Assembly (NCBI GenBank): GCA_037176885.1
Contig: JAWWNJ010000029.1
Span: 1,364,001 to 1,428,000 of the forward strand
From: Favolaschia claudopus
Lineage: Eukaryota > Basidiomycota > Agaricomycetes > Agaricales > Mycenaceae
DNA: 64,000 bases
Reading direction: 5' to 3'
In this document: one piece after another, positions 1 to 64,000 of the stretch
Numbering within the stretch: position 1 is the first letter of the stretch
Layout of the letters: every line of letters starts with the position of its first letter
Position numbers and translations under genes: made by a program
Notes under the pieces: model-generated
Told to the model about the DNA's origin: nothing
What the model saw: only the letters and a program-made list of their open reading frames with translations
Database searches by the model: none

Positions 1-150
1 CGACTGCATTGAGCTGGCGCCTTGTTCGACATTGTGGTACGAGGTCAAGCCTAGATGATGGCTGTGCTCGGGTGTGCATCAATTTGATGGCCGAAAACAG
101 TACGACAAACAATGATGAGAACAGTGATGAAGGGTGACCTCGTGTACGGA

Positions 151-300
151 CTGGACCCGCATGGCGCCGGTTTGGCAGATGGATTTTCGCCCCGCCATTT
201 CAGAGGGGGGGACTTAGAAAAAACGCGTCGAAAGTCTCTGAAAAGTCGTTCCGAAGTGTCCTAATGAAAAATGGGTTATTTTGGATTCTCTATCGATTGA
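151..300. repeat. Left terminal inverted repeat of DUF6589/RecQ element
   Basis: This 150-bp segment matches the reverse complement of 7501-7648 along nearly its whole length. It includes the shared blocks TTTGGCAGATGGATTTTCGC and GATTCTCTATCG. Similarity stops abruptly inside position 300 and at the CTGG end. Confidence 0.85.
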
Positions 301-600
301 TGAATTTCGGGTTTCTTGTCGAAATAACTCCGAGTTCAATGCAAATTAGGCTACAACTATGTTAACAAGATACATGATATTCCTCTGAAACCAAGAAGCC
401 TCCCAGAATGTGGCTAAACCGCGCTGCGTTGACAAAAGTTTCTCTGTGTGTCCAAATTGGGCTCAAGATGTGGCTGTGCGAAGCCGATCATTCCACGACT
501 CGGAGACAGCCAGCGCGTCAACATTGAACAAACCTCGCCGTCGTGTCTGCATAACATTCCAACCTCAAGCTACTACTACTTGGTCTTCCTCTATATGCTA

Positions 601-3600
601 CTACTCATCCTCCTCCTCTGAGTCTTCATCATCAGTCTCAGAGTCCCCATTCTCGCTGTCTTCATCATCCAAATACCACTCTGGGACTTCATCGATATCG
701 AGCTCGACGTTGTAGTGGGGTTTCTGGGTCGCCATCACTTTGGTTCTGTTTGGCAGCAGCCTTTAGTGTAGATCACCTCAGCTTGTCCTTAGCTATCGCT
801 ATCGAGTCCTTTGCTTAGCTTTCCCGCAGGATCTCCGGCTTCAGGACCACCACTCTGCCATTCCTCCCGGACACATCTGGTGACGAGAGTGATATTCTTT
901 CCCAGGAAGCGCCATATCCCGCTGCTTTTTGCTTACCTGCCGCCACGTCGACATCCGGATAGCTTTTTTCAGTCGCATCACTGTCAACAGCCGACGTCTG
1001 AGGAGGGTCCTCGCGAGCATTGATGAGGCTCAGCAGATCAGCCACTGGGGTCAGACGGCGCCGTTCACGAAGAACCTCGAATTGCTGATTGAACTCAGCG
1101 AGCGGGGTAGTTGTCGTTCCGTGGGTCAACGCTGCCATACCCACAGAGATGGCATCTGGTGCAGGTTTTTCATCGTCGTCCAGAACACGTCCCTCCTTCT
1201 CAACGTAGACTTCGTGTTCATCGAGACTTGCCATCAAAGCAGCAATATCGGCCGCGAGGTCCGGGGTAGCGTGTTTGGATCCTTGTCGAGTCCCGAGCTC
1301 GACATTCATTCGAGTCGCTAACTGCCGAAGGATATCGACACACGGAGACACAAGCGCAAGCCAGTCCCATGAGTGACCAGCTCCGTCTGCCTTGTATATC
1401 TTCTAAAGGTGTGTTTCAGCTATTGTTTTCAATACAGTCTTTACCTGCTTACCTTTATCCAGAAGTTGAGATGCTCATGTACAAGGTCTATCTCGACAAA
1501 GGCCTTGATCTTTCCCTGTGGATTTGCCAACCAGTTCTGCAGCACAATGTACCTTCGAGTAAAGTTAGTGTGTTCCGCGTGTTTGTCTATTGTGATTTAA
1601 CTCACCGCAGTTCGTTCGTCCAGACACATATCAAGTTGTGTAATATGTGGAGCATCTCATGCGCATATTTGGTGCGTCCGTTTCCTCGGTACGAGAACGC
1701 CCAGAGACGTAAAATAATAACAATGCGCCCAGAGTCCCCGCTCTTGATTGCGTCGGCAAACTCGCGGGTCAGCAGCGCGTCACGAAGAAACAGCACGGCA
1801 TTTTCGAAGACCATATCTCCTTTCCGGATGTGCGGAGGATGCTCCTTGGCGGTTTCGGCAGGTTTCTTCTTGCCTTTCGCGGCTGCTTTGGCTGCAATCT
1901 CCCGCGCCCTTTCTTCTGGAATTCGACGTTCACGAAGCTCCTGGACGCGATCAACGTCGGTGTAAGTTTCATATATGTTTTCTGCGTGTTTGACAAGTGT
2001 GTCCCAGCTGTCGATTGAAGCTGCGCAGTCTTCGAGCGAGTCGTGCCCGGACACAAGGAGCAGGCAGTGCAACACGCGCGCGTAAAGCGACACCATGATC
2101 AAGTCCCGGCAGGTTCGGAATGGTGGAAGCGAGGTAAGTGTAATCGGTAGGCGATCCAGGACAGTATTGTGAAATCCCAGACTTCCAGGACTTCGCGCAC
2201 CCGCAGACGGCTTCCCGAAATGTGTTTCGAGCACACCATGGCAGTCTGCAATTTTGGCGTGAAATAACCCTGGCATCAACACTATGTGCCGCCAAGAATG
2301 GGGACCGCTCTCGTGACCCAAACGTACGTTCAATATCGAGCGCTGCCGTGCGATTGTTAATTGGTCGCCAGCAATGATCTGCACATATTTTCCGTATTCG
2401 GGGTCATCCGGTTTGAAGCCGAGGACGCGCATAATCTCTTCGACAACCTCGACGTTCCCGGTGATGGAACTTTCATCAATTTCCATTGCCGGCAGCGGAT
2501 GAAGGGGAGTTTTATGGACTTCAATGACATCCTCGCTAACGGGCTGTGACTTGTCTAGGTCTTGGCGCCACTTCTCAAAGCCCTCGCCACCATGCAGGAC
2601 GATGATGCGTAGGACGGTATGTACCATATTTTTCGTTAGAAAATTCGTTTCGTCTTCGTTAAGAATGATGTCTTCCAGGGTCAGGGGGCGCGCATTCAGT
2701 ATCGAAGCATCGAGGCTCGTTGTCAGCATATGCTCCAATTTTGCGTTGTGCAAGGCAATGAGAGTGGCACATGTGCCGTTCTCCTGTGCGCCTAGAATAC
2801 ATTTGTGTAAGTTTCTCGTTGCAACAAGTGGAACGCTCAACTTACTCTTACGGCCCAGAATTTGTTCTGCAATGCGATTCATGAGATTTATGTTGTCGTA
2901 CGTCAATAGTGACAGGTTTGATTTTGCGACCGAACGCGCTGTCGCCATGCATGCATCTCGGAGCACACTCAGCAAACCAGGACTGCGAACGCGCTTGCGC
3001 TTGTCCTTCTTTGTGCGCTTTTTCCGTTTTTTCTTCTGCGCCACGGGTACCCCGGGAGCCTCGTCAACTTCATTCATGTCGTCTGCGGCATCCTGAAGGT
3101 TGTTTAGTTTTGTCATCACGTACAGACTTTCACGCACTGTTTTTTCTCCTGCAGCTTCACGACCATTGCCTGTTCCAAGCACACTCGAGATGATGCTCGT
3201 ATAACCAATCGAAAACCCATATACACCGAGCACGGGAAAATGTTGCCGCTGTGCGCCAGTAGCCGCAAGGTACATTCCATTCACTGCTTGAGCATAGTTG
3301 TTATTCTGACTGGCTCCACGCAACAAGGTCAACGCCGCAGCGCCTTTCATCTGTTGCAGGATTACTTATTAGCATATACCCGGCACCCGCTAAGTACTAA
3401 ATTTGCTTACCAGTTCCTTCTTCTTCAAAAACTTTTCCGTAGCGCTCTTCAACTGACGTGTCGTCGTCGAGAAGCTGTCCAAGATCTTGAATACAGTTGG
3501 AGCCATCCCACGAATGGTATGCACGAGGTTAGTGAGACTGAAGTCAACGAAGAAGCTTTCATTGATAGCCTTCTTGGTTTTGTTTAGGATGCCTGATTTT

Positions 3601-4295
3601 GTTATGACTCGGGATTCGCCCAACGCCGCTTTCGACACCTGGCTCGTTGCCCAGTTGTGAAGAAAGTTTCGCGTCGACTGATTATATTTGGACGTAGTCC
3701 AGTAGCCAAAAATTCGCTCAACTACAGACTGGTGAGCAAAAAAGCCCCGCCATCGCCAGTCTGACTTCAATCGGGTTTCAGGATTGAAAACATGATCAAG
3801 AAACTCTGCGAGCGATATGTCGTCCGCTTTCATATCTTCCAAGAATTTATCAAAGAGCTGTGTGGTATGTCAGCCTCTCTTCTGACCTTGATAACACCTC
3901 TGACCTGATTGCGTCGAAGTCTTCGCTTCTCTTTTTCCAGCGCCATACGCTTGTCGTCTTCTATTCGTTGTAGATTTACATCTTCCGCCTTCAAAATCCT
4001 CAACAAGAAGCTCAGGTCAGGCAATCATGAGCCGGATTACCTTTTGTTCACGCTTCAATAGCCGCGTTTTCTGGCGCTGTTGCTCCGCTCGTTGGCGGAG
4101 GATCAGCCGTTCCTTGCGTGGGGTATATAGAATGTCATCGCTGGTGGGGTGCTCAGCACGAATGTCCACATCGTCTGGAGAGTCTTGCGGCGGCACAGAG
4201 GATCCTCGTCGTTGCTTTGGTGGACCAAGATTGGGATGAGAAGCAGACGAGATTCCGAGCACTGTAGTGAGCGCGGGCATTTTGGGCATGGCCAT
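601..4295 (-). CDS. DUF6589 family protein, candidate transposase
   Basis: Multi-exon minus-strand gene, first Met at 4295. Exons visible in order: a Ser/Pro/Arg-rich N-terminus (4295-4041), a charged helical stretch (to ~3840), an exon to ~3390, a long exon (3350-1604) and a short exon around 1550-1468 encoding QNWLANPQGK and HEHLNFWIK. Further exons lie at ~1395-815. A last acidic exon (735-601, starting MATQKPHYNVE) may form the C-terminus, but its splice link is unsure. The core carries GDQLT and, about 45 residues on, MPGLFHAKIAD, the conserved signature of DUF6589 proteins in agaricomycetes. The Asp residues there and the Glu of KYAHEM could form an RNase H-like catalytic set, which is inference. 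The gene shares a 185-bp promoter with the helicase gene. No disabling stop was seen in the core exons. Confidence 0.8.
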
Positions 4296-4480
4296 TGAAT
4301 GCTCGGACTCGGAGTCGCTTGACGAGGGGTCTGGCGGGTCCGAAGGAGGTAAACCCTCATTCTCTGTTTCGATTTCGGACGAAAGAACGGTTCAGCGGTT
4401 GGATCGCCTTTGGCGCATCATTGAGGTAGAGAGAAAAAACGTGATCACTTCTTTGCTCTCTCTTCGATGCATGTGCTGAA
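4296..4480. promoter_or_regulatory. Bidirectional promoter between DUF6589 and RecQ genes
   Basis: The start codons of two divergent genes are separated by only 185 bp, so both must be transcribed from this interval. In the minus-strand frame an in-frame stop lies upstream of the chosen Met at 4295, which supports that start. Confidence 0.6.
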
Positions 4481-7359
4481 ATGTCTGGCACAGTGACCCC
4501 TCGCAACACCACTCAACAAACAAAGCGCACTCGGGCGGCAGCAAGGCGCAGTGATGAAGATCTACAAGCTCTCAAGGAAGAGCTGAAACTTCTGCCGGGT
4601 CTGATACGCAAAAATTACACGAAGTGGACTGAGGGTGCGAAAGACTTTCAATTGGAATGTATGGAGGGGCAGATATTAGGGGAGGAAATTCTATTACATG
4701 CAGCGACCGGCGCTGGCAAGACAGGGATTGCTGCAGGCCCGCACTTATTGCCATCGAGTAAAGGAAAGGTGACGTTGATGGTGTCCCCCCTCCTGTCCCT
4801 CCACGACGAGCATGTAGGCAATGTCGTTTCTTCATCGCCTGGGATTTCACGCACCTTTTTCCAGGTATCTACATTTCAAACCGAGTTCGGGCTGAAGGCC
4901 GCCGCAATCAATAGCTCTAATGGTGGATGCACGAAGGAGGTTATGCAGGTGAAGTGTGGCGGCAGCAGTGAATCACCCTCAGGCTGACAATCTCTCAGAA
5001 GGTGGTTTCAGGAGAGTGGCAAATTGTTCTGCTCTCTCCTGAGATGCTCCTGTCTCGGCGCTTCGTGGACAGTGTCTTACGCAAATCTGAATTTGGATCC
5101 CGCTGCCTTTCGGTTTTCATTGACGAAGCACATTGCATTTCCCACTGGGGAGCATCATTTCGCAAGAAGTATGCGTCCATTGGATTAATTCGCGCCTTTC
5201 TACCTCGTACAACCTCCGTAATCGCTGTGACGGCCACTCTCACCCCACGGGTCCGCGATGACTTGGTCTCCAAGCTTCAATTCAATCGGCACACATATAT
5301 GTACCGCACCATCGGCAATGACCGTCCCAACGTGTCCATGGTAATTCGTGCCATGGAACATCCCGCAAATTCATACAAGGACATCGATTTTGTCGTCCCC
5401 GAGGATAATCAAGGTCCAGCCGACATTAGACTTGCGTTTGTTTACACCGACGATATCAAGGACGGCGGGCAATTGGTGGATCACCTCAATGCTCGAGTCC
5501 ACCCCAGATATCGAGAACGAGGGCTGATACGCCCATACAACGCAGGAATGTCTCGAGAGTATCGCGCCCATGTCATGTCCCTTTTCAGGGCCGGTGTCAT
5601 TCGGGTATTGGTGTGCACAGATGCGGCGGGCATGGTAAGTTCACTCTGTGTTTCTTAATCCGTTCATCTTTACTCATCTGATATTTCAGGGCTGTGACTT
5701 ACCGAACATTGCACTCGTTGTCCAGTGGAAAGTACCACAGACCATCTCAGCTTGGATACAACGCGCTGGTCGTGCTGCGCGCCGTCAGGGCATGCTGGGC
5801 CTAGCGGTGATGCTTGCAGAGAAAGCGGCATTTGAAGTCAATCCTGCAGCCGATGCCGCAGTCGTGACTTCTACGCAGACATCCGGACGTGGACGCGGCG
5901 GCAGAGGTCGAGGTGGGCGAGGTGTACGCGGCGGCCGGGGGGTAGAGAAACAAGGGCGTGATTACGCCGTTCTGCATGGTCAGAAACGAGGCTCCTTCAG
6001 GGGATCGGACGACGCTGTGCCTCCGCGCGACGAACATGTCATCGCATACAATATGCCGCGCGAAGGTATCTATATGTTGATACAGGCAACGATATGTCGC
6101 CGCCGCATTCTCAGTCAAATTTTCAATAATCCTGCGCACAGTACGTCTCTCAAATTACTTCGGTACTGTCTTGCCGCTAACTATACATCACTGCAGACGT
6201 TCCGGCGGCCCAATGTTGTGACATCTGCAACCCCAAATTGTTTGATCAGGTTCGCCCAAGCAAACCTGTCCGAGCCACTCGCCAGAAAGGGGTTCGAAAA
6301 GGTCCCCCAGTCGACAGTGTTCGGGAGGCGCTATATCTTTGGCGGCGGAAAATACTGAAGACACGTTATACGCGCTGCTATTTTGCAGCAAATGCGATTT
6401 TGGATGACGCCACATGCGAGCTGCTGGCCTCTGTGGGCCCAATCAATGCTATCGAGACTCTACAACAGCTCTTGGGGTCCTGCTGGTCGCGCTGGGGGGA
6501 ACTGGGCCAAGAATTGTTTGATTATATGAAGGGTCTTGATATTCCTGCATTACCACCCCCACCCTCGCGACAGAAACGGCCAGCTTCTGTTCCACAATCG
6601 GTTCCTGGCGTAGCTGCATCGCCCACACTGCCCCCTACACTTCCCATAACCCCTCGCTCCCCCACTGCGACGAATCGCCGAAAACGACCCTCTACGTCTC
6701 GGGATCTATCTGCGGGTGAAGGGCCGCCAGCAGCGACTCGTGTTCGACTAAATTATGCATCTCCATCTCAGTACACCAACTTGTTGCCGGTCAATGGCCC
6801 CCAGGCCGGCACCTCCTCTTTCTGTCCAATCATACCCCGACCACAGCCTGGACCACTCTTCTACAGCAATGGTGCGCATGCGGCACTTGCTGCGCATCAC
6901 CCCCCGTCGTTTGTCACCCCGTCTCGTCCCCGTACAACAGCCTCCTTCATACCACAAACACCGGCAGTCCCTTCGCTGCCGTATCCAAATTTCCCTCCCT
7001 TTCCTCTGCCCACTACACCTCTCCCTTCCTCTTCCACATCTACATCACACACCTTGTCAAATCATATGCATACCCCGATGAACGCAGCTCATAACTACCC
7101 AACGCCGCTGCAACATTATTCCACACCTTACAATCCCATTGCAGTGCATTCTCCGAGCCCATTTTACAACCCTTACCCCCCATACACCCCAATTCCTATG
7201 CCTCCCGGAATGCCTGGGGCTCACTCGCATAATCCATACACTCAGTTTTACCCAACGCCCCCTTCAACGATGCCGCCGTCGATGCGAGCGCCGTACAGTA
7301 TCCAGCCTCTTGAACACAGCCACAAACTTCCTAATTTAGAAGACCCGCCGCCGCAATAG
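4481..7359 (+). CDS. RecQ-type DEAH-box DNA helicase
   Basis: ATP-dependent 3'-5' DNA helicase of the RecQ type. Motif I is AATGAGKT. Motif II is DEAH, followed by the RecQ signature CISHWG. Motif III is AVTAT. The last helicase motif, QRAGRAARRQG, lies after GCDLPNIALVVQW. Four introns are readable: 4814-4864, 4949-4998, 5635-5689 and 6141-6196. A CCDIC segment after the fourth intron resembles the zinc-binding region behind RecQ helicase cores. The C-terminal ~270 residues are Pro/Ser/Thr-rich and low complexity. An RG-rich patch (RGRGGRGRGG) lies between helicase core and tail. Similar RecQ-like genes are repeated many times in agaricomycetes. Here the gene is inside a TIR-bounded element, so it probably helps its transposition rather than host repair. 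The frame is open throughout. Confidence 0.88.
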
Positions 7360-7500
7360 TTTTGCTCGTCGAATTTACTCTATATACAAGCACAGTGTTG
7401 TTGTAAACTCATCTGTACTGTAGAACAACATATATACCCTCAGATACATGCACGAAAGCCCGTAATTTATACCGAAATTGGACAAAAATGGATTTTTTCC

Positions 7501-7648
7501 CAAGCGATAGAGAATCAAAAATAACCCATCTTTCATGCGGAGACCTTAGAACGAGTTTTGAGAGGTTTTCGACGCATTTTTCCTAAGTCAAGCCTCTGAG
7601 ATGGCGGGGCGAAAATCCATCTGCCAAAACGGTGTCATGCGGGCCCAG
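7501..7648. repeat. Right terminal inverted repeat of DUF6589/RecQ element
   Basis: This is the inverted partner of 151-300. It differs by scattered substitutions and small indels, so the element is not a brand-new insertion. Confidence 0.85.
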
Positions 7649-8389
7649 CCGGTTAAGGTGTCTGCCTGAGTGTTACGATGGGATCAGTCACACCGGACCG
7701 GCTGGTTTACGAGCCTACCGTATCAGCTGTTGTCTATGGCAACAAAACCTGACCAGCCCCCATATAAGGCAAGTGGCCGCTGTTGGCCGTTGTGTCGAAC
7801 AGATGGGAGGTGTTGGAGGTCGAAGCGAGTGTTGGGACCCCAGAGACGGTGGTGGCTTTGTTTGTCTCGCCTCACTTGATTTTCTCTTGCCTATTTTGGC
7901 CTTCACAAGTCGATTCGGTAAGGGGAACGAGAAGTATCGTTTCAATGATCGAGACGCACACACTGCTCTTACCACCCAGGAATGTCTTGCATTAACACAG
8001 TAGGTAATGGGTACAGACTGTCGTAGAAAGAAAGAACAAAGAACAATCTGTATATGACCGCGTAGACGGAATGAGAAAGTATGCGTCTGGTAGGACCAGC
8101 ACCAGACCAGTGAGATTAAAGGAAGTAAGGAGCGGGAGGGACGATAAGCATAAGGAGTCAAGAGCCAGGAATTAGGACAGTAGGTGAAGGAATTAGGACG
8201 GGTAGCTGAGGAATAGAATAGGCAGTCCGAGATATTAAGCGTAATGAAAGAAACACAAACAATGAGGATGGCGATATCACGATTAAAAAAACAAAGCGTG
8301 TGTGAGGTAGGGAGAGACAGAGTCCTAGATGAGGACATGATTTAGGCTTCATCAGTTTGAGCTGGAGTCTGCACTACCTTCATTCCGCC
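7649..8389. other. Intergenic, no gene recognised
   Basis: Between the right end of the TIR element and the stop codon of the alpha-kinase gene I see only short overlapping frames with no family match and no consistent splice pattern. The 3' untranslated region of the kinase gene probably lies at 8200-8389. Confidence 0.5.
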
Positions 8390-11300
8390 ACGCTAATTGC
8401 CATGCTCTTCACTCCATCAGAGTCTTCCACGTTTGTCGAGAAATTGAAATCACGGCGGAGCTCAAAGAACTCGCAGAACTTGTTACAGACGTGGTCGTCC
8501 CGGAAGCTCTCAAACCCCTTCCCAATGTTTCCGTCAGCAAAGAGCTGACGGCTGTCAAGGGAGCTAGAGGGAGCATCAATATCTGCGATGCCGCAAAAAT
8601 ATACAGACTCACGGAGAGGACATGATCTGAGGGTCGGTCAACAGAGTCTCGCCACCTAGTAAGCCAGGCCAATGAATTTCATTGTTATAATATATCTTGG
8701 AGACTTACCTTGGTAGTCCGACACAAACAGAGTACCATGCGTCTTGATGAGTTGATAGTGCTGGCAGAAAGCCAGAAACTCTGCCCGATGACGATCCTCG
8801 GCATTCTCCAGGTGCAACACTGCGGCAGACGCATTGTTGATGTACTTGCGGAAAGCTCCTTCTTTGCCACGGTCAATCACCTCCTCAAGTAAATACAGTG
8901 TAGGAACAGTCGAAGCCCCCGTAGATGAGGCTAGAGCACCACGCACGAATCTCATGAAAGGGAGGTGGAAAGGCAGCTCTTTGTTATTCTCGCGCAGAAA
9001 GCGGCGGGTATAACCATACACTGCTGAATGGAGTACGTGTGCCCAGAGGAGGCAGCGGAGCTCCATAGTCAGAGTCTTGCCCTTGAAAACATAGTCAGAC
9101 TGAGAACACAGTGTTGAAATGATAAATCACACTCGTACCTGGCGCTGGAAGTCGTGTGGCACATGCTGCACCAAAGTCATGCCACCGACCTTCGCAGTAG
9201 ACTTGTAAAAGCTCTGCTTGGCGCACACGGGATGACCTGACTCAGAGGCTAGTTGGAATATTCCAGGTGATACAGACCCGATGGATGCTATCTTGAAAGC
9301 GCCAACCATCTGGTGCTTTGAATTGGTATTGAGGACGAGAGTGGCAGCTCGGGATGACGTGCATAGATTCTGCCAATCACCCGAGTCAAGATCGCGCAGT
9401 TCATCGAGGCTGGACATCAGCCTCATGGGATGTACGACAACAACCATCGAAACTTGACCCACTACATAATGTGAGTAAACGAATACTAGTAGCTCAACAC
9501 TACCGACTCACAAAATGCTCCCAGCTCAGATTTTGAGCTATAGGTCTGTCGCTTGACCAATCTCATCATGTCGTCTCTCGAAACCTCCGGTGAACCAGGC
9601 GATTCAGGCAAAGGGCGTTTAGTGCTTGGGCGCGGCGGTGTAATGGGCCGTTCTGACCATTTCGTTGACGAGGATGAGGATGAGGCACCCAATAGCAACG
9701 GGAACTCCTGTTCCTCTCCATCACTTTTCTTGAGCAGCACGTTAGAACGACAGATTTAAAAAGACGGAATAGAAGGGAAGAAAAACGTACAATTGTTGGA
9801 TAGTACTGGTCGTCATCGTTCTTGACATGAAAGAGTCAGCTCACTCTCATATAATAACCGTGTCACCTACCCCTACCGACTGATCAAAGGCCGGGTCCTC
9901 GACTTCTTTACCTTTGCCCTTGCCCTCAGCTTTCCCCTTGCCCTTGCTCTTGCTCTTGCCCTTGCCTTTCGGAGCAGCACGCGCTGTCACAGCTGGTGCT
10001 GTCACCGGCTCGTGGGAATTGCTTGCAATGCTTTTCTCGACACTAGCAATGAGAGCACGGTCTTCCTGGAATATATATTCATTTCTGCCTTGCAGTAGTG
10101 TAGTGGATGAGACTCACACTCTCATGTTGCTCCTCTCGATATAGGAGGACTGCGTTGTGGATTTCGTTCGGTAGATGCAGATTGATGATAATCTTTCTCG
10201 TTCGGAACTGGGGTGCCATATTGGGTTTCTTGGGAGCCACGTAAAAGCGATCCGAAATGATGTCGACATCAGGGTTCTTTGGAATGAGAAGGCACCACTT
10301 CTCGTCCCGCTGTAACGCCTGGTCATTTTTGCGCGTTATATCTAGCTATTATAAGTCAAATGCGGCCCTAAACACCCAATCACCCGCTACGACTATAGCT
10401 TTACTCGACTAGCAATAGGCAGTCAGTACCCTTTCTGGTGGCATACAAACCAAAGCCTAGAGCATTCATTAGTTGAAGGATCCTCACAAGGGAACCAACG
10501 GCTGCATAGATTGAGTCCGAGACGACTTGGTTCAACTTGGTTGAGCGCTGTACTGTTACGTAAGCAGGTCCGCGGGAGGGCAGCTATGTCAATTGGACTA
10601 TAAAGCACCCCAGCGCACTTGCGTTACAATGGCATTGGCTTCAGAACTGGAGATATGAGTCCGTTCATCTGGATTGTCTGCCTGAGACAGAAATAGCAAT
10701 TGTATCTTTTTATAGCTGGTCCGCGGGGACTTGGCTGAGGGTATAGAGTACGTAGGAAGGTCCGAGGGACCTTCAGGAATAGCTGGACGCATTCCTAGAA
10801 TTTTGGTTGAAGTCTTCCGGACTTGGTTGAATTGTTCATATTCATATCACAACCGATACTCAAGTTTGACTGGAGTTGAAGGCCCGCGGGGCCTTGCTTG
10901 ATGGATATCAAGTAGCTAGAGTGTGGGTGGACCCTTTGGCGACCTACAGACGAGTTCTGAGGTGCAGAGGTATCTACAGTGATTTATAGTTCAAGTTCGA
11001 TTGGAGTGCAGACTGCCGGTGTTCAACTTTAATTATGGTTGACACTTTGACAGTCTCCCGCGGGACTATATTTCGAGTTGGCAGCTCATCAGGGGACCCT
11101 TCACTGTCGTCTCAATGATCTGATGAGTTCTGGATGTGTTGGGATCAAGGTCTACGGGCTGGATTGGGTCTAGAGTTGACTGGACCATCTGTCTGGACTT
11201 TTGGTCAGATGTTTTGAGTCAGCGGCTTCAGCCGGCATGTTGGCCACCTCAATTCTATTGAAAAGGTGCCATAGGACGACGTTTTGATGGCTTGAGTGCC

Positions 11301-13399
11301 AAGGATCAAGAGGGATCCACTCGGCATGGAGTTTCTATTCATTTTCATTATCACATGTTCTGTATGATTATCACATGTTTTGTACTTGTAAAAAGGTATA
11401 TAAGGAGCCAGGATTGTGCCTGCTGGGGGCAGACCATGTAGACCCGTCGAGAGCGACGCTGCAGTGGTGCTCAGGCAGCAACGTAGAGGCACTTATAAAG
11501 ATATTTGTCTACTCGTTTGTCTTAATAGAAATCGTGTTGAAGTTCAGTCAAGTGTGAATAAGAGACATTGGTTTCGAGAGTGTTCACCCACTGAGGCTTT
11601 GCATTTGAGTGACTTTGTCGTGGTACTAGTGTGCTGGGAACTGCCTCGCCTCTATAACCCCCGGACTGTCAAATTCGGTGTGAGGATAGGTGTGCTCGAG
11701 AGTGAACTAGTATCTCCCCGAGGCTGAAGAGAGTGGAACGGTCCATCTGCTAAAGCATTGCGTTGGAACTGCTGGCGCATAACCTGAAGAGATCTGACTC
11801 GTCCTCGTCTGAAAGGCTTGTGCTATATAAAGGAGTGTCAAACGTTCCTGGAACTCGGAAGTTCAGGTCTATAGTACAACTGGTGCTATAAGAGTTGTTC
11901 AGTCTGCTGCGGGAACTGCCTGTAGCCATTGTTTCAATTTCGCCCTGACAATTAACCTTGTCTTGTATCCCACTGGTTATAAATACCTTGGCTCCGCGGA
12001 AGTTGGTGGCATAGCTAGAGTTGTCGTTGCGTTAGCGTTGAGCTTTCCGCGGAGCGATTTGACCGTAAATCGCACTGCGCAATTCAACTGCGTCGATGTT
12101 TTGAGTCTCTCTGTTGAACTCAGTGGATTGCCACATCTGGATATCGGATTGGACCCCACGAACTCATCAGGAAGCGCTTGAGTGTATCTTGTTGAGTATA
12201 TAGATATTGTTGGAGTGTTGTGTGTGTGTTGGTTGAGGTGTATTGTATTTTGCAGTAGAGTATCTCTGCTGCATCAGACTCTGCGCTTCATATCGATATA
12301 TTCAAAGCGCAGCGTTTCACCGCATAACCACATCTGCACTGGACAAGGGATACTCACCCGCGAACCGCCTCCACTCATGGGTAATTGCTCTCATGCCTGT
12401 CTCCAGCAGATCGGCGTGGCCAATGTGAGCAGGTACCTCTTTGATGCATTCCAAAACTGACTGTATAGAAATTTCAGCGCATTTATATGCAATGATTCAA
12501 GACGTACTCCAACCAGCTTTGCAACCGTCTTATTCTCTGGCATAACACACAGCCTGAACTCAACGGAACCTTTATAGGGAGAAGCGAATGCCTGCTTGGC
12601 CCGTCGCTCCTGATCAGAACGGTAATACAGGTGGCTGGCAGAATAACCAGCAACAGGAGTGGAAGATGCACTCGGCCTGGCGGCAGCTGAGTAGACAGGA
12701 ACTAAGGCTCCAGGTGCAGGCGTGAGACCTCCCAATAAAGAAGTCATCGAGCCTGGCCCTTGAGCCGATGAATATCTAGGGCCAGACATAGATACTGGCT
12801 GATGCGGAGGCATCATATTGCCAGACGGAGGAGCGGGATTCCAGCCTGCAAAAGACCCAAATGGCTGGGGAATGCCGGTAGGAGGGCCCATGGCTCCGAA
12901 GGGGATGAAGCTCTGTGGTTGTCCCAATGCTTGAAGAGAGGAGGTTGACAAACGTGCTACAGCAACATTGGTTCCTTTTTGGTGCTAATCAGCCTCGGAG
13001 TTGAGCATTCATAAAAACCTCATACCGCCACGTTGCCCATGCGCAATGTTTTTTCGGATCTCTTCCCTACGCGAGGGTGTAACCAAAGGTTGTGATGAGT
13101 CTATACAACAATGAATTTTTTTTTCGGAGTACAGATAACTGGAAAATTACCTGAGGAGCCAGCTCGAGCTTGAGTCCTTGCGAGAGTCTTTTGAATATAG
13201 TAGTCCTTGCAATTGGGGCAGGCAATACGCCCTTGTTGCTCCAATGGATTTTTAGGTCGCAAATAGAAGCAGTCTTCCGGGTTGAGGATGCGCTGCTTGC
13301 ATTTGGAACAGTAATGCTCAGCGGGCGTGAAACTACAGTCCACCTCGACATTTTTTGGCTGTCATTGGGACCAGGAGGAGGGGTCATTTGAGACGCCAT
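8390..13399 (-). CDS. Alpha-type (atypical) protein kinase, possibly frameshifted
   Basis: Minus-strand gene with a C-terminal alpha-kinase domain. Visible pieces: GAFKIASIGSV with a later Lys in CAKQSFYK (nucleotide-binding lobe), TLFVSDYQGK followed after an intron by LLTDPQIMSSP, and the zinc-binding DDHVCNKFCEFF near the stop at 8390. The N-terminal part holds a Cys-rich module (HYCSKCKQRILNPEDC, ACPNCKDYY), then a Pro/Gly/Ser-rich linker and a charged KGKGKSKSKGKGK stretch. This domain order is common in agaricomycete alpha-kinases. The only upstream Met that fits (13399, MASQMTPPPG) is one base out of frame with the Cys-rich exon. The slip falls at an A-run on the coding strand (13351-13356), so the gene is either frameshifted or starts through an unseen exon. 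One intron spans about 2 kb (see separate entry). Confidence 0.72.
10352..12352. other. Two-kb non-coding interval inside a kinase intron, likely an old insertion
   Basis: The exon encoding HEWRRFAG ends at a GTGAGT donor near 12352, and the next coding exon (NDQALQRDEKW) starts near 10351, whereas other introns of this gene are ~50 bp. The interval has no coding potential. It has several TATA-like stretches (near 11395, 11823 and 11978) and six CCGCGG-centred motifs. A solo LTR or other decayed element is the simplest reading. I could not find matching ends or a target duplication. Confidence 0.4.
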
Positions 13400-13774
13400 A
13401 TAGAGAATGAGAGAAGGATAGTAGAGAGACAGAGATGGGTAGGAAAAAGAAAGGAGAAGAGCGAGAGAGAGAAAACTTATTATGATGGCTGATGGTGGCT
13501 GACTTTGCCGAAACACGAAACCCATATTGCAAACTAGCAGTTGTGACTTGTAGTTGTGACTTGTATCTTTCTACTCGTTATACATTCATGATACTTGTAC
13601 AGTTTTGCAAATAGCTGAAAGAGCCGACAGCCAGACTGCGAGCTAAGTGAGATGCACGAAACTGTAGCGCACCAACACCTTAGCGTTGTAGGTGTATTTA
13701 GCAAGCGCAGAGCTGAAACGGAGTACAGGTTAGCATACAGAGTACTTGGAACCTGTTAAATCGCACCGGAGCAA

Positions 13775-15503
13775 TTAAGCTTCATCGTCGGTGAACTCGA
13801 CACCCTCATCGTCAATGTTGTAGTCTGCAACACCACCCAGATACTGCCACTCTCCCTCCGCCTGAGGTAAATCAGCTTGGCCTTCCAGCAGCTCGGGTGA
13901 TTCTTCAAAATTATCGTCAGCATGGTCTATCACATAAGCCAAGCCGAGGTGGATTTCGGGCGTGAAGCAGGTGAGGAGGTCTGTGTACACATCCCAGAGG
14001 GAGTTCAGGTTGATCTCAGGTGCACCGATGTACTGGTAAAGACCAGTAATCTGTGCGCCGAATGTCGGGGGAACAAGGTCGAAGATGGGATCATCTCGCG
14101 GTGCCCACAAGCTGTCCATCTCGTCAAAGATCTCAGGAGTAACAATGACCTTCAGGATAGTGTCAGCGCCTACAAGCAACCAGGAGGCAAAAGGAAACCT
14201 TGTAATCCTTGCACTGGAATTTCTCGGGCTTCTCCGCGATCATGTCAGGAATGCCATGAGGAAGTAGGCTGTTCTTGTCGGCACGTCGAGGGGTTGAGTT
14301 GCGCATGAAACGCCATACGTCCAGTTCGTGTTGGACCCACGGAATGACTAGCCATCGGAAGATGAGTCTGAGAATTGCGTCACTATTTTTCTCAAAGATA
14401 GTTATAGAAAGTTTACTGTTGTAGCGGATCCAAGATGTCCAGCAGAATATGGTCGTTCTCGTCGGGATTAGTGCCCAGATTGAAACACGTCTCGAAGGCT
14501 ACACAGAAGTTCCGCCTCAGCACAGACCATGTAGCCTCTGGTTTCACATTCATGGCCTTCTTGTTCACCCAACGGTGCTGCATACTCCCAACAAGTGTTA
14601 CGTCGAGACGCTGGCGAGTGGCAGTTTGGCAGTTTGCTATGCCAAAGTTCTCTGGCCCAAGGTCGCTCTGCGATATCATTGGGATTCCTAAACATAAGCC
14701 GTGTGTGAGCGATGTTCAGTTTTCAGACAGCCAACACACCGCCAATCTCTCTACACGCATCAATAAAGTAGCTCGTTACGAGCTTGGAATTGCGATTGCT
14801 CCACCATATTTTTACCCATGCAATCCGTCCCGTAAAAGGGTCCATTCCCAAATGAAGCCAAAGCCCAAACCGCTTCCACTTATCATGTTGGTCGAAACAT
14901 AGGACATCCATCACCCCTGCAGACCAGAATCGCTTGCGGACAAACCGCTTGGCCTTGCGACGGGCAATGCCTTCGCTGTCATGCTCTCTGAGGTACCTCA
15001 ATAGAACCATCCTAGAATGCATGAGCCTCATTCCTTACATTAAGAGACAAGCCTACTCTGATATTTTCACGCCATACAAAAGTCGTAATTTCGCCACCAT
15101 GTCGCGAGCGCCGAGATTGGGAAATTTCTGACGGAGCTCCTTGTACATGGGCTCGAGGTCTTCCCATGTCACAGCTTGCTTGACCGTGCTATCAACCGAC
15201 TCAACTGTCAGGTGTGTGTTTCTCTGAAAGAGAAGCGACTTGCCTCAGCAGCTGGATTTGCTTGCGTCGGCGTTTCACTGTAGATGTACTATAGTTGTGT
15301 GAGCTACATAAACGGGCAGCATGCAGGGCAGGGTGCACCTCAAGCCATAGACATTCTTGTCGAAGTGGTCCATACACTCTCGAGCAATTTTGCCATCTGA
15401 ATAACCCAGTGCGAAATATTTCTGGATCAGCGGCATAAGCTCATCCTCCGGAGCTGAGCTGAGTTAGCATAGTCCTGAAAATGTCTAGAATCACTCACGA
15501 CAT
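13775..15503 (-). CDS. Integrase core domain protein (transposon- or retroelement-derived)
   Basis: Minus-strand gene. A tiny first exon (ATGTC at 15503-15499) splices through a GTGAGT..CTCAG intron to APEDELMPLIQKYFALGYSD, a helix-turn-helix-like N-terminus. A second helical module contains FPNLGARDMVAKLR. The rve-type integrase core follows. FDQHDKWKRFGLWLHLG gives the first catalytic Asp, QSDLGPENFGIAN the second, and EATWSVLRR the probable catalytic Glu. The C-terminal part ends in acidic DDEGVEFTDDEA. Proteins of this type are numerous in agaricomycetes and usually stand alone without gag or reverse transcriptase, as here. Terminal repeats were not found. The exact splice near 14170 does not keep frame with simple GT..AG choices, so a lesion there is possible. 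Confidence 0.75.
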
Positions 15504-15614
15504 GGTAGATGTTGATTGGATGACTTGGAGGGACCTGCCTTCGCGTTCGACATGAAAGTTGAGAGAGAGAATAGAGATCAACAAACAAACAACAACTCTC
15601 TCTTCGCGTAATTC

Positions 15615-16815
15615 ATGCGCGACCTCCCTCAAGAGCTTGTGGATCATACCCTGGACAATTTTGCTCATGATCTTGAAACATTGAAGGTCTGCTCTTTGGT
15701 TTGTACCCGGTGGACACCTCGCGCTCGGTCTCATTTGTTTTCGGACATTCGACTTGATACTATGCGTCAAGTCGAGTGGCTGGCCAATCTCCTCGATGCA
15801 AATCCCACCCTGGCAGGGCTCATCCGAAAACTCGAGATGTGGTTTGATGCCGACTTCCAGGCCATCCGTAGACGGGCCAAAGCCTTGTTGCCAATTCTCG
15901 CTCGATGCTGCCTCATCAAGCAGCTTACTCTTTGCTGCGGCCCAGGAGAACGAGAATTCTACATGCCAGCATGGTTTATCAAGATGGTAGTCGGAGTTAT
16001 GAGTGAGTACAATTGGTTCGAGCATGACTTTGCGAGGTTACAAGAATCACAAAGATCGTACTTCATTTCGAAAACTTCATCTCGTTAACTGGGATTTCCC
16101 AACTTTGGACATCATCCCAAGGGTAGCTGCTCTCCAAGAGCTGGAGATCAGCACCTCCCGCTTTGGATTTCCCTCTCCATCTAACTCCCGGTATCCTGGC
16201 CAGCAAACAGTCACTTTCAGCGGTGTAATGCACTTACACACATTGGCCATTTCCCATTGTGCCTTCGACGTTTCTGACTTTCAGAAATGGGTGAATAAAG
16301 CAACACGTACTTTTCATCTCAAGATTAGTAGCGCTCAGAGAGCAGTGCTCGTGCTCCGACCCGATTTACTTTGGCATGTCGCATTCATACAAATTGCTGT
16401 CCCTGCAGGTATTTGGGTCGACAATAGACCTCGCAGTCTCCGACTCATCTTTTCTTTCTTTCCTTCAGCCCGCTCTTTGGAGTATGATCCGTTGTTGAAG
16501 TGGGCTTTGCAGGACTTCAGCGCGAACTACATTTGGATCGATCTCGCTGAACTAGGTGGACTAGCACCTCGCTATCAGGCCCCAAATCTCGAGTCTGTGC
16601 AGGTTTGGATGGGGGGTATGCAGCTTCGACAGGGCCAACTCCTCAGGTTGCATCTTCCACAGGTCTTCTGGGCGAAGTTCGAGGCAGGTTTAAAGATGAA
16701 TCCCGCTCTCAAATTGGTAGCTTTAGATATCGTGCCGAATGATGTATATGAAGATCCTGACTCTACAGCACTACCTAACCTGCTACATTTGTTATTAGAG
16801 TCTAGTAGTAGTTAG
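15615..16815 (+). CDS. F-box protein
   Basis: The first exon starts MRDLPQELVDHTLDNF and continues with KVCSLVCTRW and RARSHLFSDIRL, a typical fungal F-box of about 45 residues at the N-terminus. An intron with a GTGAGT donor near 15999 and acceptor near 16045 joins it to a second exon (NHKDRTSFRKLHLVNWDFP..) of leucine-rich, irregular repeat character, as in agaricomycete F-box/LRR-like proteins. The family recruits targets to SCF ubiquitin ligases through Skp1. The target here is unknown. The gene is head-to-head with the integrase-core gene and tail-to-tail with the dioxygenase-chromodomain gene, whose frame ends at 16795, so the convergent 3' ends touch or overlap. Confidence 0.8.
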
Positions 16816-19800
16816 TTGCAAATTCTCTTGTGATTCGGTATAATGATACAATCTATTTAGATTACAAGTCGACAAAAGTAAGGAGCGCTCTATATAGCAG
16901 GCTAAGAAGAAGGTGTGAGAAGATTGAAGTAAAGGGCGGACAAAGCCTACCATGCACGAGTCGATAGCCGTCTGAATGCTCTTATTTTCAATGTCCAGCG
17001 GTATGCAGAATGCCTGGTGGTTAGCCCAACGACAATTAGCCCCTTTCACCCATGCTCCACTATTCGCTCTCGCCTGCTTAGCCATCGAAAGAAAGTCGTG
17101 CTTTTGGAGCCGCAGACGATACTCCCATCGGCCAACCTTGCATAATAGATGCTCAACAAAAAGCGCACCAAAGCCGAGGCGTTTTTTGTCGTCAGCACAG
17201 AGGTAAGTGTCGAGATGATTGTACACCATCAGATAGGCAGCGACAATGGAGGCATAGCCAGTCAGATTGAAACCTAGCAGCGTCAACCCATTGTAAGCCC
17301 CGAGCGTCTTATTGCTGGCGATCCAAGCTCCAACCTCCTCTGGGGCAGGTGGTGTACAGATACCGAGAAACACGAGGTTGTTGGCGAATTGGAGGGGAGT
17401 AAGGCCAGACTGAAATCCGACAACCTTCAAGTCGATAATGAATTGTAAAGCATCTGCCCAGGATTTCTTTTCCCCGCTATAGGTGGCTGGATCCTTGCCA
17501 AGAAGATCACCTAAAAACCCGCACCAAAGTGTTTGAACACGCGGTGAGAAATACGGCGCAAACTTCTCTTCAAGGGTATACTTCCGCTTGTGGTCGCCTT
17601 TACCTGCAGTCGGCTGAAGCAAAAGATGGTTGCTGGCCTGTCCCCAGATACAAGCGTTGAAAGTCTGCCTGTAGCCAGGCAGAGACGTCGCACGAGAGCC
17701 GGCTTTGGTGCGGTGGTCGGCAAGAATAGTGATGTTGTTAAGCTCTGCTGTTTCAAAGTGCGCAATGCACTCGGTCAAACTGTTGAATGCCATTGGGAAG
17801 ACACCGAGGTTGGGGTCAAGACCATTCAGAAGGAATGCAGACGTTTTGTTGCCTTGGCCGGTGCCCATATAGGCAAGCAGGCGAGAAAGTCCCAGCGGTT
17901 CAGTAAGCTTGGACGGTGGAAGAGACTGGATAAGCAATTGTGCATAGTTGGAGAACTGACGAGCTGGATCAGTTTGGTCTCGGTCAAACTGTACTCGACC
18001 CTCGGTAGGATGGCGGCCCTGCAAGACATTGAAGAGAATGGAATCCACAGCTGGAAATCCCCGCAGTTCATTACACCGCTCCCGCAGCAAGAGCGCAATA
18101 GCGCCAAAGTGAGGCGCATCTGCTTCAGGAAGAAGGGAGTCTTTGGTCGGGGGCTGATACAGAACAGTCTTCTTTCGGGTGCCTTTTTTGTGTTTAGCTA
18201 GACTGTCAGGAACGACGAAAGGCACGTCTTGTCCGTCATCGTAAAGGAGGTTGGGATTGAGATAGTGTTCTTCGTTGAGTGCCACTCCATGGTGAAGCTC
18301 AAGAAGCCCTCGGTGAACCAGACGAGCTGAATGAGCAGCAGAGTCAAGGATAGTGGGGTACATATCGAGTCGCTCTGCAAGCCAATCTGAAAGGGGAGCC
18401 AAAGTCTGTTCTGCATCTCGAAGCACAGCCGAAGCGAATCGAGACTCTTTTTCTAGATGTGCTGGAAACATTTGGCATGGTGAAACAAGTATCCCTTCAA
18501 TATCCGAAGACGCCAAAATGGACTCATCCCCTCCGCACGAGTCTACAATGCACTGCAGTACAGCACCGCGAGCAATAGCTCGAGACCGGACAAGGTCAGG
18601 ATCAGACTTTCGTCGACCCTGTTGTGGTAGAGCTTGTTCCATTCTAAGCACGGGAGGCAGGATCAGCTCCGATGACCAAACTGCTTGCAGAACAAGAGCA
18701 CTACACTCATAGACAGCATCAATACTCCTCAGCGCCTTGTGTCCTTTCGGCAGAACCAGAGAAACCCGCTTTGTCTTGCCCTCGCCAGCTCGTAGACCAT
18801 AGAGATCATATGGAAGATAGCGCAGCTGATCATCAGGAATTGGAAAGGGGCATCTCGGATGCTGGAAGGAGCGATTGCGTGTAGCCCCCCCAGGCTGGCG
18901 TCGCTTTGCTTTTTTGGCCTCGTGCTTTGTCTCCGCTTGACGAGCGACATAGGAAACAACATGGTGAACAAGTCCAGCGAAAGCAGGATGATAGCGGCGG
19001 ACAATCGGATATCCTCCTTCATCTGTCCAATGTCCACTTTTGTGTAGCTTAACAAGAGTATCGGCAAGCTGAGGGGCAGTCTCTCTGAACCAGGAGTAGA
19101 GGAGTAGATAGGAGCGAGCAATTTCCCAGCGCAGGGAGCGATCTAGAATTGAGGTTTTCATATTGCTGCTAACAAGCTCGGGGAGAACAGCGACAGCCTG
19201 AACCACTCTTTCAAGGGAGAGGACAGCACTATGCTGCGTCCACTGACTACCAGAGCCACACTGTGGAACGAAGGACATATAGTCATTGAATTGACTCTGC
19301 AGCTCATTTTGAGCGAACAATGTCTCGACGATGCTTGTCGTCGTAGTTGGAGCAAAATACCGTTTGGTCCGCTGAATGCTGTCCTCAGATGCTACCAGGC
19401 TATCAAGCTCTGCCTGGCGTAGCTCAGCAGTGAAAAGCTTGTCCAGAGCTCCAAGCTTCTCGTGCCGCAGAGACGGGGACACAGGCATGTCAGGGAGATC
19501 ATCAGACTCTTCGTCAGCATCGACAGAATCAGCCAACTGTTTACGCTTGGCAGACAGCGAGGTCGAAGCAGAGGAAATGGGGGAGGGACTGCGTGAGAAG
19601 GAGATGAGCTCCGAGAGTGTATAGTTGTTGTCCTTGTTGAAAGCCTCCAAGACTTCCAACGCGTCTCTAACAATGACATGAACACACATCAAGAATGCTG
19701 GCGAGACAAACACACTGTAGTTCAGCATAGGTCTTCCACTGATCATGCTCTGGTCCATAATCTTTCCACCGAACACGCCATATGGGCTCCATCTTGAAAT

Positions 19801-22176
19801 CAAGATCAGTTGACAGTCTATTCGGGAGCAGGAAAATGTTACACACCCCCGTTGTGTCAATGTCCACAATGGACTCCACGTCATAGGTATTGTCTTCCTC
19901 GTTCGAAGGACTGCGCACCGCATTGTCATGATCTGGAACCGAAACAGGAACAACAGACTCAGATATAAGGCGAGACGATAATACAACAGGCGCCTGCTCA
20001 GGTTGGAGGGGAGCAGAACCGGTGCCGTCAGATATAAGACGCGATGATGACGGTACAGCGGTACGCTCTACAGGCAGAGGGATGGCTATCAGCACATCTT
20101 TCATAGCGACATCTTGGGGTGCTGCATGAGAGACGAGTGGAACAGTGGATTCAGCTGTTGTAATAGCTTTCTCCCCGCCAACAGTATGCTTTGAGATCGG
20201 ATTAGACTGTGAACTTTGTGAACGTGCCAGGAACTGCGCAAACTTAGGACCGTTAGGGGGATGATGAATCCTGAGTATATTTGAGCAACTCGTAAAAGTA
20301 GAATGGAATTGGGAAAACACAGACCATGACTCAGAATCGTCGACCTCAGTGACCTCGTTCTGACCATCCAGCATCACAAACCACACAATCTGCAGAAGTG
20401 TAAACACAAAACCGAAGCCGTAAAGCTGATCTTACCTTCCCATTAACCACTTGACGTTTCACAATACTATCCACCACATGCTCGAGGTAGGGCCCACGAA
20501 CAGGAGGAATTTGTGGAAGCGCCACTGATGCAGGGACAGACTTCAATGCGGTATAGGGCACGTCGGCTGCAGTTTGACCTGCTTTGATTTGTGCTTGTGC
20601 CTGACGAAACTCGTCTTTGGTTATCCGGATCAGGTACTTGTTGCACAGATTCCGATGCCACTCATAAAAGCGCCACCAGCGATTCATCTCAACAGCCTGG
20701 TGCGTGATATCGAAAGGAGGAGGTTCAATAGTTTTAGTTTGCCCGTCGTCGCTCCGGTAAGTCATGCGCTGCATGAGGTCGGTGAGCGTGATATCAATTT
20801 GGATTCCAGAGTGAGTGAGAGCATTCGCAAAGGAGTAAGCAGCCTCGCGGGCGAGCCGATTGGCTTTTGTATCAAGACCACCAAAGATCTGGGTGCTAGA
20901 CGTATCGGTGAAGTGGCGCTGCTCTGCCTTAGCAGCTGACGTGCTGCCGTAGTTCCAGAAATTAGTCGGAGGGCTCATTGACATAGATCCAGCACGAGTT
21001 GTGGCGACACGACTAGGATACGAGACATACACCACCCGATTGGGGCCAGCAGCATTGACAAGCTTGTTGACGTCTTCAACAGCAACAGGAGGGGTGGTTG
21101 GTGCGAAGCCAGAGTGAAGATCATTGCCACGGAACACAAGAAACACAATCCAAGCATCAGCTTCCCGGACATAGAGGCCGCAACGACCAAGGCAGAAGGC
21201 ACCGGGATCACTGCCTACACTGACAGTCAGCAGTAGTAGAATTGCGAAAGGGATTAAGACGCACCGGGCGGTAAGTTGAGCAGCATCGTAACTAAGGTCC
21301 ACCGCGTCCAGTCATCCCCAATATCTGTATGCCATGCGCCTTGATGAGAACCAATGAAATGAGCGAGATCGAAGCCGTCTGACGATACATTCATCTGACA
21401 ACTAGTACATCCGGGGAGTAGGCCGCCAAAGGAGACGACATTGTTCAATTCAGAATGGGCTTCCGTCACTGCATGCTCAGACTTGGAGATGGAACGGGGA
21501 ATGATGTAGCGTTGGATGGCATGTAGGAGCCGCAACACCTCGCCGATACGTTCCGCAGCCTCAGCTGTGGATGCCTGGACTGCGGGCATCACCACTCCCG
21601 CACCCTCACCCTCACCCTTGGTTGTTGCCAGATTATACGATCCATCAAACGAACCGGGGGGGAGGTCCCTCGCATCAACTGAACGATCATTGCGCTTTAG
21701 GCCATGTAACGTATATATCGGCTTCATAGCAGGATGTCCCGCCTTGGCCTCGCAACCAAAAGTGGCATCCCGCAGTCGCAGAGAAAGATCTTCGAGGTCG
21801 TCTGCAATATCAGGATATGCCTCACGGATCGAGTCCAGAGTGTGAGCGCATGCCATGGTAACGACTTCATCGGGTCTACCCTCGATATGCTGGACAAAGG
21901 GGACGCTGCCGGGCATTCGTATCATGCCGGAAATGGGATCGACAACAATCTTCCCGTCATCGAGCCGAGGTATGACATTGGGAGGTGTTTTTGTTTGAAG
22001 AAGACGAGAGCGAAGGATGCCCTTCTTCGATGGAGTGAAGAGAGTGACATACGCTCTGGAGGCCACATAAACTCCTCAGACCAGAGATCCGGTTTGTCTT
22101 CGATTACAATGTCAGGTCTACCGTACAGTCGAGAGATGGGCGGGGTCCATGAAGCTAGGGAATTGTCAGGGCAGCA
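16795..22176 (-). CDS. TET/JBP-like 2OG-Fe(II) dioxygenase fused to chromodomain and large unknown domain
   Basis: Giant minus-strand gene, well over 1,600 residues. The dioxygenase domain lies in the two exons at ~22066-20440. HTD in GAWHTDIGDD gives the first two iron ligands, DLHSGF the distal His, and PNRVVYVSYP a 2-oxoglutarate-binding Arg. An intron (GTGCGT..TGTAG, ~21268-21220) splits the domain after LLNLPPG. A linker follows, then a chromodomain split by an intron: YDVESIVDID, then WRVRWKDYGPEHDQWKTY (~19895-19725). The last exon (~19675 on) encodes ~850 residues with no domain I can name, ending in motifs such as GFGALFVEHLLCKV seen in other agaricomycete hypothetical proteins. TET/JBP proteins oxidise 5-methyl pyrimidines, and chromodomains bind methyl-lysine histones. 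A chromatin-targeted DNA or RNA oxidase is inference. The 5' end is unsure: the frame shifts near 22066, and an upstream exon (SRLYGRPDIVIEDKP) probably belongs. Confidence 0.78.
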
Positions 22177-22544
22177 TTTAAGGTGTAAAGGCGAACATAC
22201 GGGAAGAGGATGTGGTAGTGGGAGCCGTAGCAGTTGCTATTGACGCTAGTGGAGTTGGTTGAGCACTTGAAACAATTATAAATGGTGTACTACGCACCAA
22301 TGTACCGATTGTCTTCGTTCGGGTCCTAAAGATTCGTCTCAAGAGTCACAAACTGGCCTGAATTTGCGCTTAACATCGTCAACGGTCATGGGGAAAACAT
22401 GCGGTACCAGTATTCAAAGGGGAATCTGTTGTTAAGATTTGAGAATTAGTGATATTATAGTGGTGCTAGCGCTACAACGAACGTACTTGGAGCCCTAGAT
22501 GTAATATAAAGACTAAATGTCCTGGACCTACCCAGGTTGCCCGG

Positions 22545-22580
22545 TTGTCTTTTTGCGTGGAGCCACCCACCCACCTAGCA
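22545..22580. repeat. Left 36-bp inverted repeat of candidate KDZ element
   Basis: The repeat reads inward TTGTCTTTTTGCGTGGAGCC followed by ACCCACCCACCTAGCA. The partner at 41284-41319 differs at one base. Confidence 0.75.
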
Positions 22581-25500
22581 GAACCCTGTTTTACCCCCCA
22601 TTTTCCCCTCCTTTCTACATGGAGACTCTCCTCCTGGAGTCAGCCAGCCCTCTGGCGTAGGTAATTTTTTTTTGCTGTTGGCCGAGACCGGCGCCCCTAC
22701 TTTGCCGTTGATGGATCTTTCTCGGCAGGTGAGCCATCTCTGACACTTCCTGTCAATCACATCAGATCAAGTGGCGATACGATCTACTTGCTTGGGCTTT
22801 GAGCCATCTCCGTCTCACTCTTCCCTCATACCCCCCTCCTCCTCTTCCCTCTCCTCTCACATCATTGTTCACCATGTTGAATCCCCTACGCTTGAACACT
22901 ACAATGAGGATCTGAATCGACACGTCACTCACTTCAATTTACATGCGGTAAGCGGGCCGCCACTCCGTGCGGCATGACTCGTACTTTTTATTTTTCATTT
23001 TAACAACTCGAAAGTTCTGGCTGCAAGCCCAAACCTGCGCAGCAATCCTTCAATTAGTATCCCCAGGCTTCCGCAAATCTGAGTATCAGTGCGATCTGAA
23101 CTTCAGCGAAAAAGGCGACGCGTCTTGGACGCGTCAGTCATGTGGTGTGTGACATCATCAGTGACCTGTATCACATCCCTTCTTTCCTGGTCCGTCTTCC
23201 TTCATCTTGGGGCTTGTTCTGCTTGTCCCGTCCCCCGAAGCGCATATATCCGATCCCGGACAACCCATATGGCTTACCAACGCGTCCCACCCCGCTAAAA
23301 CACGTTCAATCTCGTCGATATCGTACAGAATCTACTACAGATTGCAGCGTCTCCTAGATTAAGTACCACGCAAGTACTTCAGTACCACATCTCCGACCAA
23401 TATTCGCCGAGCTCACTCCTTCTGGTTGGTTGGCTTCTGATGTCTCCCTGCTTCGTGTTGACTCAAACCAGGGACAAGGGCACCAGGCATCGGTGTGGAA
23501 TCCTGTTTCGCATGAAGGTTGATTTGCTGATGCTATGTGCAGGCTCAGATACACTGTCTCAAGTTTACGTTTATCTGCTAACAGAATACCACTAGGTATG
23601 CCGCTATCTTTGCTTTTCGTTTGGGCCGGTTTTCACTTTGTTTATGCCTTTCTGCCCAAACTATGTGTCCCTCATTGCCAACTTTGATCATCACGCAATC
23701 GGCCCTTGAAATCCCATGCTGCAGGATTCAGAGATGCGGAGTTGATTTTGGTTTCAGGTTCGTTTCTACTTTTATTTCCTCTCACCCTTCTCCTTTCTCC
23801 CCTTTTTCTTCAGCCTCTCCAGTCTTTCCCTCATCTAATCTATATCTAATTCCTTTTTAGCCTCGCATTCAAATTTGGTACGGCCGTCGCCGTCACCGCC
23901 GATCCAACCACCTACAAGCTCGATGTCTTGTCCTCTGAGATTTCGGCTTCCCGCAAGCAAGGATTTCAGCTCCGCGCCATCCAGGTGCGTGCATTGTATT
24001 GTTATCAAAGGTTTTCCTGCGCTGATTTGAGGGCCGCTTTCTTTTGTTCTGTTAGTTGCACGGCGTTCGCACCAACCAGATGCATCGAATCTGTCAAGTC
24101 GACAAAGTTGAAGCAAAATTTGTTCGCTGCGCGACTGAGTCGGTGCGTGCGCTACGCTCTCTGTTTCCTTTTTATTACTAAATAATCCCTTCTAATGCCT
24201 ACATTCATTCTGCTGCAATGTCCACGCCTTCCACTTCATTCAAGATATGATTCCAATGTTCACTTTCTATAGCGTTGATCTGGTGTGTTCCTCTTTTTTT
24301 TCTTTGCATTCTAACAGAGTCAAACTACGATCAGACTCGATTGCGCGAAGGAGCGCTCTCGAGGTGAAAAGGACACCCCGAGCTCGAGTCAGTGTCAGTA
24401 ATTTTACCTTCTTTCCTCTGCTGATGCGACTCTGAGCGGTACAAAACTGCGATATGCGTCAGTGTTAGACGTGCATATTCGTAAGTGAAATATCTGTGCC
24501 AACTTCACAAGCGGGTCTAATATATGTCTCAAAGTGTGATTGAAGCCAACTACCGGGGCCATTTTGATACAATTTGTCGCCCACTGCCCAGGTGATCATT
24601 GACCTAGTGAGTTATCGATTCTTCCGAGTCAGCTAGAGCCTAAGTCATATATACAAACAGCAACAGATCAATGAGCCAACCTTCGATGGACGACAACGGT
24701 GCGCGGCTCCTCAGTGTTATTCTAGCTTGCATGTGTATTATAGTACCCTGATTACATTGCATTTTGCTGAAATTGAACGTACGCGACCCAAAAATCAGTG
24801 GTTCAACCAAAATCAATTAGCGCCGGCGCGCACTAAGTAATTTGGAGTGCTTTGGGCACTAATTTCCCTTCAAAAAAGGGGCACTCACTATTCACAGTGT
24901 CAATACGATCGGAATCCCTCGAACTAAAGAAAATGTTGTTCAGCTACTGATTCACACTTGAATAGCTTCCACGGAAGAGTTCAAACGGAAATTCACCTTA
25001 GAAAACTTGATTTCAAGACGTGATGCTGAAACTCAACCAAAGCTGAAGATGAATTCTATCACTTGACTACTAGATTTTGCGGGACAACAAGGAAACTGAG
25101 CGCGACTCGAGCTCACAGTTGGGTTCTTGTTGGATTCCGGACGACGGCGACAAGTTCCGAGAATCGGTCACCACCACATTGATTCAGAAGTAACAACAGA
25201 ATATTTATTGAACTTCCAGGCTCAAAGCTCGCTCGCCGGTCGCCGCTTGCGCGTCGACCAGCTCGCACTGAGTCAACGTGGCCCTGGGTTTTTGCCGTTA
25301 CCAATGCCCTGGATCCTAAATCAGATGTCATCAGATGTATCATCAAATTCGTGGGAGAAAAACGCGTTTTCCTTACAATCTAAAATGCGGACACTGATGC
25401 AATCAAAAATTCGATTTCCTCATCCTGAAAAACGAAAAGAACGACTACTTAAAAGTACTCGTAACACGTGACCCAATTGACGACCAAATTACCAAGTCCG

Positions 25501-25728
25501 TTTTCTCACTACAACCAAGTTTCGATATTAATGACCTCTTCTGTACTCAGTCGCATTCCTACGCAGTACCTCGCGCAAGATGCATAATGACTTAGTTCGA
25601 CATAATAATCTACTCCGACCCAAATAATATACCTCGACACTATACGAGCTTGCCGCCATGCTCGGGCAACCTTCTAATCTACTTTGTGCCCTCCACGTTC
25701 ATCCTCACTCTTCACCTCCACTCCGTAT
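22581..25728. other. Region without confident gene; possible relic exons at 23.86-24.4 kb
   Basis: Two plus-strand blocks look like spliced exons: 23865-23983 (AFKFGTAVAVTADP, SEISASRKQGFQLRAIQ) and 24057-24141 (LHGVRTNQMHRICQVDKVEA). They are joined by a GTGCGT..TTAG intron and followed by another GTGCGT donor. I do not recognise the family, and no start or continuous downstream frame is clear. The rest has only short frames, so it may be decayed cargo of the surrounding element. Confidence 0.35.
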
Positions 25729-28352
25729 TCACGCCCGTTCCTTCTTCTCCACTTCCACCAAGCCCTTCAGCATCCACGTCACATCCCGCACCGCCTCCGT
25801 CCACTTCGCCAAACTCTCGCCCTCTATCTCTTTGTATCTCAGTCTCCTCCCCCACCAAAACAAACTCGCCACCAGGCTCAAAGCGCCGTTAGGTCCAGGA
25901 AAGCGCAGGGTCGCCCAATCCTCCACTCCCCCGCCTCCATACCCATCGCGCAAGAAACCGGAACTTGTCGCGTTCGGCTTGCGCCACACAGGTTGCATCC
26001 CGCGCCACCAGCCCCACCAACCATCGCTGAACGATTCTGTGTCTGATAGGGTAGGCCCAGCACCACCCCCCATCACACCCCCTCGCACGCCTCTGCCCGC
26101 CTGCACCCATGCTGTCACCTGTGACGGGCGACCTTGAGTTCGGAGGCCCTTCGCAAGCACGCGTTTTTCCCATTTCACCCACTGATATGCCTCCTCGACG
26201 GCGCTCAACGACGTAAGCAGCGCGTTGAAGTCCTCCCCCAGCCCCTGTCCCGTCACCTCAGCGTATATTTCCTTGTAGTACTCGGGGGCCCCAGCTGGGC
26301 ACGCGGGTGGCGGCGGCGGCGGCACCTTCTCTTGCGCCCCGTGCCCACTGCTTCCCGCTCCTCCACCATCATCTGGCCGTTGCTCGCGGCCGGTAGGCTC
26401 TTTCTCGCCTCCTCCGCTCGGTGCTTTAGCCGCGCCGCCGTTCTCTCCCTCAACCGTCCGACGCCCCTCCCCGCCTTTGGCCTTCAACGCTTTATCCCCG
26501 GAGCCGCTCGCCGTCCCAGTTTTAGCCGTCGTCTTAGGGCGAGGCCTCTTTTCCGCATCCTCCCCGTCTGTCACACGAGTCTTCTTCTTCGCCCCCTCAT
26601 TGGTCGCTTCCTCGCGGGCTCTCTTCTTCCCCTCATTCGCGTTTCCACCTTTATTCGGCTCCCTCTTCTTCTTCTTCCCGTCCTCCGCCACCGCCTTCTC
26701 CTTCCCTTTTCCTTTTCCCCCCTCGGCCGACTTTCCCTTCCCCCCAGTCAGAGCTTCGCCCTTGGATTTCCGCGACTTTTTCGTCGCTTTGGCTCTCTCT
26801 GACGCCCTTGACCTCTCCTTCCGCACCTCGACCTTCTTCTTCGCACTTTTCTTCTGAACTCCCCGCACGTCGACCCCTCCGCTGCCATTGCCAGCCTCAT
26901 CTTCCGACTCCGAATCAGAATCAGAATCTGAATCTGAAGCGCTATCGCTGGCGCTGCCGCTCTCATCGTCGGTGTCGTCGGTATTATCTTCGTCCTTGCT
27001 GTCGTTCCCCCAATCGTCCACCGGGTCGAAGCGGTATTTCGCTCGAGCGAGCGGATCGTCGTCGTCGTCCTCGCCATCGTTGGGCAAGGCGGCCTCAGCG
27101 CACTGAGCAGGGGCTAACAGACGCGTTGTAAGTTTCATGCTTGCGTTCGAGCAATAGCGATCACTTACTGTACGCAGTCTTTAACCATTCCCTCATAAAC
27201 TCAAGCACATCCTGCCCAAACCGAGCCTTCCCCCACTGCGGAAAATGGCAAGGGGTCGGCTCCTGATTGCGTCCATACGCAACCCTGTGATACCTGTAAG
27301 TCCAGATCTTTCTCCGTCTCAATAAACACTCACGTTAAAGTACGCAGATCACCCTGGTACATAGGAATCGGTCCGCCGAAGACCGCGAAGCAAGACAAGC
27401 CAGTGTATTCATGAACCCCCTTGAATACCTCCGTCATAAAGGTCCCCAGGTTATCGATACAGCTATCGAGTTCGTGTCAGCGGCAGCACATTCAGCAACC
27501 AGATCACTCACGCCTGCCTATCCTTCGGCGCCCTCGATGGCGGCCCTTTCATTAATTCCAGGTACTCGCGCCGCAGCTCGGCCGCCTCGTCCTTCGCTCG
27601 CTGTGCCAACTCGTCTCGCTCCGAGTCCGACAGCTCCTTAAAAAGCTCCCTCGCCACCTGAGCTCGAAACGGCGCGTTTGGTGCCTTGCCGGTCTTCAGG
27701 CTGCTCACCCCGTCCTCCTCTACCAACTGCGCCTTCCAACGCGCCTCGACCACCGGCTTGATGTCCGTTTCATAGGACTCGTGCATATATTGCTGGAAGC
27801 CCTGGCGGGCTTTAGGAGGCGCTTTCACCCCGGCAAGTTTTGCGAGGAGAACGGCCCACGGATCGTTTGCTCGGTTGCGCATCGTCGGTCGGCGAAGCTT
27901 TTTTGCACGGTACTTAAGCCAGCGGTTTATTCGCTGCCGCAAAGAATTCAATCCACATTCCCGCACGACACCAGATCAAAACCTCGACGTACCGCGTTCA
28001 AGGTCTCCACGCGCGCCCTCTTGGCCTCTGTCTCGGCCGCATCCAATTCCTCTACCTCGGGCGCCGCCATCGGGTCGTAGTCGGGCAGGGGCTCCTCCGG
28101 TTCCTCGTCGTCAGCCACACGCCAAGAGATTCGCGCGTGAAACTCATTACACACGTCGCGCACATAATCGCGCTCTGCGCGCCATCCCCGCTCAAGCGCG
28201 TCGGTGTATCCAGCTAGATGGGGCAGCAAGATTGACTCTCTGGCCCCTTCGGCCCACATTTTGAGGTTGCGCCTGTCCTTTTTCTCGATACGGGTCCACG
28301 TTCTCTTTCGCGGCCGCTTCCCCTGTTTTTTTGGGCTCTTGTTCTTCGCCAT
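25729..28352 (-). CDS. Agaricomycete hypothetical protein with HMG-like helical module and acidic/basic tail
   Basis: Minus-strand gene with Met at 28352 and a strongly basic start (MAKNKSPKKQGKRPRKRT). The first ~130 residues include NLKMWAEGARESILLPHLAGY and WRAERDYVRDVCNEFH. The next exon (27950-27508) holds KARQGFQQYMHESYE and ARELFKELSDSERDELAQRA, whose spacing of aromatic and basic helices recalls an HMG box, although this is inference. Short exons at ~27480-27190 (including FAVFGGPIPMYQGDLRTL and YHRVAYGRNQEP) lead to the last exon from ~27138. That exon has an acidic Asp/Ser run (~26890-26970), a Lys/Gly-rich low-complexity stretch and a Trp-rich C-terminus (WWGWWRGMQPVWRK). I know this protein type from many agaricomycete genomes without a function. 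It lies inside the candidate KDZ element, divergent from the first hybrid-binding-domain gene. Confidence 0.7.
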
Positions 28353-28576
28353 GGGAGTGATTCGTCGCGGTTCGTCGCGGTGGACTCAGATTAGACCGGC
28401 AGTTACTCACCCACGCCTACGCTTACGCGTCAGCCATCAATCAAGCGTCCACCCGCAAGTCTGGTCCCCCAAATCTTATCCCATTTGGTGTCATCTCTCG
28501 ATAAATACCTCTCGCCTAACGCAAACAACATCCCTTCCATCTTCCTTTGCCCATCTTCCTCTCCCCTTGCCTCGCA

Positions 28577-29215
28577 ATGACCACCGTTCCTGCTTTTGCC
28601 GCCGTTCAGGGGATGCGTAAGAACTGTTCTCCGTCTCTCATTACTCCTTCCTCATTGCATTTCCCAGCTGCTTGCTGTGTAGTTCTCCCAGCATTCACCG
28701 TCGTCGCTCTCCCGGTCGTCATCGTTCCCTGCTCCGGCCTCGCTGTCGCTGCCGCGCCTCCCCCCTCTGCTCCTGCCGTCCCCGCTCCCTCCACCAAAAA
28801 GGAGAAGGAGGTTTCCCCCAAGGACCCTCCGGCCAAAGAATCCGCCAAGACTCCGCCGGGCGCTGGTCTCCCCGCGCCCCTCGTTGCCCTTCTCCGCGAC
28901 GCCGCTCCCTTCCGCGCCAACGAAATATACTCCACCATTCCCTCCGACCCCCTCCTCCCCATCGAAGAGGAAACGCCCGCCCCCGAATGGTACGCTATTC
29001 TCCGAGGGAGGTTCGTCGGCGTCGTCGATGAATAGTTAGTACCTCTCCCCTCTTGTCCAACAACATCTCGCTAACTATTCCCTTTATTCAGTCTTTTGTC
29101 CGACTTCGCCATCACCGGCGTCGCTCGGGGCGCCCGCAAGGCCTACGACACTCAGGCCAACGCCCTCCGCGCGTTCAACAAGGCGCTCACTTGGGGCGGC
29201 GTGGAAATTCTTTGA
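28577..29215 (+). CDS. RNase H1 N-terminal (hybrid-binding) domain protein
   Basis: Three exons. ATG at 28577 (MTTVPAFAAVQGM) is followed by an intron with a GTAAGA donor and TGTAG acceptor. A Pro/Ala/Lys-rich exon then ends in WYAILRGRFVGVVDE. A second intron (~29035-29090, GTTAGT..TTCAG) leads to LLSDFAITGVARGARKAY, TQANALRAFNKALTW and a stop at 29215. The C-terminal ~55 residues fit the RNase H1 N-terminal/caulimovirus-P6-like fold: W-Y-x-x-x-x-G-R-x-x-G-V at the start and A-Y-x-T-x-x-x-A-L-x-A-F at the end. In RNase H1 this module grips RNA/DNA hybrids. No RNase H catalytic domain follows, so the protein would bind, not cut. It is a cargo gene of the candidate KDZ element and is divergent from the HMG-like gene. 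Confidence 0.72.
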
Positions 29216-30487
29216 CGGACTTCGGCTCTCTCTCTTTCTTTCTTGCCCGACGCACTCTTTCCTTTCATTCCTTACCCTACATACGAACAAAAAAAAACCC
29301 CTCCAAATTTCATTTCTTCCTTTCTCTACCTGCGTTGGACTACTCGTAGTATAGCGTAGCTCTTTCTTTACCTCTGTGTCCCGACCTCGAAACGTCATGA
29401 ATCCTACCCGCTTGTTGCCCTGGCTCCCCCACTTCCAATCTCCTGTGGCCCCCAGTAATCGATATCTCGCCTAAGGTCAAATTTTTCTCTATAGCCGACA
29501 ACTCTTCAGTTGCTGCCGGCCAATCAAAGGGTCTTTCCGGCGCCCGAGGCTCGCGAATCACTTCAACCAATCTCCCCCTTTGGGCTCGGTGCGATTTTCA
29601 CCCGTTCAGCTGAACCACAACTCACCGCCCGTCTCTCTCTCAGCCTACCCCTACATTTCTCCGGTCCTGTCTCCTAAAACTAAAGCTCATCTGCAATCCC
29701 TAAGGCCAACATTCGTTGTGAATTGGACACTTATTCCGCTAAGAACTGGACCAGTGAGTTGGCGCCGCCCATGTCAGGCGATGTCCGACTACACCGAATG
29801 CTTCCGCGATGTTTTCTCCGTTCTTTTCGTTCCACGGAGACATTTGCCCGTGTCCTTGGCACAACGTGCTGCAGCGTTGCAAGGAAACCACTCCCCCGGC
29901 CTTCAACTTGCACTCCGCCGAAATTGGACTGGCTGTCGCTAAGAACTGGTCCCCATCCAAACCCGCAAATCCTCCCCAAAAAAATGGGGAGAGGATCCCA
30001 TTATTCCGTCGGACCGTTCCGCGGCACCTTATCGCGTTCCTGTCACAGAAACACCACCCGTTGCGGACAAAGTCGCGCCATTACGCATCACTGATCTCCC
30101 GCTCGCCTAACATCCACCGCCCGCCCGCCCTCTCTTTTCCGACCCAACCCGCCTTGCCCTTCCGACCTTTCCTCCTACCAAACCCTCAACCGCCCTGCCC
30201 CTCTCCCTGCGCAGACCTCAACGCCGGCACCGACGTCATCTAAAATTGGACCAGATCTCGCTAAGAACTGGTCTCTGAAATTTCCATCTTTGGCATCATT
30301 CACGCCTGTCGTCCACTCTTCACAATTTACTGGTTTAATTGCATGAGCTGCCGGTTCACCTTAGTTCGCCTTCACTTCACGCCTAAACACCCCGGCTCGT
30401 CCCTCCCCGACAACGACAATCCTTTTTTTTTGGGGGGCAACCGGCTCTTTTCGCTCCCTTTTTTCCGGAGCTCTCCCACTCATTCAA
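29216..30487. other. Intergenic with three copies of a split motif
   Basis: No gene seen. Three plus-strand copies of AATTGGAC, then 8-9 variable bases, then CGCTAAGAACTGG (CCGCTAAGAACTGG in the first) occur at about 29718, 29922 and 30242, each about 29 bp long. They may be protein-binding sites or transposase subterminal sites. Confidence 0.6.
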
Positions 30488-31726
30488 ATGTCGGCGCTTC
30501 TGGACGCTTCTACCATCAGCAAGCCTGGACCAATCCCAGCCTCGCTCATTGAGTCAGTCATTTTTTGTCGATTCTCGTGTTTTGCCGATCGCTATCGGCC
30601 CATCTCATCTCCTTCCTCCATACCCTCCTCCACCACATCGCCCTCGATGCCCTCCTCGTCGTCTCTCGATATCCGCGCCCTAGCCGACGCTCCCGCCCCA
30701 GAAATTGCCAACGCCATTCCTGACCTGACCTCCGCCGAACTGCGCAGCCTGCTCAAGCACATCACCGACGAACGTCTCAAGCCAGTCGTGCAGCTCGTTG
30801 GCGCCGCAGCAATTGCGGCTCAGATGGACCCCGCTGTGGCCAAATTGGTGCGCGCGGCCAATATCTTGCCTTCGTCCTCTGCCGCCTCTGCTGCGGCCAA
30901 CATCTCGCCTTCGTCCTCTGCCGCCTCTGCTCGAAACACGATGTCTCGCCCCGCCAGCGTTGCCGGCGAGACCCGGAAAAGCGCTTCTCGCGCCAAGAAG
31001 ACCCAACCCCGCTCATCCTCGCATCTCATCGTCGATATTCACTCTGGTTTGTCACCGTCTTTCTCACTGTGGTTGTCCATCCTCACGCCTCCTTCAATTC
31101 CAGACTCTCCGCCTCCTTCTCCGGCGACTTCGCCACCATCTACCCCACTCCCCGTTCTCCGCCGCTATCATTTCACCACCCCCGAGAGAAGCGGTTACAC
31201 CGATGACTGGCACGAAGCGTGCGCAATCACGTCGAAGAGTCCCCATTCGTCGGCTTACCTTACCGGCGCCGCTCCTGACCTTACTTGCTACGTTCTCTTG
31301 CTCGGTGCCCCCGATGTCGGAGTGTACGACAATATTACACCGCTGAGAGTCGCTGTCGAGGACTACCCCAACGCCGTCTACGCCTCTTACCCCACTCGAG
31401 CGGCCGCCGGGGAGGCTTGGGCCTACGCTCTCGCGCAGGGTTGGACCGGAAACTCCATCCCGCTGCGCCTCCCCGCCCCCAAGCACACCGAACCTCAGCC
31501 CGCGGCCACCTGCCACCCGCCGTCGCCGCTCAATACGGGCACGAACTGGTATGTCGTGACGCGTGGCGTCAACCCCGGCGTCTACGCCTCTTACTTTGAG
31601 TGCAAGCTCAATATTTGGAACGTGCGGGGGGCCAGCTTCCTAAAGTACCCAACCCGCTTCGAGGCGGAGACTGCGTATGCGACGGCGCTGGCCGCAGGAA
31701 ACGCCGAGGTTGTTCTTCGCAATTGA
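30488..31726 (+). CDS. Protein with two RNase H1-type hybrid-binding domains
   Basis: Reading frame from ATG at 30488 to the stop ending at 31726. The N-terminal third has a helical segment (DLTSAELRSLLKHITDERLK) and a Ser/Ala-rich linker with a short internal repeat (NILPSSSAASA / NISPSSSAASA). The C-terminal half carries two hybrid-binding-like modules. The first is YVLLLGAPDVGVYDN to YPNAVYASYPTRAAAGEAW. The second, closer to consensus, is WYVVTRGVNPGVYASY to FLKYPTRFEAETAYATAL. A possible in-frame intron (~31048-31105, GTTTGT..CCAG) would remove a low-complexity stretch. As with the neighbour at 28577 there is no nuclease domain. The two genes look like paralogues of an agaricomycete family. 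Binding to RNA/DNA hybrids is inferred from fold similarity only. Confidence 0.72.
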   Translation: MSALLDASTISKPGPIPASLIESVIFCRFSCFADRYRPISSPSSIPSSTTSPSMPSSSSLDIRALADAPAPEIANAIPDLTSAELRSLLKHITDERLKPVVQLVGAAAIAAQMDPAVAKLVRAANILPSSSAASAAANISPSSSAASARNTMSRPASVAGETRKSASRAKKTQPRSSSHLIVDIHSGLSPSFSLWLSILTPPSIPDSPPPSPATSPPSTPLPVLRRYHFTTPERSGYTDDWHEACAITSKSPHSSAYLTGAAPDLTCYVLLLGAPDVGVYDNITPLRVAVEDYPNAVYASYPTRAAAGEAWAYALAQGWTGNSIPLRLPAPKHTEPQPAATCHPPSPLNTGTNWYVVTRGVNPGVYASYFECKLNIWNVRGASFLKYPTRFEAETAYATALAAGNAEVVLRN

Positions 31727-32510
31727 CATCCGTCTCTACATACGCTCGCGTTTTCTGTACTCACTCTGTCCAATGCCTTTCTTTCGTGATTTTTACGAAT
31801 GCTTGTTTTCCACCGAACGCTTCCTTATACACGCCTCTCTTTGTAACGTCGAATACTGTTGCTATTACAATGCAGTAAATGAGCTCCCCTTCTTTCGCAT
31901 TTGAGCTGTCCACAAAATATCGACGAACTTCAAGTTGTCAAGATTGGCCAGGATTCAATGATGTTGACGATTAGGTCGCGATTTCACCTCAATTGTGTCG
32001 ACGATTGCAACTGGCGATGCCTGAACCACACTTGTACAACCCTCAAATGCTCCCTGGGTCAAAATCGATTTTTTTTTTGGATGAGTTCAGAATTAACAAG
32101 ATTAAGGGTAAGGCGGCAGTGTTAGCTTGACCCTCCAATCGTTCGAGTGGTGAACACAACCTGCTTAACTCCATCACTCATCCATCCTGCCGCAAAACGA
32201 CTAATTAGCATCAGGGCAGTTGCTGTTAGACACCAAGAGCCTTATTGGGGCGCAGAGACAGTGTTAAACGTCCATTTCGCCGCTCACCCCTATCTCAGCC
32301 ATGACGAACTGGACAAGTGCAATGTTTTTGCTTTCCTCGTCTCTTTCCCCTCTCTCTCTCGCTGTCCCTCGGCACCCTCGTCAACCCACACTCACCGCTG
32401 TCTCTGACGGGTCCCAATTGCCCCTCACCGTCTTGTATCGCCGCAGGTCGCGCCGACGAAACTCGGGCGCATCAGCACCGCCACAGCCAACCTCCCCTCT
32501 CGTTACCACC
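31727..32510. other. Intergenic, no gene recognised
   Basis: Only short frames without family features. The stretch probably contains the 3' untranslated region of the preceding gene and the promoter of the next one. Confidence 0.5.
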
Positions 32511-33221
32511 ATGCCCTCGTCTCCCACCATCCCGCCGGAGGCTCTGGCCGCCAGCGCGGACCTTGCGTGGCAGTATCGCGAGCGGTGAGTGGTTCTTGAC
32601 CATCTCCGTCTTCGTACTACAGGCCTCTCCAACTTCGCCACCGCAGCCACCGCGAGATTATCAACCTCAAGGCGAAATTGAGAATGCGACGGTGAGTTGT
32701 CCCTCCCCCTTGGCCCTTCCCACCCCTCACTTGGTCTCCTTCACATAGAAAGCGGGAGGAGATCCGCCACGCCTCATCTGCTGTGAAGTTAGAGCATCGT
32801 ATACGGGAGCGCCATTATCGGCGCCGGTACCGCGCGTGAGTGCCTCACCGGATCCCGCTCGTTAGAATCTCACTGGTACATACTCAGGCGTCGCAAACTG
32901 GCGCTCACGCCCGCCGGGAGGCGCCAACTATTATTATCATTAACGGGTGGGTCGGAGAACGAAGGAGATTCGGATTCGGGAACTACGACGTCGCGACGGG
33001 GGAGGCCAGGACACAACGAGGAGGACATTGAGCTCGCCGCTAGCAGGGTGAAGTTTTGCCCCTGTCCGCGTTTCCCCCCTTCTCTGTTGCCTATGACCTT
33101 TCATCTGGCGGTGATAATCGCCGCCTTGTACATACGTCGACACTTGCTCTGGTCCTTGCTTTTACATGATACGAGGTTTGCTATGGCTATGCTTTTAGAT
33201 ACTCTCCGTTCCTTTGAATGA
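32511..33221 (+). CDS. Small basic coiled-coil-like protein, agaricomycete accessory family
   Basis: Four short exons. ATG at 32511 gives MPSSPTIPPEALAASADLAW and QYRER. Next come EIINLKAKLRMRR, then KREEIRHASSAVKLEHRIRE and RHYRRRYRA, and a final exon with RRKLALTPAGRRQ. Introns begin GTGAGT at 32585, near 32692 and near 32836, and each ends in CAG or TAG. The protein is extremely Arg-rich and helical, with a Y-R-E-R pattern shared by small agaricomycete proteins of unknown function. The reading frame runs on to 33221, but the last ~60 residues look like untranslated sequence, so the end may be earlier through another splice. Nucleic-acid binding is plausible from charge only. Confidence 0.55.
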
Positions 33222-33344
33222 ATGGATGTTATAATTGGATGGATTTTTTCAAGCAAAGGACGCCAATGAGAATTAAAAAATTGTATTATAGCAAGGTTAA
33301 CGACAGTAAGCAAAGAGCGGTATTAAGGGCAGGGAAAAGGAAAA

Positions 33345-34981
33345 TTAAACGGCAGATAGAGACCGGAAGTCTAGTACAAAGGGTTGAGGCCACGTGTATT
33401 TGAAGTCGCGTTTGCCTGTAGGTAACGTCGAGGAGTATGGGAAGGCGCGGATAGCGCGGGTGTGGGCCTCACGGCGAAGACACTCGCGTGCTGAGTGCTC
33501 GGCCTCCGTAGCACCGACTGCGAACGTCGTGTCGTCGACCTCGCGGTTCTCGAAAAATCTGCGGATCCCCCCTCCCGTCCACTGAATCATCGAATACCTT
33601 GTCTCCCCCGGTCTCACAGCGACAAACGAATACCGAATGAACGGTGGAATCAAGATGTTGTCGCCGGGGGCGAACCAAAGTACCCAGCCCAGATCCCATA
33701 GAATAATCTGTCCCCCGTGGGCGGGGTCGTAGTCGCCCAGAGCGGTGAGTACCATCCAGGTGCTGGGGTCGTATGTGTACGGCAGACCGCGCTGGTTCGT
33801 GCGACGGTGCGGACCGCCGAGCTCGAACGTGATGGCGGAGTAGTCGCTGGTCTCGCATGGAAAATGCGCCAGCGGGTCATGCGCGAGGAGCTCGCGCTTC
33901 TGACTTTTGAGAAGGCGGGATGTCTTCTTGCAGTAGGTGTCCACAAGCCCTGCGTATTGGGTGTGAGCTGAGAGGCAACGCCGATATTGTATTCGTACCT
34001 TGGCCGAACGAAACCAAGCGCTTCATTGCGACGGTTGACAGCAGGTTCATGGCAGCCAGAGCGTCCTGCGCACGATCCCTGGGGTCTCTGGGGATTGGTA
34101 CGGCGGGGGTCTCGCTCGCCTACACGAAGAAAGGGTCGTCAGCATGACAGAACCGATGCGAAATGCACAGACAACAGACCTTTGGCTCATTGAAGTAAGT
34201 GCCGACGCCAGTGCTCAGAACAAGCGGATCTCCTGCCCCCGTGCGCGAGCGGAGGGCAGCCGCCTCCTCATCGAGCTGCGCATTGACCGGTTGCACGATC
34301 TCGGGCATCCAGGCATATCCCTGCGCTCGACCGCACATGAAGAGGACCGCGCGGCGCTGCGCCGCGATGACGCGGACTTCTCTGAGGACAGAGAGGGTAG
34401 AGTTAGATTGAGATGAGAGATGAGGGGATATATAATAGAGGCACTGACTTTCCAGTCCAGTGAACTTGCCGCATTCGGAAGCGCGAGTCAGGTCCCGCGA
34501 CCTCCGCTAGAGAATAGTCACGGTCTTCGATTACGCTGAAGTCGAAGTCGTCTGAGGGGTCGCCAACGTGCACCACATTAGTGGGGGAAATACGCTCCAG
34601 TCGCAGCGCCATCACCGCCTCCAGTAGGCGGATATGTCGCTGCTTTCGCAGGGCGGCCATGCGCGCACGTTCGCGTTGTTGCTTGGTGTCGGGGACGACA
34701 ATGCGGACAGGCTTGTCGGAGCCTGGGGGAAGGCACGTCGATTCTCGGCCAAGGTGAGGTTCGTCAGGTAAAGTGCAGCCCGTGAACGGAAGCGATGGGT
34801 CGTCGACGGCGAGAACGTCGTGCAGGCGCTCCTCAAGATCAAAGTCGAAGTGCGCGGGCTCGGTGACAACGCGAGGGTCGATGCCTGAGATTTCGAAACG
34901 CGGGATGAGAGGCGGCGGAGTCACCTCGGCGACGCGAGCGAGGGTGTAATTTAGAGAGCGGCGAGGGAAGGGGGGGAACAT
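33345..34981 (-). CDS. TET/JBP-like dioxygenase homologue with altered iron-binding residues
   Basis: Minus-strand gene with Met at 34981 (MFPPFPRRSLNYTLARVAEV). The N-terminal exon holds KQQRERARMAALRKQRHIRL. A middle exon (~34390-34155) includes VLFMCGRAQGYAWMPEI and TGVGTYFNEPK. The last exon (from ~33944) has the jelly-roll signature of fungal TET/JBP-like proteins: TALGDYDPAHGGQIILWDLG, PGDNILIPPF and RPGETRYSMIQWTGGG. Where active relatives have HxD this protein has HRRTN, and where they have the distal His after IPSxxLRH it has IRYSF. Iron binding is therefore probably lost, although the frame is open and the fold residues are kept. The gene lies inside the candidate KDZ element. It could be a non-catalytic binding protein or a decaying copy. 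Confidence 0.72.
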
Positions 34982-35406
34982 GGTGAGGGAAAGACAAAAA
35001 AGTGAGATGGGGCGATATTTTGGAATGACGAGTTTAAGTGCGGTGAGAGACCTAAGGTCAGAGGCAGCGTCCCAATACAGCTAAATCGGGGAGTGAATCG
35101 GGCAGACGGGAAAATAGCCCTGTTTCTGAAAATGGGACCTTGCACGCGTTGTGGTGATTCCCAATTCTCGGGTAGCGCTGACGAAATTCCACATTGGGAT
35201 ATCGCAATGGGACTCGCTTAGCTAGCTCGGTCATGGCAGAGCCGAGCCGGTACGAGCTGGGTCGTTTGAGATGCTGGAGAGATCTGGGGAAACAATATAT
35301 AAGACTCAAGAGGTGGAGAGGGAAGGGGAGCAAGCGCACTTGCCTCTGGGTTTTTTTTGTCGCCTCGTCTTTCACCGTTTTCGTTATCTCTCTTCCACTC
35401 GCTATC

Positions 35407-36910
35407 ATGAGCGCCGCTGCCAGAGCCACCGACAACACTCCTGCTGCCGACCCCGCCCCATCCGTCGCCGGTGCCGATGTTAATATGACCGACGCCGCCA
35501 AAGGGACTGCCGACGGGGTGAACGCGACCACTGGTATGTTTTTCTTCGATTGAAGCCGTTCTATACGAGGCTGACGATGACAGGGGATGCAGCGGACATT
35601 GATAAAACCCTGGTTGACGAAGTCACGAGCACCATAGCAGCCTCCCCCGCCGTCGACGCCACCGACAACACTCCTGCTGCCGACCCCGCCCCATCCGTCC
35701 CCGGTGCCGATGTTAATATGACCGACGCCGCCAACGGGACTGCCGACGGGGCGAATGCGACCACTGGTATGTTTTTCTTCGATTGAAACCATTCTATATG
35801 ACGCTGACGGTGAGCAGAGGATGCAGCGGACATTAAAAGAGCCCTGACCTACGACGTCGTGACCACCAGCGTGATCTCAGGACTTCCTGTGTACGTCGTC
35901 CAACCTGCCTTACGTGTAGGCGTCGTGCTAACTCCGACTCGTTCCAGCGTGCAAAAGGGCAGGCTCGTCGGTGGGTGGCGTCGCAGGCATCTCGAGCAAG
36001 AAGATCCGGAGCACGCAAACGCGGAGGACGATGAGGAGGTGTACGCCAGGACCGGGGCCTCCTACGACATCTCCTGCTACGCTTTCCGGGCCTCTCACGA
36101 GATGGATGTCTTCCATGCCGAGCAACGGGCTAAGAAGTGGGATTGGTAAGTCGCAGTCAGGTATAACCATGGCGGTGAGCTCACTTCAGACAGTCATACT
36201 GACTCCGACGACGACGACGAGTTGTTCGACGAGGGCCCCAAGCTTGAAGACATCATCATTTGGGACGGCACGAGTCCCGAGAAAACCGCCCACACGACGA
36301 CCGATGCAGGGGCTTGTGGCGGACCAAGCCATCGCCAAGGCTTTGCGCGACGACAGCGCCGAAGACGTTCGCACCGGGAAGAAATGTGCCGCGCAGGCTG
36401 TGAAAAGGTATGGGCAAAATATCGTGAAGGATACATAGCCTGACTGACGCACCAACGACAGCAACGAGGAGTCGCCCTTCTTCAAGTTCGTCCCAGCTTC
36501 CCTGATTGTTGCTGAAGAAGACGACGACGAGGACGATGCCAGCCTGTATGGCGTGGAGCGTAGCCCGATCCCCAGCCTGCAGTCCGCCCCCCCCCAGCCC
36601 GATCCCCGACCTCAACTTGGGTGAGCGCATGGCGGATGTAGACATGAGTGCCGCGAGTAAGACTACCGCAGCCCAAGCGGCAGAGACCCATGTGGTGCAG
36701 GTGAGTTTGGGTTTGGTGACGTGTCTTTCGCGTTCGGTGGTACTAAGGGAGCGGCAGCTGGTGAGAATCGGCGGCTTTCGCGAGGTTCAGTGCAAGTGTC
36801 AAGATGGGAAGCACTCGGAGTTTCGCTCTCGCAAGACTTTTGCGTTCGAGGCGTCCAACGGGACCGTAGTTGTGAAAAAGTTCTTGACGATGGTCGTGGC
36901 CCTGAACTGA
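35407..36910 (+). CDS. Acidic hypothetical protein with duplicated first exon
   Basis: Met at 35407 (MSAAARATDNTPAADPAPSV). The first coding unit (ATDNTPAADPAPSVAGADV to NATT) ends at a GTATGT donor and is repeated nearly word for word 233 bp downstream, intron included. Later exons encode DDEEVYARTGASYDI, FRASHEMDVFHAEQRAKKWD, DSDDDDELFDEGPKLEDIII, then NEESPFFKFVP and EEDDDEDDASLYGVE. The final exon (~36778-36910) ends FLTMVVALN. The protein is strongly acidic. The exon order after ~36280 is uncertain because two frames compete. I do not recognise the family. Position inside the candidate KDZ element, and divergence from the TET/JBP-like gene across ~425 bp, suggest it is cargo. Confidence 0.55.
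35425..35850 (+). repeat. Two-copy tandem duplication, 233-bp period, spanning an exon and its intron
   Basis: The segments starting at 35425 and 35658 agree over about 190 bases: first the exon, then GTATGTTTTTCTTCGATTGA, then GATGCAGCGGACATT after the intron. Both copies keep frame and splice signals. Confidence 0.9.
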
Positions 36911-37291
36911 GGAGGTCGGGGAGCGTGGGGTAGAGAGCTGAGCAGGGGTACGGGTTCGGTACAATAGACGTAGGGCGTTGTTGCATGTACATTGGTAGTG
37001 GTAAGTAGAGCAGAGGCGGGAAAAGCTCCAAGTACATTTTCTCACGTTCGGTATTATTACGTTATGCAATCCCATCCTCGTTTTTCCTTTGTTTCTGCGG
37101 GAGTTGAGCTCTCTTTCACTTGTTCTCTGTGCGCTCCTGTCTGCGACTGGCGATGGTATCTGCTATCTCGGCTTTCCCCAATAGGCTGCGGAGATGTGAC
37201 ACTTGGGTTTCATCTCGCAATTCATTGGACCCTCATCCCACTTTCCTGAACTCTGGACTTTCGATTGGAGGCTGGCTACTCTACAAGACCA

Positions 37292-40200
37292 ATGACTTCC
37301 TTGAACGTATCTCCTACGCGTCCCGGCACACGTTTTGAGCGGAATGAATCGTTCGTGGAGTTCGAATCACACATGGGCGACACCACACGCGACACGGAAT
37401 TTCAATTATCGCAGGACGGGCGGCGTGGACACCGCATTTCCGTCAATGTGCAAGCTAAGAGGCGAAGGCTACATCCGTCTGAGTTGGAGGACGCGTTTGC
37501 TGGTTGGGTGCCCCTGCGCGAGGATGGGAATGACCTGGGTTTGGATGGCGGTGCGGAGGAGGAGGAGGACGCGGAAGGTGCTGCGGGGGATAAAAGGAAG
37601 CGATATGTCAGTTCGGTACGTTTGGGACTTGTTCTGGGGGCGCGGCGCGTCTGACATGAGTGAGACGCTTAGGACGATCCAATGAAAGTATGGCGTCCGA
37701 TGGCCAGTTTTTTTCTGGACGAGTTGCTGAGGAGGGAGCGGTTGGGGGATAAGGCGAGTACTTGCGCCTGCTGCTCTGCTGCGCTGGCGGACGGCGACGT
37801 TCGGGTGCGATGTCAGGATTGTGGGGATTTCGTCCAATGCTCGGAGTGTGTGATCTCGAGACACGGGGTTATGCCGCTGCATTCGGTGGAGGTGAGCAGT
37901 TTTGTTTCTGGCTTTAATGTAAGGATGGCTAACGGCTTGTTGTAGCGGTGGAATGGTAGATATTGGGCGAGGACCTCCCTGGCGTCCTTAGGGTGTGTCT
38001 ATCAGCTGGGGCACGGCGGATTCCCCTGTCCCCATCCCGCCGCCAAGGAGCGGGAGATGGTGGTCATGCACTTTCCAAACATTCACACCGTCAGGTACCG
38101 GTATTGCGGATGCGATGTCTCTGACCGCGCAAACAATCTACAGCAATTGTTGAGGAACGGTTGGTATCCAGCCACCACTGTGGATCCGCGACCTGCGCCA
38201 CCCTGGCGACGTTGCGGATCTTCCGTTCACTAAACGTGATTGGGAATATCACGATTCATGACTTCATCAAGACTCTTGAGCGGAGTTCGGATGTGGCAGG
38301 TCTTCATTCGGTGCCGGTGCGTTAACAGCAACTGAGGGGTGGTTTGTGAGTCTGACTGGCAGAAGGATCGGTACAAATCCTTTGGATTGATGTCTCGTCA
38401 GTACGCCTTTCTCAAACGCCTGATGCGGGCGGGGCGGGGCCACGACGACCGTGGGGTAGATGGAACGCAGCCGGGAGAGTGCGCCGTGTTGTGCTGGGCT
38501 TGCCCGCACGACGGTATGAACCTCCCGGAGGGGTGGCGGGATGTTGCCCCAGAGTTTCAGTGAGTCGAAATTGCCATTACATCCAGGAGTGGGATTCTAA
38601 CATGCTTGAAGGTTCCTATTTATTCTAATCGTAGCTATGGACGCAAATTATCGCCTGCGTAATCGCCTGCGCCTTAATGAAAAAGATGATCCCCCTCTAG
38701 GGTCGGGTTGGGGGTATTTGGTCGAGGAGACAGAGTATCACGAGCACCTTCGCGGTTATGTAGGAGAGGAAGATGTGAGTAGATTTCGACTGACTGGATT
38801 GAGGTTCGCTGACAAGACGGTGAAGGTTAGTACTTGTGTGGCTTTTCAGGCGCTATTGCAGAAAGATACCCGGGTGACAACGGGCTTGCGATGCTCCGGC
38901 GTCGGGGGCGTTGTGTGCGCTCGCCATGAGGTGGTTCGACCCCAGGGTATCGGTGACCTTCAAAAGGGTGAGAGGTGAGTGCTGAGGCCTGGAGTGAGGT
39001 TGTACAACACTGACGAATGGTCCTAGATATGCGAATATGGATTACGTTTTGCTGTCGTCGCTGTTGGGCATAACGGCGATGTTCTTGGCTATTTCGTACG
39101 ACATTGCATGTCAATGGCGGGTGAAGTTTCCGCAGCGGATGAAGGAGATGCCGGAGAGACTCAAGTTGGATCTGGCAAAGATTACCTTGTTGTTTGCGCT
39201 GCCGGTCTGGCATGCGGCCGCGCACGAGCGCTCGTGCCAGGTTCAGAATTCATTATCGTATACGGTGGGGGTGGGGCGTACTGATGGTGAGGGAGTCGAG
39301 CGTGTGTGGTCGAGGCTGAACCCTCTGGCTTGGGCGACGAGGGAGAAAGGGAGGGGTGCGCGGGCGGACACGATCGAGGATGAGGTTGATTACCTCAATT
39401 TCGAAAAGAACATCAATCTGGGTAACAGAGAGAGTGCTCATCTGTGGGTGCTTGTTACTGACTACATCGCCAGGTACGACGCTTCCGCGAAAGCTGGTGG
39501 TAGCCATCGACGAACGCGAACGCCAGGTGGCTGGATTTAAGCAAGTCGACGAGACATTGGACAATGAGACGCGGAAAGAGTGGCAGGCAATAATCGACGG
39601 CTGGCAGCGAGATCGGACGTCCAAGAATCCGTATGCACCAGCTGATGAAACTCGAGGTTCGTGGATTAGATTGCGCGGAAGCTCGAGAACGTGCTGACAG
39701 TGAGTTATATGGGGGGTCAGAATTCTCTTCGGCTGCGATTCGTGTGCAGTTGGCGCAGGAAGAGTTGGACGAGGCCGGCGCCGGCGAGGGAAAGCTGCAT
39801 GCGACGAGCATGAGCTCTTTTTTGGTCGCTGGTCTGCAGCTAGAGACCCATCAGTGAGTATTTCTTGCGGAGGCACGCACTTGGATGAGCGCTGACTGGA
39901 TATATAGATTGCGGATACGCCGGGAACTGAAAGGCCGGCCGCTCCTGGTTGGCGACCAGAGCGAACGTGTTTCGCAGCTGCGGCGGTCGTTTTTCGTCAA
40001 GTTGGGGCGGTTTCGCAAGGTGCAGGGGCTGTACATGCCTGAGGCCGCGGACCAGTTGTTGGAAGACGAGGAGCGGCGGGATCCGGAGCTGATGCCGCCT
40101 CTTGCAGAAGACGTCAAGATATACTTGCCATCCGAATTACCGGGAAACAGGAGGGAAGGTTGCTCTGAGAAGCTGAGGGAGAGGGAGGCGCGTTTACGGC

Positions 40201-41004
40201 GCGGTGTCCTGACTGACAGCGTGGCGAAGCTTCGCCGGTCGCTGTTGGCCAAACGGCATCTGGTGGACTGGCGAGAAGGGGCGGTAGGTCAGCGGGGGAC
40301 GACCCGAGCTGCAACGTTGGTTCAGCGGGTTGATGAGAGGATTGATGGGCTGACCAAGGCCTACAAGCGCTCGCGCGACGCGCTGGTGGCGCTGGTGGGC
40401 TTGGGAGACTGTGAGTGGAGGGAGTTGCGTGCGGAGGATCTACGTGTGGAGGAAGAATTGGAAGATGACACGGTGGCGCGGCGGAGATTGGGTCTGGTGG
40501 GTTCGCAATCGCGGGAACGGCGGGTTTCGAAGGCGGCAGGGAAGAGGTCAAAGGACAAGGACAAGAGAAAACACAGAATGTCGTGGATATGGACGAGCGG
40601 GGGAGGCCCGGGCCAGGATGAGAAGGAATTGAGAGACGGTAAGGAGCAAAGTATGAATGAACGCACTTGACTGATTTTATTGGCTAGCTGTGCGAATTGA
40701 GTGGTCAAAGGCCAAGGCCCGGAGGGATCGGTGGGTTGAGGAGGTGCAGCTACTGCGAGAAGAGATGCGGAGGGTGCTCCGCTTTTTGGCGTGGCGGGCT
40801 GGGTGGTGGGAGGAAAGGGCGGTGGTGGAGCGGGAGGTTAGGCAGGAACTGAATGAGGGGGCGCAGGCGTACGCCGCTCGCCAAGCGGCGATGACGCGCC
40901 AGATTGGGCGACGCTTCAGGAGCGCGTGGGACACTTCTGCCTCGGAAGCGGTGCGCGCCGCTGTTGAGGAGGATCGTGCAACGGAAGGGATTGGGTCAGC
41001 CTAG
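37292..41004 (+). pseudogene. KDZ transposase with CxC2-type cysteine cluster; one frameshift
   Basis: DDE transposase of the Kyakuja-Dileera-Zisupton superfamily. Met at 37292; the N-terminus holds KRRRLHPSELEDAFAGWVPL. The cysteine cluster (CACCSAAL, RCQDCGDFVQCSECV) is followed by LGHGGFPCPHP and RYRYCGCD. The core has AMDANYRLRNR (first Asp), SYDIACQW (second Asp) and GRTDGEGVERVWSRLNP (Glu), so the catalytic set is present. The C-terminus is coiled (ARRDRWVEEVQLLREEM) and ends at 41004. Introns are readable, including 38310-38363 and one of 51 bp after EED that restores DVSTCVAF. After NGWYPATTVDP the frame breaks at 38187-38191. One base is missing, and the expected family sequence (TCATLATL..) continues in another frame up to the next intron. 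This copy therefore cannot encode the full protein unless the base is a sequencing error. Confidence 0.9.
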
Positions 41005-41283
41005 ATCATGCTCTTGTGTAGAATGAGTCGTGAATCATTGTATTTAAATTGCCTTTTTGAGTACCATGGCGTTGTGGCACCCGATAAAGAAAGATGTCAA
41101 GAATTGACACACTTCGATGACAGCTGATCGCCGTGACAGCTGTTCCCCGTGGTTGGATGCCGCCACATATCATTTGTGGGTGATGCGGACTGTTCGCCGC
41201 CAGTGGGGCCTTGGTTAAGGTATGGGTCGCCATGAGCATGGCTAGAGACAGGAAAAGAGTTAAAATACCAGGGGTTTTTGGCT

Positions 41284-41319
41284 TGCTACGTGGGTGGGTG
41301 GCTCCACGCAAAAAGACAA
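41284..41319. repeat. Right 36-bp inverted repeat of candidate KDZ element
   Basis: Reverse complement of 22545-22580 with one mismatch. It lies 280 bp past the transposase stop codon. Confidence 0.75.
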
Positions 41320-41671
41320 TTTACGTTTAGGCTAGAGCCTGGTAGGAAGTCTTTACTTTACTTCCAGTGTTGGGAGGCTGGGGAGTATACGGTGCCAAAG
41401 AGGCGGGTTGTTTCTTGGACAGGGATGGAGACTCGTGCCATGGGTGTAGAAGGTAAGGTTTTCACTCCGCAAAATGGATCGTGGACTTATAAATCAAAGC
41501 AGAGTAGATGTCTTATCCATTTCGATTACACAATGTGGCCAACGCTTTGCGATTGACAATGTCCTTATTTAGACTATCAATCGTGACTTGTTTTTCTTCA
41601 CTTGTTGACGCTTCAACTGTACCTTGAACTGCCACCACCACCACCAGCTTGCTTTCCACTCTGCCACCGCC

Positions 41672-43828
41672 ATGCCACCGACCAAGGAGAAGAAATCCAA
41701 GGACAACTTCGACACATACATCGAAGCCGATGTTCCTCCCTCCATGCCCTTCCCCTCACTTGCCGTTGTTATCACTACTAAGAACGACGAGTACGCAGTA
41801 CCTGTCTTGAACCACCATCAACGAGCCTACCTTCACGATGTCGCACTTCGCGACGTGGATCTCCTCACCGGAAACAAGAAAGAGAATACGGAAACAAATG
41901 AGAAGATCAAGACTGCTGCTTTGAAATCCAAGGCTTTTCAGCACGTACCACAGGCAGGCGACGAGACTGAAGAGCGTGCTCTTCCTGCTCTCATCTCCAC
42001 CTGGAAAGAAAACAACCAAAAGAAGAAAGCACAACGCAAAGCAAAGAAGAACGGAGTGGCCATTGATACCAGCGATGCTTCCGCAACGGCCGGTGACGAT
42101 GCCACTCCTCAGGACGAGGATTCTCGTACCAATCTGTTGCGAGGCTACAGAATTATTGGCTGGGAAAAGGTTAGTGCTTTGACATGTTCTTCGTGCGTTC
42201 CCAACTGCCACTAACTTTTGCCAGGCGATCCAACGCGTCGTTACCAACAAACGTACAGCTCAGACGAACCAACGCCAACTCTCCTCTTCATCCAACACTT
42301 CCGCTCCCACGATCTCATCGACGCCGCACGCTGCAGCTTCAGCTCCGACACCAGCTCAAAGTCATGCTCTAACCAAGCTTTACCGTCTGGCTGCTTACAA
42401 GGGTCGCGACAAATTTCGTGACGAATGTCATGGTCGTATATTTGCGCATTCGCAGACCATTGCCGGCTCCTCAAACCCGGGTGGCAAATTCAATAAGGCG
42501 TTGGCGCAGTTGTGGGCGGACGAAGATCAGGCAGCTTGGGAGGCGAAGGCGGTAACCGACGAAGGAGAGGTGAATTGGGTGGAGTGAGTCCAGTAACACT
42601 TTACCTGATCTCACAAGACTTACATATATTTTATTCAGGCGCCAGGAGCTCGTGACAGACGGCTTCTCCGATATGGTTGAGACGGTCAACAAGAGTCCTC
42701 ACTTTCGCAAATTTGTCGCGGCGATGATCATGATGTGGGTCGATGACGACGGGAAAGTTCGTGTTGAGTGGTACGTGATGTTTATGCTTGCGAGTAGTCT
42801 TTCCCATAGCTGATGTTTGCGATAGGAGTGAGGGTTGTCCTGAAGGACTCAAATTCCCACAGAGCTTTGACAAACAAGAGCCAGAACTGTTGAAGCAGCT
42901 GAGCGACACGTTCCGCAGATGGGCGGCAAAGCCCCTCAGAGGTAAGTAACAAATTTACGTTGATTTGACAGCTGCTCATTACGGCGCTCAGACTATATTG
43001 CTTCTCAACAACCAGCCGACAACACTTCGACGCTACTTTTCCCTCTGACAACGGCAGACTTGGAAAAAGGTATAGCGCTTGATGAACTCAAATTAACGGT
43101 GACCGATTTCTTCCAAAAATCCTACGGTGAGTCTAGGTGCGCATGTACAGCGAATTATGGCTAAATTTGTTTCACAGAAGGAGCATTTGGTGTCAAGGAC
43201 ATCCCTTGGCCATCGGTTGCTAGTGAACCGGCTGCGTATTATGACCTGGATAAGTTCCCCCCATCCCTTCCCGCCGTCAGGGCTTACCGAGTGGGGGCGC
43301 GGAGTCTGGCTCGACGCAGCCTTCACCCTTGCCGAAATTGCAGGCGCCAATACACCGGGGGTTTTCTTTCGTCGACCTCAGCAATCGGAGCCAGCTCCTC
43401 CATCCAATGAGGAATCAGAGGAATCTCGGCCGCCGCCGTCGCGTGAGAGCTCTCGGCCTCGTGCAGAACCTCCAGTTCCACCCCCACCTCCGCCTCCCCC
43501 GCATCATCCCCCGCCTCCACCGCCCCCACCTCCGCCTCCCCCGCATCATCCCCCGCCTCCACTGCCCCCACCTCCGCCTCCCCCGCATCATCCCCTGCCT
43601 CCACCGCCCCCGCCTCCACCTCCCCCGCATCATCCTCCGCCGCCGTCTGGCCCCTCTCACCCGCTTCCACCTGTTAGCCCACGGAAGACAAGATCCAAAG
43701 CCAAAGCTGTGGCTGCAGCTGAGGCTGAGCCCGAACCTGAACCCGGAAGCCGCCGTCGCAGCAAGCGAAAGGCAGCAGTGGCACCAGAGGACGAGAACAA
43801 GAATCCTAATAAGCGTCAGCGCAAATAA
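41672..43828 (+). CDS. Agaricomycete hypothetical protein with proline-rich C-terminus, possibly frameshifted
   Basis: ATG at 41672 (MPPTKEKKSKDNFDTYIEAD). Exons continue with NHHQRAYLHDVALRDVD, RGYRIIGWEK, ALTKLYRLAAYKGRDKFRD, NPGGKFNKALAQLWADEDQ, SPHFRKFVAAMIMMWVDDDG and VTDFFQKSY. After an intron follow EGAFGVKDIPWPSVASEP and AYYDLDKF. The remaining part (LTEWGRGVWLDAAFTLAEI, NTPGVFF) matches the usual end of this family but is one frame off. The slip lies at a C6 run (43257-43262), so there is a one-base indel or an error. A proline/histidine repeat and a KR-rich end (nuclear-localisation-like) close the protein at 43828. The family is widespread in agaricomycetes, without known function to me. 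Confidence 0.65.
43487..43640 (+). repeat. 42-bp coding minisatellite (14-residue Pro/His repeat)
   Basis: Nearly four copies of a 42-bp unit (CCTCCGCCTCCCCCGCATCA and the following 22 bp) encode PPPPPHHPPPPPPP-like repeats. The unit is a multiple of three, so copy changes keep frame. Confidence 0.9.
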
Positions 43829-43879
43829 CAAAGCACGGTCAGTTCTATTTCACCTGGTCATCTTCGTCCCGAATCAAGA

Positions 43880-44236
43880 CTCAAGTTTTTTTGACAGGAC
43901 TGAAGTTTTCAATACAACTTAAGTTTCGCAAGGGATTCAAGTTGTCTAGGGGAACTTGAGTTCATGGAGAACTCGAGTTAGTTTTAAGGTCTTGAGTTGC
44001 GAGTAGGGATCTCAAGTTCATAGAAGAACTCGAGTTTGTTTTCATTTTTGCTTTTTACCTATATACTTTTTATTTCACGGCACTCTGGATCTTAAGTTGT
44101 ATCGGTGTGAACTCAAGTTCTGAAAACTTAAGTTGTCTGGAGCATAAAAATACTGTATTTAATTCATACGGTAGCACTATTTTACAGTGAACAAAACTTG
44201 AGTCTTTGGTTTGCTCTGGACCGGTCAAAACTTAAG
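43880..44236. mobile_element. MITE-like element rich in CTCAAGTT-type motifs
   Basis: The ends resemble inverted repeats: CTCAAGTTTTTTTGACAGG on the left and, reversed, CTTAAGTTTTGACCGG on the right. Inside are about ten variants of AACTTGAGTT or its complement in ~350 bp. There is no coding frame. The small size, inverted ends and repeated internal motif suggest a non-autonomous DNA transposon. Confidence 0.5.
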
Positions 44237-44507
44237 AAAAGCTAATAAATTATTTGATGCCATTGAGAGGATGCGGAGGGAGACGTTGAATGGGAGGTTT
44301 ATGGTGCGTTTTTCTTGGTTTTTGTTGTTTTTCGATTGCGTTCGGTGGGGAGGTTTCATTGGTTTCTCTTGAAATTGCGATGTCATTCGCTCGCCAAATA
44401 TTTGAAACTCTGCGACAGCCCTTTGGCGTGTCCCAAGAGTTACCAGTCTGCTACGCCCGACGTGCTCATCACAATTGTCGGCCACGCATAGCAGACTGTT
44501 AAGGAGT

Positions 44508-45146
44508 CTATGCACAGCGTAGCTGCGTCACAGTGTCTGTGCCATCAACATAACAGCCCCGCTCTTGCCAGAGCCGCACCAGTTGAATAAGAACCCCGTC
44601 CCGCTGAGCCGCGCCTTCTGCCCGCTGGTTGTCATCCAGAAAGTTTCTTACCGGTTGACAATCCACTACGGGCTGACGCTTTCCTATTGGCACAGAGACC
44701 CTCCCCCCTAGACTCGTCTGAGAGCTTGAGAATTCGACTCTCTGTAGTTTTCTGCAAGCTAGACCGTACAAACAAGGGTCTTACCACAATATAAGGCTTT
44801 TCCACTCCCGCCAGGGATACCGTTTGACAGTGACCCTCGTAAGCGCTCCTGGAGCCTTACAGCCTCAGGAACGGTTGGCCCGACAGTAATCACGAGCTTG
44901 ATCGCAGGCGCGGTCCCAGCTGGAGGGCTGGGAGGGAGGAGCAGAGGCCGCATGTCCAGAGGTCAGAGGAACAGAGTTCGGAGTCAGAGACGGAGGGTGT
45001 GGAGTGGGGTTCCCTGACAGATCAGGGCAAAAGGAATGTTGATTGCTCTGAAGGGAGACTGGGCTGGGTAAGGTCGACCCATTCCAACCCAACCACCCCA
45101 CCGATCTGATGTTAGGCGCCCTTCTAGCCGCCGAATTCCAAGCCAT
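44508..45146 (-). other. Unrecognised minus-strand coding-like exons
   Basis: Exon-like frames include VPEAVRLQERLRGSLSNGIP, then GGSGKALYC, a GTAAGA..TTGCAG intron (~44789-44757) and a short end (ENYRESNSQALRRV). They could be 3' exons of the coiled-coil gene that starts at 49754, or a fragment of another gene. GIPGGSGK looks like a P-loop, but nothing else of an NTPase is present. Confidence 0.25.
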
Positions 45147-45363
45147 GTCTCAATCCTTAGCATACAAATTATTTGAAAGCTGAAAATAGAGAAATGGTCA
45201 TGCCAGGAACCGCTGGATAGGAAAGCTACAACCAAGAATATTAAAACATTCAAAATGACAGCAGCTGAAAGTGGTGGCGTGCCACCAGCATGCAAAGACC
45301 TGGAACTCGACTCAAAACGACCGGACTTCATCTGTAACAGATTCCATTGCATTTTGGGCCAGG

Positions 45364-48300
45364 CTATTTACTACAAAGTTCACTGTTTAAGAAAAATTTC
45401 CAATTTTGCAGCACGACATGAACTTTGGATGACCACTTAATCTCTACCACGACGACTGAAAGCGGGAACGGGTTGATCAGTGAATATGCGATGCCAAGAT
45501 CCACCAACCAAATACCGAGACATCTTGAAACAATACTGAGAACAAAAAAGAATAGGAGCAAGCAAACTGGCATGCATACAGAATCAGTCGACATGCACGC
45601 CCCAGATTTGGATATAGTATGAACACACCAATCTCGTCGACGCTCCGCCAACTGAAGCACAACTAGAAGTAAAGCACCGTGTCACAACTTGACTTGTTGT
45701 TTCCATCATGTGACCTTTTCATTCCTGACCACATGACTCACACCCTTCTAGAATCCCTCTGGAACATGTTTCAGAGCTACTGCACAGCTGTTGACATAGC
45801 TTTTCCACATAGCCTTGGTTGCAGTGCAGGAACATAGCCTTGAACAGCTTTATAGCTGTGCATGACTCCACTTGACTCATTTCCATTCTGACTTGTTGTG
45901 ACTCTTACTGACTCAGGTAGTTAGTATATAAGGAGGCCCTTCTCCACTCATGTACCTTAGCCTTTTTATTTCATCATCTTCACTGGTCACCTCCTCCCCC
46001 TTTGTCCGCTTCTTACCAGGACACCCAACCCCTCCTTCCTCTCCGCACTTGTCCATATCATACCAGGACACCCACAAACACCCACACACTGGCCAGTTTG
46101 TGACATAATAAAAAGGCTCCCTTCATACCCTCATACCAACACCTCTCCTCCATCTTACCCTATCCTCTTCCCATCCCCACATTCCTTCACCAAACTCTAG
46201 TCACTCAGTCCCAGTGACTAGTTCTTACCCTCAACCCACCACGATTACCCTCCCATCCCACTACTCTTACCACAGTGGATCCTACCTGGGAAGAACATCG
46301 TGTTCCTCTCCATATTGACACCACACCACCTACCACTCCTCATTCCTCCCCTTCACCTCATACCTCCCCCATCCCCTGGGAATACACACCCATTCATACC
46401 ATGTCGTCTTTCAAAGTTATTCTGGCCACCCCTCCCCCATACTTTGATGGAGACAAATCAAAGTGGAATAACTTTCATGACGCCCTCACCACCTATCTGG
46501 CTGCATACGCTGCAGAGTTCGATACAGATGCAAAGAAGATTTGGTTCACAATCTCTTACCTTCGGCGCTGGGATGGCACAGATTGTCCGGCATCAGATTG
46601 GGTTCGTAATTGGAAGGCACGCTCTCTTACCGGCGATACCCTCCCTTCCAATTATGGATTTACAAATTTGATCTCGGACATGGAATCTGCATTCAAGGAT
46701 CAGAATGCTTCCCAGATGGCCCACATCAAACTCACCAACACCCGGCAGGGCAGTATGTCCCTCACAGAATTCTTTCAACAATTCGAGCTACTTGCTGAGC
46801 AAGCTGGATATTCACCAAACTCCCCGAAATCTCCATACAATGCTTTCCTTATCGAACTCTTGGAAGGATTGGTTAATCTGGAAATTGTTGGACAGATGTA
46901 CGTGGGTGGGGCGGCTCTGCCTACCACGTATAAAGGTTTCAAAGAAAGGCTAATCCAGATTGATGCCAATCAACAACGAGGAAGGATTAGTGGAGCTCGC
47001 ACATCGTTTCCTACCCCCCAACCCCTATTTACTCCCCCCACTCCAACCCTTCCTGCTATTCCACCATCTCCTGTTGTGCTGCAGGTTCCCAACCTGGTGA
47101 AGTCGTTGGCACAAGGTCCAGTGCCTATGGATCTGGACAAACAGGCTCAGAGCGGACGACACCCATATCGTTGCTACAATTGTGGGAAGGAGGGTCATCT
47201 GAAGAGGAATTGCCCAGAACCTCGGAAAGATACATTCAGCATACGCTCGTTGCTCTCTACAATCGAAAGGAAAGATCAGGAGAGCAAGGTGCTGAAGGCT
47301 CTTGCTAGTTTGTTGCAAGAGGGGGATTTATGATGTGTCCTGAAGCTGGGTTAGAGCGGTGGAAGCAGAAGAAAGGTGTAGTGTTGGTGGCGCAACTATC
47401 AACTCGGCAGCAGAAGATGTTTGCACCTTTTGGTGTGCCCTTACCATGCAAGGACGTGTTCCTCGGTTGGCTGGTAAGGGGACGACATGACCTGCAGAGA
47501 TGTTGTGGCCACAGATTGATGACTGCAGAAATCGGAGAAAAGGATGCTGATCTTCTCACTATGCAAGGACATGTTCCTCGGGTGCTAGTGTGGAAGTTCA
47601 GGCATGACCTCTGGATTTTTGGCAGTAACAGAAGACCTTGAGAGGCGGAACTCCTCTCTTTTCATACCACACCGTTGGACATGGCCTACTGCTGTATAAG
47701 CTCGTGCCAAACAAATGTTCAACTCCCTCCCCATCATTCCCCTACCAGATCAATGGATATGGCCTACTGCTGTACAAGCTCGTGCCAAAGGATTATCCAG
47801 TGTACCCTTCTATCTCTCTCAACCCTCGTACGCAACATTCAACTAGTGATCTTGCTGGAATTACCTCAGTCGACGAGGACGTCGACCTTAAGGAGGGGGT
47901 AATGTCACAACTTGACTTGTTGTTTCCATCATGTGACCTTTTCATTCCTGACCACATGACTCACACCCTTCTAGAATCCCTCTGGAACATGTTTCAGAGC
48001 TACTGCACAGCTGTTGACATAGCTTTTCCACATAGCCTTGGTTGCAGTGCAGGAACATAGCCTTGAACAGCTTTATAGCTGTGCATGACTCCACTTGACT
48101 CATTTCCATTCTGACTTGTTGTGACTCTTACTGACTCAGGTAGTTAGTATATAAGGAGGCCCTTCTCCACTCATGTACCTTAGCCTTTTTATTTCATCAT
48201 CTTCACTGGTCACCTCCTCCCCCTTTGTCCGCTTCTTACCAGGACACCCAACCCCTCCTTCCTCTCCGCACTTGTCCATATCATACCAGGACACCCACAA

Positions 48301-49754
48301 ACACCCACACACTGGCCAGTTTGTGACACACCGCCCTCAATGCACAAGAAATTGATGCAGCTGTACCCTGCGGGAATTTACCCCTGGTCATGCAGATTCA
48401 GCCATCCAACAGCAGGCATACAGCAAGACATTGAGACACAATTCACTTACCTTAATGACACGAGTTTTTGCTTTCAATTTCTCATACTTTCTACGGAATT
48501 TACACTCTGCGAAGTCGTCGTCATGGCCCTTATTGTGAGAGTGCGGATGCGAGCCGGCGACCTATAATCGAAGGAAAGAATCAAGTTGGTAGAACATCGA
48601 ATAAATAAGGACAGGAGAAGTACCTGTGCCTCGAGACTCTCAATGATGGTAATGAGCTGCGATGTTGTCTGTCAAGCCATAGTGAGCTAGCTAATCGAAC
48701 AAAATCAGAGAAGCATGTCATTACCTCCTTCAGAGCCTCGTGCGCCGTTTGCTCTGTAACGAGCGCTTTCTGGGTGGCTTTGCGAGCTCGTCGTTCCCGG
48801 AGTTGGCGTGTGCGGGTGTGTGAGGCGAGCTAGGTGGATTTATATTCCATTAATTTTAGCCGAATCGACGATGAGAAAAAAGCTGAAACGGAAAGGAATG
48901 AGAGACGCACGGAGATCGATTCGGCGGTTTCCCGGCGCGCGCGGTGGAGTTGGCTTTTGGTCTGTGGAGCATGTATTAGTTTGAGTGTGCGTTGGGAGGG
49001 TGAGGGAAGAGGAAGGAATCTGAAGGGTTTGTGCGAAGCGCGGTGGATAAACACTTGCATGTTTGAGTTTCTCCTCCTGCGTGCCGATTTTGCGGTGTGC
49101 TTTCGAGAGACATTTTCCCAACTGCGTGGAACAGATTTCATTAGCGTCGGAATACGTACAGAAAACCCATGGGCAGAACAAGTGTACGACTCACACGATG
49201 GGCTTCGGATCGCGATTTGCTTGTCTTGGTACCATTTGATAGTTGGGACTCCGTTTTGCCGAGGATCGCTTGAGATGTTGCTGAAGGTAGAGCTGAGTTC
49301 GTGTTTTTGAGGGCGCAGAGTTGCTGGAATAGTTGGACGAGTCAGCAGAAAGGAAGGAAGATGTTTGGAGAAGGAAGGAAGGAGCACGTACTTGTTGCGC
49401 AGAGAGAAGGTCTTGGTCGCGTTGGTTGAGAGTTGTTTCGATGGCGGCGAGTTGCTGTACATGTGAATTCAGGGCAACCAAACTAAGATCTCGATGAATG
49501 CGGACATCTTCGAGAGATTTGTAGCGGTCTTTCAATTCTCGGAGTTCCTGCAGCATTTATAATGAAAAGGGAAGGAGAAAAAACACAGAGGCAAGGAGAG
49601 AAGGCGGCCAGCACCAACGCACCCGCTGCAAAGCCTTCTTTTCACCCCGTGCTTGAGCAAGAGTTCCGCGGGTACCATCGAGCGCGAGTTGTGTGACGGC
49701 AAGGATAGAGAGATCAGCATTGGAGTTTGAGTCTGACGGCGCGGGTGAGGACAT
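45364..49754 (-). CDS. Coiled-coil protein interrupted in an intron by an LTR retrotransposon
   Basis: Met at 49754 (MSSPAPSDSNSNADLSILAV). Successive exons encode LAQARGEKKALQR, LRELKDRYKSLEDVRIHRDL, NSHVQQLAAIETTLNQRDQD, GKCLSKAHRKIGTQEEKLKH, RQLRERRARKATQKALVTEQ, TTSQLITIIESLEAQ and DDDFAECKFRRKYEKLKAKT, all with heptad-like patterns. The donor after RVIK (GTAAGT at ~48452) starts an intron that contains the retrotransposon. The acceptor (TGCTTCAG) lies at ~45652, followed by LAERRRDW. Without the insertion this intron would be about 150 bp. The 3' end is not certain: the frame runs open to 45364 but contains another plausible splice near 45545. Function unknown; a structural or chromosome-associated role is only a guess. 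Confidence 0.6.
45680..46105 (+). repeat. 5' LTR
   Basis: 426 bp, TGT..ACA ends. A TATA box (TATATAAGG, ~45926) marks the likely promoter. The sequence looks identical to the 3' LTR at 47903-48328. Confidence 0.95.
46401..47333 (+). CDS. gag: Retrotransposon Gag with CCHC zinc knuckle
   Basis: The first ATG in the long frame is at 46401 (MSSFKVILATPPPYFDGDKS). The frame is open from ~46275, but no earlier ATG exists. The Gag core has KWNNFHDALTTYL, KKIWFTISYLRRWDG and KLTNTRQGSMSLTEFFQQF. The C-terminal zinc knuckle CYNCGKEGHLKRNC has C-x2-C-x4-H-x4-C spacing and should bind the element's RNA. The protein is about 310 residues, of Ty3/Gypsy-type Gag character. The stop at 47333 is followed by ~570 bp without pol homology that contains two partial repeats of GGATATGGCCTACTGCTGTA-like sequence (47671 and 47753). 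Confidence 0.92.
   Translation: MSSFKVILATPPPYFDGDKSKWNNFHDALTTYLAAYAAEFDTDAKKIWFTISYLRRWDGTDCPASDWVRNWKARSLTGDTLPSNYGFTNLISDMESAFKDQNASQMAHIKLTNTRQGSMSLTEFFQQFELLAEQAGYSPNSPKSPYNAFLIELLEGLVNLEIVGQMYVGGAALPTTYKGFKERLIQIDANQQRGRISGARTSFPTPQPLFTPPTPTLPAIPPSPVVLQVPNLVKSLAQGPVPMDLDKQAQSGRHPYRCYNCGKEGHLKRNCPEPRKDTFSIRSLLSTIERKDQESKVLKALASLLQEGDL
47903..48328 (+). repeat. 3' LTR
   Basis: 426 bp, apparently identical to 45680-46105. It is followed directly by the CACCG target duplication. Confidence 0.95.
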
Positions 49755-50288
49755 CGCCGGTTGTGTTGGTGGAAGGAGGAGATGAGAGGGAGGAGAGAGA
49801 AGGTCGGGTTGTATGTGACCGCGCCATTGACAGACAGTGACGACAGACTTCGATTTGAATCGAGAAAGTTCTTTTCGGATTGGCGGTGCGGCGTGCTACG
49901 AGTTCAAAGTGTCGATGGCTCAGGCTGATGCGAGGTATCAAGCATTCAAGTACTTCCCGAGTCCACCGAGTGGACGCGCAGGCGACGCATTTCGATGGTG
50001 ATAGTTCGGAAGAAGAAGAAGGAATAAACAAGGAAAAACATGCACCCACGTCGCACTTGTTGCTGCTCACTCACACATCCATCCCTCTAGACAGAGATAT
50101 CGCAACACAATACTATATACAACAGATAGATACTCTAGTAATCGTCGTCGTAGAATAATCGCAAAACTCAAGCGTAGTACCATAAGTATTAACGTGAAAC
50201 CGTAATCCAACCCGTAGACGAACCAACCAAACCAACGCGTCAAGTATATATAAGATGCCCCCCTCCAGCACAACAACCATGAACGAAA
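49755..50288. other. Intergenic between two minus-strand genes
   Basis: No coding features. It should contain the promoter of the coiled-coil gene and the terminator of the Myb-like gene. Confidence 0.5.
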
Positions 50289-52266
50289 TCAGACCTCCTC
50301 CGACTCCTCCCTCTCCCCCCGTTGATCACGATAAAAGACCCGCGGCGGAATCGCCGCACCGGTTCGCCGTTTACCACTTGTTTTCTGTCGCCGACGTACA
50401 TGAGATTTTTTTGATTGCGACGGGGGAGTGGGGTTACTTCGTTTCCCTTTCCCTTTCGCCTTCGTGGGGCAGGGTTTCTTCGGCGGCGGCGGCGGCGACG
50501 GCGACGGCGGCGCGGGCCGTCTGGCCTTGGGCTTGGGCTTGGGCTCTGGTTGGATGGAGGGACGGAAGGTGAGGGAGGGAAGAGGAATGGAAGAGGAAGA
50601 GGAAGAGACAGGAATCAGTCAAACACACAGCCGAAGAGAAACAGGAAGAAAGCGACGACGTACCTGTCTTAACCTTCTCCACCTTGACCCACGCCCACCC
50701 CTCCGCGTCCGCGTCCTCGACCTCCGTCACCACCTCGGGGCGTTTGCGCTTCCCTGTGCGTCAGATGAGGTGAGGTTAGCATGCAGGTGTACACGAAGGA
50801 GCGAGCGAAACGCACCGAGAGTCGATTTCGGGGCTAGAGCGAGTCGTGAATGAATCTGCTGGAAGACGAGATAAATAACCTACCTTGCGATGGACCCTTG
50901 TGCGGCGGCGGCTTGGGCTTCGTCACGACGAGCTTCCTCTTCAAAGACACCTGCTCGAATTGCGCAACGGCGTCCTCAGGGTCCTCATCGTTGTCGACGA
51001 TTATCATGCGTTTGACATCTGAGGAACGAACGGAAGGTTAGTCGAGCGCGGACGACGACAACGAGAGAAGAGTAGTGGTGGTGGTAGCAGGGGGAGAAGC
51101 CGTGGTGGCAGGAGCGGGAAGGAGGACGGAGAGGAAGATCGACGACGTACTACGTGTGGGAGGTAAGGCTGTGAATACGGAGGCGTTAGAACGAGAAAGA
51201 AGACGACATGGGAGCGTACCGTTCGCCTTGGTCTTCCGCTTCAGCGGCGGCATCGGTCTCTGCTCCTGCTCATCTTCGTCTTCGTCCTCATCCCCATTCA
51301 CCTCGTCCCCCTCCTCTCCATCGTCCCCCTCCTCCTCCCCCACATCCGCCTGCTCCTCATCCTCCGGCTCCCCCTCATCTCCACTACCCTCCTCACTCCC
51401 CTCGCTCCTCTGCCCCTCACCCCCCTCCCGCTCCGCGATCCTAACAAACCGCCTGATATGATCCTCCGCATCGAGCACGCTCTCCCGCTCGCGGATGAGC
51501 GCGCGTACGCCGGCGACTTCGAGGTTGTATTCATCGGAGAGGCGGAGCGCGTCGGTTTCGAAGGGCCAGATCTTTAGAGGAATGCATTAGATTAGATAGA
51601 CGAATGAAGGATGAGTGTGTACTCACTTCGGGCATTTTAGGCGCGACGACGACGGCTTTGGGTTTATGTTTGGACTTGACTGCCAACGGGCGGACATGCT
51701 GTTGTCGTGTGAGCAAGAGGGAGAGGGAGCTTCGTCGAAGGCGGCGTGACGTACGTTCTTCGTCTTGGGTGTCGTCGGCGCTGGCGGCGCTGGTGGATGC
51801 GGACGCGATGAGAGGAAGATACGTGATGTATAGGAGGAACGAGCCACGTACCCGCACGCGACTTCGGGGACGAGGACTTGGGCTTCAATGCCCTGTACAT
51901 ATCGCATTAGCGACGATGCGTAGGCGTAAGGGAAGGGGAACAATAACGCACCCTTCTGTCATCGCGCGCGCCGCCGACCAGACCCTATCATCGAGATTTT
52001 CAATGATGACGGCGCGGCGGAGCCATCCGTCAGGTTTGTGCTGCCGCGACCACACCGGGGACTTGTTCTAGAGACGACGAAGTGGTTAGAGCGTCGTTCA
52101 GAATAGAGTAGAATAAAAGCAGGATCAGAAAGAAGGGCTATGTGCTCACCCCGGGTCCGAGCTTAGCGTAGGTGGAGAGTATACGGCGCTGAAGATGCAG
52201 GCGTTCCGGTTGCGCTAGGTACTCGATAATATGGTCGTCATCCGATTCCGTGAAATGCGCTGGCAT
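50289..52266 (-). CDS. Myb/Rap1-like DNA-binding protein with acidic middle and basic tail
   Basis: ATG at 52266 gives MPAHFTESDDDHIIEYLAQP and, after an intron, SPVWSRQHKPDGWLRRAVII. The FTESDDDHIIEYL opening resembles Rap1-type Myb domains of fungi (FTxEDDxxLxxYL), but the third helix is not typical, so the call is tentative. Later exons encode LRLSDEYNLEVAGVRALIRE, then DHIRRFVRIAERE, a Glu/Asp-rich run (~51240-51420), KRMIIVDNDEDPEDAVAQFE and AEGWAWVKVEKVKTG. A Pro/Lys-rich last exon (PKPKARRPAPPSPSPPPPKK) ends at 50289. Its upstream region is one arm of a large inverted duplication with three ACGCGT boxes, pointing to G1/S-phase control. Confidence 0.6.
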
Positions 52267-52284
52267 CGAGGTCGAAGGAAAACC

Positions 52285-52925
52285 AGAAGGTCACAAGCAA
52301 GCAAGAAAGAGAAGTAGAGAGGGCACAACGACCGAAGGAAGCCATTAAGTAGAACGAGAAGATCACATAACCATCGCAGGGTCGCGCTCAGTAAAACGAG
52401 ACTTTGGATTCGAGCCGAGTTCATGTCCTCGGCCGATGCGCCCTCTTGGGAAGCAAGTAACTCCGTATGTTGTAGAATGAGCCTGAGTCATTTACGCCGT
52501 CGGTGCCGCACCCAAAGTAAAGAATCTTCAAGACCAAAGAAGACGAGGAATGGACTTGTAAATTTTTTCAGAATTTGCTTCAGGTCTTGAAGACAGGCGG
52601 CGATCAGCGCTCAGCAGTAGCGATACGGCTCTCGTTTCATGACTCTGAGAAAGGGAATTTGAAAGATACGAGGACGGCGGGGATAGCGCCATGCATGAAG
52701 GTGGGGAACAAAGGGAGGTGAGGTCGAGACGCGTCGCTGCCAAACACAGACAACCATTCTCACATTTCTTCCGCTCACCTGCTCGTGCAAAACTCGCGTT
52801 CAAGACGCGTCTGAAACGCGTCACCGCCCCGCATCCACGCCACGTGAAGCCGGATCCCGTGCCCCGCCCTGTCTCTTCAACTATTGGACACCACACTCAG
52901 TGCTCGCCTCGAATGGAATCTGCCG
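52285..52925. repeat. Left arm of inverted duplication (bidirectional promoter copy)
   Basis: Matches the reverse complement of ~56040-56710 over about 640 bp, roughly 70-80% identical by eye. Shared blocks include GCCGTCGGTGCCGCACCCAA and TCATGTCCTCGGCCGA. At its right edge the former partner gene start survives only as ATGGAATCTGCCGGGTAA (52913-52930), i.e. Met and four codons before a stop. Confidence 0.85.
52729..52821. promoter_or_regulatory. Three ACGCGT (MCB) sites, left promoter copy
   Basis: ACGCGT at 52729, 52805 and 52816, giving spacings of 76 and 11 bp. In fungi ACGCGT is the binding site of MBF, which drives G1/S genes. The same spacing is found in the right copy. A conserved CACGTG lies nearby (~52842). 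Confidence 0.7.
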
Positions 52926-52930
52926 GGTAA

Positions 52931-54148
52931 ACTTTTTCTGCCTGGAATCTACAACCTTTCCTCCGCGCTGCTTGAATCGAATTGCCCTGAAATTCTGCTC
53001 AGTCGGCACCGACAGGAACTCGACTTGAACTTGGAGACCTGCTTTCGCAGCATTGGCTTTGACCCTGCTTCGGACTGCACTGTTCCTCCCTCTCGCTCCG
53101 TTCCTTTGACTCCTACATCCGCCTCTCATGTCCAGGTACCCGTACAGCAACTTCCGGACGACGGCAATCCAACGGCAATCTATTGAATATCTCGCCAAAC
53201 GTTGGCCAAACGTGCCCATCTCCTACTCAACACCTCCGCCGTATCGACTTCCAAATAATATGGCTCGGCGATACACACTCTCAGCGAGCGAACGCGAGCT
53301 GATTTATCTCTACTCCAGCTCTTCTATCTACGTGTGGTACCAAAAGCACAAACCCGACGGCTGCAATGTCGATCTTCGAGCAAAGCGCTTCAGACCGCCC
53401 GGCGCGGGCTGTGAAACTCAAGTAAATTTCAAAAATAGGCAGGAAACTCCGCGCTGAGCTCGACCGACGACCTCTTTCTCTGGTAGAATGCCGAGTTCCG
53501 ATGCGAAGACTGCTTCAAACTCACGAGGTAAGTGCCTCCTGTGACTCTTACTTCTGCGCCAATTCTGAGGTCCATTTAAGCCTCCTTCTATCCCACTCAT
53601 AATCAAGAGCTTACGACCACCAAGCTCGAAGCTATTTAAAATCTGCGCGCCGGCGCAGGTCAGTTCGGTTTCATCCCTGCATCTTTTCGTCTAATTCATT
53701 CTCTCCACAGCGTCTCTTCTTCGGCGCCAGATATCAGATGCGTGTAACCTGAATGGTGGCCACGCGCGGAAGGTGGTTGTGTTGCACGGTAGTGTGCTCG
53801 TAAGCAACATGGTTGCGGACCGTTCAACTTGCGGCGAGAATTTCGGGGAAGAGTACGAAGAGATGCGTGGGGATCCCGGAGACGATCTTTCATTCGCGAA
53901 GCAGAGTATAGGAAATACGGGGCGTCTTTCTCAGCTGATTTACGATTGAAATCCATGCACGGAAAAGTTACTGATCACACATTTCAACTCGCGAGTTTAC
54001 CGATTGTATGTATCACTGTATATACTATCTACACGACGCACGACGATTCAGAATAAAGAATCAAGAAGTGGTGTTCTCCCTCGACGGAAACCGCGCAAGA
54101 GAAATATCGACACGGTCTTCATCTAGTTCGTCCAAAACAAAACTATGA
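52931..54148. other. Spacer without recognised gene
   Basis: Plus-strand frames of ~100 residues exist (52884-53186 and 53128-53457), but the first overlaps the broken partner gene start and neither has a recognisable domain. They are treated as relic or non-coding. Confidence 0.45.
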
Positions 54149-56047
54149 TTACCACCCCATCTTCGTCCACCCAGTCGTATCTATATTGGTCGGGAAACAC
54201 CGCTCTATTCCATCCCACTTCCCCGCCTCATCTCCATCCTCCTCATCCGAATCCCTATCAAAAATCTTCCTCAACAAAAACTTCAACAACGTCCCCTTCG
54301 CCCTCCCCTTCGCGAATATCTTCCTCGTCTCCCGCGTATATTTGACCAACGCCCGTTCAGTGGCGAAAATCTGCTCGGGCGCGATTTTGTTGTGGAGGCG
54401 GCCGCAGTCGACGAGGTCGACAATGTTTACGTGCAGGGTGCGGAGTTTCTGTGACGCAAGTAAGTTTAATGAATCAAACGAATCGAAAAGGGAATGGAGT
54501 TGTATCGAATTGAATGAAAGGAAGGAATGAAGCAGCCAAAAATTCATTCAAACGCACCGCTTTACAACACCAGACACTCTGCGGAACCGGATCCACGCGC
54601 AACACCTCACACAAATACCTCAGCCCCGGGAGGTTATCGTCATCCCGTCCATAAATCGCATCGAACGTCTTTGCCAAGGCGTCTTGAAACCCGAGAAACG
54701 CAGCATCTGCGTCGGCTTTTTCCTTTCGGGATTTGATGACGCCGCGTTGGTGCTGGAAGTCGTAGACGCGGCAGAGGGAGTGGTATTGCGCGGAGGCGGG
54801 GAGACTGGGGGTGTAGGTGAAGCGGGGGTATTGGGCGAAGAACTCGTCGACGGGGGTGGGGGTGGGCTTGGGGATGGGTTCTTGTTTGGGTTTCTTAAAA
54901 GGGCGGGGCTGGACAGTATCAATTAGTATACATACATACGGCGGGCTATATGTCGAGATAACACACCTCTTCGACGGCGGGGGCTTTGCGCTTGAGATTC
55001 GTAGTGGAGGGAATTCTGCACGGGGTGTTGGGAAGGGGTTTATATAGACGAGATAGACGAGATACTGTACTTACGTTGGTGAAATTCTTGCGAGAGCGGC
55101 AATAGGCCTGATATTTGAGGGTTTTCTGTCCGTGTACGGACTGTGCGAGATGCTGGGAATGGTAACGGAGTCGTGTAAGGCGGCGCGTTACTCACGGCGA
55201 GTTTCTCGCAAGGAGAATGGGGGTTTTGGGTCTGGGTCTGGGTCGAGGTTTGATTTCCGTCAATAGAGGAGGGGTGGATGGCGGCGAGGTGTCGTCGAAT
55301 TCGTCATCGTCGCTGTTCGCGAGACGTTAGACCGAACGAAGATAAGATTGGGATACGTACTCGGAGTCAGACCCAGATTCAGACCTAAGTAGAATGGGTT
55401 AGATATTAAACGTATGGGACGCAGAAGAATGAAAAGCGCACGATGAATCGCTCGAGATTGATATCGGCGAGCATAGCAGCCTCAGCTTGTTACGGGTGCG
55501 AGGCGGAGTAGTGGGCGTGCTGTATAAATGCGTTGTCAATGGGATTCATGTATTCGAAAGAAGAAAATCGCGACGTACTTGGTAATAACGCGTAAGGGAG
55601 ACGGAGGCGGCGGGATAGACCGTGCGGCGAGCAGAGGTGCACTTCCAAAGTGAAGAGATGCAGGTATAGCCAGCGTTGATCGCTCGGGATTCGTTAGCGA
55701 GATAGGGCGTGGCGCAGAGGAGGCCGGGGATAGCGAGGAGGGCGGAGATGATGATGTCGAGCATTGTTGGGAAGCTAACCGCTCCACCTCGTCGAGCGCA
55801 AGCAGGAAGTCGGAGGAAACTTCGTCGGAGAGCAGGGTGTCAAATTCGTCCAAGTCTGCTTCCGCTTTAACTGGGATGGGCGGCGCGCTTTAGTCGAAGA
55901 GATTCAGTTATAAAATCAAAGTTGCTGCAAGAAATTCACGCACGAGGAGGAGGGGAGACCTTCAAGAGCATCGAGAGCGTCAAAAAATCCATCTGGTATC
56001 GCGTCTTCCCGTAGAAGTCGGTCGAATTCATCTTCACCGGAGTCCAT
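54149..56047 (-). CDS. Conserved fungal hypothetical protein
   Basis: ATG at 56047 gives MDSGEDEFDRLLREDAIPDG. An intron follows, then ADLDEFDTLLSDEVSSDFLL and a Ser/Pro-rich linker. The conserved part is in the 3' exons: DEFFAQYPRFTY, YHSLCRVYDF, FLGFQDALAKTFDAIYGRDD, LRYLCEVLRVDPVPQSVWCC, LHVNIVDLVDCGR and GTLLKFLLRKIF. This F-F-x-x-Y-P ... C-x-F ... F-x-D-A-L ... N-I-V-D-L-V-D pattern is widespread in fungal hypothetical proteins without known function to me. The gene starts at the inner edge of the right arm of the inverted duplication and so uses the second copy of the ACGCGT-bearing promoter. Introns in the 54.9-55.5 kb part are not fully resolved. Confidence 0.65.
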
Positions 56048-56710
56048 TCGAGGCGAGCGGCGAGCACTGAGTTGGCACTGAGTGTGGTGTCCAAGGAACT
56101 AGAGAGACAGGGCGGCAATGAGATCCGGCTTCACGTGGCGTGGATGAGCGGCGCTGACGCGTTTCGGACGCGTCTTGAGCGCGACTTTTGCACGAGAAGG
56201 TGAGCGGAAGAAACGTGGCGGTGGTTGTCTATGTTTGGCTGCGACGCGTCTCAACAAACAACACCCAACTCACCTCGTCTTCCTCCCCACCCTCATGGCT
56301 ATCCCTGTTTCTTGTCCGTCGAATCCCCCTTCTTGAAACCCTGGAAAGCGAGCCGTACCGCTGCTGCCGATTGCCGCCTGTCTTCAAGACCTAAAACAAA
56401 TTCTGAAAATTTTTACAAGCCGATTCGTCGTCTTCTTTTGTCTTGAAGATTCTTTACTTTGGGTGCGGCACCGACGGCGCAAAAACCTGAGGCTCGATTG
56501 ACAACATACCGAGCTCCTTCTCAGACGATAACGAAGAGAAAACCTCGGCCGAGGACATGAAATCGGCTCGCGTCCAAAATCTCGTTCCACAACGCCCGAC
56601 CCGGCGAGGCTTATGTTATCTTCTCGTGCTACTTGATGTCTCCGTTCGCGCCGTTTCTACCTAGCATGTTTCTCTTGATCTCTCTCTTTCTTTCCTTGTT
56701 TTCCCCTTGC
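56040..56710. repeat. Right arm of inverted duplication (bidirectional promoter copy)
   Basis: Inverted partner of 52285-52925. On its left edge the downstream gene (start 56047) is intact. On its right edge the Myb-like gene that should start there is missing, and similarity ends just before the equivalent of that gene's start codon. Confidence 0.85.
56157..56249. promoter_or_regulatory. Three ACGCGT (MCB) sites, right promoter copy
   Basis: ACGCGT at 56157, 56168 and 56244, giving spacings of 11 and 76 bp: the mirror image of the left copy. A CACGTG is conserved near 56132. Confidence 0.7.
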
Positions 56711-56780
56711 CGTTTGCTTCACGACCTTCAAGACAAAGTGTATCGGTGTTAAAATAAAAGAATATAGTCTAATTCCATGC

Positions 56781-58133
56781 TCAGAACCCTTTAATAGCCT
56801 CCTTCAAATACCTGATTACTTCCGCTTCCAACACTTTATCGCTCGCGGCGCCACTCAATATTTTCTCAACCCCAACGGGAACAAAGTACTATGAAAGAAA
56901 AAATCAGTCAACCAATCAACTTGAATCTCGAAGCGAAGAAGCGCGACACACCTTCCCGTTCATCTCCTCCTCATTAGCCGTCATTCCCGCCCATAGCTGC
57001 GTGTATGCTCCGACGTGTGGTGGGGAGAATGCGATGGCGGCGAAGAATCTGTTGAACGCCGAGTGTCTATGAGAGCCAAGAAACAGAGTCAGTTCGCTGC
57101 ATCCAGCAAGAAAGAAAGAGTATGGCCTGCGACTCACCGTTGCAAACCAGTCTGAATCAACCCAGGATGAAGCGAACACGAGACGAGCACGCCCGGATGT
57201 ACTTTGGCGTAATAATTCGCCACGAAGATGTTGCCGGTTTTGCTGGCACCGTAGAGAGTCCTATTTTGGCTGTAAGCACACAAGCCCAAGTGCAAATGAA
57301 TATAAGAAAAGAGACGACGCACATCGGCGCCATCATACTCCCCGACTTTTTGATCAGCGCGTCCCGAGCGGGGCCGTCTTTCGCTGCGTCCATGAAAACG
57401 GCGCTCTTTGGGGCGAAGGAGTATGCAGCGGAGGAAGTGTTGATGATGCGAGCGGGGACGGAGCGGTGTTCGTGCGAGGCGATTAGGGCGGGAAGCTGGG
57501 CAGAATAATGTCATGGGGGTACATTGAGCGCTGGGAAACGAGAAGACGTACGAGCAGCTCGATGAGGAAGAAATGCCCGAGAACGTTGGTTCCGAATTCT
57601 AGCAGATCGAACGTCCGTCAATCAAGAAAAAAATGAGACAATATCAGGCGTACGCAAATCGTATTTCTGCTCGGTGAGTAGGTCGGTGGGCGGTGTCATG
57701 ACCCCGCTATACGATCGCGATACTCAGCACGAAACGACAGGAAACGAAGAACCGATTGAGTACTCACCCATTATTAAACAGAACATCCAGCTTCGTCTCC
57801 TTCGAAAGAAACTCCTCCGCAGCCTTGCGTACATTCCTCAGATCCGCAAGATCGAGAGCAATGAACTCGGCGCGCCTGCCCGTCTCGGTTTGCAGCTGCT
57901 GGATAGCCTCGATGCCTTTGCTCTTCGAACGCGCAGCGAGATACACTTTGGCGTTCTTCAGCAGGAGTGCCTTGACTGTTTCGTATCCGATTCCAGAATT
58001 TCCGCCGGTAACGAAAATTACCTTGAAGGTTACAATTCAGACGCGATGGTTTGTGGGAAACAGTAGTATGGGAGCCTACCTTTCCATACTGATCAGGAAT
58101 ATCTCGATCAGGGAGAAACCTGTTGCACGGCAT
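56781..58133 (-). CDS. Short-chain dehydrogenase/reductase, NAD(P)-binding
   Basis: ATG at 58133 (MPCNRFLPDRDIPDQYGK). An upstream in-frame Met at 58145 is possible. After the first intron comes VIFVTGGNSGIGYE, the TGxxxGxG cofactor site, followed by KVYLAARSKSKGIEAIQQLQ. DVLFNNG carries the conserved Asn-Asn-Gly near strand 4. INTSSAAYSF supplies the catalytic Ser region. LYGASKTGN holds Tyr and Lys of the YxxxK active site. CSLHPGLIQTGLQR follows. The last exon ends VIRYLKEAIKGF at 56781. About seven short introns separate these exons, all with ordinary GT..AG ends. Length and motifs fit the retinol-dehydrogenase/WWOX-like branch of classical SDRs, common in fungi. The substrate cannot be told. 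Confidence 0.88.
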
Positions 58134-59039
58134 GTTGGATGACACAAAATTGAGAGAATATGTGAGTGTGAGCGGTGGATGCGAGACAGAGACTGCCTTG
58201 AGTGGGAAGACACAAGAAAATCCTTCAGCCTCTTAAATGATTCGCAGAGCCGAGATTGAGAATGCACAGGTACTGTGGTACAATAGCCTCATGCCGCACA
58301 ACATGCAAGAAAGCGGCCTGGCATGCTAATCGAGCTGCGTCAACAACGTAGCGCGTATACATGTCGATCCGGATAGTACACGGATACAGCGCGTAGGTTG
58401 GTGTGTGTCGGATACAGCGCGGATCGTTAAAGGACAGGGCACGCATAGCCGTAGTCTGGTTGGCTGTGTATCGTGCCTCGGCTTGAGAAGCATACGCGTC
58501 GACTCGCTGAGCTGACTATCAAGCGGTGGCCGCCAGGGTGACGGCGGGAATTTTCGATATTTTACAGGTGAAATGAGTCTTCGGCAGGCATGCCAAACGG
58601 TAAGTAGACTGTGGTAGAGCCTCGAGGAGATGGCCAGTCAAACGACGCGCATACTGGTTGAAGGGAGTTGTGAAGTGGTTGTGGAGAATGACAAGCTGGA
58701 TTGCGGTGATGGCCGAATGGTGATCCGGAATTCTCCGATGCTGTTCGTCTTCCTTGATCTCAGGCTTCAAGGCCGGAAAACAAAGAAAAAAAGCTCTGGA
58801 ACTCCCTTAGAGAAACTGGGCCTAAGCTGGCTCAGACCAACTCAAGCAGCATCTGCCGCCGTCGATAAATTCAAGCTCGCCCTCAATTTTTTCTATGACT
58901 CGTCAAGTCAATTTCTGAAACTAGCAGCCGTCCATAACACTTTCGAGCGTCTCAGTCAAGTTCCGAATAGGTTTTAGAGTAGATTTTACTCGTCTCGGAC
59001 GCAATTATTCTTATGTAATTGTTCTCCCCAGAGTGGTAC
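58134..59039. other. Intergenic, no gene recognised
   Basis: A 115-residue plus-strand frame (58630-58977) has no domain or splice support. The stretch should contain the promoter of the dehydrogenase gene. Confidence 0.5.
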
Positions 59040-60267
59040 TTAGGCGTCGTGCCACATCTTCGCCAATCTTACCCGTGCAGCGAACAACTCGTTCGAAAGT
59101 GCGACCTCCATGTACTGCTCCCATTGTCTGCGTCTCTTGTGCTGCACTCCCTTGTACTCCGGCTCTGCCTCCTTCTTCTCTGGCTTGTCGTCGGTCGATG
59201 GTTGCTGGAACAATATCAAAAAAGCTTTCGCTCCAGACGCCGCAAAGGCGAGACTTGTATGAAGGCGGCCAGTGACGACGGACTTGTTCTTCAAGGTTTC
59301 CTGTGCAGCCCTAAAGTACGGATCAGCCCTTCAGTTGTGCATCCACGGCTCATTGGATCCTACCTCGACCCCCAACAACCATACAACTTCCTGGCGGTTT
59401 TTCTATCCGTCCGAGCCGCCCGCCAACAACCAACCGCGTGTTATACCTTCCCTTTCCCCTTCTCCGCACGATCCAAAACATCTGCATCCGGCCGCTTCCT
59501 ACACCCACAGCAAGTCCAAATTAAAAACGCAAGGAACGCAGCGATGCCGACAGCCAAGATAGGTCCTGCTATCAGCGCAGGTAGCCTTGCGAAATTGTCA
59601 GGGTTTGTGCCTAGGTCGGAAGTAGAATTGGAGTTGGATGATGGGTGAGAGGAGGCGTATCCGCTGCCGGGAGGAGGAGGAGCTGAGGGTTGCGAAGCGA
59701 TGGATTCAGTTGTGGAGGGTATCGAAGGCGAAGGGAGCGGGGTAAATGATGCTGCGTCAACGGAGGAAGGAATTGCTCCGGGTGCAGCAACCGTAGATCT
59801 GTCGAGACGAAAAGGTTCGCTGGTGGCTAGCAGTCTGGAGCACGATAGGTATATTAAAGAATGTCTCGAAGAAGACTTTGTGAAACAATACTCACTGCCC
59901 CCCACCAAAGGAAACCGCCTGCAGAACAAACACTTGCGGTCGAGATCTACTTTCATTCATCCATTATTTAGTATCTTGCGCACGCACATTAGGAGGAGGC
60001 AACCAGTACTCACCTTGTGCCCGAACCAACCTCCGGAAACAAAAAAGAAAACTGCCCAGCAGATCCATCAACCTTACCCACCGTGGCTTTTGTATCGCCA
60101 CTCCGATTCGACGCAATTTCCAACACCCATATCGGTGGGTCCACGGCAGGATCGCTAGTCCAGGTAATTCGGAGCGGTCGGCCGGGGATTATGAGGTCGT
60201 CGAGGGGTCCGAAGGTCAAAGCGGAAACATGCTGAAGAAGAAGAAGAAATGGTAGGAAGAAAATCAT
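59040..60267 (-). CDS. Secreted/single-pass membrane protein with Ser/Pro-rich stalk
   Basis: ATG at 60267 starts a signal peptide (MIFFLPFLLLLQHVSALTFG). A small extracellular module follows: LRITWTSDPAVDPPIWVLEI and GQFSFLFPEVGSG, of the Kre9/KNH-like beta type seen in many basidiomycete surface proteins. After two introns comes a Ser/Pro/Thr-rich stalk, then a transmembrane helix (LIAGPILAVGIAAFLAFLIW) and a Cys/Lys-rich cytosolic start (TCCGCRKRPDADVLDRAEKG). A GT donor after GKGK probably links to a last exon with KKEAEPEYKGVQHKRRRQWE, ending at 59040. That final link is inferred. The protein resembles agaricomycete membrane proteins of the Mid2-like type, which are thought to act at the cell wall. 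Confidence 0.65.
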
Positions 60268-61104
60268 GCATGACCTGCAGCTGCTCAGGAAGAAGCATTC
60301 AATTTTGCGATTCGTGCAGATCGTGAAGAACATTGAATGAACACTCACCGAGAAAGAAACATCGCCCACTCCGAGCCCCGCACAAAAAACGAAAACCCGA
60401 CCACAACGACGCGAAGAAAGGTGGCGGAGAGGGCAAATTTAAAAGGATAGATCTTCGCGGTCCACAGACCACCAAAGTTTTCATTTAAATTACAGGGAAG
60501 TCTCTGGGCACGTCAGGAAGAGCCATAGCATCGACATCAAGGATCGCTGATAGTAATAACGACTGAGCGAGCCAGGAAACTGCCGGACTGTTTTACGTGG
60601 AGGTACCGCGGTGTATTTGAGGTCTGCGAAGGACTTCAAGGAGAATCGCGCGTTACAGTCGGACACTTGGAACCCTCGGTGAGGTTGCAAGGAAGTGGAT
60701 TGAATTTGCGGTATCCGGATCATGATGATTCGACTCATTCGAGCCTCGAAGCTTGAAGCGACAGACTTTGCACTGGACTTTGGGGGTTTGCTTTGTGGAA
60801 TAACAGCTGAGGGTTCCATGAGTCTGGTCGAGCGGGTAGAAACGGGAAGAAAGCCGTTGACCACGACTGGCAACAATTTTGAGACAAGCAGTGCACAGCC
60901 CTCCTTACGTCTAACCGCCTTTCAACAATTCACCAACAATTCACTCTATCCACGCGAACCGTCACACATGGTGTCGGTGGTAGTGAATTACAGAAACACA
61001 AGAAAATGACTGTACAGTAGTAGTCTTTCAACGGTTTGATATACTTGAAGTAGACGAGTCAATTAGCACAATATTCACAACGATTCCGCCATTCAACAAC
61101 TCCA
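60268..61104. other. Intergenic, no gene recognised
   Basis: Short frames only. It contains the promoter of the membrane-protein gene. Confidence 0.5.
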
Positions 61105-61237
61105 ATTTTGTTCCATGCTTCGTTCAGTTCGAGACGGAGACAGTCACATAGGTGTGGGTGTGGGGCACGCCGCGGTGATATACTTGAACCGCTGGCGCCC
61201 AGGGCGTGGGGCGATGGGATGCGCGAGGATGAACCCA
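61105..61237 (+). repeat. 133-bp direct repeat, copy 1
   Basis: Identical by eye to 61491-61623 over the full 133 bp, starting ATTTTGTTCCATGC and ending GATGAACCCA. The offset is 386 bp. Confidence 0.92.
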
Positions 61238-61490
61238 TTGCCCCACTCTGTGACTGCCTCTTCGAATCGCGAAGATTTCGAATCGGGGGTGGTTATAACT
61301 GAGAGAATAAAGGGAAGGGTGGGTGGGAGAAGCTGAGCGACGTGAAATCGGAATGTTTGTGAGTGCGGAAAGCTGGCAGAACGAAGGAGATGATGGTGGT
61401 GGAGGAAGAGAAAGGTCCGGATCTGATCGGCCCATCTCTGCCGCTGTCACAAAACGGCACACTGTCTTCCCAGGCTCAGACAGTGTTTCC

Positions 61491-61623
61491 ATTTTGTTCC
61501 ATGCTTCGTTCAGTTCGAGACGGAGACAGTCACATAGGTGTGGGTGTGGGGCACGCCGCGGTGATATACTTGAACCGCTGGCGCCCAGGGCGTGGGGCGA
61601 TGGGATGCGCGAGGATGAACCCA
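61491..61623 (+). repeat. 133-bp direct repeat, copy 2
   Basis: Second copy of 61105-61237. The 253 bp between the copies is unique and purine-rich. Lack of any difference points to a recent duplication or gene conversion. Confidence 0.92.
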
Positions 61624-64000
61624 AAACAGAGACGCCCAGACGAGGGCAACCCAGCGCCCGCGGCTAACCCACAAGAAGAAGGCGGCTCCCAAATCATGTA
61701 GCAAATTCAGATCATTGCAGCTTATATCTTGTTTGCCTTCTAAGTGAATTTATCGTCACTTGTTATGATACGAGTTGCCGATAAGTAGCCAGAGTTTCTT
61801 TGTGAATGCAATGTGCATGTTGCGAAGTCGGCAAGAGTTTAACGCGAATATCGCAGGAGAGAAAATGACGCTTGAGAATTAGATGGGCTAAAAAGCCATC
61901 GAGTCGTGCGAGTTGAAAGAATGTTTGGAAGGATCTCGTTTGCGAAACGTAGCGGAATCAAGTCTGTGATTGCAGATCGAGGGGGTTATTTGAGTGAGGC
62001 CGGGTAGCCAGCCGTTTGGAAGTTGACACAGAGTCCGAAGCTCACTGGAATTTCATTAATCTTCATTATATTCATAACTCTCGAATATTGACGTTGGAAT
62101 TGAACAACCCTGAAGAATCGCTGATTTCGTGTAGGACTAGGATTTAGAAATGTGGTTGAGTAGGCTGCAGAGTGATGCTGTGTTTGTAGGTAGTTCGAGT
62201 TCTCCAAAGTTTCCGCGCTAGACAATGGTGGAGATCGAGATTGAAGAGGATAAAGTAGCAATTTGGGCACGCGGCCGAACGGTGATACTTAAAAAAGCGC
62301 TGATCTGGAAATCTGTGTTTTCGGTCCAGGTTCACGTGGAGATTCTCGAATAAATACTAGTGAGGGATATAGAGGCAAAGGATGTCGTTGCAAGGAAGGG
62401 TGCATTGCGCCCACGCCAACTGATAGAGTTCGAAGTTTCGGAATGGCCTGTCATTTATAGGTGGGCTATATCGATATCGAAGGCCCGTACGACCGAGAGT
62501 GCGGGCTTGAGGTCGACGCGATGAAATGGGCGAAGCCTAGGGTCGTATCTGGATCTATCTGGTTGAAATTCGGAGGCAAGGAATATTTGAATCTATTAAA
62601 AGATAGGATTCCGTAACGACGCCGTTGCGATAATATTGCATGCCATGTATTCTTTGCCGTGACGGGTCATGGAAGGGCGATGCGGACCAGAATTCACAAT
62701 AATAGAAGGTGGTTCCAAACTGGGCCTGAAGTTGAACAGCTAACTTAACGGTGCGAAGCTAACAATCGCGGTACGGGTCTAGTTTACTTAGCAACGAGAA
62801 GGTTTTGATCTTGTCAGCAGAGATGCTTGAAGGTATGCCAGTGGGTAATTGATACGATATATGACGGAGCGCATGGGAACCGCAGCGGTGAGTAGCTTGA
62901 GCGTTTGAAGTCAGTGGGTTGAGTTTGGCAAACGATTTAACCGCCCAGGGGTTTAAAGTTCAAGCATGGACAATAACGGTGATCGGGAGCGTCCGAGTCC
63001 GGACGGTTAAGAGGGACTAGAATTGATTTTCGTAAATTGGATGTGCACAGCGTCGGTAAGTTCGGAATACATGGATAGAGGATTGGTACCCCGCTAATGT
63101 ACGTCGTGTTGGCTGCATGTTTGAAGCAGTAAAGTCGATTACAAATAAGAAGCGAAAATTTGAGAGTTGGCGTGAAGACAATGAAGTGACATCTCAACCA
63201 AGTGCCAGTGGAAACTTGTTGCCAGATGGTGACTGAATAAGCGAAGCTTGGCTCCGAAACGAGCCAGCAAGAATTTAAACGCCGGAATGCGACATTGATT
63301 ATAGTGGTAGCCGGTTTTGTGTAATGCTATTCGGACGAGAGTATGGAATGTGGCCAAGATGGCAAGGATACTCGACGATTGCTCGACCATGTGTGAATTT
63401 GTAGATGCCGGCGATGACTTAGACATATGGGACGTGGGAAGCAGAATTGGGGATCGTTTTGGGAGCATCACGGTCATTGTAAGAATGGTCGCTATCCGAA
63501 AACAAGCCAAGCACGGGGGGTTTGAGTCGTTATAGCAGGGATCGGGCCTGTGAAAGGTCATGCTTTTCTCGACACGCAGAGTGAGTTGATTCGAGCGTTG
63601 TTGGATTTGATGCATGACGGGAGGCTAAGATGAACAATGGAGAACGGAGAATATAAAGTCTTGTGTCCACACAGAGGGTATATATATGTCTCTGGAATTG
63701 AATCTGCCGTGAAATCGGCGTTTCTCGTGTGCGTTACCTCATGCCGCTTAACTTGGTTTTTGAACATCCGCGTTAACCGCAGCGGACAGAAGGACGACGA
63801 ATGGTCGAGCGTGAATATTGTGTCATATCAAGAGTGAATCGGAAGTAGTATGGAGGATAAACTTGTAAAAGAGCATATCCCGCAACGATGAGTTAGAAAT
63901 CGAGACTCAGATCGCATACTTTGAATGTAACCCGTGTGACCCGCCGATGGGGGTGTGTTAACTTTGAAGGTCGATAGATGTAAATTGAGCATTCGTTCGT
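61624..64000. other. Intergenic, no gene recognised
   Basis: Frames of 60-160 residues occur on both strands, but none has domain motifs, good splice structure or a family pattern. Old transposon debris is possible. Confidence 0.5.

Follow-up and report, generated by a model that had tools for sequence, protein, structure and literature searches.

A multi-gene KDZ transposon with co-inherited cargo and a TET-like protein of altered iron-site motif in Favolaschia claudopus

Introduction

A 64,000-nucleotide stretch of the genome of the wood-rotting mushroom Favolaschia claudopus (Mycenaceae; GenBank assembly GCA_037176885.1, contig JAWWNJ010000029.1, positions 1,364,001 to 1,428,000 of the forward strand; hereafter the window) contains a KDZ transposase gene and several other genes between the arms of a 36-bp inverted repeat, raising the question of whether these genes form one mobile unit and what the genes beside the transposase do. 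Complete TET-bearing elements of the Kyakuja type, with 7-bp target duplications, CA..TG termini and no terminal inverted repeats (TIRs), are described from Agaricomycotina by Kojima 2025 (PMC12730594), where TET is argued to counter silencing. The explanation that we favour for the locus, with a probability of roughly 0.8, is a 16-19 kb multi-gene KDZ transposon nearest to Kyakuja, with co-inherited cargo, a TET-like protein that is most likely non-oxidising, and a window copy that is composite. The element and its cargo are solid, whereas the functions of the cargo are what we infer. TET-bearing Kyakuja elements with 7-bp duplications being already published, the strongest new point is the retention of a TET-like protein whose metal site is altered.

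Boundaries of the element

The two arms of the repeat (22545-22580 and 41284-41319) are complementary at 35 of 36 nucleotides (97%) and enclose 18,703 nt, which agrees with the initial annotation, in which the repeat bracketed the KDZ gene and its cargo. A search of the same genome (264.6 Mb) with a 30-mer from the repeat, allowing up to 3 mismatches, returned 7 occurrences, all of them at the ends of element-related sequences, against 0 for the reversed-pattern control. The repeat had also been taken for the termini, and this does not hold: among the copies on C36, C242, C274, C10 and C66, homology runs 55 bp past the left repeat and 53 bp past the right repeat, so that the element occupies 22490-41372, starting with GAGCCC and finishing with TGTTG. 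The 36-mer, lying 53-55 bp inside both ends, is therefore better described as a subterminal inverted repeat. The initial observation is thus confirmed in part, the element being real and differing in detail. Its end features are as follows.

22490-22544, + strand: outer left element end, GAGCCC..., outside the 36-mer; common to C36, C242, C10 and other copies; GTACTTG precedes it
22545-22580, + strand: left subterminal inverted repeat (36-mer), from repeat comparison, genome pattern search and copies
41284-41319, - strand: right subterminal inverted repeat, from repeat comparison and genome pattern search
41320-41372, + strand: outer right element end, ...TGTTG; common to C274, C10, C66 and other copies; GGAGGCT follows

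Compared over their first 92 bp, the two ends are more alike than 300/300 shuffles in 9/9 copies. For the outer 55 bp alone, likeness above shuffles (at most 2/300 as good) was found in only 3/9 copies, and a clean TIR at the outer ends is accordingly unsupported. All nine copies with both ends seen have CAACA at one end and GAGC at the other.

Target duplications and related copies

End regions of ten further elements were retrieved and both ends were located in seven of them; for the other three (C43, C49 and C37), the retrieved stretch showed no left end. These seven and the copy on C10, which is complete at 16,291 bp with a gene order matching the window, all carry exact 7-bp target duplications (8/8: TTATGAT, CCCCGTC, ACACGCT, CTACACA, GGCAGGT, GGCGTTG, CAGCGCG and ATATGTT), in place of the 8 bp anticipated earlier. 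The second copy on C29 and the copy on C6 have near-identical end sequences, yet different target duplications. The copy on C66 (L030-L031) has its TET-HBD block inverted relative to the transposase, unlike the window and C10.

The window copy as two joined insertions

The left flank of the window terminates in GTACTTG and the right flank opens with GGAGGCT, so the two ends of this copy share no target duplication. On C274, GTACTTG comes directly after the right element end, and C30 and C38 are empty sites, in which a single GTACTTG lies between sequence like the window left flank and sequence like the C274 right flank; uninterrupted relatives of the window right flank lie on C8 and C170. The flank comparison involves a repetitive left flank and relatives of the right region that are only 70-92% identical, the longer ones 73-84%. 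The same 7-mer at the window left and the C274 right, with the two empty sites, indicates that the left end comes from an insertion A, whose other end lies on C274, and that the right end comes from an insertion B. Judged by these flanks, the assembled window copy would be the left end of A joined to the right end of B, and a single intact insertion, as the apparently complete copy had first been read, is ruled out by the mismatched flanks and by the pairing with C274.

How the two ends came together admits two explanations. Two inserted copies may have undergone a genuine (ectopic) chromosomal exchange, which would account for the flank mismatch and would leave A and B each with a regular element end, as is observed; this has somewhat less than an even chance. 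Against it, the C274 sequence, 1.6% different from the window over 8.5 kb, starts inside the element, as a contig would where a repeat was left unresolved; no left end to match that of B was seen; and the 265-Mb genome is a Falcon assembly with 86.8% duplicated BUSCO genes (PMC10905254), so that both haplotypes are probably largely present in it. We therefore lean towards a false assembly join.

The window copy also carries an insertion that C36 lacks, in which no clear terminal repeats and no known gene were seen.

22944-25463, no strand assigned: 2,520-bp insertion with ACA on either side, outside the element proper; absent from the C36 copy (99.6-99.8% identical)

Gene content

The genes between the ends are listed below.

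25729-28352, - strand: HMG-box protein gene, 806 aa (splicing, relatives, predicted fold, dN/dS); exons 28352-27993, 27933-27512, 27462-27334, 27293-27169 and 27113-25729 by splicing
28577-29215, + strand: HBD1, small protein resembling a hybrid-binding domain on visual inspection
30488-31726, + strand: HBD2, two RNase-H1-N domains (PF01693; 54.8 bits against a cut-off of 21), start tentative
33345-34981, - strand: TET/JBP-like gene, 486 aa (splicing, predicted fold, motif, dN/dS); exons 34981-34449, 34381-34180, 34119-33999 and 33949-33345 by splicing
35410-36907, + strand: acidic ORFs, gene structure uncertain (ORFs, dN/dS)
37250-41004, + strand: KDZ transposase gene, several exons (Pfam, dN/dS), with CxC2 (PF18803) at about 37979-38194 and the KDZ domain (PF18758) at about 38622-39399 (Pfam)

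The transposase recognised in the initial annotation is borne out by Pfam, PF18758 scoring 63 and 131 bits (cut-off 26.6) and PF18803 75 bits (cut-off 27). The cargo turned out to be smaller than the at least six separate accessory genes first counted, since what had been read as an 'HMG-like' and a 'small Arg-rich' protein are different exons of a single 806-aa gene: splicing and annotated relatives spanning 93-99% of the protein rule out two genes. The HMG-like character of this protein stands as a predicted HMG-box fold from fold comparison (Foldseek E above 1); Pfam gave no match to it, and PDB sequence searches with part of it and with HBD2 returned only ribosomal proteins with marginal E. 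Of the two hybrid-binding-domain proteins proposed, HBD2 was confirmed by Pfam and HBD1 had no Pfam match. The proposed acidic protein is retained tentatively; its ORFs contain a 177-bp direct repeat (94%; 35425-35600 and 35658-35834), which is also found in C274.

Selection on the cargo

Ratios of dN/dS were calculated with our own script for the Nei-Gojobori method between the window and the complete C10 copy, and are rough because dS is 0.8-2.1. The values were 0.10-0.16 for the HMG exons, 0.11 for HBD1 (75 codons), 0.22 for HBD2, 0.16, 0.19 and 0.34 for the TET frames, and 0.05-0.19 for the KDZ exons where dS is finite, two KDZ exons having saturated dS. The acidic frames gave 0.67, 0.37 and 0.22 (the last over 43 codons) and an unnamed 41-codon frame at 32793 gave 0.24. 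A probably non-coding frame at 38356 reached 2.78, and four opposite-strand control frames 0.45-2.17. The comparison with C66 agrees, C66 being a near copy of C10 and thus not independent. Against C242, part of the HMG gene gave 0.33 and control frames 0.69-0.78. C274 and C36 are nearly identical and offer too few changes for judging, several C274 frames lying at 0.4-0.9. By these ratios, the HMG, HBD and TET exons appear to be under purifying selection.

A TET-like protein with an altered iron site

NgTET1 is an active enzyme with an HxD...H iron site. The same site is present in CcTet of Coprinopsis cinerea, which is also active (PMC12730594). Comparison of models predicts for the window protein a double-stranded beta-helix of the TET type, in common with CcTet and NgTET1; neither the TET exon nor either of two TET profiles found a TET protein among PDB sequences, and the likeness is thus one of predicted fold. 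Unlike in those two enzymes, the Asp and the distal His are replaced, the HxD position reading PHRR and the distal His position RYSF, so that the HxD and distal His ligands of an AG-type active dioxygenase were not found. The proposed TET/JBP-like protein therefore stands with respect to its predicted fold and falls with respect to a normal active site. In PMC12730594, HxD is treated as conserved outside its HxE type.

The altered motif is not peculiar to the window. Among 96 sequences of the YSF type, a group defined by the Tyr in place of the distal His, the Asp of HxD is present in 0/96, while the first His is kept in 76/96 and the ETR Arg position in 88/96; a single locus of the clade has RHSF. 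In the tree, the YSF clade is split from canonical H.N proteins with support of 100/99. The motif is widespread across Favolaschia and Mycena, and the clade is so far confined to Mycenaceae. With Tyr for the distal His and HxD missing, canonical oxidation by YSF-type proteins is unlikely from the motifs. Our literature search, which had most subscription journals outside its coverage, found no paper on a Tyr-for-His TET clade or on this gene set.

The published model for transposon-borne TET genes (PMC12730594) would make this protein an active oxygenase that strips silencing marks from the element, perhaps through a rearranged metal site. The frequent retention of the first His and of the ETR Arg, and the RHSF locus, speak for it; the loss of the Asp in every YSF-type sequence, the Tyr by which the group is defined, and the well-supported separation from canonical proteins make it improbable. 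Passive carriage of a decaying pseudogene is more improbable still. Active-site residues are lost and some copies have stops, but the ratios against C10 are low (0.16-0.34), splicing of the window copy gives an uninterrupted frame of 486 aa, and the motif is widespread in two genera. A conserved TET-like protein that most likely does not oxidise in the canonical way remains the preferred reading.

Cargo and transposase across the genome

Genome searches covered at least 150 TET-like matches, the best 150 of 427 KDZ candidates and 123 matches to the HMG-protein N-terminus, and five second fragments of TET loci were removed before neighbours were counted. With both haplotypes assembled, the counts are of loci and not of independent insertions. 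Among the matches listed, KDZ and HMG genes both lie within 30 kb at 50 of the 59 closest TET loci, and 42 of the 63 closest loci have KDZ in opposite orientation to TET, 4.9-6.9 kb away, and HMG in the same orientation as TET, 4.7-6.3 kb away; counted singly among these matches, HMG is in place at 55/63 and KDZ at 48/63. HMG is in place at 4 of the remaining 82 listed TET matches. A random place has a chance of about 1.4% of being within 12 kb of one of the best 150 KDZ matches. PF01693 gave 104 matches at 67 genomic loci, 60 near element genes and 7 away. HBD1 was found at 67 loci (one fragment removed), of which 64 are at most 2.5 kb from an HMG-protein N-terminus; for 44 of the 67, a KDZ among the matches listed is no more than 13 kb away.

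The TET-like, KDZ and HMG-protein genes thus occur in fixed order and spacing, and the cargo belongs to the element. Moreover, the 36-mer was not found mostly apart from KDZ genes in this genome, nor the cargo at syntenic positions independent of the transposase. The original proposal of a bounded KDZ unit mobile with its cargo is upheld by the many loci, the eight 7-bp duplications, the empty sites, the fixed arrangement and the purifying selection. A host region with a KDZ element merely sitting inside it can be dismissed: nothing was found in its favour, each copy has a different 7-bp duplication, empty sites exist, and the same gene set recurs at dozens of loci.

A second KDZ arrangement occurs at 13 loci among the matches listed (e.g. 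C58:1055463), with TET 3.7-4.1 kb from KDZ. The HMG gene is not nearby in 12/13 of them, and the one TET read there (L088) is canonical, HxD/RHSN.

Relation to known elements

The element belongs to the KDZ superfamily and is nearest to the Kyakuja type, beside which it is set by published description. It has in common with the TET-bearing Kyakuja elements of PMC12730594 a KDZ transposase, an internal TET/JBP-like gene, 7-bp duplications (those of the eight relatives, the window copy's own ends being mismatched), one end beginning 5'-CA and perhaps the lack of a clear TIR, the outer 55 bp being alike above shuffles in 3/9 copies. It departs from them in that the other end is GAG (CTC) and not TG, so that the 5'-CA..TG-3' termini of Kyakuja are not present, in its subterminal 36-bp inverted repeat, and, as far as the main text of that paper goes, in its fixed HMG and HBD cargo; the words HMG, viroplasmin, RNase H and accessory are absent from that main text.

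The experimentally mobile KDZ1-KDZ3 of Cryptococcus (PMC12810828) likewise have a KDZ transposase and a CxC cluster, but are described there as 9-11 kb long with 139-241-bp TIRs, 4-8-bp duplications and CxC1, and in the account given there no cargo of the HMG, HBD or TET type is mentioned for them. A PF01693 protein on a basidiomycete DNA transposon is also described for the viroplasmin Helitron of Pleurotus ostreatus (PMC4289320), which differs in being a Helitron with a gene captured in one element and not a conserved KDZ gene set.

Possible roles of the cargo

The transposase would bind the subterminal repeats, insertion would proceed by cut-and-paste with a 7-bp stagger, and the cargo would serve the element. 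Having lost the Asp and distal His of the iron site across its clade, the TET-like protein most likely performs no canonical oxidation; it might, for example, bind DNA or modified bases, or help in targeting. For HBD2 the probable ligands are RNA:DNA hybrids or dsRNA. The HMG protein may bend or loosen DNA, and together they could assist transposition or help the element to evade silencing that works through RNA or methylation. We tentatively suggest, as a possibility that may well prove wrong, that a Mycenaceae KDZ lineage made its TET cargo a conserved non-enzymatic reader of, or competitor at, methylated or oxidised bases, with the hybrid-binding and HMG proteins as a module for transposition or non-catalytic silencing escape.

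The published explanation of transposon-borne TET genes is that they are erasers of silencing marks. A TET-like protein kept under apparent selection with two iron ligands gone points instead to a non-catalytic role, for which the canonical TETs in the same genome provide an internal comparison. In addition, the element is a defined unit, with ends, target duplications, empty sites and a constant gene set, which allows hybrid binding, DNA bending and the TET-fold cargo to be tested gene by gene.

Sequences flanking the element

The left flank (about 8000-22489), inside which insertion A sits, is a large multi-copy sequence with a 99% copy on C85 and others on C14, C221, C298, C165 and C180. 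It contains a 1090-aa ORF (16795-20067, - strand), ORFs at 20346-22236 (- strand) and a sub-threshold hint of a chromodomain (19667-20431, - strand). A repeat of about 2.0 kb at about 10310-12325 has many copies that are 95-97% identical. Beyond the right end, 426-bp direct repeats (45680-46105 and 47903-48328), 100% identical and 2.2 kb apart, perhaps mark a young short retroelement.
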